DNA from: an uncultured Opitutia bacterium
Lineage (GTDB): Bacteria; Verrucomicrobiota; Verrucomicrobiia; Opitutales; Opitutaceae
Assembly: GCA_903881475.1 (NCBI GenBank)
Contig: CAIRTK010000064.1
Span: 62,001 to 126,000 of the forward strand
Direction: 5' to 3'
DNA: 64,000 bases
The notes beneath the pieces were generated by a model, which worked only from the letters and a program-made list of their open reading frames with translations, was not told the origin of the DNA and did no database searches. Positions 1 through 64,000 of the stretch are shown one piece after another (positions within the stretch are counted from its first letter, which is position 1; every line of letters begins with the position of its first letter). The position numbers were made by a program, and so were the translations under genes.

Positions 1-1289
<1,289 letters not shown>

Positions 1290-1394
1290 GGGGTGGAAGG
1301 GAAGCGAAGCCGCCGGCACGGCGCGTGGCAAATCAGGAAACCGCGCGGGCCAAGGCAATGACTGACGCATCGGTTTCTCGGTTCTGGCCAAACT

Positions 1395-1649
1395 TTGCGT
1401 CCCAGGCTTCGACATAACGCCGCCCGCGCTTATCGGGCTCGCCGCTGTCCCAGTGTGTTCACGTTCTACAGTACCTCTACGAAGATTTCCGGTTATGGAC
1501 TGGGTTATTGGCTTTGGCTGTCCAGCGCCGTCGTTGTCGTGCTCGGAGCATGCCTGGCACTTCGAACTACTCCAAAGACTGCTCCAATGCCGGACCCGAC
1601 TCCTGCGCAAGGCACGTCGCCTACGGGACAGGAGCCGCGCCTTCCTTAG
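1395..1649 (+). CDS. possible small single-pass membrane protein
   Basis: 84 aa ORF with one hydrophobic segment ([20 protein letters not shown]); no recognised family, start uncertain. Confidence 0.25.
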
Positions 1650-1679
1650 GGCGGTTCAACTCAACGTCCGGCAAAATCG

Positions 1680-2276
1680 ATGAGAAGAGTTTCGCTGCTT
1701 TTCTTACTGTTCTGGGCGCATGGGGCATCTGGACAGAAACCCGTGTTGCAGGGGCTCATGGGAGGCCCGAAACAGTTTATGGTGTTTGTTACGGCAAACG
1801 GCTCCAAAGTGACGAGCCTTGATGCGGTTGGGCAGAAAGTCGGTCTCTATGAGCTAGTGGCGGTCGATGTCGCTCAAGGTTATGCCGATTTTAAGAACGA
1901 CGGCAAAACGTCGAGGGTTTGGCTGGGTGAGGGACATACCAAGCCGCTCGGTCCAGCAGGGCCGAGTAACTTTGTTCGGATTCCACTTCCCGAGATCAGC
2001 AAGATTAAGCGACTCGTCTTTGCGGGTGGATTTACGAAAGATGAGCCGAGGGCCGTTAAGGGACTTCTCGTCGGACTAGACCATATGCTGAACAATCCTG
2101 AAGTCTCATTAGAGAACAGACAGAAGGTTTTGGCGAAACTGTTGAGTGGCGAAATGCCGTTGAGTATTCTGGGCGGGAAACCGGTCACTTTGGAGGAAGG
2201 CGCGGCGGTGAGTTGGACGCCGGAGTATATTGCACAAGTGAATCGCTACAGTCTGATGCGGCCTCCAAAGCAGTGA
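1680..2276 (+). CDS. hypothetical secreted protein
   Basis: 198 aa ORF with signal peptide (MRRVSLLFLLFWAHGASG); visibly lower GC than neighbours. Confidence 0.6.
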   Translation: MRRVSLLFLLFWAHGASGQKPVLQGLMGGPKQFMVFVTANGSKVTSLDAVGQKVGLYELVAVDVAQGYADFKNDGKTSRVWLGEGHTKPLGPAGPSNFVRIPLPEISKIKRLVFAGGFTKDEPRAVKGLLVGLDHMLNNPEVSLENRQKVLAKLLSGEMPLSILGGKPVTLEEGAAVSWTPEYIAQVNRYSLMRPPKQ

Positions 2277-2522
2277 GAGGACCGAACCAATCTCTGTATC
2301 GGACGCTGATATTTGACCCGCGCTGATGACATCAACATAACCTGTGTTTGGGCGACCTTCTTTGCGTCGCGCGTTGCTGCTTCGTTGCCGGGGTAGGTGT
2401 CATTCATCATAGGGCCAAACGCTCGAATGGGCCGGCAGAAAGCAGTTCATCGCCGCGGACCGGCTCAGGTTTCGGCGGCGGAGCGAGAACCAACGGGCAA
2501 TTCCCGGGTCTGCGATGCGGGT

Positions 2523-3020
2523 ATGAAAACCAAAACTTCTACCCCCTCAAGTCGCGCGACGAAACGGTTCTCGCCTGCCTTTGCCGTCTGCGGCGCGATC
2601 GCGCTTTTCGCCGGTTGCGCGTCCGGCCCCGAGTCCCATGTCGTCTCCGCGCCGCCGCCGCCCGCCCCGATGGCCGCTCCCACGTCGACGGTCGTCACCA
2701 CGACGCAGTCAACGCCCATGGTCGTGCAGCAGCCGGGCCAGACCCAGACCACCTACACCACCACGACGGGTCCGGCCAATCCCGCGGTGAACACGATCAT
2801 CGTCACGCAGGCCCCGCCGGCGCTCCAACAGGAAGTCGTGCTGGCCCGCCCCTCCGCGGACCACGTTTGGATCGCGGGTTACTGGACCTGGCGCGACAAC
2901 CGCTATGAGTGGATGGCCGGCCATTGGGAACTGCCCCCGAGCTCAAGCGCCACCTGGGTGTCGCCGCGCTGGGAGCAGGAAGGCAATGCCTACCGCTTCT
3001 ACGAAGGCCACTGGAACTGA
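2523..3020 (+). CDS. YXWGXW repeat-containing lipoprotein
   Basis: In-frame ATG at 2523 gives MKTKTSTPSSRATKRFSPAFAVCGAIALFAGCASG (lipobox FAGC); C-terminal HVWIAGYWTWRDNRYEWMAGHW...YRFYEGHW repeats. Confidence 0.85.
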   Translation: MKTKTSTPSSRATKRFSPAFAVCGAIALFAGCASGPESHVVSAPPPPAPMAAPTSTVVTTTQSTPMVVQQPGQTQTTYTTTTGPANPAVNTIIVTQAPPALQQEVVLARPSADHVWIAGYWTWRDNRYEWMAGHWELPPSSSATWVSPRWEQEGNAYRFYEGHWN

Positions 3021-3046
3021 CCAGGGACTCCGGATCCTTTCGGGCA

Positions 3047-3076
3047 ACGGCGCGGATCACTCCGCGCCGTTTTTTT
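3047..3076 (+). terminator. Rho-independent terminator
   Basis: ACGGCGCGGA-TCAC-TCCGCGCCGT followed by TTTTTT, just downstream of the lipoprotein gene. Confidence 0.88.
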
Positions 3077-3188
3077 GCGGCGTTGGCCGGCCCGAAACGA
3101 TCACTCAGCGGTGCGGTGTGTGTCGGCCGCCACCAGCAGGCAGAGCGCGGATAACAGTACGATGAGGGAAATCATGACGGTGCCCGGT

Positions 3189-3929
3189 TCAGGTGAGATT
3201 GACGCCGCCGGCGACGAGGAATTCGGCGCCGATGATGTAGCTGGAGTCGCCGGACAACAGGAAACGCGCGAGCTGGGCGACTTCGCCGGCCGTGCCGAAC
3301 CGCTTTAAGAGCGACTGGGCGGCCATGTTCTCCTCGAAGCCCTTCTGAGCCTCGGGCGGAAAGCCGAGCTTGTTGTAAATGGGCGTGGTGATCGGGCCGG
3401 GGCTGAGCGTATTGATCCGGATCCCGCGAGGGGCGAGCTCGACGGCGAGGGTTTTGCCGAGGGAGACAACGGCCGCCTTCGTGGCGGAATAGATGCTGGC
3501 GGCGGGGAGGCCCAGCTGCGCCACGACGGAGGCGTTGAACACCACGGAACTGGGATTGGCCAGCAGGGGCAGCAGGGACTGCAGTTGAAAATAGAGGCCG
3601 CGGACGTTGACCCCGAACATGTCGTCGAAGTGTTGCGGCGTCATGGCTTCGAACGGGCCGAACTGGCCGATGCCGGCGTTAAGGAAGACGCCGTCGAGCC
3701 GGGGGGCGTGGCGGGAGACTTCGGCGCCGAGCGCCTGGGCCTCCGTGAGCGAGCCGGAGTCGGACTTGAGGATGACGGTGCCGGCGGGCAGCAGCGCCTT
3801 TGCGGCGGCGAGGGTCTCGGGATTGCGGCCTGTGACGATGACCTTTGCGCCTTCGGCGCTCAGGAGCTGGGCGGTGGCCAGGCCGATGCCCGTGGTGCCG
3901 CCGGTGATGAGGATGGTTTGGTTTTTCAT
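3189..3929 (-). CDS. SDR family oxidoreductase
   Basis: TGGTTGIG nucleotide-binding motif, YSATK active site, PGPITTP. Confidence 0.92.
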   Translation of the reverse strand: MKNQTILITGGTTGIGLATAQLLSAEGAKVIVTGRNPETLAAAKALLPAGTVILKSDSGSLTEAQALGAEVSRHAPRLDGVFLNAGIGQFGPFEAMTPQHFDDMFGVNVRGLYFQLQSLLPLLANPSSVVFNASVVAQLGLPAASIYSATKAAVVSLGKTLAVELAPRGIRINTLSPGPITTPIYNKLGFPPEAQKGFEENMAAQSLLKRFGTAGEVAQLARFLLSGDSSYIIGAEFLVAGGVNLT

Positions 3930-3950
3930 GGGAAAGAAACGGTTTATTGC

Positions 3951-3964
3951 AGAACAAACGTTCT
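3951..3964. promoter_or_regulatory. candidate TetR operator upstream of SDR gene
   Basis: AGAAC-AAAC-GTTCT inverted repeat directly upstream of the SDR gene; near-identical to the site at 4572..4585. Confidence 0.6.
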
Positions 3965-3982
3965 AATAAAGGCAGAGGAAAA

Positions 3983-4561
3983 TCAGCCGAGAACCTGCAA
4001 GGCCAGGCGGGCACTGACGCGCAATGACTCACGGTCACCCAAGGCCCGGGAAGCGACGGCAAAGCCGAGCATGGTATGGTAGAGGAAGCGGGCGAGGGCG
4101 ACGGGGTCCTTGTCCTGGGCGATCTCGCCCTTGCGCTGGGCGACGCTCAGGCGGGAGGCAAAGATACCCTCAATCTCGCGGGCGTGGACATGGGCCAGCG
4201 CGCGGGTGGCCGCATCATGCGGGGCGAGTTCGACCATGGAGTTGACCATCAGGCAGCCGGGTGAGCCATTGCTGCAGGTGCCTGAAATCAAGGCATCGAA
4301 GAAGCCGGTGAACAGCTCGCGGACCGGGGCGGGGTCATCGAGCTTGCGGCGCATGCCATCTAGGGAGCGGTCCAGATAGCGCTTCAGGGCGGTCTGGTAG
4401 AGGGTCTGCTTGTCCCCGTAGGTATCATAAAGGCTCTGGCGGCTGACCCCGAGTTCGCCGGTCAGGTCAGAGAACGACGTGTGCTTGAAGCCGCGCACCC
4501 GGAAGAGCTCAAGGGCCTGATCGAGCACTTCGGCTTCATCGAACTCTTTCGTACGAGACAT
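3983..4561 (-). CDS. TetR/AcrR family transcriptional regulator
   Basis: MSRTKEFDEAEVLDQALELFRVRGFKHTSFSDLTGELGVSRQSLYDTYGDKQTLY helix-turn-helix; start trimmed from the 4645 ORF start. Confidence 0.93.
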   Translation of the reverse strand: MSRTKEFDEAEVLDQALELFRVRGFKHTSFSDLTGELGVSRQSLYDTYGDKQTLYQTALKRYLDRSLDGMRRKLDDPAPVRELFTGFFDALISGTCSNGSPGCLMVNSMVELAPHDAATRALAHVHAREIEGIFASRLSVAQRKGEIAQDKDPVALARFLYHTMLGFAVASRALGDRESLRVSARLALQVLG

Positions 4562-4571
4562 GACCATTAGT

Positions 4572-4585
4572 AGAACAAACATTCC
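4572..4585. promoter_or_regulatory. candidate TetR operator upstream of the tetR-like gene
   Basis: AGAACAAACATTCC, 12/14 identical to the palindrome at 3951..3964. Confidence 0.55.
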
Positions 4586-4753
4586 ATTATATGCAAGAAG
4601 AAATCTCCCGGGAAAAAATGGCCCGAGGTGATCGGTCGCAGACATTGGTCGAAGCTGGCGCAGTACGGCCGCAGGCCGGACAAATTGCCGGGTCTGCGGG
4701 AGGTCTTTTCACATTCGGCTTTATTCGGATCCGAATGTACCGAAATCAAACCC

Positions 4754-5596
4754 ATGGTTACATATTCCCTATCGGAAGTGGAATTGCCGCGCATTGCCGA
4801 AAAGCTGCCGTCGGCGCCGCGCCTGCTCGTCAAGCTTGGCCAGCTGATCGCCAATCCGAATGTGCAGGCGGAAGAAGTGGTCGCGGTCTTGCGCCAGGAC
4901 CCGCAGCTGGTCTCCCAGATCCTGCGCATGGCCAACAGCGCGGCCTATGCGCCGGCCGAGCCGGTGGGCTCGTTGGAACGGGCGCTGGCCTTCATTGGAT
5001 TCGCCGAGGTGCACCGGCTGGTGGGCGTCGTGGCGGCCGGGCAGCTGGCCGACCAGAGAATGCGCCTCTATCCGCTGAACGGCGCCCATCTGCGGAAGAA
5101 CGCACTGTTTGTCGCCGTTCTGATGGAAGAACTCGCAAAATTTGCGGGAGAACGCCCGCGCAATTGCTACACCGTCGGCCTGCTCCGGACGATCGGCATG
5201 ATGGCCCTGGAGCGCTTGGCGCCGCCGGACTCCGGCATTCCGCCTTTCCTAGAGAGTGGCGACACGGAACTCGACGCCTGGGAGCAGCGGCATTGGGGGA
5301 CCATCAACGTAGAGGCCGCGGAAAAGATCCTGCTGCACTGGCGGCTGCCGCACGAGACGGTGACGGCCATCCGCCATCATTACCGCCCGGCCGGTCGGCA
5401 CAACCCGATCACCCATCTGCTCAAGCTGGCCGCGGGTGCGGCCGCGGACCGTTTCAACAGCATACCGGGAGAGGAGTCCTATTGGGTCATTACGCCCGAG
5501 AATTTCACCAAGGCCGGAATCGAGCCCCTGGATTTCACCCTGGCCTGCGAGAAGGCCCAGCGAAAATTCGAGCAGCTGAGCGGCACGGTGGAGTAG
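4754..5596 (+). CDS. HDOD domain-containing protein
   Basis: LPSAPRLLVKLGQLIANPNVQAEEVVAVLRQDPQLVSQILRMANSAAY is typical of HDOD domains; ATG at 4754 preferred. Confidence 0.87.
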   Translation: MVTYSLSEVELPRIAEKLPSAPRLLVKLGQLIANPNVQAEEVVAVLRQDPQLVSQILRMANSAAYAPAEPVGSLERALAFIGFAEVHRLVGVVAAGQLADQRMRLYPLNGAHLRKNALFVAVLMEELAKFAGERPRNCYTVGLLRTIGMMALERLAPPDSGIPPFLESGDTELDAWEQRHWGTINVEAAEKILLHWRLPHETVTAIRHHYRPAGRHNPITHLLKLAAGAAADRFNSIPGEESYWVITPENFTKAGIEPLDFTLACEKAQRKFEQLSGTVE

Positions 5597-5637
5597 GTCC
5601 GCCGCGGATGCGGCGTCCGCGCCGGCGCGTGCAGCGG

Positions 5638-7116
5638 TTATTTGACGAACGCGCCGACAAAGTCATGCACCGGCATGGCCCCCAGTTTTGCGCGATCGGC
5701 GAAGAGCTCCATCAGCTGAGCTGCCTTGTCCCCGCCATAATGTGAGGCGAAGGCGGCGCGGGCTTTCCCCTGAAGGATGGGGATGCCCTCGTGACGCCGG
5801 CGGCGGTGGCCGATGGGGTACTCGACGGCGACCTTGTCGGTCCTGGTGCCGTCCTTGAAGAAGACCTGGACGGCGTTGGCGATGGAGCGCTTGTCCGCGT
5901 CGAGGTAGTCCCTGGAGTATTGCGGGTCCTCGGTGACGGTCATCTTGGCGCGGAGCGGGTCGATGCGGGGGTCCGCGGCGATGCGGTCCTCGTAGTGATC
6001 CGCCGTGAGCCCGCCAAAGATCAGGCCGATGGCCGTCATGTATTGGAGGCAGTGGTCGCGGTCGGCGGGGTTGTGGAGGGGACCGGTTTTGTCGATGATG
6101 CGGATGGCGGATTCGTGGGTGGTGAGCTCGATGCGCCCGATCTGGTCGAGCCGGTCCCGCACCAGCGGGTGAAGCCGGACGGCGCACTCAACGGCGGTCT
6201 GTGCGTGGAATTCCGCCGGGAAGGAAATCTTGAAGAGGATCTGCTCCATCACGTAGCTGCCGAGCGGCCGGGCGAGCTTCACGGCGTTGCCCTTGAAGGA
6301 GACATCCTGGAATCCCCAGGTCTTGGCGGTGAGCGCGGAGGGATAGCCCATCTCGCTGGTCAGGGCGATGAGGGCCAGGCGGACGGCGCGGCTGGTGGCA
6401 TCGCCGGCCGCCCAGGACTTGCGGGACCCCGTATTGGGCGCATGGCGGTAGGTGCGGAGGGCGGAGCCGTCGATCCAGGCGTGGGTAATGGCATTGATGA
6501 CCTGGTCGCGCGTGCCGCCGAGCATGACGGCAGTGACGGCGGTGGAGGCGACGCGAACCAGGAGGACGTGGTCGAGCCCGACGCGATTGAAGGAATTATC
6601 GAGGGCGAGGATGCCCTGGATCTCGTGGGCCTTCACCATCGCCACCAGAACGTCGTGGACGGTGAGTGTCGGAGCGCGGGGAGTAAGCGTTGAGTGGAAG
6701 GCGGCAACCGGGATGCCGGCGGCCTGATTGCGGCTGAGCCAGTCCGCGGTGGCGAGGATGGCGCCGAGGTTGTCGGAGGGGTGGCCCCATTCCGCGGCAA
6801 GCCAGGTGTCATTGAAGTCGAGCCAGCGGACGATGGTGCCGAGGTTGAATGCGCCCTGGACGGGATCGAGTTCGTAGCGGGTGCCGGGGACCCGGGAGCC
6901 GAGCCGGATCGTTGTGCCGGGGACAACGGGCCCGAGGAGCTTGGTGCAGGCCGGATAGGCTAGGGCCATGATGCCGCAGGCCAGGGTGTCCGCTAGGCAC
7001 CAGCGGGCGGTGTCGAGGGCCTCGCCACTGGTGATGGGCACATTGAGGGCATAGTCGGCGAGATCGGCGATGAGCTGATCGGGGGCAGGACGGACGTTAC
7101 TAATGGGAGAACTCAT
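5638..7116 (-). CDS. prpD: MmgE/PrpD family 2-methylcitrate dehydratase
   Basis: [32 protein letters not shown] and gene context after prpB and prpC. Confidence 0.92.
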
Positions 7117-7124
7117 ACGGGGAG

Positions 7125-7208
7125 GTTGACCGCGAAGAACGCAAAGGTCGCAAAGCCAAACTTGGAAATTCCTGGGGCTTGGCGCGGTTTGCGTCTTTGC
7201 GGTTAAAA
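7125..7208. repeat. intergenic inverted repeat (ACCGCRAAGANCGCAAA type)
   Basis: Left arm GACCGCGAAGAACGCAAAGGTCGCAAAGCC; right arm reads AACCGCAAAGACGCAAACCGCGCCAAGCC on the other strand. Lies between prpC and prpD. Confidence 0.7.
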
Positions 7209-7209
7209 A

Positions 7210-8385
7210 TCAGGGACGCTGGGCGAGGGGAATGAAGGGTCGGTTTTCCGGGCCCGTGTAGTGCGCGCCGGGGCGGATGATCTTGCCGTCGATCCGCTGC
7301 TCGATGATGTGCGCCGCCCAGCCGGCGGTGCGGGCGACCACGAAAAGCGGCGTGAACATCGGCCGGGGCACGCCGAGGCGGTGGTACGCGACGGCACTGA
7401 ACCAGTCGAGGTTGGGAAACATTTTCTTCTCGCTCCACATGAGTGTCTCAATCCGCTCGGCGATGGCAAAGAGGCCCGGATCATGGGCATCCTCGGAAAG
7501 CTGGCGGGCGATGGCCTTGATGATCGGATTGCGCGGGTCGCCGGTGGTATAGACGGGATGGCCGAAGCCGATGACAATTTCCCGGCGGGCGAGGCGGGCC
7601 CGCAGGTCGGTCTCCGCCTCGTCGGGCGTGCGATAGCGCTGCTGGATCTCGAGCGCGACCTCGTTGGCGCCACCGTGTTTCGGGCCGCGGAGCGCACCGA
7701 TGGCGCCGGTGATGCAGGAATGGAAATCCGAGCCGGTGCCGGCGATGACGCGGGCGGCGAAGGTGGAGGCGTTGAATTCGTGCTCGGCGTAGAGAATGAG
7801 CGAGCGGTCGAGTGCCCGGACCTGGGCGGCGGAAGGGGCGTGCTGATGCAGCAGGTGCAGAAAATGCGCGGCGATGGACGGGTCAGCGGTTTCGACGGCG
7901 ATGCGCCTCCCGTCCGTCACGAAGTGATGCCAGTAGAGCAGGATGGAAGGAAAGCACGCGAGCAGGCGATCGGCCCGGGCGCGGGCCCCGTCTACGGTGG
8001 AGGCATCGCCGCCGGTGGCGGGCAGGTGTTCCGGCTCGAGCGTGCCGAGCATGGAGCAGCCGGTGCGAAGGACGTCCATCGGGTGCGTCGTGCCGGGAAT
8101 CTGCTCGAGCACGGCGCGCAGGGCGTCGGGAAGGCCGCGAAGCCGGATCAGCCGGGCGCGATAGACGCCGAGCTCGGCGTGGTTGGGCAGATGTCCGTGG
8201 ATGAGCAGATGGGCGACCTCCTCATAGATGGCCTGCGCGGCGACCTCCGCGATGTCGTAGCCGCGGTAATGGAGATCGTTGCCCGAGTGGCCGACGGTGC
8301 AGATCGCGGTGTTGCCCGCCACGACGCCGGAGAGGGCGACGGACTTCTTGGCCTTGGCGACCGGGTTGGATGCGGGATCGGACAT
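7210..8385 (-). CDS. prpC: 2-methylcitrate synthase / citrate synthase family
   Basis: [44 protein letters not shown]; operon with prpB and prpD. Confidence 0.92.
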
Positions 8386-8445
8386 CGTTTGACTCAGCCA
8401 ACCATGGGATGTGCGCAGGGGTTGAGGGAAGCGGCCTTGAGCGCT

Positions 8446-9288
8446 TCAGGTCGTTTGTTGGTAGCCCAGGATATCGTAGAGCTCTTTGCGGGTCTGCATG
8501 CGGCCGACGACGGACTGCTGGGTGCCGTCCCGGCGGATGGCGGCGTAGACGTCAAGCGAGGCGGCGGCGGCGGCGCGGGAAGCGGAGAGCGGATACAGGG
8601 CCAGGGCGATGCCGGCGGCACGAAGCTCCTCGAGCGTGAAAAAGGGGGTCTGGCCAAACTCGGTGAGGTTGGCCAGGACGGGAACTTTCACGGCGGCCGT
8701 GAAGGCGCGATAGTCGGCGAGGGTGTCGAGGGCCTCGGCGAAGATCAGGTCGGCGCCGGCGGCGACATACGCCTGTGCCCGGGCGATGGCGGCGGGGACA
8801 CCCTCGTTGGCGGCGGCATCGGTGCGGGCCATGACAACGAAGTCGGCGGACGGCTTGCCGGAAACAGCCGCCTTTACCCGGGAGATCATTTCGGCGACGG
8901 GAACGATCTGCTTGCCGGGCAAATGGCCGCAAAGTTTGGCGGGTACCTGATCCTCAATATGCACGGCGGCGGCCCCGGCGGCGGCCATGGCGCGCACGGC
9001 GGCCGCGGGATCATCCCAGCCGGTGTCGATATCGACGAGCAGCGGCAGGTCGACCCGCCCGGTTATGCGGCGCACGTCGATGAGTACGTCGGCCAGGGTC
9101 GTGTCGCCCACGTCCGGAATACCGTAGGAGTGGTTGGCGACGCCGGCGCCGGAAAGATAAAGCGCCCGGAAGCCGGCGCGCTGCGCGAGGAGGGCGGCAT
9201 AGGCGTTGATGGCGCCGGCGATCTGCAGGGGTTTTTCCGCCGCGAGAGCCGCGCGAATTTTTTCGCCGGGAGTCGGGGCGGTGCTCAT
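8446..9288 (-). CDS. prpB: methylisocitrate lyase
   Basis: LYLSGAGVANHSYGIPDVGDTT, DIDTGWDD, AVHIEDQVPAKLCGHLPGKQIV (KxCGH motif). Confidence 0.94.
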   Translation of the reverse strand: MSTAPTPGEKIRAALAAEKPLQIAGAINAYAALLAQRAGFRALYLSGAGVANHSYGIPDVGDTTLADVLIDVRRITGRVDLPLLVDIDTGWDDPAAAVRAMAAAGAAAVHIEDQVPAKLCGHLPGKQIVPVAEMISRVKAAVSGKPSADFVVMARTDAAANEGVPAAIARAQAYVAAGADLIFAEALDTLADYRAFTAAVKVPVLANLTEFGQTPFFTLEELRAAGIALALYPLSASRAAAAASLDVYAAIRRDGTQQSVVGRMQTRKELYDILGYQQTT

Positions 9289-9505
9289 GGATCCACGATG
9301 GGGCGGCGGATGCGCCGTGTCCAGTACCGGGCCGGCCGGCGGTGCGGATAGTAAGGATTTAAATCACCGCCGTCAGTTGGTCTGCCGGCTGACCGGCGGC
9401 ACGGTGAAGAGAAAAAAGACAGGCTTATCCCGCCGGTTTGGGCCCGGGTCAGAAAATGCACGAAACGATTGGTCAACCCGGGGCGTCTTGGCATGGTACT
9501 CCGCC

Positions 9506-10183
9506 ATGCTTGAGGTCGCCGATCTGAAGAAATCGTTTCGTTCGCCCGAAGGGGACTGCGTGGAGATCGTCAACGTCGCGGCCTTCGCGCTGGCGGCGGG
9601 CGAGCAGGTGGCGCTGCGCGGTGAAAGCGGTTCGGGCAAGACGACCTTCCTTCACCTGATCGCCGGGATTCTCGCGGCGGACGCCGGACGGGTTTCCATC
9701 GATGGCGCAGAGATGACGGTGCTCGGCGAGTCGCGGCGCGACCGGCTCCGGGCGGACAAGCTCGGGTATATTTTCCAGACGTTCAACCTGCTGCAGGGCT
9801 ACACGGTGCTGGAAAACGTGGTGCTGGGCATGTCCTTCGGGCCGTGTGGCGCGGACCGGGCGCACGCGGAGGCCGTGCTCGGGCGGATGGGGCTGGGCCA
9901 CCGCCTGCATCATTTTCCCCGCCAGCTCTCCACCGGCCAACAGCAGCGCGTGGCGGTGGCCCGTGCGCTGGCGAACCGGCCCAGGCTGGTCCTCGCCGAC
10001 GAGCCGACGGGCAACCTCGACCGTCGGCATGCGCGGGAGGCCCTGACGCTCATCCGGGAAGTCTGCCGGGAGAACAACGCGGCGCTGTTGCTGGTGAGCC
10101 ACGACGAGGAAGTGCTCGCCCAGTTTGAACAACGGCGGGACTTTGCGGAACTCAACCAAGCGATGAAGGAGACGGCGCCATGA
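9506..10183 (+). CDS. ABC transporter ATP-binding protein (LolD/MacB-type)
   Basis: Walker A GESGSGKT, signature [19 protein letters not shown], Walker [16 protein letters not shown] at 9506 preferred over upstream ORF start. Confidence 0.92.
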
Positions 10184-11391
10184 CCCTGCCGCTGATCATC
10201 TATCGTTCGCTGCGCCAGCACGCGCTCTCGACCGTCGTGACGGCGGGCAGCATCGCGCTGGCGTGCGGGTTGCTCATGAGCGTGTGGACGGTCAAGACGC
10301 AGTCCCAAGCGGCCTTCGCCTCGACGGGTTCGGCGTTCGACGCCGTGCTCGGCGCTCGCGGCTCCAAGCTCCAGCTGGTCCTCAACGCGATCTTCCACCT
10401 CGAGGCCTCGCCGGGCAACCTGGCCTACAGCGACTATCTGTTCATCAAGCGCCACCCGGCGGTGAAGACCGCGATCCCGATCGCGGTGGGGGACAACCTG
10501 CGCGGGTACCGGCTGGTGGGAACTCTGCCGGAGCTGTTCACGGACGTGGAGCTTGCCCCCGGAAAGAAGATCACGGTCCAGCCGGGCGGGCGTTTTTTTT
10601 CCGCGGACCCGGCGGCAAAGGAAGCGGTGGCGGGAAGCTTCGCAGCGGAGAAGCTGGGCTTGAAGCCGGGCGATACGTTTCATCCCTTCCACGGCCTGAC
10701 GTACGATGAAAAGAACCAGCATGCGGAAACCTACACGGTGGCCGGCGTGCTGGCGCCAACGAACACCCCGATGGACCGCGTCATCTGGATCCCGCTGCGC
10801 GGACTGCAGACGATGAGCGGGCACGATCCCCGGGCGGCGACGGATGTGAGCGCGGTGCTCGTGCAGCTGCGGGCGCCGACGGCGGGTTTCATGCTCGACC
10901 TGATGTACAACAAGCAGGGCAACCGGCTGACGTTCGCCTATCCGGTGGGGACCATCATCGCGGAGCTGTTCAGCAAGATTTCCTGGTTTGACCGCGTGCT
11001 GGAGCTGGTCGCGTACCTGGTGGCGCTGGTGGCCGCGGGTTCGGTGCTGGCGAGCATTTATAACTCAATGAGCGCGCGGCAGCGGGATCTGGCCATCCTG
11101 CGGGCGCTCGGGGCGAGACGGCGGACGATTTTCGGGGCCGTCGTGAGCGAGGCGGCGGTGATTGGTGTGCTGGGCGCGCTGGCCGGCTATGTCATCTATT
11201 TTGTGCTGCTGGGCGTGGTCACGGGGATCATCCGCGCCCAGACGGGCGTCGTGCTGGAGGTCTGGCGCTGGCAGCCGGTGCTGGGCCTCTGTCCGCTGGC
11301 GATGGTCGCCCTGTGCGCGCTCGGCGGCGTGGTACCGGCGTTCAAGGCTTATCGCACGCCCGTCGCGCAGACACTGGCGCCGGTGTCGTGA
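10180..11391 (+). CDS. ABC transporter permease (FtsX/MacB-like)
   Basis: Overlaps ATPase gene by ATGA; C-terminal [41 protein letters not shown]. Confidence 0.9.
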
Positions 11392-11440
11392 TCGGTCAGG
11401 GCCGATTTTGACGTCCCGTCTGATTGGCGAAAAATAAAAA

Positions 11441-11464
11441 GGGCGGAGATTTTCGTCTCCGCCC
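11441..11464 (-). terminator. Rho-independent terminator between convergent genes
   Basis: GGGCGGAGA-TTTTCG-TCTCCGCCC with AAAAATAAAAA upstream, i.e. a T-rich tract when read on the minus strand after the TonB receptor gene. Confidence 0.8.
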
Positions 11465-11497
11465 CTTGAGGGAGTGCGCTCGCGAGCAAGCGACAGA

Positions 11498-14400
11498 TTA
11501 GAACTTCAGGGTGGTCGTGACGGTCCAGTTTGCGGTGGGAGCCAAGATCGGCACACCGACGCCTCCATCGATATATTTTTTACTGAAGATATTATCGATA
11601 TTGAACTGGCTCACCAGCTTGTAGCCCGCGACCTCGTAAGGATACGAGATCAGGCCCTTCCAGACCAGGAAGTTGGAACTCGTGAGGCCGCCCTCATTCG
11701 GGTTCCAGTCCGCCGAACGGGACGCGATCGAGCGGGAGGCATAACGGGCGCCCAAGCCGAACGACAGGCCGTGGAACGTGCCGGCGGACAGCGTATATTT
11801 GCCGAAGAAGTTGGCCCGATATTCCGGCACATTCTCGATGCGATTGCCGAAGTAGATGTTATAGATGATATTCGTCGAACGCACGGAGGGATCGGCCAGC
11901 GTTTTCGCCGTCCAATACCACGAGGCGTTGGCGAGGAGCTGGAAGCTCCGCACCGGCGTCCAAATGACTTCAGCTTCCGTCCCCTCGATCCGGTTATGGG
12001 CCGTGGACCGCCAGCGGAAGGTGCGCTGGCCGGCCGGAATACCGGCGGTGTTGCCGTAGTTGAGGGAATCGACCGCCTGATGCTGGAGGTCTTCCACCAA
12101 CTGATTGTTACGATCCGCCCGGAACAGGGAGAACGTGCCGACAATCCGGTTGTCATCCAGGGCCACCTTGGCGCCGATTTCGATGTTCTTGCCCACCTCG
12201 TTTGGAGCCAGCGTATTGGCGCCGTCATGAACCTCGGCCGCCGCGGCTTGCGCCAGCGTGGTGATGAGGGTCGTGCCGCCGTTGTAATACTTGAACGGGA
12301 AACCAGCCGGATTCGCCGCGAGGGCCGGATTGACCAGCGTGGCGAACACCGAGGCGCCCGTGGAGTCGACGAAGAGGCCGGTATTGTTGAAGCCGCCAAG
12401 CGGCGTCAGGTTGTTATACCGGAATGTCTGGCTGACCGAGGTGTAGAGATTCACGCCCTTCCTGATTTCGAAGGAGGCGCCGCCCATGTAGGAATTGCCC
12501 TTCTGGGTGAGGAAGTTCCCTAACGCATAGGAGGCGCTGTAGCCATACACCGTCTCGGGATACAGGGTGGTGTTGGTGCCGGCGTACACGGGAGGCGAGA
12601 ACCACGGGAAGTTTCCGGTGAGGGCCTGGCCGGCCTGACGGTAGGTTTCCCGGCGATAACCGCCGAGGACCGTGAGACGATCCGACAGTGCGGTGCCCTG
12701 GTAGTTGAGATACCAGGCATTGTACTGGGTCGGATAACCATCGAGCGGGTTGGCCCAGCCGTCGAACAACTTGGAGTTCGGGGGCTGAACCTGGGCCGCG
12801 GGATCCCAGGTGGTGTAGACCTGCGTCGCGCTCAGGATATTGCCGAAACGATCCTTGAGGACCTGGAGGTTACCCGTGTTGCGGGTCGCATCCCCCGGGG
12901 TGAGGCTCGTGGCGGGGTTCGTCGTCGGGTAGTTGTAACCCGGGACGAGCTTGTAGTCGGGCGTGGCGTTGAGCGGCGTGGCATACTGCTGACGGAAGTT
13001 CTGCAGGGAATAGCCGAACAGGAACTTGCTCTTGACGCCGAAGGCATCGACGCTGGCCACCGCATCGATCTGGTGCGTCCGTGTCTTGCGGTTGTACATG
13101 GTCGCACTCCAGCCGCTGATGGCGCTAAACGTGGTGCCGTCCGCATTGGGATAATTGTTTCCCTCCTGATCGCTGAAGTTGGTCTGGTCCTGCGTCAGGT
13201 TGTAACGGATCGAGAACCAGCTGGACGGGGTCAACTCCAACGCGAACGTCGAGGTGGTCTGGTCGTTCTGATAGAAGGAACCGCGGTTCAGAAAGTTGAA
13301 GTGCTGATCATGAACCCGGTTGCCGTTGAGATCCGTGTAATAGGCGCCCCGCGAGACCGAGGTGTAGAGCGGCAGGAGGGGATCGCCTGCGACCACGCGA
13401 CGATCGGCATTGTAGGCGCCGAGGTTCGCGAAGATCCGGGCTTGGTAGGCTGCGGTCGGATTGGTCGCTCCCGAGACCGCCGTACCGGCCGCGTTGATGA
13501 GCGCCTGCGAAGGAGCGGCATACGCCTGGAACCAGCCGCTGGGGAAGAGCCAGTCGCTGTTGTTGGCGTTGAAACGCTCTTGCAGGTAGATCGTGTTGGC
13601 GCTGAGCTTCAGCTTGCCGTTGGCAAACGGGTCAAACACGACCGACGGCGTGAGGTCGAAGCGCTTCTGGTACTCAAAGGAGCGCTGGCCCTGGCTGTTT
13701 TCCCAACCGGTCACGATGCGAATCGCGGCGGTCTTGGACAGCACGTGGTTTTCATCGATCAGCCCGCGGTTGGTGTTGTCGGAACCAAAGGTGTAGCTGA
13801 TTTCCGTCGGGAGCTTGCCGAGGCTGGCGGTCTTGGTGATGTAGTTGATCACACCGCCGGGATAGCCCTGGCCGAAGAAGATCGCGGCGGGTCCCTTGAT
13901 GATTTCAACCCGGTCCGTGTTATCGACGTTGAACTTCGTCGAATAGAGGAACACGCCGTCACGCAGGATGATGTTCACCGGGAATCCGCGGATCGTGAAG
14001 GTGCCCTGCGGGGTGGGATTGTTGGACGGACGCGTGACATTGAACCGCGGGTCACCCGACGTTCCGGCGGTGAAGCCGAGGATGTCGGTGAGGCTGCGCA
14101 TGCCGGTGTCCCGGATGAACTCCGAGCTCACCACGGAAACGGACATCGGGATCTTCTGGATCTCCATGCCGATGCGGGTGGCCGTGGCGGAATTGGTCCG
14201 CAGGTAGCCATTATCCTTGTCGCTGGAGACTTCGTAAGGTGTGAGCAGGGTCACGCCCTCATCGGTCGCGAGCTGGCCGGTGCCGACCGGGGGTTTGGCC
14301 GCAACCGGGGCCGTCGCACCAGCGGTCGGAGCCGTGGCATTCGGACCCTCGTATTGGGCGAGCCGCTGCTCGAGTGCGGCGACCTCGTCCTGGAGTTTCT

Positions 14401-14518
14401 GCATATCATCCGCGCTTGCAGCCCGGAGTGCAGGATTAACAACCGCGGCCAACGCGGCCAAACAGGCAACCAGATACTTTCTGGTCCTGTGTAGTGGATA
14501 GCTGATTTCTGATTTCAT
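11498..14518 (-). CDS. TonB-dependent receptor
   Basis: 1006 aa; plug domain (KIPMSVSVVSSEFIRDTGMRSLTDIL, FTIRGFPVNIILRDGV, RVEIIKGPAAIFFGQGYPGGVINYITK) and C-terminal beta-strand ending in aromatic residue (LKF). Confidence 0.95.
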   Translation of the reverse strand: MKSEISYPLHRTRKYLVACLAALAAVVNPALRAASADDMQKLQDEVAALEQRLAQYEGPNATAPTAGATAPVAAKPPVGTGQLATDEGVTLLTPYEVSSDKDNGYLRTNSATATRIGMEIQKIPMSVSVVSSEFIRDTGMRSLTDILGFTAGTSGDPRFNVTRPSNNPTPQGTFTIRGFPVNIILRDGVFLYSTKFNVDNTDRVEIIKGPAAIFFGQGYPGGVINYITKTASLGKLPTEISYTFGSDNTNRGLIDENHVLSKTAAIRIVTGWENSQGQRSFEYQKRFDLTPSVVFDPFANGKLKLSANTIYLQERFNANNSDWLFPSGWFQAYAAPSQALINAAGTAVSGATNPTAAYQARIFANLGAYNADRRVVAGDPLLPLYTSVSRGAYYTDLNGNRVHDQHFNFLNRGSFYQNDQTTSTFALELTPSSWFSIRYNLTQDQTNFSDQEGNNYPNADGTTFSAISGWSATMYNRKTRTHQIDAVASVDAFGVKSKFLFGYSLQNFRQQYATPLNATPDYKLVPGYNYPTTNPATSLTPGDATRNTGNLQVLKDRFGNILSATQVYTTWDPAAQVQPPNSKLFDGWANPLDGYPTQYNAWYLNYQGTALSDRLTVLGGYRRETYRQAGQALTGNFPWFSPPVYAGTNTTLYPETVYGYSASYALGNFLTQKGNSYMGGASFEIRKGVNLYTSVSQTFRYNNLTPLGGFNNTGLFVDSTGASVFATLVNPALAANPAGFPFKYYNGGTTLITTLAQAAAAEVHDGANTLAPNEVGKNIEIGAKVALDDNRIVGTFSLFRADRNNQLVEDLQHQAVDSLNYGNTAGIPAGQRTFRWRSTAHNRIEGTEAEVIWTPVRSFQLLANASWYWTAKTLADPSVRSTNIIYNIYFGNRIENVPEYRANFFGKYTLSAGTFHGLSFGLGARYASRSIASRSADWNPNEGGLTSSNFLVWKGLISYPYEVAGYKLVSQFNIDNIFSKKYIDGGVGVPILAPTANWTVTTTLKF

Positions 14519-14541
14519 TTCTTGTGGGGGGTGGTTTGTAG

Positions 14542-14584
14542 TTTCCGGTTTCGGGCGCGTGTGAATGCGCCCAAAACCGGGAAA
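14542..14584. promoter_or_regulatory. long hairpin in the TonB receptor 5' leader
   Basis: TTTCCGGTTTCGGGCGC-GTGTGAAT-GCGCCCAAAACCGGGAAA, 24 nt upstream of the receptor start codon. Confidence 0.5.
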
Positions 14585-14721
14585 GTAAAAACTGTAAAGA
14601 ACGCGCAGTCGCAGACTGCGTAGGTGGGGGGGAGACAGACCCGGGGGGAGGTCAGTCGGAAACTGAGGAAAGAGCCCGAGAGTACTTTAGCAAGCGAGTC
14701 TTTTGACTCCTTGATGAAATT

Positions 14722-15762
14722 TCAGGCGATCAGCTGCTTGGATCCGGCCATGGTCACGAGCGTCGGGGCAATGGTGATACCGACGCGCCCGATGGCCTGC
14801 GGGTTTTCGATCCGCCAGACCAGGTGATCGACAACTTTGCGCACCAAAGTGGGGAGGTTGATGTCGAGCGCAGCCGGCAGATGGTCGAGATTATGGTAGA
14901 TGACCGGATTATAATTTCCCAGCACGGCCTCAAAATCACGTTCCGATTTCAGACCGGCCTGTCGCATCGAGCGAAAGAATGAGCCGCAGAAATGATCCAC
15001 GGGCATGTAGAGTCCGGTCGGGCGGGGCGTGGCCTGCATCATCCGGCGGACCAGGGTGTCGCTCTCCTCGTGCACCGGCGCGATTTCGAGATAACTGGTG
15101 CCCGGCCGGGTTTTGCCAAAAATGTGGTGCACAGTCAGGCCGAGTTCCTTGGCCCGTTCGGAGAATGATTTGGCGCGCCAGGCCACCGCCGAGTAGGCGG
15201 GATCCGTCGAAATCACGCCGAGGGTCTTGTGGCCGCGGCTGTGCAGGAAATCCGCGGCGAGCCGGCCGTTGAGGTCGTTGTCCGGTTCGACATAATCGCC
15301 GGTAAAACCGACAGTCCGCCGGGTCATGAACCAGACATAGGGCAGGGAAACCAGCTTCTGCATGCAGGCGGCCGAGGGTTCCATGCCTTGGATGATGACG
15401 CCGTCCACCTGGCGCTCGGCCAGCACGCGGGGCAGATCCTCGGGCGTGTCCGAAAACAGCACGCTCAGTTCGATGCGCTGCCGTTCGTTGGACGGCTGAA
15501 TGTGCAGCAATTGGTCCTGAAACCAGTTGTGGGTGGAGGTTTTCTTCGCGCCCACGAACCAGACGGCGATCTTCTTGGGCGTGGCGAGGCGCGACTTCGG
15601 CCCGCGGCGCCGGTGCAGGGGTGTGGGCACATAGTTGACCGCGGTCATCACCGCCTGTACGCGGGCTAGCCGGTCGGGTGCAACCAGATGCGGCTGATTG
15701 ATGACGCGGGAGACAGTGGCAGGGGAGACCTTGGCCCGTTGGGCGATATCGGCAATGAGCAT
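14722..15762 (-). CDS. LacI family transcriptional regulator
   Basis: MLIADIAQRAKVSPATVSRVINQPHLVAPDRLARVQAVMTAVNYVPT helix-turn-helix plus periplasmic-binding-like domain. Confidence 0.95.
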   Translation of the reverse strand: MLIADIAQRAKVSPATVSRVINQPHLVAPDRLARVQAVMTAVNYVPTPLHRRRGPKSRLATPKKIAVWFVGAKKTSTHNWFQDQLLHIQPSNERQRIELSVLFSDTPEDLPRVLAERQVDGVIIQGMEPSAACMQKLVSLPYVWFMTRRTVGFTGDYVEPDNDLNGRLAADFLHSRGHKTLGVISTDPAYSAVAWRAKSFSERAKELGLTVHHIFGKTRPGTSYLEIAPVHEESDTLVRRMMQATPRPTGLYMPVDHFCGSFFRSMRQAGLKSERDFEAVLGNYNPVIYHNLDHLPAALDINLPTLVRKVVDHLVWRIENPQAIGRVGITIAPTLVTMAGSKQLIA

Positions 15763-15784
15763 GACGGGGGGTAAGCCGTGAAAG

Positions 15785-15805
15785 TTTCAGAAAACAACTC
15801 TGAAA
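15785..15805. promoter_or_regulatory. candidate operator upstream of lacI-like gene
   Basis: TTTCAGA-AAACAAC-TCTGAAA perfect 7-bp inverted repeat 23 bp upstream of the start codon. Confidence 0.4.
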
Positions 15806-15865
15806 ATCAGGCGCCTCCGTCAAGTAGTATTCAGAAAATGGCCGGTCCGGCCGGCCTGCACCCCG

Positions 15866-16732
15866 CTACCGCTTTTTAGCGCGGCGGAGAGCCCGCTGCC
15901 AGGCGCCGGCGTATTCTTTGCGTGCGCGGATGGCATCCCGCCAGGGCAGGGGATTCGTGCTCACATGGTAGCCGTGGCTCATGCCCAGTTCGGGACACGT
16001 CCAGAGTTCGCCACGCGGTTCCGGACCCTGGAGCCAGAGGGTGAAGAGGTCCTCGACAAACGCCAGGTAATCCTTGAATTCCGGGGTGAGCTTTCCACGG
16101 CCATTGGTCACGGGAATCTGGCAATGCTGGCTGTTGAACGGCCGCAGGTGAAAGAGGTGGGATTGCTGGATGAGCTTGGGCCACGCCAGCAGACGGGCGG
16201 AGTAGAACTGGGGCAAGATGTGCTTGGAGACGGCGAAGTGGGAGTGATCCCAAGTCACGGGCATGAGCCGGCCCGTGGCCCGCTGGAAAAGCCGGGCGAT
16301 TTCATCGAATTTCTCCGGGGTCTCGGTTGCGGTGTCGCGGTGGGTTTCGATGTGCACGGCGACCCCGAGTTCGTCGGACATCCGGATCAGCTTGACGGCC
16401 AGTTTGGCCGCCACCGCCGGCGGCGTGTCATGGTCGAGCAACTGCACGTTCATGTAGTGGCCGCCGAGGTCGCGCTGGGCGATGATTTGCTTGCGCGCCT
16501 TGACCACGTTGGAGCCGTCGAACCCGCCCATCATCACCAGCCCCAGTTTCTTCGCGATGGCCTGCGCTTCCGGGTTGATGTACGTGGCCACGCCGTCGAA
16601 TCCGGCGGCCTTGATCGCCTTCATTTTACGCTCCAGCGACCATTCGCGCTTCGCGCTGGGATAGTGCACCATCGACCACGGGGTGGCGCATTGAATGAGG
16701 CGGGGAGGGGCGTTCTTTTTCGGAGTTTTCAT
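15866..16732 (-). CDS. sugar phosphate isomerase/epimerase-like TIM barrel protein
   Basis: Start trimmed to MKTPKKNAPPRLIQCATPWSMVHYPSAKREWSLERKMKAIKAAGFDGVATYI; motifs HIETHRDT and VTWDHSHFAVS fit xylose-isomerase-like TIM barrels. Confidence 0.8.
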   Translation of the reverse strand: MKTPKKNAPPRLIQCATPWSMVHYPSAKREWSLERKMKAIKAAGFDGVATYINPEAQAIAKKLGLVMMGGFDGSNVVKARKQIIAQRDLGGHYMNVQLLDHDTPPAVAAKLAVKLIRMSDELGVAVHIETHRDTATETPEKFDEIARLFQRATGRLMPVTWDHSHFAVSKHILPQFYSARLLAWPKLIQQSHLFHLRPFNSQHCQIPVTNGRGKLTPEFKDYLAFVEDLFTLWLQGPEPRGELWTCPELGMSHGYHVSTNPLPWRDAIRARKEYAGAWQRALRRAKKR

Positions 16733-16822
16733 GGGGTGAAATTTCAGGGAAAATGCTGATTGAAATGCTGAATGAAGCAGATTCATGCTGAACACCCTCT
16801 CCCGCTCGATACAATCCCATTT

Positions 16823-18769
16823 ATGGTCTCCCAACTGGCAAACCGCCGTGGCTTTTTGGTTTTGATGCTGGTCATGGCGCAGGGAGCGGCGGGGTGGGCG
16901 CAGAGCCAGCAAAGCGCTTGCGCAGTATCGCTTACGGATGCGGACATCACCCGCCGGTTCTTGGAGCGGAGGGAGGCGGTCCTCGCGCAGGCGATCGGCA
17001 CGATCGACCCGGCGGACCCAACCAAGGGAGGCTATCTCGAGGTGGCGGCGGCCCTGCAAAAAGGCGTGAAGCGCGAGGCGGCGCTCGCGCGCCTCGCGGT
17101 GATCAACCGGCCAACGCCCAACGCCAACATGTTCTGGGCGTACCCCATGGCCGCGGTGATGACCGCGGGGCGCGCGGGCCTGGATGACAAGGCCTGGGCG
17201 CGCATCCAAGAGTTGTGGCGGACCTATTGGCCGAACCGCGGCGACACGGAGAACCACTGGGCAATGTCGTACGCCAGTCTCTACCTTGCAGCACAGACCT
17301 GCCCGGAGGCGGGCCCCGGGCAGTGGTTCAACGGCCGCTCCTCCGCGGAGAACCTCGCCGAGGCGAAGGCTTACCTTGAACATTGGATGTGGGTGACCAC
17401 CAATTTCGGCCAGGGCGAGTACGACTCGCCGAGCTACATCCAGGAGTACCTCATCCCGATGGGCCTGCTTGCGGGCTGGGCCAAGGATGAAGTGCTCCGC
17501 CAGAAAGCCCGCATGATGCTCGACTACCTCATCTATGACTATGCGGTCGAGAGCGTGGAGGGAAATTACGGCGGTGCGCATAGCCGCGTGTATCCGAGGC
17601 AGATCGTCGCGCCCGGCCAGGCCCCCATTGCGGCCATCAGCTGGCTGCTGTTCGGTTACCACCAGCAGGCGGGCGACCCGGCGAACACAATCCTGGCGAT
17701 GAGCGGCTATGTTCCGCCGCCCATTCTCGAGCGCATTGCGCGTGACGAGGTCCACCGGCCCTACGTGGAGCGGGAGCTCAAGCGCACCCGCTGGCGCATG
17801 CGCAACGCCGGGCCCCACTCCTTCGTCATCGGCGACAAGCGCACGGTCCCGGTTTATAAATACAGCTACGTCGACCGCGACTTCGTGCTTGGCTCGACCC
17901 AGGGTGGGCTGCTCCAGCCCATCCAGCAGCAGACCTGGAGCCTCGACTGGCGCTCGGACAAACCGGTGGCCACGGCCGCCAACACCTTCTTCGGCACGCA
18001 GCCCTATTCGTCGCCGTACGAGGGCACGATGTTCTTCGGCGGTGACTGGGACACGGTCTCCGACCTGATCGCGCGCTCCAAGGCGGACTACGATTCCGAG
18101 GACAAGCTGCCCGGTGGCTCGCCCTACGAGCAGGTCTTCCAGCAGGGCGCGGCACTCATCGCGCTCTATGACATGCCGGCGGGCAACCGCTTCAGTCACG
18201 TGACAACGTTCTTCTCGCGCGACCTTGAGCACACCACCGAGGACCCTTCCGGCTGGATCTTCGCGCAGGGCGGCCCGGTCTATATTGCGTACCGGCCGTT
18301 TGCCGCCGGCGTCTGGAAGCCCAACGACTGGACCCACTTGCTCGGCAACGACGCCAAGGGCTTCATCGGCTCCGGCTTTGCGCAGTGGGGCCTCGGCAGC
18401 CGGTGCTACGTGAGCGACGCCCTGCGCAACGGCTATGTCGTGCAGGTGGCCCCGGTCCGCGCCTATGCGTCGTTCGCGGCCTTCCAGGCGGCGGTCCGGT
18501 CGCTGCCCCTCACGTTCTCGACCCAGGCCGCGCCCGAGGCCACCTTCACCACGCTTGATGGCAGCGTGCTCCACGTGCGCTACGACGAGCCGCCCACGGT
18601 CAACGGCGCGACGCCGGATTACGACCACTGGCCGCTCTTCGACAGCCCGTTTGCCCATGAGGAACGGGGTAGCCAGCGCCTGGAAATCCGCCAGGGCGGA
18701 GAGCGTTACCTCCTCGATTTCACCAAGCCGCTCATCCAGGAAACCGCCGTGTCCTGTCCCCAGCCATGA
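16823..18769 (+). CDS. uncharacterised secreted protein, paralogue T1 of the RGDTENHW/GQGEY family (predicted alpha/alpha-toroid)
   Basis: Signal peptide (FLVLMLVMAQGAAGWAQ); NRGDTENHWAMSYASLYLAAQ, NFGQGEYDSPSYIQEYLIPM, YKYSYVDRDFVLGSTQGGLLQPIQQQTWSLDW shared with 25539..27449 and 28520..30406. Confidence 0.85.
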   Translation: MVSQLANRRGFLVLMLVMAQGAAGWAQSQQSACAVSLTDADITRRFLERREAVLAQAIGTIDPADPTKGGYLEVAAALQKGVKREAALARLAVINRPTPNANMFWAYPMAAVMTAGRAGLDDKAWARIQELWRTYWPNRGDTENHWAMSYASLYLAAQTCPEAGPGQWFNGRSSAENLAEAKAYLEHWMWVTTNFGQGEYDSPSYIQEYLIPMGLLAGWAKDEVLRQKARMMLDYLIYDYAVESVEGNYGGAHSRVYPRQIVAPGQAPIAAISWLLFGYHQQAGDPANTILAMSGYVPPPILERIARDEVHRPYVERELKRTRWRMRNAGPHSFVIGDKRTVPVYKYSYVDRDFVLGSTQGGLLQPIQQQTWSLDWRSDKPVATAANTFFGTQPYSSPYEGTMFFGGDWDTVSDLIARSKADYDSEDKLPGGSPYEQVFQQGAALIALYDMPAGNRFSHVTTFFSRDLEHTTEDPSGWIFAQGGPVYIAYRPFAAGVWKPNDWTHLLGNDAKGFIGSGFAQWGLGSRCYVSDALRNGYVVQVAPVRAYASFAAFQAAVRSLPLTFSTQAAPEATFTTLDGSVLHVRYDEPPTVNGATPDYDHWPLFDSPFAHEERGSQRLEIRQGGERYLLDFTKPLIQETAVSCPQP

Positions 18770-19776
18770 AATCCCCGGCCGCCTTCTTCCTTGCCTTGCT
18801 GCTCGCCGGCGTGTCGAGCCTGGCGGCCGACACCCCACCGGCCCACCGCCTATACGCGGCGGTTGCGATGACCAAGGCGCAGAAAAACAGCGCGACGCCG
18901 ACGGACTCCGGGCTCTACCAGCGCGATGAGCACGGCGAGTGGTCCTACTTCGGCCCGCGTGTGCTGGGCATCGCCAGCCTGGCCGTCCAGCCCGGCAGCC
19001 ATGGCCAGGTGATCCTGGTCGCGATCGCCGACGGCGTGCTCCGCAGCATGGACGGCGGCCGGACCTGGCGGAAGACCACCGGCTGGGACGTGGCCGATGT
19101 GCGCTCGTTCGCCTTTGATCCCGCTGACGCGAACCGGGTGTATGCGTCCACTTGCTGGGGGCCATTGCGCTCCACCGATGGCGGGGCTACGTGGAGCCTC
19201 GCCCAGGCGGGCCTGACCCAGCTCTACTGCCAAGCCGTCGCGGCCGACGCGGAAAAGCCCGGTCGCGTGCTGCTCGGAACCGAGGACGGCATCTACCGCT
19301 CCACGGACGCGGCGAAGACCTGGGCCCGCACGGAATTTCCGCCCGTCTCGGTGCTGCGCATCGCCCAAAGCCCAGCCGACCCGCACCTCCTGCTCGCCGG
19401 GACGCAGGGCCGCGGGGCGTGGCTGTCCCGCGACAGCGGCGCGACCTGGACCGCGGTCGATCCGGCCACCGGCACATCGAACCTTTATGCCGCGGCCCTC
19501 GATCCGCGTGACGTACACCGGCTGGCAGTGGGCGGTTGGGGCGTGGGCGTGCGGGTCTCGGCCGATGGCGGCGCGACCTGGACCGACCGCACGGCGGGCC
19601 TGCCGGTGAAGAACATCTTCGTGCTGGCCTTCGACCCGGACGTGCCGGGCCGCCTGCTGGCGTCGACCTTCGAGGAAGGCACGTTCTATACGGACGATTT
19701 CGGCCGGACCTGGCATTCCGCCGGCCTGGACGGCGCCTATGTTTTCGACCTGATCTTTGTCCCGACCGCGCGCTGA
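18766..19776 (+). CDS. secreted Asp-box (BNR/sortilin-like) beta-propeller protein P1
   Basis: Signal peptide; Asp-boxes SMDGGRTW, STDGGATW, STDAAKTW, SRDSGATW, SADGGATW, TDDFGRTW; overlaps T1 by ATGA. Confidence 0.9.
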   Translation: MKSPAAFFLALLLAGVSSLAADTPPAHRLYAAVAMTKAQKNSATPTDSGLYQRDEHGEWSYFGPRVLGIASLAVQPGSHGQVILVAIADGVLRSMDGGRTWRKTTGWDVADVRSFAFDPADANRVYASTCWGPLRSTDGGATWSLAQAGLTQLYCQAVAADAEKPGRVLLGTEDGIYRSTDAAKTWARTEFPPVSVLRIAQSPADPHLLLAGTQGRGAWLSRDSGATWTAVDPATGTSNLYAAALDPRDVHRLAVGGWGVGVRVSADGGATWTDRTAGLPVKNIFVLAFDPDVPGRLLASTFEEGTFYTDDFGRTWHSAGLDGAYVFDLIFVPTAR

Positions 19777-19799
19777 GCCACGCCTCCCTCCTTTTCCCC

Positions 19800-22241
19800 G
19801 TGCCTGCAAACCCCTTCGTCAACTCCGCCTCGTGGATTTGGTCCGCCGAGGGATCCCATTCCGCGCCGCCGCCCGAGGCGTCCACGCCCTCGCACTATCA
19901 GGTGCGCTATTTCCGTCGCACCTTTGACGTCGCCGATCCCGCGGCCGCGGTACTGACCGTGCATGTGTCGGGCGACAGCCGCTATCTGTTTTACTGCAAT
20001 GGCACGCTGATCGGCCGCGGCCCGGCGAAGGGGGATGTGAATCATCATTTCTACGAGACCTTCGACCTCGCGCCGCACCTGCGCCGCGGCCGCAACGTCC
20101 TCGCGGCCCTGGTGCTCGACATGTCCCGGGTCGCGCACCGGCCCGCGCTGCTCGGCCCGCCGTGCTCCGTGATGACGTACACGGGCGGGTTTGTCCTCGA
20201 GGGCGCGCTCCAGACCTGGTCGGGTGAAACGCTCACGGACCTGCGCACGGATGCGACCTGGAAGGTCGCCGTCGACAAGGCGCACCGGTTCCAGAACGAG
20301 CACACCACGTTCGAGGGCTACCTGGGTTATTTTGAGCACCGCGTCTCGAGCCTGATCCCGGCGGGCTGGAATACGCCCGGGTTTGACGACGCGGCGTGGC
20401 CGGCGGCGCATGTGCTGTTCAAGGCCGAGCTGCTGGAGAACCGCCGCGATCCCGCCAGCCCCTACGGCCTGCTGCCGCGTATGGTGCCGATGCTCGAGGA
20501 AGGGGCGCCGGAGGTGTTCGAGGATGCGTTTCTCGCTGGCGGCGCACCCGTCTCCGCGCCCTGGAAGGCATTGCTGGAGCAGGGCATCGCACTGACCCTG
20601 CCGGCCCATGAAACGGTCACCCTGGTGCTCGACGTGACGGAACTGACCACGGCCTTTCCCCATCTCGAGGTCACGGGCGGCGCGGGCAGCGTGATCCGCC
20701 TGACCTACGCCGAGGCGTTGCGCCTGCCCTGGAGCACGCCGGGGGCGAAGCTGCTGGGCAAGCAGCAGCCGCTCGCGAACCTGGCCTCGCATTTTGCCGA
20801 CGAAAGCAGCGGCTGGACCTTTGACCGCCGCGGCCGGGTCACCGGCTGGGGCGACATCTGGGAGCCGTCGGGCGGAGCGGAGATATTCGAACCGCTGCAC
20901 TGGCGCGCGTTCCGCTACATCGGCCTCGAGCTCAAGGTCGGCGCCGCGCCGCTCACCCTGCGCGCGGTGAAGCACCGGTTCACGGCCTATCCCTACCGCA
21001 TCACCGCCACGTTCAGCTCCTCGGACCCGTCGCTCGACCGGATCTGGCAGGTCGGCCTCCACACGATGCGGATGTGCTCGCACGAGACCTTCGAGGACTG
21101 CCCGCACTATGAGCAGATGCAGTACGCGGGGGACACGATGATCACCTCGAAGCTCGGCATGCTCACCACGGGCGATTACCGGCTGAGCCGCCAGGCGCTG
21201 TATCATTTCGACTGGTCGCGGTTGTCCGACGGCCTCACGCAGGCGCGGTTTCCCTCGCGGCTCGTGCAGATCATCCCGGCCTGGAGCATCCACTGGATCA
21301 CCAACATCAAGGACTACTTCTATTGCACGGGCGACCACGCGACCGTGCGGGACCTGCTGCCCGGGATCCGCGCCGTGCTTGACTGGTACCGCCGCCACAC
21401 GGACGACGACGGCCTGCCGGCCCGGCTGCCGTTCTGGAACATCACCGACTGGTGCCCGTGGTGGCCGCGCGGTGTGGTGCCGGGCGCCGATACCGGCCCG
21501 ACCTGCATCGACTCCGCGCAGTACATCAACGCCCTCGACGAGGCCGCACTGCTCCTCCGTCATTTTGACGGCGTGGCCGAGGCCGAGGCACTTGCGCGCG
21601 AGGCCCAGGACCTGCGCGGCAAGGCGCATGCGCGCTTCTGGTCCGAGACGGAGGGACTTTATTTCGACCGGCCCGGCGGGCCGGAAGTCAGCCAGTACGG
21701 CAACGCCTGGGCGATCGTGGCCGGCCTCGCCGGCGAACGGGAGCGGGCGATCATCCTGCGCCGTTTCCCAAACGACGAGAAACTCGCGCCGGGCTCGTTC
21801 TTCTGGCTGCACACCGGCTTCGCCGCGCTGGCGAAGTGCGGCCGCGCGGACGACATGCCGAAACATCTCGGCCCGTGGCACGAGTCCATCGGCTACGGCC
21901 TCTCGACCTTCGTGGAGGAAAACAGCTACTGGCGCTCGCTGTGCCATGCCTGGAGCGCGCATCCCGTGCTCGAGTTCCAGCAGCGCATCCTCGGGGTCAC
22001 CGCGACGGAGCCCGGCTTTGCCAAGGTCCGGGTCGCGCCGAACCGCTGCGGGCTCACCCACGCCGCCGGCAGCGTGTGCACCCCGCACGGCCTCATCGAG
22101 GTCGCCTGGCGCGTGGCGGACGGAAAATTCCGGCTGAAGGTCGCCGCCCCCGCGGGCGTCGAAGTGACCGTTGCGGCGCCGGGCGGCGCCGTCCGCACCG
22201 TGGCCGGCGGGAAATTCGAGGAGGCGTTCGCCCTCGCATGA
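19800..22241 (+). CDS. alpha-L-rhamnosidase-like glycoside hydrolase (GH78-like)
   Basis: GTG start at 19800 gives MPANPFVNSASWIWSAEG; ETFEDCPHYEQMQYAGDTMI catalytic-region motif and alpha/alpha barrel C-terminal. Confidence 0.88.
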   Translation: MPANPFVNSASWIWSAEGSHSAPPPEASTPSHYQVRYFRRTFDVADPAAAVLTVHVSGDSRYLFYCNGTLIGRGPAKGDVNHHFYETFDLAPHLRRGRNVLAALVLDMSRVAHRPALLGPPCSVMTYTGGFVLEGALQTWSGETLTDLRTDATWKVAVDKAHRFQNEHTTFEGYLGYFEHRVSSLIPAGWNTPGFDDAAWPAAHVLFKAELLENRRDPASPYGLLPRMVPMLEEGAPEVFEDAFLAGGAPVSAPWKALLEQGIALTLPAHETVTLVLDVTELTTAFPHLEVTGGAGSVIRLTYAEALRLPWSTPGAKLLGKQQPLANLASHFADESSGWTFDRRGRVTGWGDIWEPSGGAEIFEPLHWRAFRYIGLELKVGAAPLTLRAVKHRFTAYPYRITATFSSSDPSLDRIWQVGLHTMRMCSHETFEDCPHYEQMQYAGDTMITSKLGMLTTGDYRLSRQALYHFDWSRLSDGLTQARFPSRLVQIIPAWSIHWITNIKDYFYCTGDHATVRDLLPGIRAVLDWYRRHTDDDGLPARLPFWNITDWCPWWPRGVVPGADTGPTCIDSAQYINALDEAALLLRHFDGVAEAEALAREAQDLRGKAHARFWSETEGLYFDRPGGPEVSQYGNAWAIVAGLAGERERAIILRRFPNDEKLAPGSFFWLHTGFAALAKCGRADDMPKHLGPWHESIGYGLSTFVEENSYWRSLCHAWSAHPVLEFQQRILGVTATEPGFAKVRVAPNRCGLTHAAGSVCTPHGLIEVAWRVADGKFRLKVAAPAGVEVTVAAPGGAVRTVAGGKFEEAFALA

Positions 22242-23098
22242 GCACCCTCCGGCTCCAGCACGAGACCGGCCGCGCGGTGACCGTCCTGGCGGACGAGCGC
22301 GTCCTTTGCCGCTATGTGTATGTCTCGGCGGAGGAGCGGAAGGAATCGCCCCGCCCGTATTTCCATCCGGTCAACTCGCTCGCGGGCGACACGCTCACCA
22401 ACTTCCGCCCGAACGACCACCCGTGGCACCACGGGCTCTCGTTCACCCTGACCAATGTCTCCGGCCATAATTTCTGGGGCGGACCCACGTGCCGCCGCGA
22501 GGATGGCTACAAATGGCGCGACGACCACGGGGAGCAGCGCCATGTGGCGTGGACGAAGCTCGCGGCCGAAGGCGCGACTGCCGTGCTGGCGCACACGCTG
22601 GAGTGGCGCACGCCGCAGGAAGTGGTCTTTCACGAGGAGCGTTCGGTGGAGATCGGGCTGGAGGCGGGACGGAAGGCCTGGTCGCTCCGCTGGCGCACCC
22701 GGCTCCGCAATGTCACCGGCCGCGGGCTGGCGCTGGGCAATCCCCATTCGTCGGGCGGCCTGCCCGGCTCGCACTACACCGGGCTGCAATTCCGCGGCGC
22801 CCGGGCCCTGCTCGACGACCATCTTGATCCGACCATCAAAATCACGGCCGACGGCGGACTCGAGGGCGACAAGGCGGTGCATGGCGCGCCGGCCGGCTGG
22901 ATGGAGTGGCATGCGCAATCCGACACGACCCTGAACCGCACGGTCATCCGCTTTGCCAACCAGGGCGGTCCGCTGCACTGGTTTGTCCGCCGCAATTATC
23001 CGCTCGCGGCCTTTCCCGTGCAGTTCGACCAGGACCTCGGCCTGGCCGCGGGGGCCGAACTGGCCGTTGACCACACCTTGACCTTCACCTCGCCATGA
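22238..23098 (+). CDS. DUF6807 / PmoA-like family protein
   Basis: RPYFHPVNSLAGDTLTNFRPNDHPWHHGLSFTLTNVSGHNFWGG motif; ATGA overlap with the upstream gene. Confidence 0.82.
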   Translation: MSTLRLQHETGRAVTVLADERVLCRYVYVSAEERKESPRPYFHPVNSLAGDTLTNFRPNDHPWHHGLSFTLTNVSGHNFWGGPTCRREDGYKWRDDHGEQRHVAWTKLAAEGATAVLAHTLEWRTPQEVVFHEERSVEIGLEAGRKAWSLRWRTRLRNVTGRGLALGNPHSSGGLPGSHYTGLQFRGARALLDDHLDPTIKITADGGLEGDKAVHGAPAGWMEWHAQSDTTLNRTVIRFANQGGPLHWFVRRNYPLAAFPVQFDQDLGLAAGAELAVDHTLTFTSP

Positions 23099-24387
23099 CC
23101 ATCAACCGGAAGGAATTTCTCCGCCAGGTGGGCCTCGGCGCCTTCGGCGCGCTCGCCGCCCCCGCGCTGCTTGCCCGCGAAACCGCCATCGCCCCGCCCG
23201 TGGCCCTGCCGGCCTTCGATGGGCAAAAACCCGAGGATTTCTGGCGCGCGGTGCGGGCGCAGTACGCCTCGCTCGATCCCACGCTGGTCTATTTCAACAC
23301 CGGCGGCCTCGGCCCGGCCTCCACTCCCGTGCTCAACGCCTTCACGCGGGTGATGCTGGAGCGGCAGAAGGAATCCGACACCGGCCATGAGCAGTTTGCC
23401 CCCGCCCGCAAGGTCGCAGCGCGCTTCTTCCAGGCGCAGCCCGAGGAAATCTGCCTCACCCGCAACACCACGGAGGGCACCTCGATCGTGGCGTCCGGCC
23501 TGAGGCTGGCAGCGGGCGACGAGGTGATCATTGATTCCCATGCGCACCCGGGCGGCTCGATCCCCTGGTACAACCAGCACAAGATCCGGGGCGTCGTCGT
23601 GAAGGTGTTCGAACCCGATCCTGCGGGCCCCGACGGCAACCTGGAGCGCATCCGCGCCCTGATCACGGCGCGCACGAAGGTGATCCAGATCAGCCATGTG
23701 ACTTCGCCCACGGGCATCATCCTGCCGGCGGCCGCGATCGGCCGGCTGGCGCACGAGCACGGCGCGTGGTTTCACATCGACGGGGCGCAGTCCGGCGGGA
23801 TGTTCCCGTTCGCGGTGCGCGACCTCGGGTGCGACTCCTATGCCACGAGCGGACACAAGTGGCTGGGCGGGCCCCACGAGACGGGCATTTTTTTCATCCG
23901 CCGTGAGCGCCTGGATGACGTCGCGCCCTCCGGGATCGGCGCCTACTCCGGTTCGCTCCCGCACCTGCCGGGCGAGCTCACCTACACGCCGTCGGCCGTC
24001 CGCTACGAATACGGCACGCGGAATGCCGCAAGCGTGGTTGCGCTGGCGGAGGCGCTGAAGTTCCAGGAAGCGATCGGGCGCGAGCGCATTGCCGACCGCG
24101 GCCGCACGCTGGCGGCGCACCTGCGCCGGGGCCTGGAGAAGATTCCCGGCGTGGAAATCCTGACGCCGGCCGAGGCCGGCCTCTCGGGCTCGATCCTCAC
24201 GTTTCACACCCCGAAGCTCGGCTATGAAAAAATGTTCGGCAAACTGTGGAAGGATTACCGCCTGCGCTGCCGGCCGGTGGACGAGCAGGGCCTGGATGCC
24301 GTGCGCGTGTCGCTCCACGTCTTCAATTTTCCCGACGAGTGCGACCACCTGGTCGGCGCCGTCGGCGAAATCCTGAAAAAGACCTGA
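23095..24387 (+). CDS. class V aminotransferase / cysteine desulfurase-like PLP enzyme with N-terminal export-like leader
   Basis: Leader NRKEFLRQVGLGAFGALAAPALLA; HIDGAQSGG and YATSGHKWLGGPHETGIFF (PLP lysine). Confidence 0.9.
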   Translation: MTINRKEFLRQVGLGAFGALAAPALLARETAIAPPVALPAFDGQKPEDFWRAVRAQYASLDPTLVYFNTGGLGPASTPVLNAFTRVMLERQKESDTGHEQFAPARKVAARFFQAQPEEICLTRNTTEGTSIVASGLRLAAGDEVIIDSHAHPGGSIPWYNQHKIRGVVVKVFEPDPAGPDGNLERIRALITARTKVIQISHVTSPTGIILPAAAIGRLAHEHGAWFHIDGAQSGGMFPFAVRDLGCDSYATSGHKWLGGPHETGIFFIRRERLDDVAPSGIGAYSGSLPHLPGELTYTPSAVRYEYGTRNAASVVALAEALKFQEAIGRERIADRGRTLAAHLRRGLEKIPGVEILTPAEAGLSGSILTFHTPKLGYEKMFGKLWKDYRLRCRPVDEQGLDAVRVSLHVFNFPDECDHLVGAVGEILKKT

Positions 24388-24495
24388 GCATGCGAGCCCG
24401 TTCCGTTTGCCCGGCGGCGAGCCCGCCCTGCCCCGGCGAACGGGCCGGTCCGCGCCGCGCGGATTGATTCAACTTTGCCATCCAACCTCACTCGC

Positions 24496-25521
24496 ATGCC
24501 TACCAGGAATATCACCCTCGCCCTGCTCGGCTGGTGCGCGGCTTTGGCCGTGTCACTGGCGGCGGCCGCCCCGCTGCACGATCTCTATATTTGCGCCTCC
24601 AACAGCCGCGGCACCCGCGTGATCGGCTTCAAGGACACCAGCCTCAACGGGGTTTACCGCCGCGAAGCCGATGGCAGTTTCACGCACCTCGGGCTGAACC
24701 ATCCGATGACACTGTCCGTGACCTTCGACCCGCGCGATGCGCGGCTGTTTTATGTGGCGAGCCTGAGCGGCATCCTGCGCACGCCGGACGGCGGCCAGAC
24801 GTGGCGCGTCGCCACGGATTGGGATGTGACGGAGCCCAAGTCGGTGGTCGTCGATCCCAATGATCCCGACACCGTGTACGCGGGCGTGCCGGACGGTTTC
24901 ATCGTTTCCCGTGACCGGGGTCTCACCTGGGTGCGCGCGGAACGCGGCCTGCCGGAACGCGGCAAGTACACGCAGGTCGTCCAGGTCGACCGGACGCACG
25001 CGGGACGCGTGCTGATCGGCTGCGAGACCGGCATTTATCTCACCGAAGACGGGGCGAAATCCTGGCGGCACGTGTTCACCTGCGCCGCGACCGTCGAGGA
25101 TCTCCAGCAGTCGCCCCATGACCCTTTGTTCTGGCTGGCGGTGACGCAGGCGGACGGCGCGCTCCAATCGCGCGATGGCGGGTTTTCCTGGACGAAGCTC
25201 GCCGGCGTGCCGGCGGAACATGCCCTCTACAACGTGGCCTTTGACGCGCTCAACCCGCAACGCCTCGCCCTCGCGAGCTGGACCTACGGGCTGCTGACGA
25301 GCGAGGACGGCGGACGCACCTGGGTGGAGCGCAACGCCGGGCTGCCGGTGCCGCACCGGGTCTGGCGCACGGCGATCGACCCGGACACGGGCCGGCTCTA
25401 TGCGGCGGTCCTCGATCAGGCGCTCTTCGTCTCCGATGATTTCGGCCGGACCTGGAAAGCCGGCGGCATGGAAGGGTCCCGGATCACGGGTTTCACCTTC
25501 GTGCCCAGGGCCGCCCGCTAA
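24496..25521 (+). CDS. secreted Asp-box beta-propeller protein P2
   Basis: Signal peptide; Asp-boxes TPDGGQTW, SRDRGLTW, TEDGAKSW, SRDGGFSW, SEDGGRTW, SDDFGRTW; homologous to P1 and P3. ATG at 24496 preferred to the track's TTG at 24475. Confidence 0.9.
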   Translation: MPTRNITLALLGWCAALAVSLAAAAPLHDLYICASNSRGTRVIGFKDTSLNGVYRREADGSFTHLGLNHPMTLSVTFDPRDARLFYVASLSGILRTPDGGQTWRVATDWDVTEPKSVVVDPNDPDTVYAGVPDGFIVSRDRGLTWVRAERGLPERGKYTQVVQVDRTHAGRVLIGCETGIYLTEDGAKSWRHVFTCAATVEDLQQSPHDPLFWLAVTQADGALQSRDGGFSWTKLAGVPAEHALYNVAFDALNPQRLALASWTYGLLTSEDGGRTWVERNAGLPVPHRVWRTAIDPDTGRLYAAVLDQALFVSDDFGRTWKAGGMEGSRITGFTFVPRAAR

Positions 25522-25538
25522 CCCGAACCATTTCCGAC

Positions 25539-27449
25539 ATGAAAAAATTCATTTCCCTGCTCGCGCTGGCGGCCCTGCTGGCCGGCCCGACGTTCGCGCA
25601 GCCGGCCTATAGCGGCCCCATGCCCGTGCCACCGTCGGACACGCGGACCGATGCCCTGCGGCGGGCCTACCTGGACCGCGTGAAGGAGGTCCTCGTCTGG
25701 TACTCGGCGACGGCGAAGCCCGACAAACCCGAGACCATCGGCACCGGCCAGATCGTGGCCAAGCTCGCCCTGCACCAGGATGCCGGCCTGGTGTCCCAGC
25801 GCATCATCGAGCTGATGAAGCAGCCGCAGACCGGGGACATGTTCTGGATGTTTCCGTGGGCCGCGATCTCCTTCCTGGGCCGCGATCAGCTCTCCGCCGA
25901 GGCGAAGGCCGCGATCCGCGACGCCTGGCGCACCTATTTTCCCATGCGCGGGGACACCGAGAATCACTGGGCGATGTATTACTCCTCGCTGTTCCTGATG
26001 TCGGAACTTTATCCGGATGACCCGGCGGGCAGCTGGTTTACGGGCAAGAGCTCGGCGGAAAACCGGGCGGAAGCAAAGGGCTACCTGATCCACTGGATGG
26101 ATCTCGCCACGACGATCGGGCAGGGCGAATACAACCCGACCCACTACATCGGCGAATACGCGATCCCGATGCTATACCTCGCGACCTGGTCGAAGGATCC
26201 CGAGATGAAGATCCGCGGTCACATGATGCTCGACTGGCTGATGGCCGAACTGGCGGACAACACGCTGAACGGCGTGCTGCGCGGTCCTAACGCCCGCACC
26301 ACCGAGGAGTCGGTGCTCGAGCGCTGGAACGGGCTGTCCTCCTTCTTCAGCTGGACGATGTTCGGCAACACCCCGCCGCCCGCCGCCTACGGCGGGTTTG
26401 GCATCTTCTTCGCCGGGGCCGCGGAAAACTACCAGCTGCCCGAGGTGATCTACCACATCGCGGTGGACCGCAGCCAGGATTACATTCAGCGCGACCTCAA
26501 GCGCACCCGCCGCCGCTGGCGCTACAGCGACCAGTTCATGCCGCCGGTTTATAAGACCAGTTACATGCGCCGGGACTACGCGGTGGGTTCCTACCAGGGC
26601 GGCCAGTCCGATCCCATCCAGACGCATGTATGGGACGTGACGTGGGCCGTGCCGGATCCGCGCGGGGTGCATAACACCCTGTTTTCGATGCATCCCTATG
26701 CCTCGACCGAGGTGCTGCAGATGTACTTCACGGAGCAGCCCGACGGCTTGATCGACTCGCTCTCGGGCCAGGGGAAACCGTCCTTCGGCGTGCCCGACAA
26801 GATCCTCGGCGCCTCGCCTTATGAGCGCGTTTTCCAGGATCTCGACACGGTGGTCGCGCTCTACGACATCCCGCCCGGCACGTCGTATCCCCGGATCAAC
26901 GGCTTTTTCTCGAAGGACCTGACCCAGATCACCGAGGACAAGTCCGGCTGGATCTTCGTGCAGGGCGGCCACACCTACCTGGCGTACCGGCCGCTCGCGC
27001 CGTTCCATTGGGAGCACCTGCTGGGCTACCGCCAGCTGCCCTCGGCGCATGGCTACAAATGGGAGCGCGTCGACAAGGGCGAGCAGGGCGACAAGCTGCT
27101 CGTTAGTGAACACCTCAAGAACGGCACGATCGTGCAGGCGGCGAGCGCGGATGAGTTCAAGAGCTTCGCGGCGTTCCAGGCCGCGATCAACGCCCTGCCG
27201 CTGGAGTTCCGGCTCGAACCGGTGCCGGTGGTAAAACTCACCACGCTGCGCGGCAAGCAGGTCACGTTCACCTACGGCCAGGCGCCGGTCGTGGACGGCG
27301 CGCCGCTTGATTACACGAAATGGAAGCTGTTCGAGGGCCTTTACCTCAATGCCGAGAAAGGTTCGCGCCGGCTGACGATCACGCACGGCCAGCTGAAGCG
27401 TGTGCTCGATTTCAACACGCTCACCATCACCGACTCCGTCACGCCCTGA
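25539..27449 (+). CDS. uncharacterised secreted protein, paralogue T2 (predicted alpha/alpha-toroid)
   Basis: Signal peptide; MRGDTENHWAMYYSSLFLMSELYP, IGQGEYNPTHYIGEYAIPM, YKTSYMRRDYAVGSYQGGQSDPIQTHVWDVTW. Confidence 0.88.
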   Translation: MKKFISLLALAALLAGPTFAQPAYSGPMPVPPSDTRTDALRRAYLDRVKEVLVWYSATAKPDKPETIGTGQIVAKLALHQDAGLVSQRIIELMKQPQTGDMFWMFPWAAISFLGRDQLSAEAKAAIRDAWRTYFPMRGDTENHWAMYYSSLFLMSELYPDDPAGSWFTGKSSAENRAEAKGYLIHWMDLATTIGQGEYNPTHYIGEYAIPMLYLATWSKDPEMKIRGHMMLDWLMAELADNTLNGVLRGPNARTTEESVLERWNGLSSFFSWTMFGNTPPPAAYGGFGIFFAGAAENYQLPEVIYHIAVDRSQDYIQRDLKRTRRRWRYSDQFMPPVYKTSYMRRDYAVGSYQGGQSDPIQTHVWDVTWAVPDPRGVHNTLFSMHPYASTEVLQMYFTEQPDGLIDSLSGQGKPSFGVPDKILGASPYERVFQDLDTVVALYDIPPGTSYPRINGFFSKDLTQITEDKSGWIFVQGGHTYLAYRPLAPFHWEHLLGYRQLPSAHGYKWERVDKGEQGDKLLVSEHLKNGTIVQAASADEFKSFAAFQAAINALPLEFRLEPVPVVKLTTLRGKQVTFTYGQAPVVDGAPLDYTKWKLFEGLYLNAEKGSRRLTITHGQLKRVLDFNTLTITDSVTP

Positions 27450-27455
27450 TCCCTT

Positions 27456-28502
27456 ATGACCCGAACGAACCATTTTTCGCCCGGCTGGGCCGCGGGACTC
27501 CGGCTCTTGGCGCTCCTGGCCCTGCCGGCCGCCGGCCGGCCGCTCGCCGCCGCGGCCCCGGCTGATTTCTATCTCTGTGCCGCGCTGAACAAGGGCTACG
27601 TGACCGGCTCGAAGATCACCACGCTCAGCGGCCTGTTCAGGCGGGACGGGACCGGAGCCTGGCAGCACATCGGCTACAACGACCTCAGCATTGCGGCGGC
27701 CGCGTTTGACCCGCGCGATCCCAAGGTGATTTACACCGCCGCGCTGAACGGCTGCTGGCGCAGCCTCGATGGCGGCAAGACGTGGCGCCAGACCAACGGC
27801 TGGGACATCACCGAGGGCCGCGACGTGGCCGTGGATCCCCATTCCCCCGATCACGTTTACCTGGCCCTGCCCGACGGCGTCGCGGTTTCCGCCGACCGGG
27901 CGCAGACGTGGGTGCGCCGGGAAAACGGCCTGCCGGACCGCGGCAAGTACACGCAGACGATCAAGGTCGACCGCGCGCACGCCGGCCGCGTGCTCGCCGG
28001 CTGCGAGTCTGGAATCTACCTGACGGAGAACGGGGCGAAGTCCTGGCGGCGCGTGCTGCCGACCGCCGCGACAGTGGACGACATCCAGCAGGCGTGGAAC
28101 GATCCCAGGCAATGGGCGGCCGTGACGCAGAGCGACGGTGCCTGGGCCTCGATCGACGGCGGCGTGACGTGGAAGCGGTTCCCCGGCGTGCCCGCGGATC
28201 ACGCCCTCTACAACCTCACGTTCGATCCCACGAACCAGCGTCGCCTCGCCATTGCCAGCTGGCATTACGGCGTGCTCACGACCGAGGACAGCGGCGCGAC
28301 GTGGACCTCCCGCAACGCCGGCCTGCCGGAACCGCACCGCGTGGCGCGCGTGGGCGTCGACCCGGACACCGGCCGGCTGTACGCGAGTGTCGTCAACGAT
28401 TCGCTCTACACGTCCGATGATTTCGGCCGCACCTGGCGGCGCAGCGCCCTCGAGGGCTCGGTCATCAATAATTTCATCACCGTGCCCGGCCCGGCGAAGT
28501 AA
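27456..28502 (+). CDS. secreted Asp-box beta-propeller protein P3
   Basis: Asp-boxes SLDGGKTW, SADRAQTW, TENGAKSW, SIDGGVTW, TEDSGATW, SDDFGRTW; close to P2 throughout. Confidence 0.9.
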   Translation: MTRTNHFSPGWAAGLRLLALLALPAAGRPLAAAAPADFYLCAALNKGYVTGSKITTLSGLFRRDGTGAWQHIGYNDLSIAAAAFDPRDPKVIYTAALNGCWRSLDGGKTWRQTNGWDITEGRDVAVDPHSPDHVYLALPDGVAVSADRAQTWVRRENGLPDRGKYTQTIKVDRAHAGRVLAGCESGIYLTENGAKSWRRVLPTAATVDDIQQAWNDPRQWAAVTQSDGAWASIDGGVTWKRFPGVPADHALYNLTFDPTNQRRLAIASWHYGVLTTEDSGATWTSRNAGLPEPHRVARVGVDPDTGRLYASVVNDSLYTSDDFGRTWRRSALEGSVINNFITVPGPAK

Positions 28503-28519
28503 CCGGGCCCTTCTCCGCC

Positions 28520-30406
28520 ATGAAAACCAAATTTTTCCCCGCCCTCGTCCTCAGCATTGCGGCGGCCGTTTCCATGCGGGCGCAACCGTCCTTTGCCGGA
28601 CCGATGCCGTCGCCCGCGGTCGAGCCGGACGCCGATGTGCGCCGGGAAGCCTACCACCAGCGGATCAATGAGGTCCTCCACTGGTACAGCGCGCAGGCCA
28701 AACCCGGCGTGCCCTACGGCCGCGAGGTCATCCTCGCCAAGCTGGCCCTGCGCGAGGACCGCGCGGAGGTCTCCCGCAGCGTGATCACCTACATGAAGGA
28801 TCCCGGGACAGGCCCGTTCTGGATGTTTCCCGTCGTGGCCATGTCGCTGCTGGGCCAGGACCAGCTGACGCCCGCGGCCAAGCAGGCGCTCCGCGACATG
28901 TGGCGCACGACCTACCAGGTGCGCGGCGACACCGAGAACCACTGGGCGATGTACTACATCTCACTCTACCTGATCTCGGAGCTTTACCCGAACGAGCCGG
29001 CCGAGACCTGGTACACGGGCAAGAGCTCCGCGGAGAACCTCGCCGAGGCGCGGGAATACCTGATCCATTGGATGGACCTGGCGACGACGGTCGGGCAGGG
29101 CGAGTTCAACCCGACCGGCTACATTGCCGAGTACGCCGTGCCGCTCAGCTATTTATCCACGTGGGCCAAGGATCCGGCGATGCGCCTGCGCGGCCACATG
29201 ATGCTCGACCTGCTGTTCTCCGAACTCGCCGAAAACTCGCTCAACGGGATGCTGCGTGGGCCCAACGCCCGCACCGATGAAGGCAACGTCATCGAGCGCT
29301 GGAATGCCATCACGTCCTATTTCAACTGGCTCCTCTTCGGCAACACGGTGCCGCCGGCGGGCTACGGCGGCTTCGGCATGTTTTTCGCCCTTGCCGCGAA
29401 AAACTACGACGTGCCGGAGGTGATGTACCGCATCGCCGTGGACCGGGATCGCGACTTCGTCGCCCGGGACCTCAAGCGCACGCGGCGCCGGTGGCGCCTG
29501 AGCGACCAGCTCATGCCGCCGATCTACAAGACCAGCTACATGCGCAAGGACTACGCGGCCGGTTCCTACCAGGGCGGACTGGCGGATCCCATCCAGACGC
29601 ATGTGTGGGATGTGACGTGGGCCGTGCCGGATCCGCGCGGTGTGCACAACACGATGTTCTCGCTGCACCCTTACTCGTCGAACGACTCGATGCAGATGTA
29701 CTTTTCGACCTTTCCGGAGCCGATGATCCCCAACCTCGCGGTCGAGGGAAAGCCGAGCTACGATACGCCCACCAAGGTCGTCGGGAGCTCGCCGTATGAG
29801 CGCGTGTTCCAGGATCGCGACACGGTGATCGCGCTCTATGACATCCCGCCGGGCACGCGCTTTCCGCAGATCAACGGGTTCTTCTCGAAGGACCTCGTCA
29901 ATCTCACTGAGGACAAGTCCGGCTGGATTTTCGCCCAAGGCGGGAACACCTACCTCGCCTACCGGCCGCTCGCCGCGTACAAGTGGATCCCGTATCTGCA
30001 CCGGAACGGCGGCTGGGCCAAGGAGGAGAAAAACCTCGGCGGCCAGCTGCTCGTCAGCGAATTCCTCAAAAACGGCACGATCGTGCAGGCGGCGAGCGCG
30101 GATGAGTTCAGGAGCTTCGCGGCCTTCCAGGCCGCGATCAACTCGCTGCCGCTCGAGTTCAAGCTCGAGCCCGTGCCTGTCGTGAAAATGACCACGCTCC
30201 GCGGCACCCGGGTGGTGTTCACCTACGGCCAGGCGCCGCTGGTCAATGGCGCCCGGCTGGATTACTCGAAGTGGAAACTCTTCGAGAGTCCCTATCTCAA
30301 CGCCGAGAAGGGCTCGCGCCGGATCACGATCTCCTACGGCCGAATGCAACGCGTGCTGGACTTCAGCGTGCCGTCGATCACCGAAAGCGCCACGCCCACG
30401 CCCTGA
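28520..30406 (+). CDS. uncharacterised secreted protein, paralogue T3 (predicted alpha/alpha-toroid)
   Basis: VRGDTENHWAMYYISLYLISELYP, VGQGEFNPTGYIAEYAVPL, YKTSYMRKDYAAGSYQGGLADPIQTHVWDVTW; close to T2 along its whole length. Confidence 0.88.
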   Translation: MKTKFFPALVLSIAAAVSMRAQPSFAGPMPSPAVEPDADVRREAYHQRINEVLHWYSAQAKPGVPYGREVILAKLALREDRAEVSRSVITYMKDPGTGPFWMFPVVAMSLLGQDQLTPAAKQALRDMWRTTYQVRGDTENHWAMYYISLYLISELYPNEPAETWYTGKSSAENLAEAREYLIHWMDLATTVGQGEFNPTGYIAEYAVPLSYLSTWAKDPAMRLRGHMMLDLLFSELAENSLNGMLRGPNARTDEGNVIERWNAITSYFNWLLFGNTVPPAGYGGFGMFFALAAKNYDVPEVMYRIAVDRDRDFVARDLKRTRRRWRLSDQLMPPIYKTSYMRKDYAAGSYQGGLADPIQTHVWDVTWAVPDPRGVHNTMFSLHPYSSNDSMQMYFSTFPEPMIPNLAVEGKPSYDTPTKVVGSSPYERVFQDRDTVIALYDIPPGTRFPQINGFFSKDLVNLTEDKSGWIFAQGGNTYLAYRPLAAYKWIPYLHRNGGWAKEEKNLGGQLLVSEFLKNGTIVQAASADEFRSFAAFQAAINSLPLEFKLEPVPVVKMTTLRGTRVVFTYGQAPLVNGARLDYSKWKLFESPYLNAEKGSRRITISYGRMQRVLDFSVPSITESATPTP

Positions 30407-30410
30407 GGAT

Positions 30411-30490
30411 TGAAGCTCGAAGCGCGATACCCTAAATCCGAAATCCTGAACCTTGGTGTAGTGCTTCGAATTTCTCGTTTCGCATTTATC
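30411..30490. repeat. intergenic CGAAATCCGAA-type element
   Basis: GAAGCTCGAAGCGCGATACCCTAAATCCGAAATCC ... GCTTCGAATTTCTCGTTTCGCATTT; resembles elements near 38.2, 51.1, 53.2 and 59.4 kb. Confidence 0.5.
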
Positions 30491-30494
30491 CCCT

Positions 30495-31994
30495 ATGCCC
30501 GCCCACCTCACGGTTCACGCCGATGCCCCCGGCCCGGTCATTGACCGGCATATTTTCGGCCACTTCGCCGAGCATCTGGGCCGCTGCATTTACGACGGCC
30601 TCTGGGTTGGGGAGAATTCCCCGGTGCCCAATGTCCGCGGCTGGCGGAGCGACCTTGTGGCGGCCCTGAAGCAGATCCGTGTGCCCAACCTGCGCTGGCC
30701 GGGCGGCTGCTTTGCCGACGACTACCACTGGCGGGATGGCATCGGTCCGCGGGAAAAGCGCCCGCGCCGCGTCAACGCCCACTGGGGCGGCGTGGTCGAG
30801 AGCAACGCCGTGGGCACCCATGAGTTCCTCGACCTGTGCGAGCAGCTCGGCTGCGAACCGTACCTCGCCGGCAACGTCGGCAGCGGCTCCCCGCGCGAGC
30901 TGCGCGACTGGGTGGAGTACTGCAACGCCCCCGCCGGCACGCTCGCCGACGAACGCGCGGCCAACGGCCGGCGCGAACCATGGAAGGTCCGCCTCTGGGG
31001 CGTGGGCAACGAGACCTGGGGCTGCGGGGGCAACATGACCGCTGAGTACTATGCCGGCGAGTACCGCCGCTTCGCGACCTACGTGCGCGACTTTCCCGGT
31101 GCACCGCTCTACCGGGTGGGCAGCGGCGCGCGCAACGACGACTTCCACTGGACCGAGGTCATGATGCGCGAGGCCTTCAAGGGCCCGCTGGGCGGCCCGA
31201 TGCTGCAGGGGCTGTCCGTCCATTATTACACGGTGCTGGGGGACTGGCCGCCGAGCCACCCGGCCACCGGGTTCGATCACCACGCGTGGAAGTCCGTCAT
31301 GGCGGAGGGCTGGAAGATGGAGGCCATCGTTCGCGGCCATCGCGCGGTGATGGACCGGTATGATGCGAAGGGCCTCACCGCCTTGGTCGTCGACGAATGG
31401 GGCGCTTGGTACGCCGTCGAGCCCGGCACGAACCCGGGGTTTCTCTACCAGCAGCAGACGATCCGCGACGCGGTCCTCGCCGCGCTCACGCTCAACATCT
31501 TCATCAACCATTGCGAGCGCGTGCGCATCGCCAACCTCGCGCAGATCGTCAACGTGCTCCAGGCCGTGGCGCTTACCGAGGAGGGCGGCGGCCGGCTGGT
31601 GCTTACGCCGACCTGGGACGTGCTGGCCCTCTATGCCGCGCACCAAGGCGCGAACCGCCTGGGCGTGGACAACGATACCCCTTCCGGCACGCACGGGGGA
31701 CTCGACTATCCCGGCGTGTCGGCGACGGCCTCGCTCGCGACCGACGGCGCCGTGAACGTCACGCTCTGCAACACGGACCCCGCGGCCCCGGCCGAAATCA
31801 CGCTGGCGCTCAAGGGCCGTCTGCCGGTGCTGGCCGGGGCCCGCGTGCTCAGCACGCCGGTGCTGACGACGTGCAACACCTTCGACCAGCCGCGGGCGGT
31901 CACAACCCGGCCGTTTGACGGCGTGCGCGTCCACGGCGGCCAGGTGCAATTCTCCCTGCCGCCCGGCTCCGTGGCGGCCCTGCATTTCTCATGA
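30495..31994 (+). CDS. alpha-L-arabinofuranosidase (GH51-like)
   Basis: FGHFAEHLGRCIYDGLWVGE, LRWPGGCFADDYHWRDGIGPREKRP, WGVGNETWGCGGNM. Confidence 0.94.
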   Translation: MPAHLTVHADAPGPVIDRHIFGHFAEHLGRCIYDGLWVGENSPVPNVRGWRSDLVAALKQIRVPNLRWPGGCFADDYHWRDGIGPREKRPRRVNAHWGGVVESNAVGTHEFLDLCEQLGCEPYLAGNVGSGSPRELRDWVEYCNAPAGTLADERAANGRREPWKVRLWGVGNETWGCGGNMTAEYYAGEYRRFATYVRDFPGAPLYRVGSGARNDDFHWTEVMMREAFKGPLGGPMLQGLSVHYYTVLGDWPPSHPATGFDHHAWKSVMAEGWKMEAIVRGHRAVMDRYDAKGLTALVVDEWGAWYAVEPGTNPGFLYQQQTIRDAVLAALTLNIFINHCERVRIANLAQIVNVLQAVALTEEGGGRLVLTPTWDVLALYAAHQGANRLGVDNDTPSGTHGGLDYPGVSATASLATDGAVNVTLCNTDPAAPAEITLALKGRLPVLAGARVLSTPVLTTCNTFDQPRAVTTRPFDGVRVHGGQVQFSLPPGSVAALHFS

Positions 31995-33916
31995 ATTACG
32001 TTTCCGCCCTGCCGCTCAACCAGGTTCGTTTCACCCGCGGTTTCCTCGCCGAGCGCGCCCGCCTCGTGCGCGACGTGGTCATCCCGTACCAGTGGGAGGC
32101 CCTGAACGACCGCGTGGCCGGGGCGGAGCCCAGCGGCTGCGTGCATAATTTCCAGGTCGCCGCCGGCGAGAAGCCGGGAAAATTCTACGGGCTCTTCTGG
32201 CAGGACTCGGATCTTGCCAAGTGGATCGAGGCCGCCGCCTACCGGCTTGCCACGCATCCCGATGCCGCGCTGGAGGCCGAGCTGGACCGGCTGATCGCGA
32301 CGCTCGCGAAGGCGCAGGGCGCCGACGGCTACCTCAATACCTACTTCCAGCTCGTCGAGCCGCAGAACCGCTGGGCGAATCTGCGGGACTGCCATGAGCT
32401 CTACGTCGCCGGCCACATGATCGAGGCGGGCGTCGCCCATTTCCAAGCCACCGGCAAGCGCACGCTGCTCGCGGTCGTTAGCCGGCTGGCCGACCTGATC
32501 GACCGCACGTTCGGCCTCGGGCCCGGGCAGATCCCCGGCTATTGCGGCCACGAGGAGATCGAGCTCGCCCTCGTCAAGCTCGCCCGCGCCACCGGGGAGG
32601 CGCGTTATGCGAAGCTCGCCGCGTATTTCATCGATCAGCGCGGCCAGTCGCCCAACTACCTGATGGAGGAGACCCGGCGCCGGGCCGATCCGCTGCCTTG
32701 GCACATGTATTTCGACGGCCTTGCGACCCTGCAGGCCGCCCGGCCGGTGCGCGAGCTGACCGAGCCCGTCGGCCATGCGGTGCGGCAGATGTACCTGCTC
32801 GCGGCGATGGCGGACCTGGCCCGCGAGCCGGGTGATGCATCGCTGCTGCGCTCGTGCCATACGCTGTGGAACAGCCTGGTCAGCCGCCATCTCTACGTCA
32901 CGGGTGGCGTGGGCTCGGAACCTTATGGGGAGAAATTCACCGAGCCGTTCGACCTGCCGCCGGACCGCGCCTACTCCGAGACCTGCGCGGCGATCGGCGT
33001 GATCTTTTTCGCGCGGCGCATGCTGGAGCTGGAGCTGCGCGGGGAGTTTGCCGACGTGATGGAGCGTGCGCTCTACAACAACGTGATCAGCGGAATGTCG
33101 CTCGACGGGACGAAATTTTTCTACGTCAACCCGCTCGAGCTCATCCCGGCGGTGGCGAAGCGCCGTTACGAATGCCACCTGGTCAAGACCCAGCGCGTCG
33201 GCTGGTTCGGCTGCGCCTGCTGCCCGCCGAATGTCGCCCGGCTTTTTGCGTCACTCGCCGACTATGCGGCTTCGCTGCGGCCGGACGGCCTGGCCCTGCA
33301 TCTCTATGCCGAGTCCGACCTGCGCTTCACGGTCGCCGGGGGCGAGGTGAAGCTGGCCATCCGCACGGACTACCCGTGGACGGAGGAAGTGGCCCTCGAG
33401 GTCCGTCCGGCTGCGCCGGTGGAGTTTACCCTGCAGCTGCGCATCCCGGGTTGGTGCCGTGGAGCCACGCTGGCGATCAATGGCCAAGCGCAGCCGGTTG
33501 TGCCGGTGAACGGCTACGCGGTCCTGCGCCGGGTCTGGCGTCCGGGCGACCAGGTGATGCTCACGCTGCCCATGCCCATCGAGCGCGTGCGGGCCGATCC
33601 GCGCGTGTCGACGGCAGCCGGCAAGGTGGCGCTGCAGCGCGGCCCGGTGGTTTATTGCCTCGAGGAGCCGGACAATGGCGCCGACCTCGCGGCGCTGTCG
33701 CTGCCGCGCACCGCCGCGCTGACCGCCCGGCACGATCCGGCTTTGCTGGGCGGCTGCGTCGTGATCGAAGGCCAGGGCGTGCGCGTCCAACCCGGTCGGT
33801 CGCTCTACACGGTCGCTCCGCCGCAAACCGAAACCCGGCCCCTGTGGGCGATTCCCTACGGCCTCTGGGCCAACCGCGGCGAAGGCGAAATGCGTGTCTG
33901 GATCCAGGAATCATGA
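31991..33916 (+). CDS. beta-L-arabinofuranosidase-like (GH127/DUF1680)
   Basis: NFQVAAGEKPGKFYGLFWQDSDLAKWIEAAAY, GADGYLNTYF, GCACCPPNVARLFASL cysteine motif; ATGA overlap with GH51 gene. Confidence 0.93.
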   Translation: MNYVSALPLNQVRFTRGFLAERARLVRDVVIPYQWEALNDRVAGAEPSGCVHNFQVAAGEKPGKFYGLFWQDSDLAKWIEAAAYRLATHPDAALEAELDRLIATLAKAQGADGYLNTYFQLVEPQNRWANLRDCHELYVAGHMIEAGVAHFQATGKRTLLAVVSRLADLIDRTFGLGPGQIPGYCGHEEIELALVKLARATGEARYAKLAAYFIDQRGQSPNYLMEETRRRADPLPWHMYFDGLATLQAARPVRELTEPVGHAVRQMYLLAAMADLAREPGDASLLRSCHTLWNSLVSRHLYVTGGVGSEPYGEKFTEPFDLPPDRAYSETCAAIGVIFFARRMLELELRGEFADVMERALYNNVISGMSLDGTKFFYVNPLELIPAVAKRRYECHLVKTQRVGWFGCACCPPNVARLFASLADYAASLRPDGLALHLYAESDLRFTVAGGEVKLAIRTDYPWTEEVALEVRPAAPVEFTLQLRIPGWCRGATLAINGQAQPVVPVNGYAVLRRVWRPGDQVMLTLPMPIERVRADPRVSTAAGKVALQRGPVVYCLEEPDNGADLAALSLPRTAALTARHDPALLGGCVVIEGQGVRVQPGRSLYTVAPPQTETRPLWAIPYGLWANRGEGEMRVWIQES

Positions 33917-33967
33917 ATCCCTTCCGCCCAGCGCGGCCCTTCCCGGCCGCCTCCCCAACCAGGCCCG

Positions 33968-33990
33968 TTTGTCACCCAAGGGGTGACAAA
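33968..33990. promoter_or_regulatory. perfect hairpin abutting candidate M28 peptidase start codon
   Basis: TTTGTCACCC-AAG-GGGTGACAAA immediately followed by ATG at 33991; the right arm contains the GGGGTGA Shine-Dalgarno-like sequence. Confidence 0.6.
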
Positions 33991-35418
33991 ATGAGTTGGT
34001 GGGGCTGGGCTTCGATCGGTGTGGTGGCGGTGCTGCTGGGCGGGGTGCCGCTGCGGGGGCAGCCGGTGCAGGCGGTGCAGGAGGCCATTGTCGCGGACGC
34101 GCAGGCCGACACCTCCGGCCATCAGTTTCTCACCCGGCTGTGTGACGACTTCGGCGGCCGGCTGACCGGTTCACCCGCGAATCGCGGTGCGCTGGAGCGC
34201 GTACTGGCGGAGTTGAAGGCGCTGGGAGTTGAGGCCCGGCTGGAGAAATTCAGGATGCCCGGCTGGGTCCGCGAGCGGGACGAGGTGATGCTGATCGCGC
34301 CCCTGCGCCGACCCCTGCGCGTGGCGGCGCTCAGCTACACGCAGCCGCAGGCGAAGTTCGAGGCCGAGGTCGTGGACATCGGCCAGGGCCGTGACGAGGA
34401 CTTTGCCAAGCTCAACGCCACGGGAAAAGTCGGCCTGCTGGCGCCGAACACCACGGTGCCGCGCGGGCAGTACGAGAACGCCGCGGTGAAGCACGGCATG
34501 CGCGGCATCCTCTTCATCAACCGCGTGGCCGGCGGCCAGCTGCTGGCGCGCACGGGTTCGTTCACCGGCGAGCCGCTGCGCATCCCCGTCTTCAGCCTCA
34601 CGCAGGAGGAGGGCAACTGGATGCTGCGGCTGCTGAAACGCGGGGAGATCGTGCGGGTGAGCATGGAGGCCGGCTCGCATTGCGAGGAGATCGAGACCGC
34701 CAACATCGTGGCCACCTTTCCCGGCCGCACGGCCGACCGGATCGTGGTGGGCGCACACTTTGATTCGTGGGACCTCGGGCAGGGGGCGATGGACAACGGC
34801 GTCGGCATCGCGCAGCTCTACCTGCTGGCCAGGCTGCTGCACGCCCATGCGCCGCAAAATCTCCGCACGGTCGAGCTGGTCTGGTTCAACGGCGAGGAGC
34901 AGGGTCTGTGGGGTTCGCGCTTCCATGCCGCCGCGCTGCGCGGCCAGCCGGTCGCCGCAGTGATCAACCTCGACATGGTGGGCTTCCCGCTCTCGGTGAA
35001 CGCGCTCGGCTATGATGATCTCGTGCCCGTGCTGGAGCGCTTCAACGCGTCCCTGGGCGCGCATCCGCTCAAGCAGGGGGTCGGCAACATCAACTGGTTC
35101 GGCAGCGACCACACCTCCTTCCAGCTCGAGGGCATCCGGGCGGTCACGTATGGCGGGTTCATCGAGCCCGACGCCGTGCGCTACTACCACGACTTCGGCG
35201 ATACCATCGACAAGGTGGACCCGCGCCTGATCCCCGAGTCCGCCGCGCTGATCGCCGCGCTGACCTACCGGCTCGCCAACGAACCCGGGCTCGCGACCAC
35301 CCGGCTGCCCCCGGCGGAGGTGGAGGCGCTGTTCAGGAAATTTGACCTTGAAAACCGCCTGAAAGGCGTCGGCCTGTGGCCGTTCGCCGACTCGCCCGCT
35401 TCCCCGCCCAAGCCATGA
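33991..35418 (+). CDS. M28 family metallopeptidase, secreted
   Basis: Signal peptide MSWWGWASIGVVAVLLGGVPLRG; VVGAHFDSWDLGQGAMDNGVGIAQ, ELVWFNGEEQGLWGS, NWFGSDHTSF. Alternative start 33913 would give ATGA coupling to GH127. Confidence 0.9.
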   Translation: MSWWGWASIGVVAVLLGGVPLRGQPVQAVQEAIVADAQADTSGHQFLTRLCDDFGGRLTGSPANRGALERVLAELKALGVEARLEKFRMPGWVRERDEVMLIAPLRRPLRVAALSYTQPQAKFEAEVVDIGQGRDEDFAKLNATGKVGLLAPNTTVPRGQYENAAVKHGMRGILFINRVAGGQLLARTGSFTGEPLRIPVFSLTQEEGNWMLRLLKRGEIVRVSMEAGSHCEEIETANIVATFPGRTADRIVVGAHFDSWDLGQGAMDNGVGIAQLYLLARLLHAHAPQNLRTVELVWFNGEEQGLWGSRFHAAALRGQPVAAVINLDMVGFPLSVNALGYDDLVPVLERFNASLGAHPLKQGVGNINWFGSDHTSFQLEGIRAVTYGGFIEPDAVRYYHDFGDTIDKVDPRLIPESAALIAALTYRLANEPGLATTRLPPAEVEALFRKFDLENRLKGVGLWPFADSPASPPKP

Positions 35419-36269
35419 GCACCTTCACCCGCCGCACCTTCCTGCAAACCGTGGCCGTGGCCGGCGCCGCCGCCACGCTGCCGCCCCGTCTCCGCGCCGA
35501 AATGTCCAAGGACGGCCTGTTCCCGGCCGGGCCCAATTTTCACACCAGCGCGCGCGCCTCCGTCATGATCAGCGGCGGCACGATCACGAAGGACGGCAAG
35601 TTCACGGATGCCGTGCGCGCCGCGCACCGCCTGCACTATGGGGCCCGCAAAAAAATCCTGCTCGTGCTCCATGCCACGGAGCCGGACAAGCGCGACGCGG
35701 ACGAGCAGAAGCTGAAGCTGCTCTTTGCGGATGACCAGTACGAGACGGAGTCCCTCCATCACTGGACGGGGGATGAGGCCCTGAAGAAAATTGCCGGGGC
35801 CGAGGCCTTCTTCGTCGGGGGTGGCGAAACCTTCCTGCTCCTGCGCACGCTGATCGAGACGGGTCAGCTCGGGGCCATCCGGGAGCGGGTGCTTGCCGGC
35901 GTGCCGTACAACGGCTCGAGCGCCGGCTCGAACGTCGCCGGTACCGTCATCGGCTGCACCAATGACTTTCCAGTCGTGGACGTGCCGACGCGCGCATCGA
36001 TCGGCGTGCTGCCGGTGGTCATCAATCCGCATCATCCGCCCGTGGGGGCGCCCGACTACGCGGAAAGGGAGCGGAAGATCAAAGCCTACCTCCGGCTCAA
36101 TCCCGCCGAGACGGTGCTGGGCATCGGCAACGGCGCGGTGGCCCGCCTGCACGAGGGGAAGATCACCATCGAGCACGGCCCGGCGTTTTATTACCATGGC
36201 GCGGAGCAGACGGCGTTGCCCGAGGGGCTGTGCGCGGAACTGACGGCGCTCGTGACGGCGCCCGCCTGA
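35415..36269 (+). CDS. PepE-like (S51) peptidase with Tat leader
   Basis: MSTFTRRTFLQTVAVAGAAATLPPRLRA twin-arginine leader; FVGGGETFLLLRTL and GVPYNGSSAGSNVAGTVIGCTNDFPV S51 motifs. Confidence 0.88.
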   Translation: MSTFTRRTFLQTVAVAGAAATLPPRLRAEMSKDGLFPAGPNFHTSARASVMISGGTITKDGKFTDAVRAAHRLHYGARKKILLVLHATEPDKRDADEQKLKLLFADDQYETESLHHWTGDEALKKIAGAEAFFVGGGETFLLLRTLIETGQLGAIRERVLAGVPYNGSSAGSNVAGTVIGCTNDFPVVDVPTRASIGVLPVVINPHHPPVGAPDYAERERKIKAYLRLNPAETVLGIGNGAVARLHEGKITIEHGPAFYYHGAEQTALPEGLCAELTALVTAPA

Positions 36270-36280
36270 CCGGGCGGTTT

Positions 36281-36372
36281 TTAACCCCGAAGGGCACGAA
36301 GATCACGAGGGGTTTCGATCATCGGAAGTGTTTTAAGTCCGGTCTTCGTGGGCTTCGTGCCCTTCGGGTTAA
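36281..36372. repeat. intergenic inverted repeat (CGAAGGGCACGAAG type)
   Basis: TTAACCCCGAAGGGCACGAAGATCACGA ... TCTTCGTGGGCTTCGTGCCCTTCGGGTTAA. Confidence 0.8.
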
Positions 36373-36401
36373 ATTCTGATCGAGAATCGATCTGCAGAGG
36401 C

Positions 36402-37319
36402 ATGAATTCCGGTACACCACTTGCCGACATTCAAATCCGCGACCCCTTCATCGTGACCGATGTCGCGGCGGGCCGTTATCTCCTGTTCGGCACGGGCGGG
36501 TTTGGCGAGGCGTCGCACGGTGGGTTTGTAATGCGTGCGAGTTCCGACCTGAAGACATGGAGCGAGCCGCAGCCCGCACTCACGCCGTCGGCCGGGCCGG
36601 CGGGAGCAACTTATTTCTGGGCGCCCGAAGTGGTGGCCTATCGCGGACGCTGGTTTCTTTTCGGCTCGTTCATGCATGGCACGGAGATCGTAGGGCCGGA
36701 GCAGCGCTACACGCGCCTGTATGTGGCGGACACGCCGGAGGGGCCGTACTTGCCGCTGACGGATGGTCCGATCACGCCGGCCGGGTGGTGGTGCATCGAT
36801 GGCACGCTGCACGTGGAGCCCGACGGCAGGCCGTGGCTGGTGTTTGTGCGCGAGTGGCTGCAGGTGTCCGATGGCGAGATACACGCGCTGCCGCTCACGG
36901 CGGACCTGCGGGAGCCGGCCGGCGGGCCGCGCCGGTTGTTCCGGGCGAGCGAGGCGGAGTGGAGCTGGCCGCAGACGTGGGAAAAATTTTCCGGCTACCG
37001 CGTGACCGACGGCCCGTGGCTGCACCGCACCGCGGCCGGCACGCTGCTGATGCTCTGGTCCAGCTTTGGATCGGGCGGTTACCTTACGGGCGTCGCACGC
37101 AGCACGAGCGGAGCCATCCTGGGGCCGTGGGTGCAGTCTCCGGAGCCGCTCTTCGCCGCCGACGGCGGTCATCCAATGCTGTTCCGGACACTGGAAGGGA
37201 CCCTGATGATGGCCCTGCATGCGCCAAACCGCCCGGGACACGAGCGGGCCAGGCTGCTGCCACTGCGCGAAACTCCAGACGGTCTGGCCCTGGTTCAGGC
37301 TGGCAGGCCGAATTCGTAG
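36402..37319 (+). CDS. glycoside hydrolase family 43-like (arabinanase/arabinofuranosidase clan)
   Basis: MNSGTPLADIQIRDPFIVTDVAAGRYLLFGTG, YFWAPEVVAYRGRWFLFGSF, WCIDGTLHVEPDGRPWLVF five-bladed propeller pattern. Confidence 0.86.
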   Translation: MNSGTPLADIQIRDPFIVTDVAAGRYLLFGTGGFGEASHGGFVMRASSDLKTWSEPQPALTPSAGPAGATYFWAPEVVAYRGRWFLFGSFMHGTEIVGPEQRYTRLYVADTPEGPYLPLTDGPITPAGWWCIDGTLHVEPDGRPWLVFVREWLQVSDGEIHALPLTADLREPAGGPRRLFRASEAEWSWPQTWEKFSGYRVTDGPWLHRTAAGTLLMLWSSFGSGGYLTGVARSTSGAILGPWVQSPEPLFAADGGHPMLFRTLEGTLMMALHAPNRPGHERARLLPLRETPDGLALVQAGRPNS

Positions 37320-38155
37320 CGCAGTTGCCAGGCGCGGTGGGTGCCGGGGGCGAGCTCGGTCGTGAGGTAGGGTTCGACCGACCAGGTGTTGCAGTTGCCC
37401 CAGACCGGGCAGAGGTCGGGAGTGAAGTCGGTCGAGAAGACGATGCCGGCCAGCTTGGGATGCGAGACCACGGCGCGCAGGACGGTGCCGCGGGCCACGA
37501 CGAGCTGCTCGAAGTGGCCGTCCTTGATGTTCTCGAATCGGCGCCGGAACGTCAGGCGGTGCGCGGCGTCGAGCGCAAACCCGACGTTCTGCGCCATGCC
37601 CCAGCTGGCGGGCAGGTCGCAGGTAAGCAGCCGGTCGGTAAGGGCGAAGAACGGGTGGGCGAACCAGTGCAGCGGCAGCGGCCGCTCGCCGGTGTTGGTG
37701 AGCGACGTGGCGGACGTGAGCGTGCGGCCGTCGAGCGTGAGCTGGCGGGTGAGCTGGCAGGCGTAGCCATTGCCGGATTGCCCGGTGCAGAACTCGATGG
37801 TCCCGGGACTGCGGGTAACCGTCCATGCGCAGGGCGCGGTGACCACCAGTTCGCCGGCGTTGTCGGGCGCCACCTCGCCGATACCGATGATGAAGCCACG
37901 GTTCTTTTGCAGGATGAGCGGACGGTTCGTGCCAAACTCGGCATGCCGGAACGACTCGGGCAAGCCCTGGCCATTGAACGGGAGCGGAGTGGGATTGGGG
38001 AATTCCGCGCCGGAAAAGAGTTCGCCGGCCCGGGCATCGCGCACCTGCCAGATGTAGGCGCCCCAGCAGTAGCGAACGCCCTGCCGGGCGCAGTCGGCGG
38101 CGTTGTCGGGATCGAGCAGGTCTATTTCAAGGGACGAGTTCCCCAGCGTGAGCAT
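37295..38155 (-). CDS. aldose 1-epimerase/galactose mutarotase-like protein
   Basis: LPLHWFAHPFF, CPVWGNCNTWSVEPYLTTELAPGTHRAWQLRYEF; overlaps the convergent GH43 gene by 25 bp. Confidence 0.72.
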   Translation of the reverse strand: MLTLGNSSLEIDLLDPDNAADCARQGVRYCWGAYIWQVRDARAGELFSGAEFPNPTPLPFNGQGLPESFRHAEFGTNRPLILQKNRGFIIGIGEVAPDNAGELVVTAPCAWTVTRSPGTIEFCTGQSGNGYACQLTRQLTLDGRTLTSATSLTNTGERPLPLHWFAHPFFALTDRLLTCDLPASWGMAQNVGFALDAAHRLTFRRRFENIKDGHFEQLVVARGTVLRAVVSHPKLAGIVFSTDFTPDLCPVWGNCNTWSVEPYLTTELAPGTHRAWQLRYEFGLPA

Positions 38156-38158
38156 GAA

Positions 38159-38215
38159 GGTGAAATTCGAAGGTCAAAATCCGAAGTTCGGAATAATCTC
38201 CAACTTCGAAAATGG
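38159..38215. repeat. intergenic CGAAATCCGAA-type element
   Basis: GAAATTCGAAGGTCAAAATCCGAAGTTCGG ... AACTTCGAAAAT. Confidence 0.45.
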
Positions 38216-38325
38216 ACAATGGCAGATAATCACAGGACACCGGCCGCACGAGGATCCCGGAAAATAAAGCGGTGCCGATGACAAGGTCCAGGACGGCTGA
38301 ATTCCCTCGAGTTTTGTCCCCGGGC

Positions 38326-38835
38326 TTATTTGACCCGATGGACGAGGACCGTGGTATTCACGCCGTCAACGTAGAGGGCGAAGTTTCCCGCCGGGCGCGC
38401 CTGGATCTCGATGTCGTGGCCGGCGAGTTCGGTGCTGATGTGTTCCTCGCCCTCCCACACCTGGCCGTTGTCGAGCTGGAAGCCGTTGCCTCCGACCCAG
38501 CCCGTGCAACGGGCCTTGAGGCTGGGGACATCCCGCCAGTCCGCGCCGAGGTCGGGCATGCCGAACCGCGCGAGCCAGGTGCGCTTGTTCGTCGCGACGG
38601 TCTGCTGCTGCACGATGACGGCGGCCTGCTGGCTCGCGGCGGTCGTCACGGTGCGGTTGTAATGGCTGACGATCGCGGCGTCGATCAGCGCCAGCTGCTC
38701 CGGCGTGAGGCCGGACAGGCCGGCGCGGGCGAAATCCTCGGGCGTCATCACGGTCTTGAGGCCGGGAAACGTGGCCGGGGCCTGCGCCAGGGCGACGCCG
38801 GCCGAGAGAAGGAACAGGGCGATCAGGGTTTTCAT
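38326..38835 (-). CDS. hypothetical secreted protein
   Basis: Signal peptide MKTLIALFLLSAGVALAQ after start trimming; no recognised family. Confidence 0.65.
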   Translation of the reverse strand: MKTLIALFLLSAGVALAQAPATFPGLKTVMTPEDFARAGLSGLTPEQLALIDAAIVSHYNRTVTTAASQQAAVIVQQQTVATNKRTWLARFGMPDLGADWRDVPSLKARCTGWVGGNGFQLDNGQVWEGEEHISTELAGHDIEIQARPAGNFALYVDGVNTTVLVHRVK

Positions 38836-38924
38836 GGGAGAGGGTGAACGGGTTGGGAGGCAGGGCGCGAAGTGTGACCCGGGATTGTCCCAAGGGTGCC
38901 ATGGGCCGGCCGGGCCAGTCAAAA

Positions 38925-40688
<1,764 letters not shown>

Positions 40689-40741
40689 GGTGGGGGGCGC
40701 ACCTGACGAAGCACGCGCCGGGCCCGGGCTTGGCAAGATAT

Positions 40742-41839
40742 TTACTTTTTATGCCGCACGGGAGCACGGCCGCCGTGGAGCGCCGTGTAAAACGAGTCCC
40801 CGGGCTGAATCGAACTCCGGGTGACCGTCGTGTCCGTGTAGGCGGACTTGTAGAGGGCGGTGAGAAACTCGAGGGTGCGGCGGGCTTCGGTACCGCTGGT
40901 GAGCGGCACGGTGTCAGATTCGAGGTTGTCGATCAGGGCATTGAGCTGGGCGCCATGGGTCGAGCCGACGTCGGGCGGGAAGTCGTTCCAAGCGGTCATC
41001 AGTTCGGCGCTGTGGGCGGGATCGGCGGGCGTGAGCTTCCAGTTCTCCCGTTGGTAGGCGTAAAGGTGCGTGAGTTCCACGGTGGCGCGCTCGCAGTCGA
41101 GGCGGAGGTAGGTTTCCTGGCGCGGGCACAGCGTGCTGTTGACGATGGAGGCGCGGGCGCCGCTGGCGAATTTCACGAGGGCCATGGAGACATCCTCGAC
41201 CTCGATCTGGTGGTAGAGCGTGTCGGCGACGGCCTTGACCTCGGTCCAGTCCCCGAGGAGGTGCAGCAGGTGATCCATGGTGTGGATGCCCTGGCTCATG
41301 GTCGGGCCGCCGAGCTCGGTGGACCAGCGGCCGCGCCACGGCACGGCATAGTAGGCGGCGTCGCGGTACCAGAGGGTGTTGCAGACGGCGATCAGCGGGC
41401 GGCCCAACCGGCCGGCCGCGAGGAGCGAGCGCACATGGGTGTTCGACGACGCGAAGCGCATCTGGAAGACGCTGGCGGTGCGGCGGCCGGTGCGCTGCTC
41501 GGCGGCGGCGATGAGGTCAAATTCGGCGAGGGAGGCGCAGAGGGGCTTTTCGCAGAGCACCCAGGCGCCGGCTTCCATGGCGGCGATGCTCATGCCGGCA
41601 TGCAGCCCGGGCGGCGCGGCAATGAGCACGATATCCGGGCGCTCGGTCTGCAGCATCGCGGCATAGTCGGTGTAGGAAGCGGGGATGCGGTGCTTGTCAC
41701 AGAAGGCGCGGGCGCGGGCGTCGTCGATGTCACACGCGGCCACGAGGGAGACCCGGCCATGGGTGTCGGCGACGGCGCGCACATGGGCATCGCCGATTCC
41801 GCCGGTCCCGACCAGCACTGCACGGTAGGTTTTTTTCAT
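40742..41839 (-). CDS. Gfo/Idh/MocA family oxidoreductase
   Basis: AVLVGTGGIGDAHVRAVADTHGRVSLVAACDID, GAWVLCEKPLCASLAEFD. Confidence 0.93.
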   Translation of the reverse strand: MKKTYRAVLVGTGGIGDAHVRAVADTHGRVSLVAACDIDDARARAFCDKHRIPASYTDYAAMLQTERPDIVLIAAPPGLHAGMSIAAMEAGAWVLCEKPLCASLAEFDLIAAAEQRTGRRTASVFQMRFASSNTHVRSLLAAGRLGRPLIAVCNTLWYRDAAYYAVPWRGRWSTELGGPTMSQGIHTMDHLLHLLGDWTEVKAVADTLYHQIEVEDVSMALVKFASGARASIVNSTLCPRQETYLRLDCERATVELTHLYAYQRENWKLTPADPAHSAELMTAWNDFPPDVGSTHGAQLNALIDNLESDTVPLTSGTEARRTLEFLTALYKSAYTDTTVTRSSIQPGDSFYTALHGGRAPVRHKK

Positions 41840-41848
41840 CAGGAAGGG

Positions 41849-43957
41849 TCAGTGGCCGCGGAGCCTGGCCGGATCGACGGCGACGCCGCCCTTGATCTGG
41901 TCAAAGATGGTGAGGCCGCGGAGGGATTGGGCGGGAGCGGGGAAGCACCAGCTGCCCAGGTAGCCGAAGGCCATGCAGGAGGAGATGGAGATGACCATGT
42001 ACATGAGCACGTGCACTGGCGTGTAGAGCTTCGCGAGCAAGGTCATCACGAGGCTCATGACGATGCCGGTGACCGCGCCCTGCCAGTTGGCCCGGCGAGT
42101 GAACATCCCGAGCGCGTAGATGCCCGCGAACCCGCCGCCCAGCAGGGCGAACAGCTCCAGCCATTTGTCGAAGAGCGACTGGATCTTCAGGGTGGAGAGG
42201 TACAGGGCGAGCCCGGTGCCGATCACGCCGGTGAGCAGGGTGACGGCCTCCGCCAGCCGCACGCTCATCGCGGCGCTGGGCCGCTTGGCGTAGCGCTCAT
42301 AGAAATCCACCGAGACCAGGGTGGAGATGGAGTTGATGTTGGAGCTGAGCGTGGCCATCGAGGCGGCGAAGATGCCGGCGATGATGAGGCCGGTGACGCC
42401 CGGCGGCAGCTCCGCGGCGATGAACTGGGGAAAGGTCTGGTCGGTCGCCAGCAGCGGATTGAGGCTCGCGGGGTGCGCCTTGTAGTACGCGTAGAGGAGC
42501 GTGCCGAGGGCGAAGAACATGAAGCTGCCCGGGAGCACGAGCGCGGTCAGCATGAACACCGAATTGCGCGCCGCCTTGTCGTCCTTGGTGGAAAGCACGC
42601 GCTGCGTCATGACCTGGTCCTGCGGCCACGTGAGGGTGCCGACGATGAGCAGCAGGACGAAGATCCAGACGTTCGGGATCGTGAAATCGAAGCTGAAGTC
42701 GAACAGGTGGGTCTTGCCGCCGGCGTGCGCGACGCGGGCGACCTCGCCGAATCCGCCGGCGCCATGGATCATCCAGGCCATGGCAAACAGGGCGCCGCCG
42801 ACCATGACGAAGACCTGCAGCACATCGGTCCAGATGACGGCCTTCATGCCGCCGAGAAAGGTGTAGACGGTGGTGATCACGCCCATGATCAGGATGCAGG
42901 TGACGACGGAGATCCCCGTGACGGCGGAGAGGGCAAGCGAGGGCAGCAGGAGCACGATGCTCATCCGCCCCGCCAGGTGCTGCACGATGCAGATCAGCGA
43001 GGCGATCATGCGCACCGCGGGGTGAAAGCGCATTTCCAGGTACTCGTAGACCGAGACGAGGTTCAACCGGCGGACGAGCGGAACGATGACGAATCCGACG
43101 TAAATGGTGCCGACGAAGCCGATGACGTTCTGGGCGAGGTACAGCCAGTTGGTCGCGTAGGATTTGGCGGGAATGGCGAGGTAGCTGATCGCGCTCGTGC
43201 CCGTGGCGTAGAGCGAAAGGCCGGCGGCCCACCAGGGGATCTTGCGGCCGGCGAGGAAGAAATTGGCCGTGTCCTTCTTGCCGGTGAGATAAAAATACAG
43301 GCCGATGCCGGCGACGCCGAAAAGATAGATGACGATGACGACGTAATCGACGGCCTTGAGGCCGCGCTTGATCGTGGTGATCTCGAGCCGGGTGTGGGTG
43401 ATGGTGCCGGCCGGATCATGCGCGGTGAGAATGAACCCGTTGCCCGCGCCGCGGACGGAGTCGACGGACCCCGGCGCGGACCACGTGCCGAAGGAAGCCC
43501 AGGTGTCCGTGATGAGATGGTAACCGAAGACCTCCACGGCTCCGCTGGGCGCGGGTTTGAGAAACAGGATGTGGGAGGGGCCCACGGCTTGGGCGACAGG
43601 GAGCAGTGCTCCCGGTGGCGAGGCGAGGGGCTGCCAGCCGGTCTTGACGGTATAGTGCCAAAGGCTGGTCGTGGCCCCGGCCCCGACTGCAAGGACAAAG
43701 AGGGTGTCGTCCTGCACGGCGGCCACGAGAGGCGTGAGCGCCGCATCGAGGCCGGGCAGGCGCTGGCCCGTCAGGCGGACCCCGAGGGGGAGACTCATCC
43801 CCTGCAGGCTGAACGGCGGAGGCGTGTCGGCGGCGATTGCCGCCACGGCGTCGGCCGGGGCCAGCGGCGTGGCCTTGAGCGAGACCAGGCTGCTGGCTTG
43901 GGCGGCCAGGGTCAGACAGCAGAAGAGCGTAAGCAGGCGGGAAATTGGGGCAAACAT
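41849..43957 (-). CDS. sodium/solute symporter (SSS) family transporter with N-terminal extracytoplasmic domain
   Basis: About 200 aa of propeller-like sequence after a signal peptide, then SSS core (FFLAGRKIPWWAAGLSLYATGTSAISYLAIPAKSYATNW). Confidence 0.9.
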   Translation of the reverse strand: MFAPISRLLTLFCCLTLAAQASSLVSLKATPLAPADAVAAIAADTPPPFSLQGMSLPLGVRLTGQRLPGLDAALTPLVAAVQDDTLFVLAVGAGATTSLWHYTVKTGWQPLASPPGALLPVAQAVGPSHILFLKPAPSGAVEVFGYHLITDTWASFGTWSAPGSVDSVRGAGNGFILTAHDPAGTITHTRLEITTIKRGLKAVDYVVIVIYLFGVAGIGLYFYLTGKKDTANFFLAGRKIPWWAAGLSLYATGTSAISYLAIPAKSYATNWLYLAQNVIGFVGTIYVGFVIVPLVRRLNLVSVYEYLEMRFHPAVRMIASLICIVQHLAGRMSIVLLLPSLALSAVTGISVVTCILIMGVITTVYTFLGGMKAVIWTDVLQVFVMVGGALFAMAWMIHGAGGFGEVARVAHAGGKTHLFDFSFDFTIPNVWIFVLLLIVGTLTWPQDQVMTQRVLSTKDDKAARNSVFMLTALVLPGSFMFFALGTLLYAYYKAHPASLNPLLATDQTFPQFIAAELPPGVTGLIIAGIFAASMATLSSNINSISTLVSVDFYERYAKRPSAAMSVRLAEAVTLLTGVIGTGLALYLSTLKIQSLFDKWLELFALLGGGFAGIYALGMFTRRANWQGAVTGIVMSLVMTLLAKLYTPVHVLMYMVISISSCMAFGYLGSWCFPAPAQSLRGLTIFDQIKGGVAVDPARLRGH

Positions 43958-44046
43958 CCAAATTCAGAGAAGATCAGGTTCCGCGCACTTTCAAGCGGTG
44001 AGCGACCGAACATTCAGGCGGGCCGGTTCTGAGGAATGCCGGAATC

Positions 44047-44103
44047 GTAGCGCAGGCTTCCAGCCTGCTTCCGTAGGGTTGGCAGGCAGGATACCTGCGC
44101 TAC
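44047..44103. repeat. intergenic inverted repeat (GTAGCGCAGG type)
   Basis: GTAGCGCAGGCTTCCAGCCTGC ... GGCAGGCAGGATACCTGCGCTAC. Confidence 0.75.
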
Positions 44104-44145
44104 TTTGGGCGGGTTCAGCGACCCCGCCTTACATTCCGGTTCGGC

Positions 44146-45471
44146 TCAGGTGACGCCGGCGAGCTTCAGGATCTTCTCGCCGGTCAGGCGGCGGCTGGCG
44201 GGAAGGGAATGCGGAACCTTGCCCCCGTAGACTTCGGCGAGCCGGTAGAATTTCGCCTTCGTCTCCTTCACGAACTCCTCGGTGGGACGCTTTTCGCCGA
44301 ACAGCGCCATCATTTCGGGCAGCCAGCGGTGGCCGTAGCGCACGTGGTTCTGTTCGTCGTTGCGGTCGAAGGCGAGGAGCGTGTCGGCCTCGAAGTCGTT
44401 CAGCTCGCGCACGCGGTCCATCACGGTGGCCTTGGTCGGGAAGCTGTTGGCCTCGAATTCCATCGTCATCATCGCGTAGCGCTCGTGCGGCGGCATCTGG
44501 ACGAGGATGTTGTAGAGATCGAGCGAGTGCTCGACCGTCATGAGGTCGACGCCGAGCTTCGGCAGCTGGCGGAAGCCGAACTGGCTGTGGCGCGACTCGT
44601 CCCAGAGGTGGCGCGCGAGATCATAGTGCAGGTCGAAGGGCGCAGCCGGCGTCTCGATGAACACCGTCGCAAGGTAGTCGATCGCGTCCATTTCCATCAT
44701 CAGCCACACGTAGACCATGAGGCGGATGACGCGGGCGTCGGCCTTGGGGTCGGTGAGCCAAGGGCGGACGATGGGATCCTCCTTGGGATCGGGACCGAAG
44801 ACGCCGGAGCAGACGGGATATTTGCCGCGGTTGCAGGTGGCGGGATGCGTATAGGGTGTTTTCTCATGCTGCCAGACATAGCCGGCCGCGAGCGGCAGGC
44901 GGGTTTCCTGGCCGAGCCAGCCACCGAGATCGTCCAAGGCCTGGGTGAGGTGAAGCTGCCATTCGCGCGCGTCGACCCCCTGCAGGTAGGGCGCGATTTC
45001 ACGGAGATGGCGTTCCTCGTCGGCGATGAATTCCTCGACGAGCTTCTTGGAGGGCCAGTCGGCGAGCGGGTCGGTGACCTTGAGATAGTGGCGGTAGGCG
45101 GCGAGCAGGGCGGGTTTCAGGACCCCGTAGAAACCGGCGGCGATCACGAGCGGGTTGGCGGTGTTGACGCCGACGGCCTCGGTGAAGATCCGGCCTAGGG
45201 AATCGCGCACTGACTCGGTGGAGCCGAATGTTGTGAGTTCGCGGCCGCGTTCGCGCAGGAAGCGGGCATGGCCGGCGGACTCCCAGACGTGCTGGCAGAT
45301 CAGGTATTTCAGCTCCGGCTCGCCGACACGGTAAACGAGCGTGGGGACGGTGCGGACGAACTCGCGCTCCACCTCGAAGAGGAGGCGGATGAGACGGGTC
45401 ATCTCATTGACGGCGGCCATGCGGCCGGCCGGGGCGGCGGCGGGGCGGGCGGGAGCGGAGGTGGAGGCCAT
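44146..45471 (-). CDS. ferritin-like superfamily (putative di-metal) protein
   Basis: HVWESAGHARFLRE, EFIADEERHLREIAPYL, HLWDESRHSQFGFRQL, FDRNDEQNHVRYGHRW: repeated helix-borne Glu/His motifs. Confidence 0.7.
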   Translation of the reverse strand: MASTSAPARPAAAPAGRMAAVNEMTRLIRLLFEVEREFVRTVPTLVYRVGEPELKYLICQHVWESAGHARFLRERGRELTTFGSTESVRDSLGRIFTEAVGVNTANPLVIAAGFYGVLKPALLAAYRHYLKVTDPLADWPSKKLVEEFIADEERHLREIAPYLQGVDAREWQLHLTQALDDLGGWLGQETRLPLAAGYVWQHEKTPYTHPATCNRGKYPVCSGVFGPDPKEDPIVRPWLTDPKADARVIRLMVYVWLMMEMDAIDYLATVFIETPAAPFDLHYDLARHLWDESRHSQFGFRQLPKLGVDLMTVEHSLDLYNILVQMPPHERYAMMTMEFEANSFPTKATVMDRVRELNDFEADTLLAFDRNDEQNHVRYGHRWLPEMMALFGEKRPTEEFVKETKAKFYRLAEVYGGKVPHSLPASRRLTGEKILKLAGVT

Positions 45472-45506
45472 GGGGCGGAGGAGAGGGGCTTCGTTATCGT
45501 TCTCTT

Positions 45507-45580
45507 AATCGTTCTCGTTCTCCCGAATTCGGTTTGGGGCTAACGAGCGAACGATTAGGATCAAGAGAACGAGAACGATT
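45507..45580. repeat. intergenic inverted repeat (AATCGTTCTCGTTCTC type)
   Basis: Perfect 16-bp arms AATCGTTCTCGTTCTC (45507..45522) and GAGAACGAGAACGATT (45565..45580). Confidence 0.8.
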
Positions 45581-45582
45581 GG

Positions 45583-46503
45583 TCAGCAGACGAGGTTGCG
45601 CTTGCCGTTCGGGCCGTGGGCGGGCGGGTTGACGCCGATCCAGCGTTCATCGATCGGCTCGGAGGCGCGCTGGTAGCGCGTGTCGCTGGAAATGCGCAGG
45701 CGGTTCTCGGTGCGGTTGTCGAGCGAAGCGTGGACCTGGAACATGCCGAAGGTGAGGAAATCGCCGGCCTCGTACTCGGTCGTCAGCCAGCGGCCGCCGA
45801 ATTTGTTGCGCACGGCGGGGGGATTGTGGGACAGGGTGCCGCTGAAGGCCCATTTGCCCTCCTTCACCTTGGCGACCTCGGCCGGCTTGTTCTCGCAGAA
45901 GGCATCGACATCACGGTAAACGTAGTTCTGGAGCAGATCCATGCGCTTGAAGGAATTCTCCAGAATCATGAGCCCGCCCAGCTCGAACGACACGTCGCCG
46001 TAGGGCAGCCAGCAGGTCATGTGCTTGTGGGTGCCGCGGCCCATGTAGGGCAGGTCGCAGTGCGGGTTGGTGCCCTTGCCGGGACCGATGGCGCGCAGCC
46101 AGGTAAAATCATAGTGTCGGATGTCTTCGCCGTAAAAGCTGCGGTAGAAATCGGTGAGCCGGCCCGAGTAAAGGAGCCGCTGCACCTTTTCGTTGCCGGT
46201 GGTGAGGTCGGGCTTGAAGAGATAGCCGGCATCCTGGCGGGCAATGGCCTCAATGCGGGGATAATCCGGGTCGAGTGCGCCGGCGGCGGCGAGGCGTTCC
46301 GTGAGGCTGGCCCGGGCCTCGAGCACCTGGCCGCGATCAAGATAGCCCTTCATGTAAAGGTAGCCGTCGTCAGCGAAGCGGCGGCGCAGCTCCACGAAAT
46401 CCGTGGCGGCGTCGGACGAGTCGCGGAGCAGGCCAAACTTGTCCTCGCCCATGTCGAGCGGGTGGCCATAGGAATAAATTTGCGGCAGGGTGACGGTGCT
46501 CAT
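45583..46503 (-). CDS. phytanoyl-CoA dioxygenase family protein
   Basis: FADDGYLYMKGYLDRGQVLEARASLTERL, HCDLPYMGRGTHKHMTCWLPYGDVSFELGGLMILENS. Confidence 0.87.
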   Translation of the reverse strand: MSTVTLPQIYSYGHPLDMGEDKFGLLRDSSDAATDFVELRRRFADDGYLYMKGYLDRGQVLEARASLTERLAAAGALDPDYPRIEAIARQDAGYLFKPDLTTGNEKVQRLLYSGRLTDFYRSFYGEDIRHYDFTWLRAIGPGKGTNPHCDLPYMGRGTHKHMTCWLPYGDVSFELGGLMILENSFKRMDLLQNYVYRDVDAFCENKPAEVAKVKEGKWAFSGTLSHNPPAVRNKFGGRWLTTEYEAGDFLTFGMFQVHASLDNRTENRLRISSDTRYQRASEPIDERWIGVNPPAHGPNGKRNLVC

Positions 46504-46577
46504 CCGCCCAACATACACGCGATCCGCCTTGGACAAAATGGTTGAAGTGGGAAAAGGCATGCAAATTATGGGAGATT

Positions 46578-47432
46578 ATGCCGTACCGGGGAAAATTTCG
46601 CGCCCAGCCCTGGCTGGAAAGCCCGCTGATGACTCCTGCTGGCGGCCTCCAGCTGGCGGGTGCGCTGGAGGACAACCCGGGCCTGGATCCGGGTGCCATG
46701 CGTATTTTGGGAAGCTATGCCTTGATCTACATCCTGGCCGCGGAGGGCGGCTACTATGCCGACGCGAACGGGGTGCGGCGGGACCTGACCGGGGGCGATG
46801 TGGTCCTAATCGTGCCGGAGCTGGCGCATGCCTACGGGACGAAAGCCGGCGGCCGGTGGCGGCACCTTTACGTGGTGTTTGCGGGCCCGCAGTTTGACCT
46901 CTGGCGTGAACGCGGGCTGCTGGACCCGGCGCGGCCGGTTTGGCGGGCGGAACCGGTGGATTTCTGGGCGCGACGGATGGAGGAGGCCGTGCGGCCGGAC
47001 GAGGGGTCGGGGCCGGCGACGGCGTTGCGGATCCTGGGGGGCTTCCTGGAGGTGCTGGCCGCGCTGCTCGCGGTGCGCGAGGCGGAGGCGCGCAACCCGG
47101 GTGGCGGCGCCTGGCTGGAAGAAAGCCAGCGGCTGCTGGCCGGGTCCGAGCCGTCCGGGTGGCTGAAACCGCAGGCGGTGGCCGGCAAGGTGGGGCTGAG
47201 CTACGAGAACTTCCGGAAGCAGTTTGCCGCGCGCACCGGCGAGTCACCCGGGCAGTTCCAAAAGCGCCGGCGCATCGATCGCGCGCAGTCGGCGATCTAC
47301 CACGGCGACCGCACACTGAAGGACCTCGCCGAGGAGCTGAAGTTTTGCGACGTGTTCCACTTCTCCAAGGCGTTCAAGCAGGTCACGGGCATGACGCCGT
47401 CGGACTTCCGGCGGAAAGTCCGCGGCGGATGA
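46578..47432 (+). CDS. AraC family transcriptional regulator
   Basis: N-terminal cupin-like sensor and C-terminal VGLSYENFRKQFAARTGESPGQFQKRRRIDRAQ...LKFCDVFHFSKAFKQVTGMTPSDFRRK. Confidence 0.93.
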   Translation: MPYRGKFRAQPWLESPLMTPAGGLQLAGALEDNPGLDPGAMRILGSYALIYILAAEGGYYADANGVRRDLTGGDVVLIVPELAHAYGTKAGGRWRHLYVVFAGPQFDLWRERGLLDPARPVWRAEPVDFWARRMEEAVRPDEGSGPATALRILGGFLEVLAALLAVREAEARNPGGGAWLEESQRLLAGSEPSGWLKPQAVAGKVGLSYENFRKQFAARTGESPGQFQKRRRIDRAQSAIYHGDRTLKDLAEELKFCDVFHFSKAFKQVTGMTPSDFRRKVRGG

Positions 47433-47447
47433 TTGTCGCAGTCCGTG

Positions 47448-47495
47448 GATCGCAGTTCGCAGATCGGCCGGCAGATCGACTTACGAACTGCGATC
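47448..47495. repeat. intergenic inverted repeat
   Basis: GATCGCAGTTCG ... CGAACTGCGATC perfect 12-bp arms; a second 9-bp repeat CGACTGAAC/GTTCAGTCG (47498..47532) follows. Confidence 0.65.
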
Positions 47496-47525
47496 GCCGA
47501 CTGAACGGTTGGCGAAGCCTACTGT

Positions 47526-49850
47526 TCAGTCGAACGTCGGCCACTGGGCGCCGGGGATGGGGCGCCAGAGGATGCCCTTGTCGATGCGCGGCTTGTGGTG
47601 GCGGTATTTTTTCATCAGCCGGATCTTTTCGCGCAGCAGCTGCGGGAGGTCCTCGCCGTAGAAGAACGTGTTGTTGCCCGCGGCCGAGAGCACCATCACC
47701 TCGGTCTTGGCGTTTTCCAGCACGTCGATCAGCTCCACGGTGTTCGCGAGCTCGAGGTCAATGGCGGACTGGAGCAGCTTTTCGTGCTTCTTCTTGCCGG
47801 CAGCGGTCGTGCTCTCGAGGTAGCCATACACGTGCGCGCACCAGGCGCACACCGTGCGGAGCGAGCCGCACCAGGAGCGGTAGGCGCGCGCGCGGTCGAG
47901 CAGGTCGGTGAAGACCGCCTGCACCGCGGCGTCGCCGGCGGTCCGGGCCTGGAGTCTGGCCAGCTGGGCGAGGAGTTTCTCGAGGCGCGGGAAGACGTTA
48001 TGATCAAACGCGGCCGAGGCCTTGGCCCCGTAGTCACCGGTGACGAGCTCGAAGAGCACGTCCTTGCCGAGATCATTGATGCCAGGATTGTTGTGCTGGA
48101 AGCAGCCATGGCGTTCGTAGTAGGCGCGTTCCTTTTCCGGGATGGCCTCGATGTCGGGCACATAGGGCCGGTCGAAGGTGCGCTGCCAGCAGAAGCCGAA
48201 GCCGGTGAAGAGCGGGACCGGCGGCTGCCAGCTGAGGGCGGTTTCGAACTGATCCCACGCTGCGACCAGGCTGGCGGCGTGCTTGTTCCCGACGAACTGC
48301 CGGGCGGCGGCGAGCAGCACGGCGTCCACGGGGACCTTGGGCGTGAACTGGCCGGCCCGGAGCACGGCGAGGTTGGGCCAGTAGGGCGTGAGGCCCGGGT
48401 TGCCGAGTCCGCCGAGCGCGCTGATGCGCTTGAGGCCGAGGCGGCTCATCGAGGCGAGCTTGCGGTGCAGCAGGCGCGGATAGGGGATGCCGAGCAGCGG
48501 CTCGTAGTTCATCACCGTGCCGGCCGAGTATTGCAGGACGGGCTCGGCGCCGCGGGCCCGCGACTCCTTGAGCACGGCGCGCTCGCCTTCATCAATGTCG
48601 GGCTGCAGCGCGCTGCCGGCCACGCCGCCCATTTCCGGGTAGCGCGGATGGGTGTAGGGCAGGTGGTAGCCGCGGACGAGGAGCGTGGGGGCTTCCCAGG
48701 AGACATGGTTGCCCATGGCGGCCTTGATGTAGTCCTGCTCGAGCTTGAACGGCTCGAGGCGGAGGATGACGTCGAAGTCCGGGTTGATCTCGGCGGCGGC
48801 GGTCTGGAGGTTGCGGAGGTAGCGGCCGATGCTCTCGCCGGCGGCCTGGGCGATCTTGTCGTGGTTGCGCCATTCGCGGATCATATAGGGGCCGCCGTTG
48901 CGGCCGACATAAAGGGAGCCGGTGTGCTCGAAGCCCGCGCCGCTGTCATTGGTCCAGACGGACATGTAGCTGAGGTCGGGCACGTCCTTCATCAGCCCCT
49001 GCAGGGCGGCGCGGTAGTGCTGGCGCGTGACCGGATGGTCCTGCGCGAGGGTGTAACGCGGCAGGCGGGACCGGAACGGATGGTCGACCCGCGCGCCGCG
49101 GAGCGTCGGGTAGCGCTGGAAGAAGCGCTCGGGCAGCGTGCGCGGCTCGAACATGCAGACGCCCGGCCGCAGGCCATAGCGGCGGCCGAGGCCCGCGAGC
49201 CGCTTCAGGTTGGTGAGGTTGGCCTCGAGGTAATGGGCCGGCCAGATGCCCTGGGTGAGCGGGGTATCGACGAAATGGTTGAACCCGGGGCAGTAGGTGT
49301 AGAACTGCGGGTAATATTCCGAGGCCACATAGTCCTCGTAGGGCATGTGGGCCTGCAGGCCGTTGACCTCGACGTGGGTGAAGCCGTTCTCGGCGAGCGT
49401 CGCGACGTACTGCTCGGGGTCAAAGCGGCGCACGCTGCGCCAGTACTGGGTGAAGCAGGCGTCCCAATGGGGCCGGTGCCAGTCGAAGGTCGCCTTGATC
49501 AGCAGGCCGCGGTCGAGCTTGGCCCGCGTGGTATCACTCAGGCCGTTGACCAGCAGGCGCACGGCGGCGAAGAGCAGGGCGGGTTCATTGGCGATGATCT
49601 CGCCGGTGCCGGCCTCGGTGAGGCGCAGCCACATCCAGGCGCCGGTGGCGGGGGCGCCGGGCACCTTCGTCCATTTCCGTCCGGCGAGGGCGACATTCAC
49701 GCCCGGGCCGGGCCGGGCCCCGGCCGCCGCCGTGAGGCCGGCGAAGCGGGCCAGTTCCACGGCGGCGGTCTGCTCGACCGGCTGGAACTTGGCGGGGTAG
49801 GTCACGCTGCGCAGGCTCAACGCAGCAACGGGGTGGAGGGCGGAACTCAT
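47526..49850 (-). CDS. large protein with probable TIM-barrel glycosidase-like fold, family not recognised
   Basis: FDWHRPHWDACFTQYWRSVRRFDPEQYVATLAENGFTHVEVNGLQAHMPYEDY...LSYMSVWTNDSGAGFEHTGSLYVGRNGGPYMI; start MSSALHPVAALSLRS preferred. Confidence 0.7.
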   Translation of the reverse strand: MSSALHPVAALSLRSVTYPAKFQPVEQTAAVELARFAGLTAAAGARPGPGVNVALAGRKWTKVPGAPATGAWMWLRLTEAGTGEIIANEPALLFAAVRLLVNGLSDTTRAKLDRGLLIKATFDWHRPHWDACFTQYWRSVRRFDPEQYVATLAENGFTHVEVNGLQAHMPYEDYVASEYYPQFYTYCPGFNHFVDTPLTQGIWPAHYLEANLTNLKRLAGLGRRYGLRPGVCMFEPRTLPERFFQRYPTLRGARVDHPFRSRLPRYTLAQDHPVTRQHYRAALQGLMKDVPDLSYMSVWTNDSGAGFEHTGSLYVGRNGGPYMIREWRNHDKIAQAAGESIGRYLRNLQTAAAEINPDFDVILRLEPFKLEQDYIKAAMGNHVSWEAPTLLVRGYHLPYTHPRYPEMGGVAGSALQPDIDEGERAVLKESRARGAEPVLQYSAGTVMNYEPLLGIPYPRLLHRKLASMSRLGLKRISALGGLGNPGLTPYWPNLAVLRAGQFTPKVPVDAVLLAAARQFVGNKHAASLVAAWDQFETALSWQPPVPLFTGFGFCWQRTFDRPYVPDIEAIPEKERAYYERHGCFQHNNPGINDLGKDVLFELVTGDYGAKASAAFDHNVFPRLEKLLAQLARLQARTAGDAAVQAVFTDLLDRARAYRSWCGSLRTVCAWCAHVYGYLESTTAAGKKKHEKLLQSAIDLELANTVELIDVLENAKTEVMVLSAAGNNTFFYGEDLPQLLREKIRLMKKYRHHKPRIDKGILWRPIPGAQWPTFD

Positions 49851-50081
49851 GGAATGGGTGACAACGCGAAAGATGCTTTCGCCGCAAAACACAAGCGCGT
49901 CCCGTGTCAGGGGCGTTTATTTACCAATCACCGGGACCGGCAACCACCGGATCGCACGGGGGCGGACGCTGCGTGCGGGGAAAAGTTGGAGAGGCTTCCC
50001 GGGCGGCCGGGCGGATCCGCGAATTTTCACGCCACTTCGCCTTGCCATCGGATGCGGTGAGGGCCAACCCAGCAAACGACC

Positions 50082-51098
50082 ATGCGTGTCCTGAATTACC
50101 CCGAGTTTGACCGGTTGGAAGTGCGCGACCTCGATGCCACGCCGCCGCGTGCCGATGAAGTGAGCGTCAAGGTCGCCGCCTGCGGCCTGTGCGGCAGCGA
50201 ACTCGAGACGTTCAAAAACCACAGCCCGCGGCGCCAGCCGCCGCTGGTGATGGGCCATGAATTCTGCGGCGTGATCGCCGAGCTCGGCGCGGAAGTGCGC
50301 GGTTGGAAAAAAGGCGCGCGGGTGGTCAGCAATTCGCTGGTGCCCTGCGGCCGCTGCGTGCGCTGCGAACGGGGCGACACGCACCTGTGCGCGCAGCGGC
50401 AGATTTTCGGCATGCACCGCCCCGGGGCGTTTGCGGAATTCGTCAATGTCCCGGCGCGCTGCCTGATCCCGTGGCCGGAGAATCTGCCCGCCGAGGCCGC
50501 CGCGCTGGCCGAGCCGCTGGCCAACGGCATCCATGTCGTGAACCTCACGCGTCACCTCCCGGCGGCGACGGCGCTCGTGCTGGGCGCGGGCCCGATCGGT
50601 CTGTTCTGCCAGCAGGCGCTGCAGGTGCTGCGCGGTTCGCGCGTGTATGTGGCCGACCTGAGCCCCGAGCGGCTGGCCATCGCCAAGAAGCTGGGCGCGG
50701 CCGGCGTGATCAACCCGCGCGAGCAGGATGCCGCGAAGGTGCTGCTGGCGGCGACAGGCGGCGAGGGCGCGGACCTGGTGGTCGATGCAGTGGGCGCGTC
50801 GGCCACGAAGAAAACCTCGCTCGAGGCGCTGCGTCCCGGCGGCGCGACGGTGTGGATCGGCCTGCACGAAAACACGGTCACACTGGATTCGTACAACATC
50901 ACGCTGCCGGAGAAACAGGTGCTCGGCACCTACGCCGCGAAGATCGAGGAACTGTCGCACGCGCTGGAGCTGATGGCTTCCGGCAAGGTGGACGCCCTCA
51001 CGTGGGTGCAGCGCTTTCCGCTGGAGGACGGGGTCACGGCCTTCAACCGCATGCTCGCCGCGAAGGGCGCCGACATCAAAGCGGTGATTTGTCCGTGA
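50082..51098 (+). CDS. zinc-dependent alcohol/threonine dehydrogenase family (MDR)
   Basis: CGLCGSELETF, MGHEFCGVIAELG, CGRCVRCERGDTHLC, LVLGAGPIGLFCQQ. Confidence 0.92.
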   Translation: MRVLNYPEFDRLEVRDLDATPPRADEVSVKVAACGLCGSELETFKNHSPRRQPPLVMGHEFCGVIAELGAEVRGWKKGARVVSNSLVPCGRCVRCERGDTHLCAQRQIFGMHRPGAFAEFVNVPARCLIPWPENLPAEAAALAEPLANGIHVVNLTRHLPAATALVLGAGPIGLFCQQALQVLRGSRVYVADLSPERLAIAKKLGAAGVINPREQDAAKVLLAATGGEGADLVVDAVGASATKKTSLEALRPGGATVWIGLHENTVTLDSYNITLPEKQVLGTYAAKIEELSHALELMASGKVDALTWVQRFPLEDGVTAFNRMLAAKGADIKAVICP

Positions 51099-51104
51099 TG
51101 CGAA

Positions 51105-51171
51105 AAAAATCCGAAGTTCGAAACCCGAAATCCGAAAGCTGAGGTCAGAAACCCCCAACCCCAAATCCGAA
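51105..51171. repeat. intergenic CGAAATCCGAA-type element
   Basis: ATCCGAAGTTCGAAACCCGAAATCCGAAAGCTGAG...CCAAATCCGAATG. Confidence 0.5.
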
Positions 51172-51995
51172 TGAATTCGCCGACTCGCAACCCCATCTCC
51201 GGCCGGTTCAAGGGCAAGGTCGCCCTCGTGACCGGCGGTACCAACGGCATTGGCCACGCGATCGCCCTGGAACTGCTGCGCGAAGGCGCGACCGTCGCCG
51301 TGACCGGCCTGCCGGCCGACGCCGACGAGGGCCGCCGGGCGTTCACTGCCGCGGGATTCTCGCCGCTCATCATCGCCGGCGACCTGGCGGACGCGGCGTT
51401 TTGCCGGAAGCTGGTCGGCGAGGTCGTGTCGCAGCTCGGCCGCATCGACTGCCTGGTGAACAACGCCTTTTCCTTCATCGCGAAAGGGCTCGACGCCACG
51501 CGCGAGGACTTCGAGCGGTCGTTCAACGTCGGTCCGTTTGCCTTCGCGCAGCTCACGCAGCTGGTCGCGGAGCCGATGAAAAAAGTCGGTGGCGGCGCGA
51601 TCGTGAATGTCTCCAGCATCTCGGCGTGGATCGCCCAGCCCAACCGCTGGACCTACAACACCGCCAAGGGCGCGGTGGCGCAGCTCACGCGCTGCGCGGC
51701 GCTCGACCTCGTGCCGTACAAGATCCGCGTCAATAGCGTGAGCCCTGGGTGGATCTGGACGCGGGAAGTCGATAAGGCCGCGGGCGGTGACCGCGCGAAG
51801 TACGACCCGATCTGGGGGCAGTACCACATGCTCGCGCGCATGGGTCATCCGATCGAGATCGCTGGTCCGGTGCTGTTCCTGCTGAGCGACGATGCCTCGT
51901 TCATCACCGGGACCGACCTGCCGGTGGACGGCGGCTACAATGGCCTCGGCCCTGAAGGCCTCGGCCAGACGGCGAAGATCGCCGGCACGGCGTAA
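51171..51995 (+). CDS. SDR family oxidoreductase
   Basis: VTGGTNGIGHAIALELL, YNTAKGAV, VDGGYNGLGPEG. Confidence 0.93.
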   Translation: MNSPTRNPISGRFKGKVALVTGGTNGIGHAIALELLREGATVAVTGLPADADEGRRAFTAAGFSPLIIAGDLADAAFCRKLVGEVVSQLGRIDCLVNNAFSFIAKGLDATREDFERSFNVGPFAFAQLTQLVAEPMKKVGGGAIVNVSSISAWIAQPNRWTYNTAKGAVAQLTRCAALDLVPYKIRVNSVSPGWIWTREVDKAAGGDRAKYDPIWGQYHMLARMGHPIEIAGPVLFLLSDDASFITGTDLPVDGGYNGLGPEGLGQTAKIAGTA

Positions 51996-52023
51996 ACTCC
52001 GCCCGCTTTTGATTCTGTCGTTC

Positions 52024-52089
52024 TGAGCGAAGCGAAGAATCCAGTGCGATCCCGCCAACCGGCTCCAAGTTGATTCTTCGCTTCGCTCA
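52024..52089. repeat. intergenic inverted repeat (TGAGCGAAGCGAAGAATC type)
   Basis: Perfect 18-bp arms TGAGCGAAGCGAAGAATC (52024..52041) / GATTCTTCGCTTCGCTCA (52072..52089). Confidence 0.85.
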
Positions 52090-52158
52090 AAATGATAATC
52101 GGGTAACTTAATCCTTCCTTCGGATTTCGCGCTTCAACCTTCGAGCTTCCACTTTCAC

Positions 52159-53118
52159 ATGCCCAAACCACGCGTTCTGATCACTGACCACGGTTTCCCC
52201 AATCTCCGCCACGAGGAGACGACGATCGCCGCCGCGGGCGCCGAGCTCGTCGTCGCCCAGTGCAAGACGGCCGAAGAAGTCATCGCCGCCGCCCGCGAGG
52301 CGGATGCGCTGCTGGTGCAATGGGCGCCCGTTAATGCCGCCGTCATGGCCGCGCTTACCCGCTGCAAGGTCATTGTGCGCTATGGTATTGGCGTGGACAA
52401 CGTCGACCTCGCCGCGGCGAAGGCCCGCGGCATCGCGGTCTGCAATGTGCCCGACTACGGCGTGCACGAGGTCGCGGAGCATGCGGTGTCGCTCGCCCTT
52501 TCACTCGCCCGCCAGCTGCCGATGATCGACCGCCGGTTGCGCGGGGGCACGTGGAAGATCACGCCCGACAAGCCGATGCCGGCGCTCCGGGAGACGACCT
52601 TTGCGACGGCGGGGTTTGGCCGCATCGCGCGCACCGCGCATGAGATGATGAAGGGGTTTGGTGGCAAGCGGATCGCCTACGATCCCTACGTCACCGCCGA
52701 GGCGATGGCGGCGGCGGGGGTGGAAAAGGTGGACCTCGAGCAATTATTCACGCGGGCGGACCTGCTCTCGCTGCACCTGCCGCTGACGGCGGAAACGAAG
52801 CATTTTGTGAACACGGCGCGGCTCGCGCAGATGAAGAAGCACGCGATCGTGGTGAACACCGCGCGCGGCCCGCTGGTGGACACGGTGGCGCTGGCTGCCG
52901 CGCTGCAGGCCGGCGTGATCGCGGGAGCGGGTCTGGATGTTTACGAGAAGGAGCCGGTTGAGAAGGACCATCCGCTCTTCGCCTGTCCGAACGCACTGCT
53001 CACCTCACACGTCGCGTGGTACAGCGAGAGCAGCATCCCGCGCCTGCAGCAGCTGGCGGCGGAAGAAGTCGTTCGCGGCCTGCGGGGCGAACCGCTGAAA
53101 AACCAGGTCAACAAGTAG
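52159..53118 (+). CDS. D-isomer-specific 2-hydroxyacid dehydrogenase (phosphoglycerate dehydrogenase-like)
   Basis: RYGIGVDNVDLAAAKARGIAVCNVPDYGVHEVAEHAVSLAL, GLDVYEKEPVEKDHPLF. Confidence 0.93.
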   Translation: MPKPRVLITDHGFPNLRHEETTIAAAGAELVVAQCKTAEEVIAAAREADALLVQWAPVNAAVMAALTRCKVIVRYGIGVDNVDLAAAKARGIAVCNVPDYGVHEVAEHAVSLALSLARQLPMIDRRLRGGTWKITPDKPMPALRETTFATAGFGRIARTAHEMMKGFGGKRIAYDPYVTAEAMAAAGVEKVDLEQLFTRADLLSLHLPLTAETKHFVNTARLAQMKKHAIVVNTARGPLVDTVALAAALQAGVIAGAGLDVYEKEPVEKDHPLFACPNALLTSHVAWYSESSIPRLQQLAAEEVVRGLRGEPLKNQVNK

Positions 53119-53135
53119 GACTGCCTTGGCGGCGG

Positions 53136-53272
53136 AAGCTCGAAGGTAGAAGTTCGAAATCCGAAAGAATCGCAACCGAGCACAAACAATCCTTTACCAA
53201 ACGGCGGTCGGAATGGCGGTTTCCGGCTAGAGCTTTTTCGGATTTCGGATTTTCTCCTTCGAACTTACCCTT
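53136..53272. repeat. intergenic inverted CGAAATCCGAA-type element
   Basis: AGTTCGAAATCCGAAAGAATCG ... TTTTTCGGATTTCGGATTTTCTCCTTCGAACTTACC. Confidence 0.6.
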
Positions 53273-53279
53273 CCCCATC

Positions 53280-54131
53280 ATGCCCTCGTTTCCCATCGTC
53301 GATACGCACCTGCATATCTGGAACCTCGACCGGCTGCGGTATCCGTGGCTCGCGGGGGTGCCGATGCTCAACAAGAACTACCTCGTCGAGGACTACCGCA
53401 AGGCGTGCGGTCCGGTGCAGGTGGCGAAGATGGTTTTCCTCCAATGCGAGGCCGACTTCGCGCTGTTTCAGGAAGAGGCCGATTGGGTGACGGAAGTCGC
53501 GCGCACGGATCCGCGCATCCGCGGCATCGTGCCGTGGGCGCCGCTGGAGAAGGGCGACGGTGCCGAGGCGGAGCTGGCGCGGCTGGCGTCGAATCCGCTG
53601 ATCAAGGGCATCCGCCGGATCATCCAGTTCGAGGCGGACCCGGAGTTCTGCCTGAAGCCGGGTTTTGTGCGCGGCGTGCAGCTGCTGCCGCGCCACGGGC
53701 TGAGCTTCGACCTCTGCATCAACCACAAGCAGCTCGGGACCACGCTGAAGCTCGTGCGGCAGTGCCCGAACGTGAAGTTCATCCTGGACCACATCGCCAA
53801 GCCCGACATCAAGGCCGGCCTGCTTGACCCGTGGCGCGCGGAGATGCGCGAACTCGCGAAGCTCCCGAACGTCTGGTGCAAGATGTCGGGCTTGGCGACC
53901 GAGGCGGATTTCGAGAAATGGACCGCGGCCGACCTGCAGCCCTACATCGACCATGTGATCGACTGCTTTGGCTTCGACCGGGTGATCTTCGGCGGGGACT
54001 GGCCGGTATCCACGCAGGCGACGGACTACCCGCGCTGGGTCAATACGCTTGACGCCGCAATCAAGGGCGCGTCACCCGACGAGCTGCACAAGCTCTACGT
54101 GCGCAACGCTGAGGCGTTTTACCGGGTCTAG
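53280..54131 (+). CDS. amidohydrolase family, sugar lactonase-like (fuconolactonase/rhamnonolactonase clan)
   Basis: FPIVDTHLHIWNLDRLRYPWL, FILDHIAKPDIKAG, FGFDRVIFGGDWPVS. Confidence 0.9.
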   Translation: MPSFPIVDTHLHIWNLDRLRYPWLAGVPMLNKNYLVEDYRKACGPVQVAKMVFLQCEADFALFQEEADWVTEVARTDPRIRGIVPWAPLEKGDGAEAELARLASNPLIKGIRRIIQFEADPEFCLKPGFVRGVQLLPRHGLSFDLCINHKQLGTTLKLVRQCPNVKFILDHIAKPDIKAGLLDPWRAEMRELAKLPNVWCKMSGLATEADFEKWTAADLQPYIDHVIDCFGFDRVIFGGDWPVSTQATDYPRWVNTLDAAIKGASPDELHKLYVRNAEAFYRV

Positions 54132-54148
54132 CCGAGCCGCTGGCTCGG
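54132..54148 (+). terminator. possible terminator hairpin without U-tract
   Basis: CCGAGCC-GCT-GGCTCGG directly after the lactonase stop codon; no poly-T follows. Confidence 0.35.
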
Positions 54149-54166
54149 AAAAGATCTTTCTGGGCG

Positions 54167-54754
54167 CTAATGCGCTGAGGAAATATCCTTGGACCAAAGC
54201 AATCGGATTTCCTCCGGAAATCCGGGATAGGCGAAGCGATTCACCGTTTTGAGCGCGCAGCGATGGTGCTCGTAGAACCGGCAGGCTGGCAGGTTGATAT
54301 TCTGGGTTTCGACTTTGAGCTGCCGGCACCCATTCGCCAGGGCCCATGCCTCAGCCGCCCGGAAAAGTGCGGAGCCGATGCCCCGGCCACGGCTATCCGG
54401 CGAGACCCGAATATCCCATAGCACGGCCAAATCCTCGCGGCCTTCCAGCATGATTATGTTCGCGGTCCGAAAAGCGATGACCGCGCCGCCGACAAGGCGG
54501 CCGGCCACCCGGGCTTCGATGAAACCCCAATGGGAGAGATCGAAATGGCGGGCCCACTGGGTTGGGCCTTCGCCGGGGATGGCGTCATAGTCCTTGAGAT
54601 AGGGGGTGGGAATCGGTCGTGCTATAAGCACAAATCCACCCTGTCCATTTTCCGTCCTTGTTACATCGAGTACCTGTTCGACCCTGAATGCGATCGGGAT
54701 GCGCGCAAGGGACGCAACCTTGCCGATGGGGGCCTCGCCAAGTTCGAGTTTCAT
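54167..54754 (-). CDS. GNAT family N-acetyltransferase
   Basis: WDIRVSPDSRGRGIGSALFRAAEAWALANGCRQLKVETQNINLPACRFYEHH. Confidence 0.92.
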   Translation of the reverse strand: MKLELGEAPIGKVASLARIPIAFRVEQVLDVTRTENGQGGFVLIARPIPTPYLKDYDAIPGEGPTQWARHFDLSHWGFIEARVAGRLVGGAVIAFRTANIIMLEGREDLAVLWDIRVSPDSRGRGIGSALFRAAEAWALANGCRQLKVETQNINLPACRFYEHHRCALKTVNRFAYPGFPEEIRLLWSKDISSAH

Positions 54755-54779
54755 CCGAACGGATGCGTTTTTCGGAGGA

Positions 54780-54983
54780 TCAATCTCCGCGGAGAATCTC
54801 CATCGCCCGCTCATAGTCCTCGTCGGCGACGTCGATCCGGATGCCGCCGACGGCATTGGCGGCGAGCCAGTCCAGTGTGATCATGTTTTCGTCGCGGAGG
54901 TAGGCGGCGATCCCGCTGCCCTCCAGCCGGGCGCGGAGCAGGTGCGCGTCCATCGGGTTGTTGTAGCTGGCGATGGTTTTCAT
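54780..54983 (-). CDS. DUF2007 family protein
   Basis: 67 aa: MKTIASYNNPMDAHLLRARLEGSGIAAYLRDENMITLDWLAANAVGGIRIDVADEDYERAMEIL. Confidence 0.85.
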   Translation of the reverse strand: MKTIASYNNPMDAHLLRARLEGSGIAAYLRDENMITLDWLAANAVGGIRIDVADEDYERAMEILRGD

Positions 54984-55033
54984 GTGTTGGGCTCGGAAAT
55001 TTTAACACGGAGAGCACAGAGGACACGGAGAAA

Positions 55034-55393
55034 TCACAGTTTCGGGTTGGCCCACTCGGCGGGGAGGATGGAGGCAGGGCCGTGGATGTAGACCTGATAG
55101 TACAGCCAGAAGATGACGAGCGCGAGGGTGCCCATGAAAATCAGCTCGCCGAGCACCCCGGCGTTCTGGCGGCTGGTGCGGTGCAGCCGGCCGACCACGC
55201 CCTCGATGGCCGGTGCGACCAGGAAGGCGACGACCGAGCTTCCGAAGAGCACCAGCGCCATGATCACGGCGATGCGCACAACGTGGTCATAGATCATCGC
55301 GGCTTTGTAGGAGATGATCGAGTTCACCAGGTTGAGCAGCAGCAGGCAGCTCGGCAGGATGAAGTAGTTGCGGACGATTCGGGGATTTTTCAT
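55034..55393 (-). CDS. hypothetical membrane protein
   Basis: 119 aa with three hydrophobic segments; no family recognised. Confidence 0.6.
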   Translation of the reverse strand: MKNPRIVRNYFILPSCLLLLNLVNSIISYKAAMIYDHVVRIAVIMALVLFGSSVVAFLVAPAIEGVVGRLHRTSRQNAGVLGELIFMGTLALVIFWLYYQVYIHGPASILPAEWANPKL

Positions 55394-55453
55394 GGCTCGG
55401 CAGAAGAGAGAAGGGGACTGGGTGTGAACTCAGTTGCGAGCGAGAGAACAGGG

Positions 55454-55574
55454 GGTAGGGCGCGTTATCCCTAACGCGCCGGGCTCGGCGGGAGCGCTCA
55501 AGCATGCTCTTTCATTTTATTCAGCGGAACGACGCTGGGTCACCCACGGTGGGTTAGGGATAACCCGCCCTACC
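55454..55574. repeat. intergenic inverted repeat (GGTAGGGCGSGTTATCCCTAAC type)
   Basis: GGTAGGGCGCGTTATCCCTAACGC ... GGGTTAGGGATAACCCGCCCTACC. Confidence 0.8.
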
Positions 55575-55575
55575 T

Positions 55576-58500
55576 TCACTTACTCCAGCTGAGGATCGCC
55601 GGCAGGCGGACGGTTTCGCCGACGGCGCCATCGACCAGCCAGACGTCCTCGCCAGCCGAAATTTTCCCCGTGGGCGGGGCGGTGAGGGTGAGGCGGCCGT
55701 CATCCCGGGCTTCGAGCACCGTGGCGAGCGGCCGGTCCGCCTGGTCGCACAGCGTGGTGCCGCGATAGATGGCGAACAGCCGCAGGGCGGTCTTGCTCAG
55801 GACCGTGGCGCCCTCGACGGAGGTCACGTGCACGAGACCCACTCGGAGATCATCCTTCACGGTGAATACCAGTTCGTCGCCCTCGCGCCGGACGGCGGTG
55901 ATCGTCTCCACGGTCTCGCGCAACGGATTCGAGAGATGAAGGATGCGGCCAGGCAGGGTCGCCAGATCCGGCGGCGTCGAGCCGGCGGCGAGGCGGACGC
56001 GCAGCTGTCCGGCTGACACGTTGATCGCGGTGACTTTCCCCTCAAGGCCGGTGGCGCTAAGTTTGCGGCTGCCGAGCTGGAAGAAGGTGCCGCCGGCGAA
56101 GAAGGCGCGCACCGGCTGGTGTTTGGCGTCGAGCGTGACGACCGCGACCTCGGCGTCGGTGGCCAGCGGGGGCGTGTCCTCGCGGGCGAACACCGCGATA
56201 TCGGAGCCGTGGTGATGGATCACGATGTCACGCAGGCCGTCGGTGTGCGTGACGGTGACCGCCGAGCCATTGGCGAAGTCGCTCCGATGGACCGAGGCAA
56301 TGAACGGCGCGGTGGCGTACGGCTCCAGCACGGCGGCGAACGCGCTGGTCAGCTCCGGCTCGCCGGGCCCGGCCACGCGGCGGGCGATGAGAAATTTGAT
56401 CAGCTCCGGATATTTCATGGGCGAGACCCGGGCCTCGGCCAGCAGCAGTTCCTGGCCGGGCTGCGGCAGCACGCGGAGGCGGAGGCGGGCATTCGGATCC
56501 TTGTCATGGACATAGTCCGCGATGACGGTGTCCGCGCCGGACTGGAGCCGCTGCACGTTGACGAGGTGCTGGAAGCCGGAGCCCGCGTAGTTGAGGTAGC
56601 TGCCCTTGAAATCCTTCGCGCCGCGCACGGGGTCGTCGTAGAGTTCGCCCACGGCGACGTTCGGACCGGCCAGGGTGCCCGGGGCGGGCGCGGACCAGGT
56701 GCCGGCGAGGGTGGTGAATTTCCCCGTCGGGCCATGCAGGCTGTAATCGTGTTGCCGGCCGCCGGCGACATCGAAGAAGTCGACGGCGTAACCCTGGTCC
56801 GCCGCACCGGGCGCGTCGACCATCACCAAGGTGCGGCGGTAGGTCGTGGTCTGCGGGTAGGTGCCGGGCGCATCGGCGACCAGCGCGCGCGCGAACGGGC
56901 CGTCGGCAAACAGCAGCAGCCGGCCGGCGGGGTTGGTGGGCTGGCGGTGGGCGTCGACGGTGACGGTGTTGTGGGAGATGGTGGTCTTCGACCACGTGAA
57001 GATGCCGGAGTTGAATTCGTTCGCGCCGTCGGGGTAGCCGAGGTCGGGCATCATGTCCTGGCCGTGGGCGAACAGGTCGAAATGCAGCCGGTCGTAGTGG
57101 TAGTGGGCGACATGCAGCCCGTAGAACAGGTCGAGGGAGCGGGTGTCGGCCGGGTTGTTGAGGATGGCGCTGCCGTAGCCGCTGAAAATCCGCGACGGCT
57201 GGGGCGGGACGACCCTTTCGACAGGCTCGAGGTGGTTCGCCACGGGCGGCAAACCAGCGACGACGAGTGCCGGAGCGAAGAGGGCCTCATAGCTGCCGAA
57301 GGTTTTTTCGCCGGTTGCGCCGATGCCGGCGAGGTAGGCGGCGTAGCGCGGATCGCGGTAGAGCTGGAAGCCGCGCTGGTAGGTCAGCGAGTCGTTGCCG
57401 ATGAGCGGGGCGTAGCGGGTGCTGCTGTCCCCCAGCGGGTCCGAGAGCCGGCCGATGGTGATATAGTCGAGCGGCTGGTCGAACATCCGCTTCAACCGGG
57501 GAAGCGCCGCGATGTCGTAACCCAGTTTATTCAGCATCTCGCCGGAGGCGGCGAGGATGCGGATCCACACAAAATTGTAGTCGGGCGACTCGTGCGGGGC
57601 GCCGTCGCGGTAGACGGAATTGTAGAGCGCGTAGTCGAAGCCGATGCGGAGTAGGTGGCCCTCGGGGCGGTGCAGGATCTCGTCCACGTAGCGGCGGTTG
57701 TCGCCATGCTGGCGGACGACGGCGAGCATGAGCAGGGCGCGCTGGTGCGTGCCATAGTTGCCGCGCATCATGTCGTTGAAGTAGCCGTCGATCGCCTCCT
57801 CGAAATAGTTGGCCTCGATGCAGGCGCGGATCTGCGCGCCGGTCTGGCCGTAGAATTTCTGGAGCGCCGTGTCGCCGTCGATCGTCTCCCAGATGCTGTC
57901 GTACGCCTCGGCGAGCGAGGGGGCGACCTGGTAGGATTCCCAGATGAGGTTCACGATCTTGCCGGTGTAGCGCGTGCCCTGCTCGGCCATGAGCTGGCCG
58001 AAGCGCGACTGCTGTTCGTAATTCATGGTGGGATAAACCTCGGCCACGCGGCGAAACAGCACCGCGGCCTTGTGGGCATAGGTCCGGTCGCCGGTGAACA
58101 CATAGGCGCGGGCCAGGGACCGGATGCCATTGATGATGCACCGGCTGTCGAGGCCGGGGCCCTGCCAGACGAGGTGGTTGGCGTGCGCGACGAACCAGTA
58201 GCGGTTGCCGTCGGGTCCGACCCAACCCCAGCCGTCGTCCACGATCTTGCCGGTGAGCAGGCTCTGGTCCTTGAACCCGCTGCGGTAATAGGCGCCGTAG
58301 TCGTTGCTGGGGTAGGTTTCGCCGCCGATGGGGCACTTCACCTGGAACGGGTGCTTCGGGTCGACGATCCAGGGAAAGGAGGAGCCGTTGATCCCCTCGT
58401 AGATTTTCCGGCCGTGGATCGGACAGCCGGCATTACAGAGTTCGACGGCGCGCGGCACCTCGGCCGTGGTGACCAGGTCGCGCAGGGCCTCGTCGGTCCA

Positions 58501-58788
58501 TGCCGCCCAATAGCGGGCCTCCACCAGGGACGGTTCGAGGATGGCGCGGGCGGCGGGATACTGGGCGACATTGGCCCGGGCCAGCGCGATCTCGGCGTCG
58601 GTATGCAGGGTCCGCGCGGTCTTGAGCGGGAACTGCGGCGTGCGGACTTTCTGCGGCAGCAGCACCCCCTGGGGGATCTGCGGCTGGACGGGTCCGTCGG
58701 GAAACCATGGGTCGCGTGCGGCGAGCCCGGCGGCCAGCAGGAGGAACACGAGGACGGCGGGAAGCGGACGGAGCCGGGCGAAGTGCAT
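55576..58788 (-). CDS. heparinase II/III-like protein (putative polysaccharide lyase)
   Basis: 1070 aa; signal peptide; HYHYDRLHFDLFAHGQDMMPDLGYPDG...TWSKTTISHNTVTVDAHRQ is the heparinase II/III-like beta-sandwich signature. Confidence 0.87.
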   Translation of the reverse strand: MHFARLRPLPAVLVFLLLAAGLAARDPWFPDGPVQPQIPQGVLLPQKVRTPQFPLKTARTLHTDAEIALARANVAQYPAARAILEPSLVEARYWAAWTDEALRDLVTTAEVPRAVELCNAGCPIHGRKIYEGINGSSFPWIVDPKHPFQVKCPIGGETYPSNDYGAYYRSGFKDQSLLTGKIVDDGWGWVGPDGNRYWFVAHANHLVWQGPGLDSRCIINGIRSLARAYVFTGDRTYAHKAAVLFRRVAEVYPTMNYEQQSRFGQLMAEQGTRYTGKIVNLIWESYQVAPSLAEAYDSIWETIDGDTALQKFYGQTGAQIRACIEANYFEEAIDGYFNDMMRGNYGTHQRALLMLAVVRQHGDNRRYVDEILHRPEGHLLRIGFDYALYNSVYRDGAPHESPDYNFVWIRILAASGEMLNKLGYDIAALPRLKRMFDQPLDYITIGRLSDPLGDSSTRYAPLIGNDSLTYQRGFQLYRDPRYAAYLAGIGATGEKTFGSYEALFAPALVVAGLPPVANHLEPVERVVPPQPSRIFSGYGSAILNNPADTRSLDLFYGLHVAHYHYDRLHFDLFAHGQDMMPDLGYPDGANEFNSGIFTWSKTTISHNTVTVDAHRQPTNPAGRLLLFADGPFARALVADAPGTYPQTTTYRRTLVMVDAPGAADQGYAVDFFDVAGGRQHDYSLHGPTGKFTTLAGTWSAPAPGTLAGPNVAVGELYDDPVRGAKDFKGSYLNYAGSGFQHLVNVQRLQSGADTVIADYVHDKDPNARLRLRVLPQPGQELLLAEARVSPMKYPELIKFLIARRVAGPGEPELTSAFAAVLEPYATAPFIASVHRSDFANGSAVTVTHTDGLRDIVIHHHGSDIAVFAREDTPPLATDAEVAVVTLDAKHQPVRAFFAGGTFFQLGSRKLSATGLEGKVTAINVSAGQLRVRLAAGSTPPDLATLPGRILHLSNPLRETVETITAVRREGDELVFTVKDDLRVGLVHVTSVEGATVLSKTALRLFAIYRGTTLCDQADRPLATVLEARDDGRLTLTAPPTGKISAGEDVWLVDGAVGETVRLPAILSWSK

Positions 58789-58872
58789 CGCTTAGGAGGG
58801 TGAAGCCCGGGCGGCCCGGGCGGCAAAGCTTTTGACGCGCCCGGGGAGTTGTGCAAAGTTTCCGGACTGAAC

Positions 58873-59409
58873 ATGCACCTCACGCCCCGCCAGTGGTTGA
58901 ACGTCCTCCTGCCCATCGCGGGGCTCTTCCTGCTGGCCGCCCCGCTGCGCGCGACGGACGACCTCGGCCTGCCGGCGCCGGAGGTGGAGAACGGTTACCT
59001 GCGGCTCGGCTTCGACAAGCTGGCCTCCTACAAATTCCTGCCGCCGGCCTACGATCCCACGGCGGACGCCAAGGCGGCCCCGCCGACCGGCGACGAGCAG
59101 ATTCCCGCCGGTGTGAAGAACTGGAGCGGCAAGAAGGCGATCGTGACCGGCTTCATGCTGCCGGTGAAGATGGACGGCGGCCTCGTGACCGAATTTCTCC
59201 TGGTGAAGGATCCCATGATGTGCTGCTACGGCGTGGTGCCGAACATGAACGAGTGGGTCGTCGTGAAGATGGTGAAGGGCGGGGTTAAGCCCCTGATGGA
59301 TGTGCCGATCTCATTCTACGGCGAGCTCAAGGTCGGCGCCATGTTCGAGAACGGCTACATGACCGGCATCTATCTCCTCGAGGGCGAAAAGATGGGCGAG
59401 GTGAAGTAG
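58873..59409 (+). CDS. DUF3299-like secreted protein
   Basis: NWSGKKAIVTGFMLPVKMDGGLVTEFLLVKDPMMCCYGVVPNMNEWV. Confidence 0.82.
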   Translation: MHLTPRQWLNVLLPIAGLFLLAAPLRATDDLGLPAPEVENGYLRLGFDKLASYKFLPPAYDPTADAKAAPPTGDEQIPAGVKNWSGKKAIVTGFMLPVKMDGGLVTEFLLVKDPMMCCYGVVPNMNEWVVVKMVKGGVKPLMDVPISFYGELKVGAMFENGYMTGIYLLEGEKMGEVK

Positions 59410-59414
59410 CGGGT

Positions 59415-59517
59415 TACGAAGCTCTAAGATCGAAACCCAAAATCCGAAACGCGAGCCCATCGGCTGGGGCAGCGGAAAATCCAATTTCGGATTTCGAGTT
59501 TCTCGTTTCGAGCTTTC
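59415..59517. repeat. intergenic inverted CGAAATCCGAA-type element
   Basis: GATCGAAACCCAAAATCCGAAACGCG ... ATTTCGGATTTCGAGTTTCTCGTTTCGAGCTTT. Confidence 0.65.
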
Positions 59518-59971
59518 AGCGGGAGATATCCCGCTGGGTCAGCACCTTGAAGCCGCGGCGGTTCAGGGCCTGGGCGGCGACGTCGGCATCCTCGATGCTG
59601 AGCGCGAGGGCGGCCTTGGAGTCCGGGCGCTTGATGAAGCTGTAGACGTAATGGACGTTGATCTCGGCCTCGAGCAGCGCCGCGAGGACGTCGCGCAGCG
59701 ACGTCTCGTCGTCAATTTCCACGGCGAGCACATCGCACTCGGTGTACGGAAAATCATTGTTCACCATCAGCTCGCGGGCTTTCTCCCGGTCATCGACGAT
59801 CAGGCGGATGATGGCGCTGTCGGTCGTGTCGAGCACGGTGATGGCCATGATGTGCACGCTGTTTTCCTTGAACAGCGCGGTCAGGTCGTAGAGGCGGCCG
59901 ACGCGGTTCTCGGCAAACACGGAGAACTGCCGGACAGGGTCGGTGGCGGGGGTGGTCTTGGTGGCGGCCAT
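59516..59971 (-). CDS. ACT domain-containing protein
   Basis: Two ACT-like units: FSVFAENRVGRLYDLTALFKENSVHIMAITVLDTTDSAIIRLIVDD and DVLAVEIDDETSLRDVLAALLEAEINVHYVYSF. Confidence 0.88.
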   Translation of the reverse strand: MAATKTTPATDPVRQFSVFAENRVGRLYDLTALFKENSVHIMAITVLDTTDSAIIRLIVDDREKARELMVNNDFPYTECDVLAVEIDDETSLRDVLAALLEAEINVHYVYSFIKRPDSKAALALSIEDADVAAQALNRRGFKVLTQRDISR

Positions 59972-60058
59972 GGCGGACGTAGGACGCTGGCGCAGCGCGC
60001 GGACACGGTCAATTGCAGGCTGGCGGGGGCGCGCGGCGGCGGTTTACCGTGAATTCCA

Positions 60059-60967
60059 ATGCCCCCCGAGTCCCTGAATCCCCATGCCGTCATGCAGCGC
60101 CGGGCGGAGGACAGCGCGCGGCTGGTGGCGCGCGGGATCGGCCTGAACCTGCTGCTGGCGGTGCTGAAGTTTGCCGGCGGGATTTTCGGCCACACCTATG
60201 CGCTGATCGCGGACGGCGCGGAGTCCCTGCTCGACGTGTTTTCCTCGATCCTGGTCTGGACCGGCTTCAGGGTGGCGGCGCGGCCGCCGGATGCCAACCA
60301 CCCGTACGGCCATGGCAAGGCCGAGCCGCTGGCGGCGCTGGCCGTGGCGCTGGTTATTTTTGCCGCGGCCGGGTGGATCTCCGTTCATGCCGTGCACGAG
60401 ATTGTCACGCCGCACCGGGGGCCGCACTGGTTCACGCTGCCGCTGCTGGCGGCGATTGTCGTGACCAAGGTCTGGTTCTCGCGCCGCATGGCGGCGGCGG
60501 GCGTCGCGGCGGGCAGCACGGCGCTCGACGTCGAGGCGCTGCACCACTGGTCCGATGCCATCACCTCGGGCGCGGCGTTCGTCGGCATCGCACTGGCGAT
60601 CGCGGGCGGGAAGGGCTGGGAGGTCGCGGATGACTGGGCCGCGCTGTTTGCCTGCGTGGTCATCGCGTTCAACGGCGTCCGGATGTTCAACAAGGCGCTG
60701 GGCGATGTCATGGACACGGCGGCGCCGGACAAATTCGAGGATGAAGTCCGCACCCTCGCACTGGCGGTGCCCGGCGTGGGCGCCCTCGACAAGGTCCGCG
60801 TCCGCAAGAGCGGGCTCAGCCACCTCGTGGACATCCAGGTGCGGGTGAACGGCGACCTCACGGTGCGGGCCGGTCACGACATCGCTCATGCCGTGAAGGA
60901 CGCGCTGCTCGCCTCCTCGCCGCACGCGATCAGCGACGTCTCGGTGCACATCGAGCCGATGAAGTAG
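60059..60967 (+). CDS. cation diffusion facilitator (CDF) family transporter
   Basis: LIADGAESLLDVFSSILVW, DANHPYGHGKAEPLAALAVAL, ALHHWSDAITS metal-site motifs. Confidence 0.94.
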   Translation: MPPESLNPHAVMQRRAEDSARLVARGIGLNLLLAVLKFAGGIFGHTYALIADGAESLLDVFSSILVWTGFRVAARPPDANHPYGHGKAEPLAALAVALVIFAAAGWISVHAVHEIVTPHRGPHWFTLPLLAAIVVTKVWFSRRMAAAGVAAGSTALDVEALHHWSDAITSGAAFVGIALAIAGGKGWEVADDWAALFACVVIAFNGVRMFNKALGDVMDTAAPDKFEDEVRTLALAVPGVGALDKVRVRKSGLSHLVDIQVRVNGDLTVRAGHDIAHAVKDALLASSPHAISDVSVHIEPMK

Positions 60968-61002
60968 GAGCGCTTTAAGCGCCTGTTTCCAATCCTGCCA
61001 TG

Positions 61003-61079
61003 CTGAGCGCAGCGAAGAATCCAGTGAGATTCCGCGGAGGGCATTGATAGCACCCAACTGGATTCTTCGCTGCGCTCAG
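61003..61079. repeat. intergenic inverted repeat (TGAGCGMAGCGAAGAATCCAGT type)
   Basis: Perfect 23-bp arms CTGAGCGCAGCGAAGAATCCAGT (61003..61025) / ACTGGATTCTTCGCTGCGCTCAG (61057..61079). Confidence 0.88.
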
Positions 61080-61108
61080 AATGACAGTCCAAGCCACGCC
61101 GGCGCGGC

Positions 61109-61276
61109 TCACTCGGCCAGCTTCTGCGCCAGCTTCCAACCCGCCCACACGCCGACGATGCTGCCCACGCCGCTGATCACGAAGGACCAGCCGAAACCCC
61201 AGCCGAGGTAATCCGGGATGGCCCAGCCGACGTAGCCGCCGACGGTGCTGACCACAAGAATGCAGAGCTTGTTCAC
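61109..61276 (-). CDS. small (55 aa) membrane protein missed by the ORF length cutoff
   Basis: GTG start; translation VNKLCILVVSTVGGYVGWAIPDYLGWGFGWSFVISGVGSIVGVWAGWKLAQKLAE with two hydrophobic glycine-rich segments. Confidence 0.7.
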   Translation of the reverse strand: MNKLCILVVSTVGGYVGWAIPDYLGWGFGWSFVISGVGSIVGVWAGWKLAQKLAE

Positions 61277-61286
61277 CGGCGACGGA

Positions 61287-61733
61287 TCACTTCGGCGGCG
61301 GAAACTCGGGGTCGCGGATGGAACCCTTCTCGGTCATCCAGGGATGGATCTCGACCCGGAGCCGGCCGGTCTGCACCTCCGGGTCGCTGGCGGCGAGTCG
61401 CTCGGCCTCCTGGAGGGAGCCGCACTTGAAGATATAAATCCCGCGCCACTCGCGGTTGTCCGGACAGGGACCGGCCACGAGGAGCTTTCCGAGCTGGGCG
61501 AGGCGCTCGACGTTGCCCAAGTGCGCCGACTGAATCTTGGCCCGGTCCTCCTTGTCGTAAGCGTCGAAATTGGGCCCCTTGGTGATGAGGCCGACGTAGT
61601 AGGTGGTGAGATCGGGATCAGGCGGCGCGGCCGGCGTAAGCGTCATGGTTCCGGCGCGTGGCTTGTCGCTCGCCGATGCGGCCGTGACGGTCAGGCACAG
61701 GACGAGCAGGGCGGGGAGAAGGCGCGGAGTCAT
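61287..61733 (-). CDS. secreted YCII-related domain protein
   Basis: Signal peptide; [76 protein letters not shown]. Confidence 0.82.
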
Positions 61734-61864
61734 GGACCGCAGGCTGCCGTGCGGGGGCAGGGCAGGCGAGCCGCAACTTATGCAAGCTGAAGCCGGGCGT
61801 CATTGGCGGCCAGCGCACCGGGATTCCCGTTTACTCATCCGCCCGCCAGGCTCAGACTCCTCGC

Positions 61865-63691
61865 ATGAAAAAACGAAATTTCGCCAAACCCCTGAGCGAA
61901 AACACCCACTTGCTGCGCTGGGTCGATAAGATGGTCGCCCTGTGCAAGCCCGACCGCGTCCACTGGGTCGACGGCTCGCAGGAGGAGTACGATGCACTTT
62001 GCGCCCGGATGGTCGAGGACGGCACCTTCATCAGGCTGAACCAGAAGCTCTGGCCCGGCTGTTACTACGCCCGGTCCGATGCCAGCGATGTCGCGCGCGT
62101 CGAGGACCGCACCTTCATCTGCTCGCTGTCGAAGGAAGCCGCCGGCCCGACGAACAACTGGGAGAATCCCTATGAGATGAGGAAGAAGCTGCGCAGCCTC
62201 TTCGCCGGCTGCATGGCCGGCCGCACGCTGTATGTGCTGCCGTTCAGCATGGGCCCGGTCGGCGGCCCGATGTCGCAGATCGGCGTGCAGCTCACCGATT
62301 CGCCCTACGTGGTCGTCAGCATGCGCATCATGGCCCGCATCGGCCTGCCGGTTTACGCCGAGATCGACAAGGGCGAGAAGCGCGTCGTCCCGTGCATGCA
62401 CTCCGTGGGGGCCCCGCTGAAGCCGGGCGCGGCCGACGTCCCGTGGCCGTGCAACGCCGAGAAATACATCGTCCACTTTCCCGAGACGCGCGAGATCTGG
62501 AGCTACGGCTCCGGCTACGGCGGCAATGCGCTGCTCGGCAAGAAATGCTTCGCGCTCCGCATCGCCTCGAACATGGCGCGGGACGAGGGCTGGATGGCCG
62601 AGCACATGCTGATCCTCGGGGTCGAGGACCCGAAGGGGGAGAAGACCTACGTGGCGGCGGCGTTCCCGAGCGCGTGCGGCAAGACGAACTTCGCGATGCT
62701 CATTCCGCCCGACGCGCTGAAGAAGAAGGGCTGGAAGGTCTGGACCGTCGGCGACGACATCGCGTGGATCAAGCCGGACGCCGAGGGTCGCCTGCACGCG
62801 ATCAACCCCGAGGCCGGTTTCTTTGGCGTCGCCCCAGGCACGTCGGTGAAGACGAACCCGAACGCGATGGCCTCGCTCGCCAAAAACACGATCTTCACGA
62901 ACGTCGCGCTTACCCCCGACGGCGGCGTCTGGTGGGAGGGCATGACGGACGAGCCGCCGGCGGAGTGCACCGACTGGCAAGGCCGCCCGTGGACGCCGGC
63001 CCTGGCGAAGGAAACCGGCGCGAAGGCGGCGCATCCCAACGCGCGCTTCACCGCGCCGGCCGCGCAATGCCCGACGATCGACCCGGACTGGGAAAAGCCG
63101 GACGGCGTGCCGCTGAGCGCGCTGATTTTCGGCGGCCGCCGGGCGGCGACGATTCCGCTCATCTACCAGGCGTTCAACTGGAGCAGCGGTGTATATGTCG
63201 GCGCCACGATGGGCTCCGAAATGACGGCGGCGGCGGCGGGCACGATCGGCAAGGTCCGCCGCGACCCGATGGCCATGCTGCCGTTCTGCGGCTACCACAT
63301 GGGGGACTATTTCCGCCACTGGATCATGATGCAGAAGAAGCTCAGCGTCACCCCGCGCATCTTCCACGTGAACTGGTTCCGCAAGGACGCCGGCGGCAAG
63401 TTCCTCTGGCCCGGCTTCCGCGAGAACATGCGCATCCTGAAGTGGATCGTCGACCGCACCCGCGGCCGCACGCTGGCGAAGGAGACGCCGATCGGCTGGA
63501 TGCCCCGCTACGAGGATGTCGAGTGGGCCGGCCTGGATTTCCCGCAGGCGAAGTGGGACGAGATCATGGCCTTCGATCGCACCGCGTGGCGCGCGGAGGT
63601 CATGGGGCATGAGGAACTCTTCCTCGACCTGCATGACCGGCTGCCGAAGGAAATGATCTACGAGCGGGAACTGCTCATCTGCCGGATGTGA
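61865..63691 (+). CDS. pckG: phosphoenolpyruvate carboxykinase (GTP)
   Basis: [83 protein letters not shown]. Confidence 0.97.
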
Positions 63692-63741
63692 GGGGACGAA
63701 ATCGCGTGGAACGAATCCTGTGGCGCGGGGTTTACATCCGC

Positions 63742-64000
63742 ATGCACCGTTGGACCGCCTGCCTTGCCCTGACCCTGGCCTTTGCCGGCTTCGCCGCTGG
63801 CGCCGATGAACCGGCCGCGGCCGAGCCGGGCGTGCCGCCCCTGCTGTACGATGCGCTGGGAAAACTGGCGCAGGACTTCGACCGCTGGGCCTACACGGAG
63901 ACGGTTCAGGTCATGGATGAGCACGGCGTGTCCAAGTCCGAGACGGTCGTTCGATTTGACCCGTCCAGGCCCTATGCGGAGCAATACCAACCGCTGAAGA
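63742..64000 (+). CDS. hypothetical secreted protein (partial, runs off right edge)
   Basis: Signal peptide MHRWTACLALTLAFAGFAAGADE and an open frame to the window end. Confidence 0.65.
   Translation, partial: MHRWTACLALTLAFAGFAAGADEPAAAEPGVPPLLYDALGKLAQDFDRWAYTETVQVMDEHGVSKSETVVRFDPSRPYAEQYQPLK

Follow-up and report, generated by a model that had tools for sequence, protein, structure and literature searches.

We report that two kinds of secreted protein, encoded side by side and in three copies within a 64,000-nucleotide stretch of DNA from an uncultured Opitutia bacterium (the window), probably form a two-part sugar-cutting enzyme that is undescribed in the databases and literature searched. 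One of them, T, is predicted to combine an alpha-toroid with a beta-sandwich in the manner of polysaccharide lyases; the other, P, is an Asp-box beta-propeller. On balance we favour the reading that T-P is a secreted lyase of two subunits, one of them an obligate Asp-box propeller, which cleaves a uronate polysaccharide by beta-elimination.

An open-reading-frame check of the window bore out the positions, lengths, order and strand that the first-pass annotation had given for the six genes, which run T1-P1 ... P2-T2-P3-T3 on the + strand (Table 1), with gaps of 6–17 bases at the P2-T2, T2-P3 and P3-T3 junctions. Sequence identity is 67% between T2 and T3 and 39% between T1 and T2, as compared with 57% between P2 and P3 and 38% between P1 and P2. 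The motifs that had been described as common to the T proteins are present in T1–T3, except that LKRTR(x)RWR is exact only in T2 and T3 (LKRTRRRWR) and reads LKRTRWRMR in T1; the ENH, GQGEYDSPSY and GAHSR motifs are retained in T1. P1–P3 match the Pfam families Sortilin-Vps10 and BNR, in keeping with their earlier description as Asp-box propellers. All six N-termini are hydrophobic and signal-peptide-like, and from sequence T1–T3 and P1–P3 all look secreted. This arrangement is not a product of chance, because it recurs in dozens of other genomes.

Table 1. Genes of the T-P locus, in window coordinates
Feature	Position	Strand	Remarks
TonB-dependent receptor	11498..14518	-	divergent; conserved in 26/74 loci
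LacI-type regulator	14722..15762	-	conserved in 38/74 loci
T1	16823..18769	+	648 aa; secreted, toroid + beta-sandwich, lyase-like; subtype with P after it; no Pfam/NCBIfam match
P1	18766..19776	+	secreted Asp-box propeller; overlaps T1 by 4 bases
GH78 alpha-L-rhamnosidase	19791..22241	+	conserved operon core; no signal peptide; start approximate
DUF6807 protein, function unknown	22238..23098	+	operon core, 59/74 loci, between GH78 and PLP enzyme
Class-V PLP enzyme, secreted (Tat-like)	23095..24387	+	operon core, 64/74 loci
P2	24496..25521	+	secreted Asp-box propeller; alternative TTG start at 24475
T2	25539..27449	+	lyase-like, toroid; putative catalytic residues N142, H143, Y203, R253
P3	27456..28502	+	secreted Asp-box propeller
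T3	28520..30406	+	toroid lyase-like protein
GH51-type alpha-L-arabinofuranosidase	30495..31994	+	in a subset of loci
GH127 beta-L-arabinofuranosidase	31991..33916	+	in a subset of loci
M28 peptidase, secreted	34009..35418	+	conserved in 52/74 loci; start approximate
S51 peptidase	35376..36269	+	28/74 loci
GH43 glycosidase	36348..37319	+	

The proposal of the first-pass annotation that T and P are functional partners is upheld by gene adjacency, genome co-occurrence, co-divergence, gene fusions and the pTM of a fusion model. A P gene adjoins (within 300 bases, same strand) 138 of the 142 full T genes found in the first 106 loci, and always lies on the same strand; among the four T genes without a counted P, one is 15 bases past the cut-off and a further two are truncated where the extracted region or the contig stops. 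The orientation is equally regular among the 132 pairs on which co-divergence was assessed: P follows T1-type genes in 18/18 cases and precedes T2/T3-type genes in 111/114. Across 150 Opitutaceae genomes, P is present in 70 of the 71 that carry T and in none of the 79 that do not, and the sole T-positive genome without P (G395) carries only a distant T. Moreover, within the T2/T3 type, distances between T proteins correlate with those between the neighbouring P proteins (r 0.84); when partners were swapped within loci, the mean r was 0.66 and 0/1000 swaps reached 0.84. Finally, four genomes encode T and P in one polypeptide, with all motifs kept and no evident signal peptide. The model of one such natural fusion has a pTM of 0.89, with a disordered linker (residues 632–656, pLDDT <50). 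By our own estimate, independently placed T and P domains would give a pTM of roughly the larger domain's fraction, that is about 0.65; the higher value therefore predicts a defined T-P interface in the fusion, pTM being the sole basis of this prediction. The partnership itself is shown by these computations.

The fusion genes lie at L158:9040-11940, L159:8316-11222, L160:7980-10916 and L161:8310-11225; three have housekeeping or unrelated genes around them, the fourth (L161) lies near PL11 and GH2 genes, and one fusion gene is two genes away from a PL11 lyase. Stops or frame changes interrupt the T copies at L045:5119-7028 and at G352:C13:272581-292419, the latter in a tandem T/P array, which suggests a rapid turnover of T/P paralogues.

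Distant relatives of T present a different picture, with no P nearby in the 20 regions inspected (18 from genomes outside the window's family) and no common theme among the genes beside them. Occurrence of T homologues without propeller genes, which had been named as grounds for abandoning the proposal, is hence seen in one part of the family only: T proper is practically always accompanied by P, whereas the wider Verrucomicrobiota superfamily is not. Probably, P joined T in a single branch of the superfamily. T is found in about half of the sampled Opitutaceae genomes and its far relatives in many Verrucomicrobiota. A search of plasmids gave only weak, partial relatives, some of them rhizobial: those on NZ_CP049244.1, NZ_CP030761.1 and NZ_CP054603.1 (Rhizobium, Allorhizobium, Pseudosulfitobacter) are about 23–26% identical over 35% of the protein, and are unannotated or hypothetical.

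The earlier suggestion that T is an alpha-toroid, lyase-like protein outside the named families is supported. T1–T3 match no family in Pfam or NCBIfam, and neither T2 nor the T family profile gave a significant sequence match to PDB chains. The AlphaFold2 model of T2, for which an alignment of 50 T relatives served as input (pLDDT 93.6, pTM 0.92), consists of about ten helices arranged as a toroid, followed by a beta-sandwich. When this model was compared with the PDB by Foldseek, all 21 matches of probability 1.00 were polysaccharide lyases (PL8, PL12, PL15, PL33 and PL35-type), with modest TM-scores (0.32–0.41). The lyase-type fold emerged likewise from profile comparison: by hhalign, the T profile matched 28 heparinase II/III-type proteins at 85% (E 6e-6, score 57) and the distant T relatives alone matched them at 83%, while eight other families from T-P loci, used as controls, gave at most 2.7%, and shuffling or reversing the T profile brought the match down to 0.1% or less, with scores of at most 16 vs 57. 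Sequence and model are best read as placing T at a distance from, but related to, the polysaccharide lyases of heparinase II/III type (toroid + beta-sandwich). Because T does not conserve the His that heparinase-type lyases carry in the beta-sandwich, it falls outside all the PL families tested and, as judged against Pfam, NCBIfam and the PDB, forms a branch of the lyase fold that has no name.

Two residues common to T and these lyases point to the putative active site. N142, Y203 and R253 are invariant in 50/50 T-family proteins, including seven at only ~20% identity. In the hhalign alignment, Asn142, which belongs to the ENH motif, falls on a heparinase II/III-type column that is N in 26/28 proteins, and Tyr203 on a column that is Y in 28/28. 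They are 61 residues apart in T, and the spacing between Asn neutraliser and Tyr, as computed from a catalytic-residue table (PMC12088678), is 53–63 in PL8, 12, 15, 17, 23, 35 and 39. By contrast, whereas a beta-sandwich His is found in 28/28 heparinase-type proteins, a search of T for a universal beta-domain His yielded none, H363 being Gln in 10/43. The beta-domain alignment of T with the heparinases differed between two profile versions, and for this reason we assign no T residue as the replacement for the catalytic His. The conserved acids of T are E141, E197 and E206.

P, at ~340 aa, is a single propeller, whose nearest solved folds are GH74, the BNR protein 3b7f, DAIP and Ycf48, the last being among the nearest solved relatives both by sequence and by fold. 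P scored 94–120 bits against NCBIfam Ycf48 (below the curated cut-off of 175) and at most 40 bits against NCBIfam F510_1955 glycosylhydrolase (below the curated cut-off of 326), and gave no Pfam match to BNR_4 (PF15892), the PL42 family. Its most conserved residues are largely Asp-box positions.

The T and P genes lie, as the first-pass annotation had recognized, within a co-directional sugar-degradation locus, the GH78, DUF6807, PLP enzyme, GH51, GH127, M28, S51 and GH43 genes all being on the + strand. The core order, derived from 74 Opitutae/Verrucomicrobia loci, runs (T1-P1) GH78-DUF6807-PLP enzyme-P-T(-P-T)n-(GH51-GH127)-M28-S51, with TonB, LacI and TIM-barrel genes on the divergent side; the arabinose enzymes are present in only a subset. 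Such gene content suggests that the glycan contains rhamnose and, in some cases, arabinose as well, and the recurrence of the PLP enzyme, M28 and S51 hints at a substrate carrying amino acids or peptide (a glycoprotein or amidated uronates). Unlike T and P, the GH78, GH51, GH127 and GH43 enzymes do not look secreted. Elsewhere in the window, a 1070-aa frame at 55576-58788 (-) matches Hepar_II_III_C (G000:C64:118938-119114), one of nine such matches in the window's genome. The region 47526-52058 (-) holds frames of 788 and 713 aa with no Pfam match, overlapped by + frames of similar length that leave the coding strand ambiguous.

Genome-wide associations, assessed between the 71 T-positive and 79 T-negative Opitutaceae genomes, bear on the substrate. 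RG-I, which had been put forward earlier, finds no support as a general substrate because PL11 is not associated with T (28/71 T-positive vs 28/79 T-negative genomes), although one fusion lies near PL11. GH88/GH105 enzymes, the usual partners of lyases, were rejected as a downstream partner of T, as they show no association (47/71 vs 58/79). Since 24 T-positive genomes have no GH88/GH105, the T product would need another route there, for example exolytic release of a monosaccharide. KduI, which handles unsaturated uronates, is enriched in T-positive genomes (31/71 vs 8/79 when a true KduI is taken to score at least 150 bits; p 4e-6, a statistic that ignores relatedness). The window's genome has one GH88/105 gene, with a weak KduI-family match (80 bits) ~2 kb away, on a contig other than the window's. 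The KduI enrichment counts in favour of the lyase reading; the unconserved beta-sandwich His, the modest TM-scores, the missing GH88/GH105 association and the weakness of this KduI-family match count against it. We infer that the substrate is a uronic-acid polysaccharide with rhamnose, plus arabinose in some genomes.

The catalysis of T and the role of P are what we infer from the sequences and models, and we envisage them as follows. T and P would make up a single secreted enzyme, neither subunit being dispensable, in which T would cleave a polysaccharide containing uronic acid through beta-elimination. The uronate carboxylate would be neutralised by Asn142, assisted by His143 and perhaps by Arg253, and Tyr203 would serve as base/acid. 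P would dock on T and most likely shape or extend the cleft, or bind substrate. Each of the pairs T1-P1, P2-T2 and P3-T3 would probably address a different linkage or side chain. The products would enter through the TonB receptor and be finished inside by GH78, GH51, GH127 and GH43; were the lyase exolytic and monosaccharide-releasing, GH88/105 would be dispensable.

Other readings of T have to be weighed against this one. T could be a glycoside hydrolase built on the lyase fold (e.g. a uronidase), with P still as its partner, as might be suggested by the missing beta-sandwich catalytic His, the conserved acids and the lack of association with GH88/105. However, the confident fold matches are all lyases, the lyase Asn/Tyr pair is invariant, and no alignment with T is seen for GH127 or GH78, two other families of toroid glycosidases, so that we regard a hydrolase as unlikely. 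A non-catalytic role for T-P, as a complex that binds glycans or captures them at the surface, is very improbable: propellers often bind glycans, and the catalysis of T-P is predicted from sequence and model, but invariant lyase-type Asn and Tyr residues in all 50 members would be unexpected without catalysis.

As regards P, the two proteins could each be an enzyme acting independently within one pathway, in which case P itself would be a propeller lyase or hydrolase. Such enzymes exist in PL24, PL25 and PL42/GH145 (PMC8377490), and GH74 xyloglucanases are among the nearest folds. Yet the strict one-to-one co-occurrence, the pair-specific co-divergence, the fusions and the high pTM argue for physical pairing, and P gives no match to BNR_4, is a single propeller where GH74 is double, and has its conservation largely at Asp-box positions; we consider this scenario quite doubtful. 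The kinship with the assembly factor Ycf48, in both sequence and fold, would rather fit a chaperone that helps T to fold or to be exported and stays outside the mature enzyme, but a permanent T-P fusion in four genomes makes a transient role less likely, and we hold a chaperone to be improbable.

There is about an even chance that T-P represents a new polysaccharide-lyase family whose activity depends on forming a heterodimer with an Asp-box propeller, and of which paralogous pairs of different specificity have expanded in Opitutaceae. To our knowledge, no such two-subunit architecture is known among lyases, and the literature searched describes no toroid lyase that is paired with a propeller as its obligate subunit, although such absence is weak evidence. 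An obligate propeller subunit, if true, would amount to a polysaccharide-cleaving enzyme design undescribed in that literature, and the natural fusions and paralogous pairs make the T-P model directly testable.

Comparison with known systems places P and T differently. The PL42/GH145 propellers are of the BNR type, like P, and act on Rha-GlcA, but PL42 FoRham1 is a member of BNR_4 (PF15892), to which P gives no match; GH74 enzymes have two tandem propellers and P only one. DAIP and Ycf48, also near to P in fold, are binding or assembly proteins, and 3b7f is uncharacterised. As for T, the L-Rha-alpha-1,4-GlcA lyase PL27 likewise combines a toroid with a beta-sandwich and acts beside rhamnose, but its beta-sandwich is N-terminal and its (alpha/alpha)6 domain C-terminal (PMC8377490), whereas the toroid comes first in T. 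PL8 (chondroitin AC, hyaluronate and xanthan lyases) resembles T in fold (Foldseek ranks 5–20) and has a similarly spaced Asn/Tyr pair, but T shows no sequence match to it, and the His that PL8 has between Asn and Tyr is without a conserved counterpart there in T. An Asn-His pair like that of T is listed for PL15 exo-heparinase and for PL39 (PMC12088678). The Hepar_II_III-type lyases (PL12, PL15, PL17, PL21, PL33, PL35 and PL39) have the same fold and the same domain order as T, and their Asn and Tyr align with its own; T, which has no Pfam or PDB sequence match to them, differs in that the beta-sandwich catalytic His is not conserved and in that it would have an obligate propeller partner.
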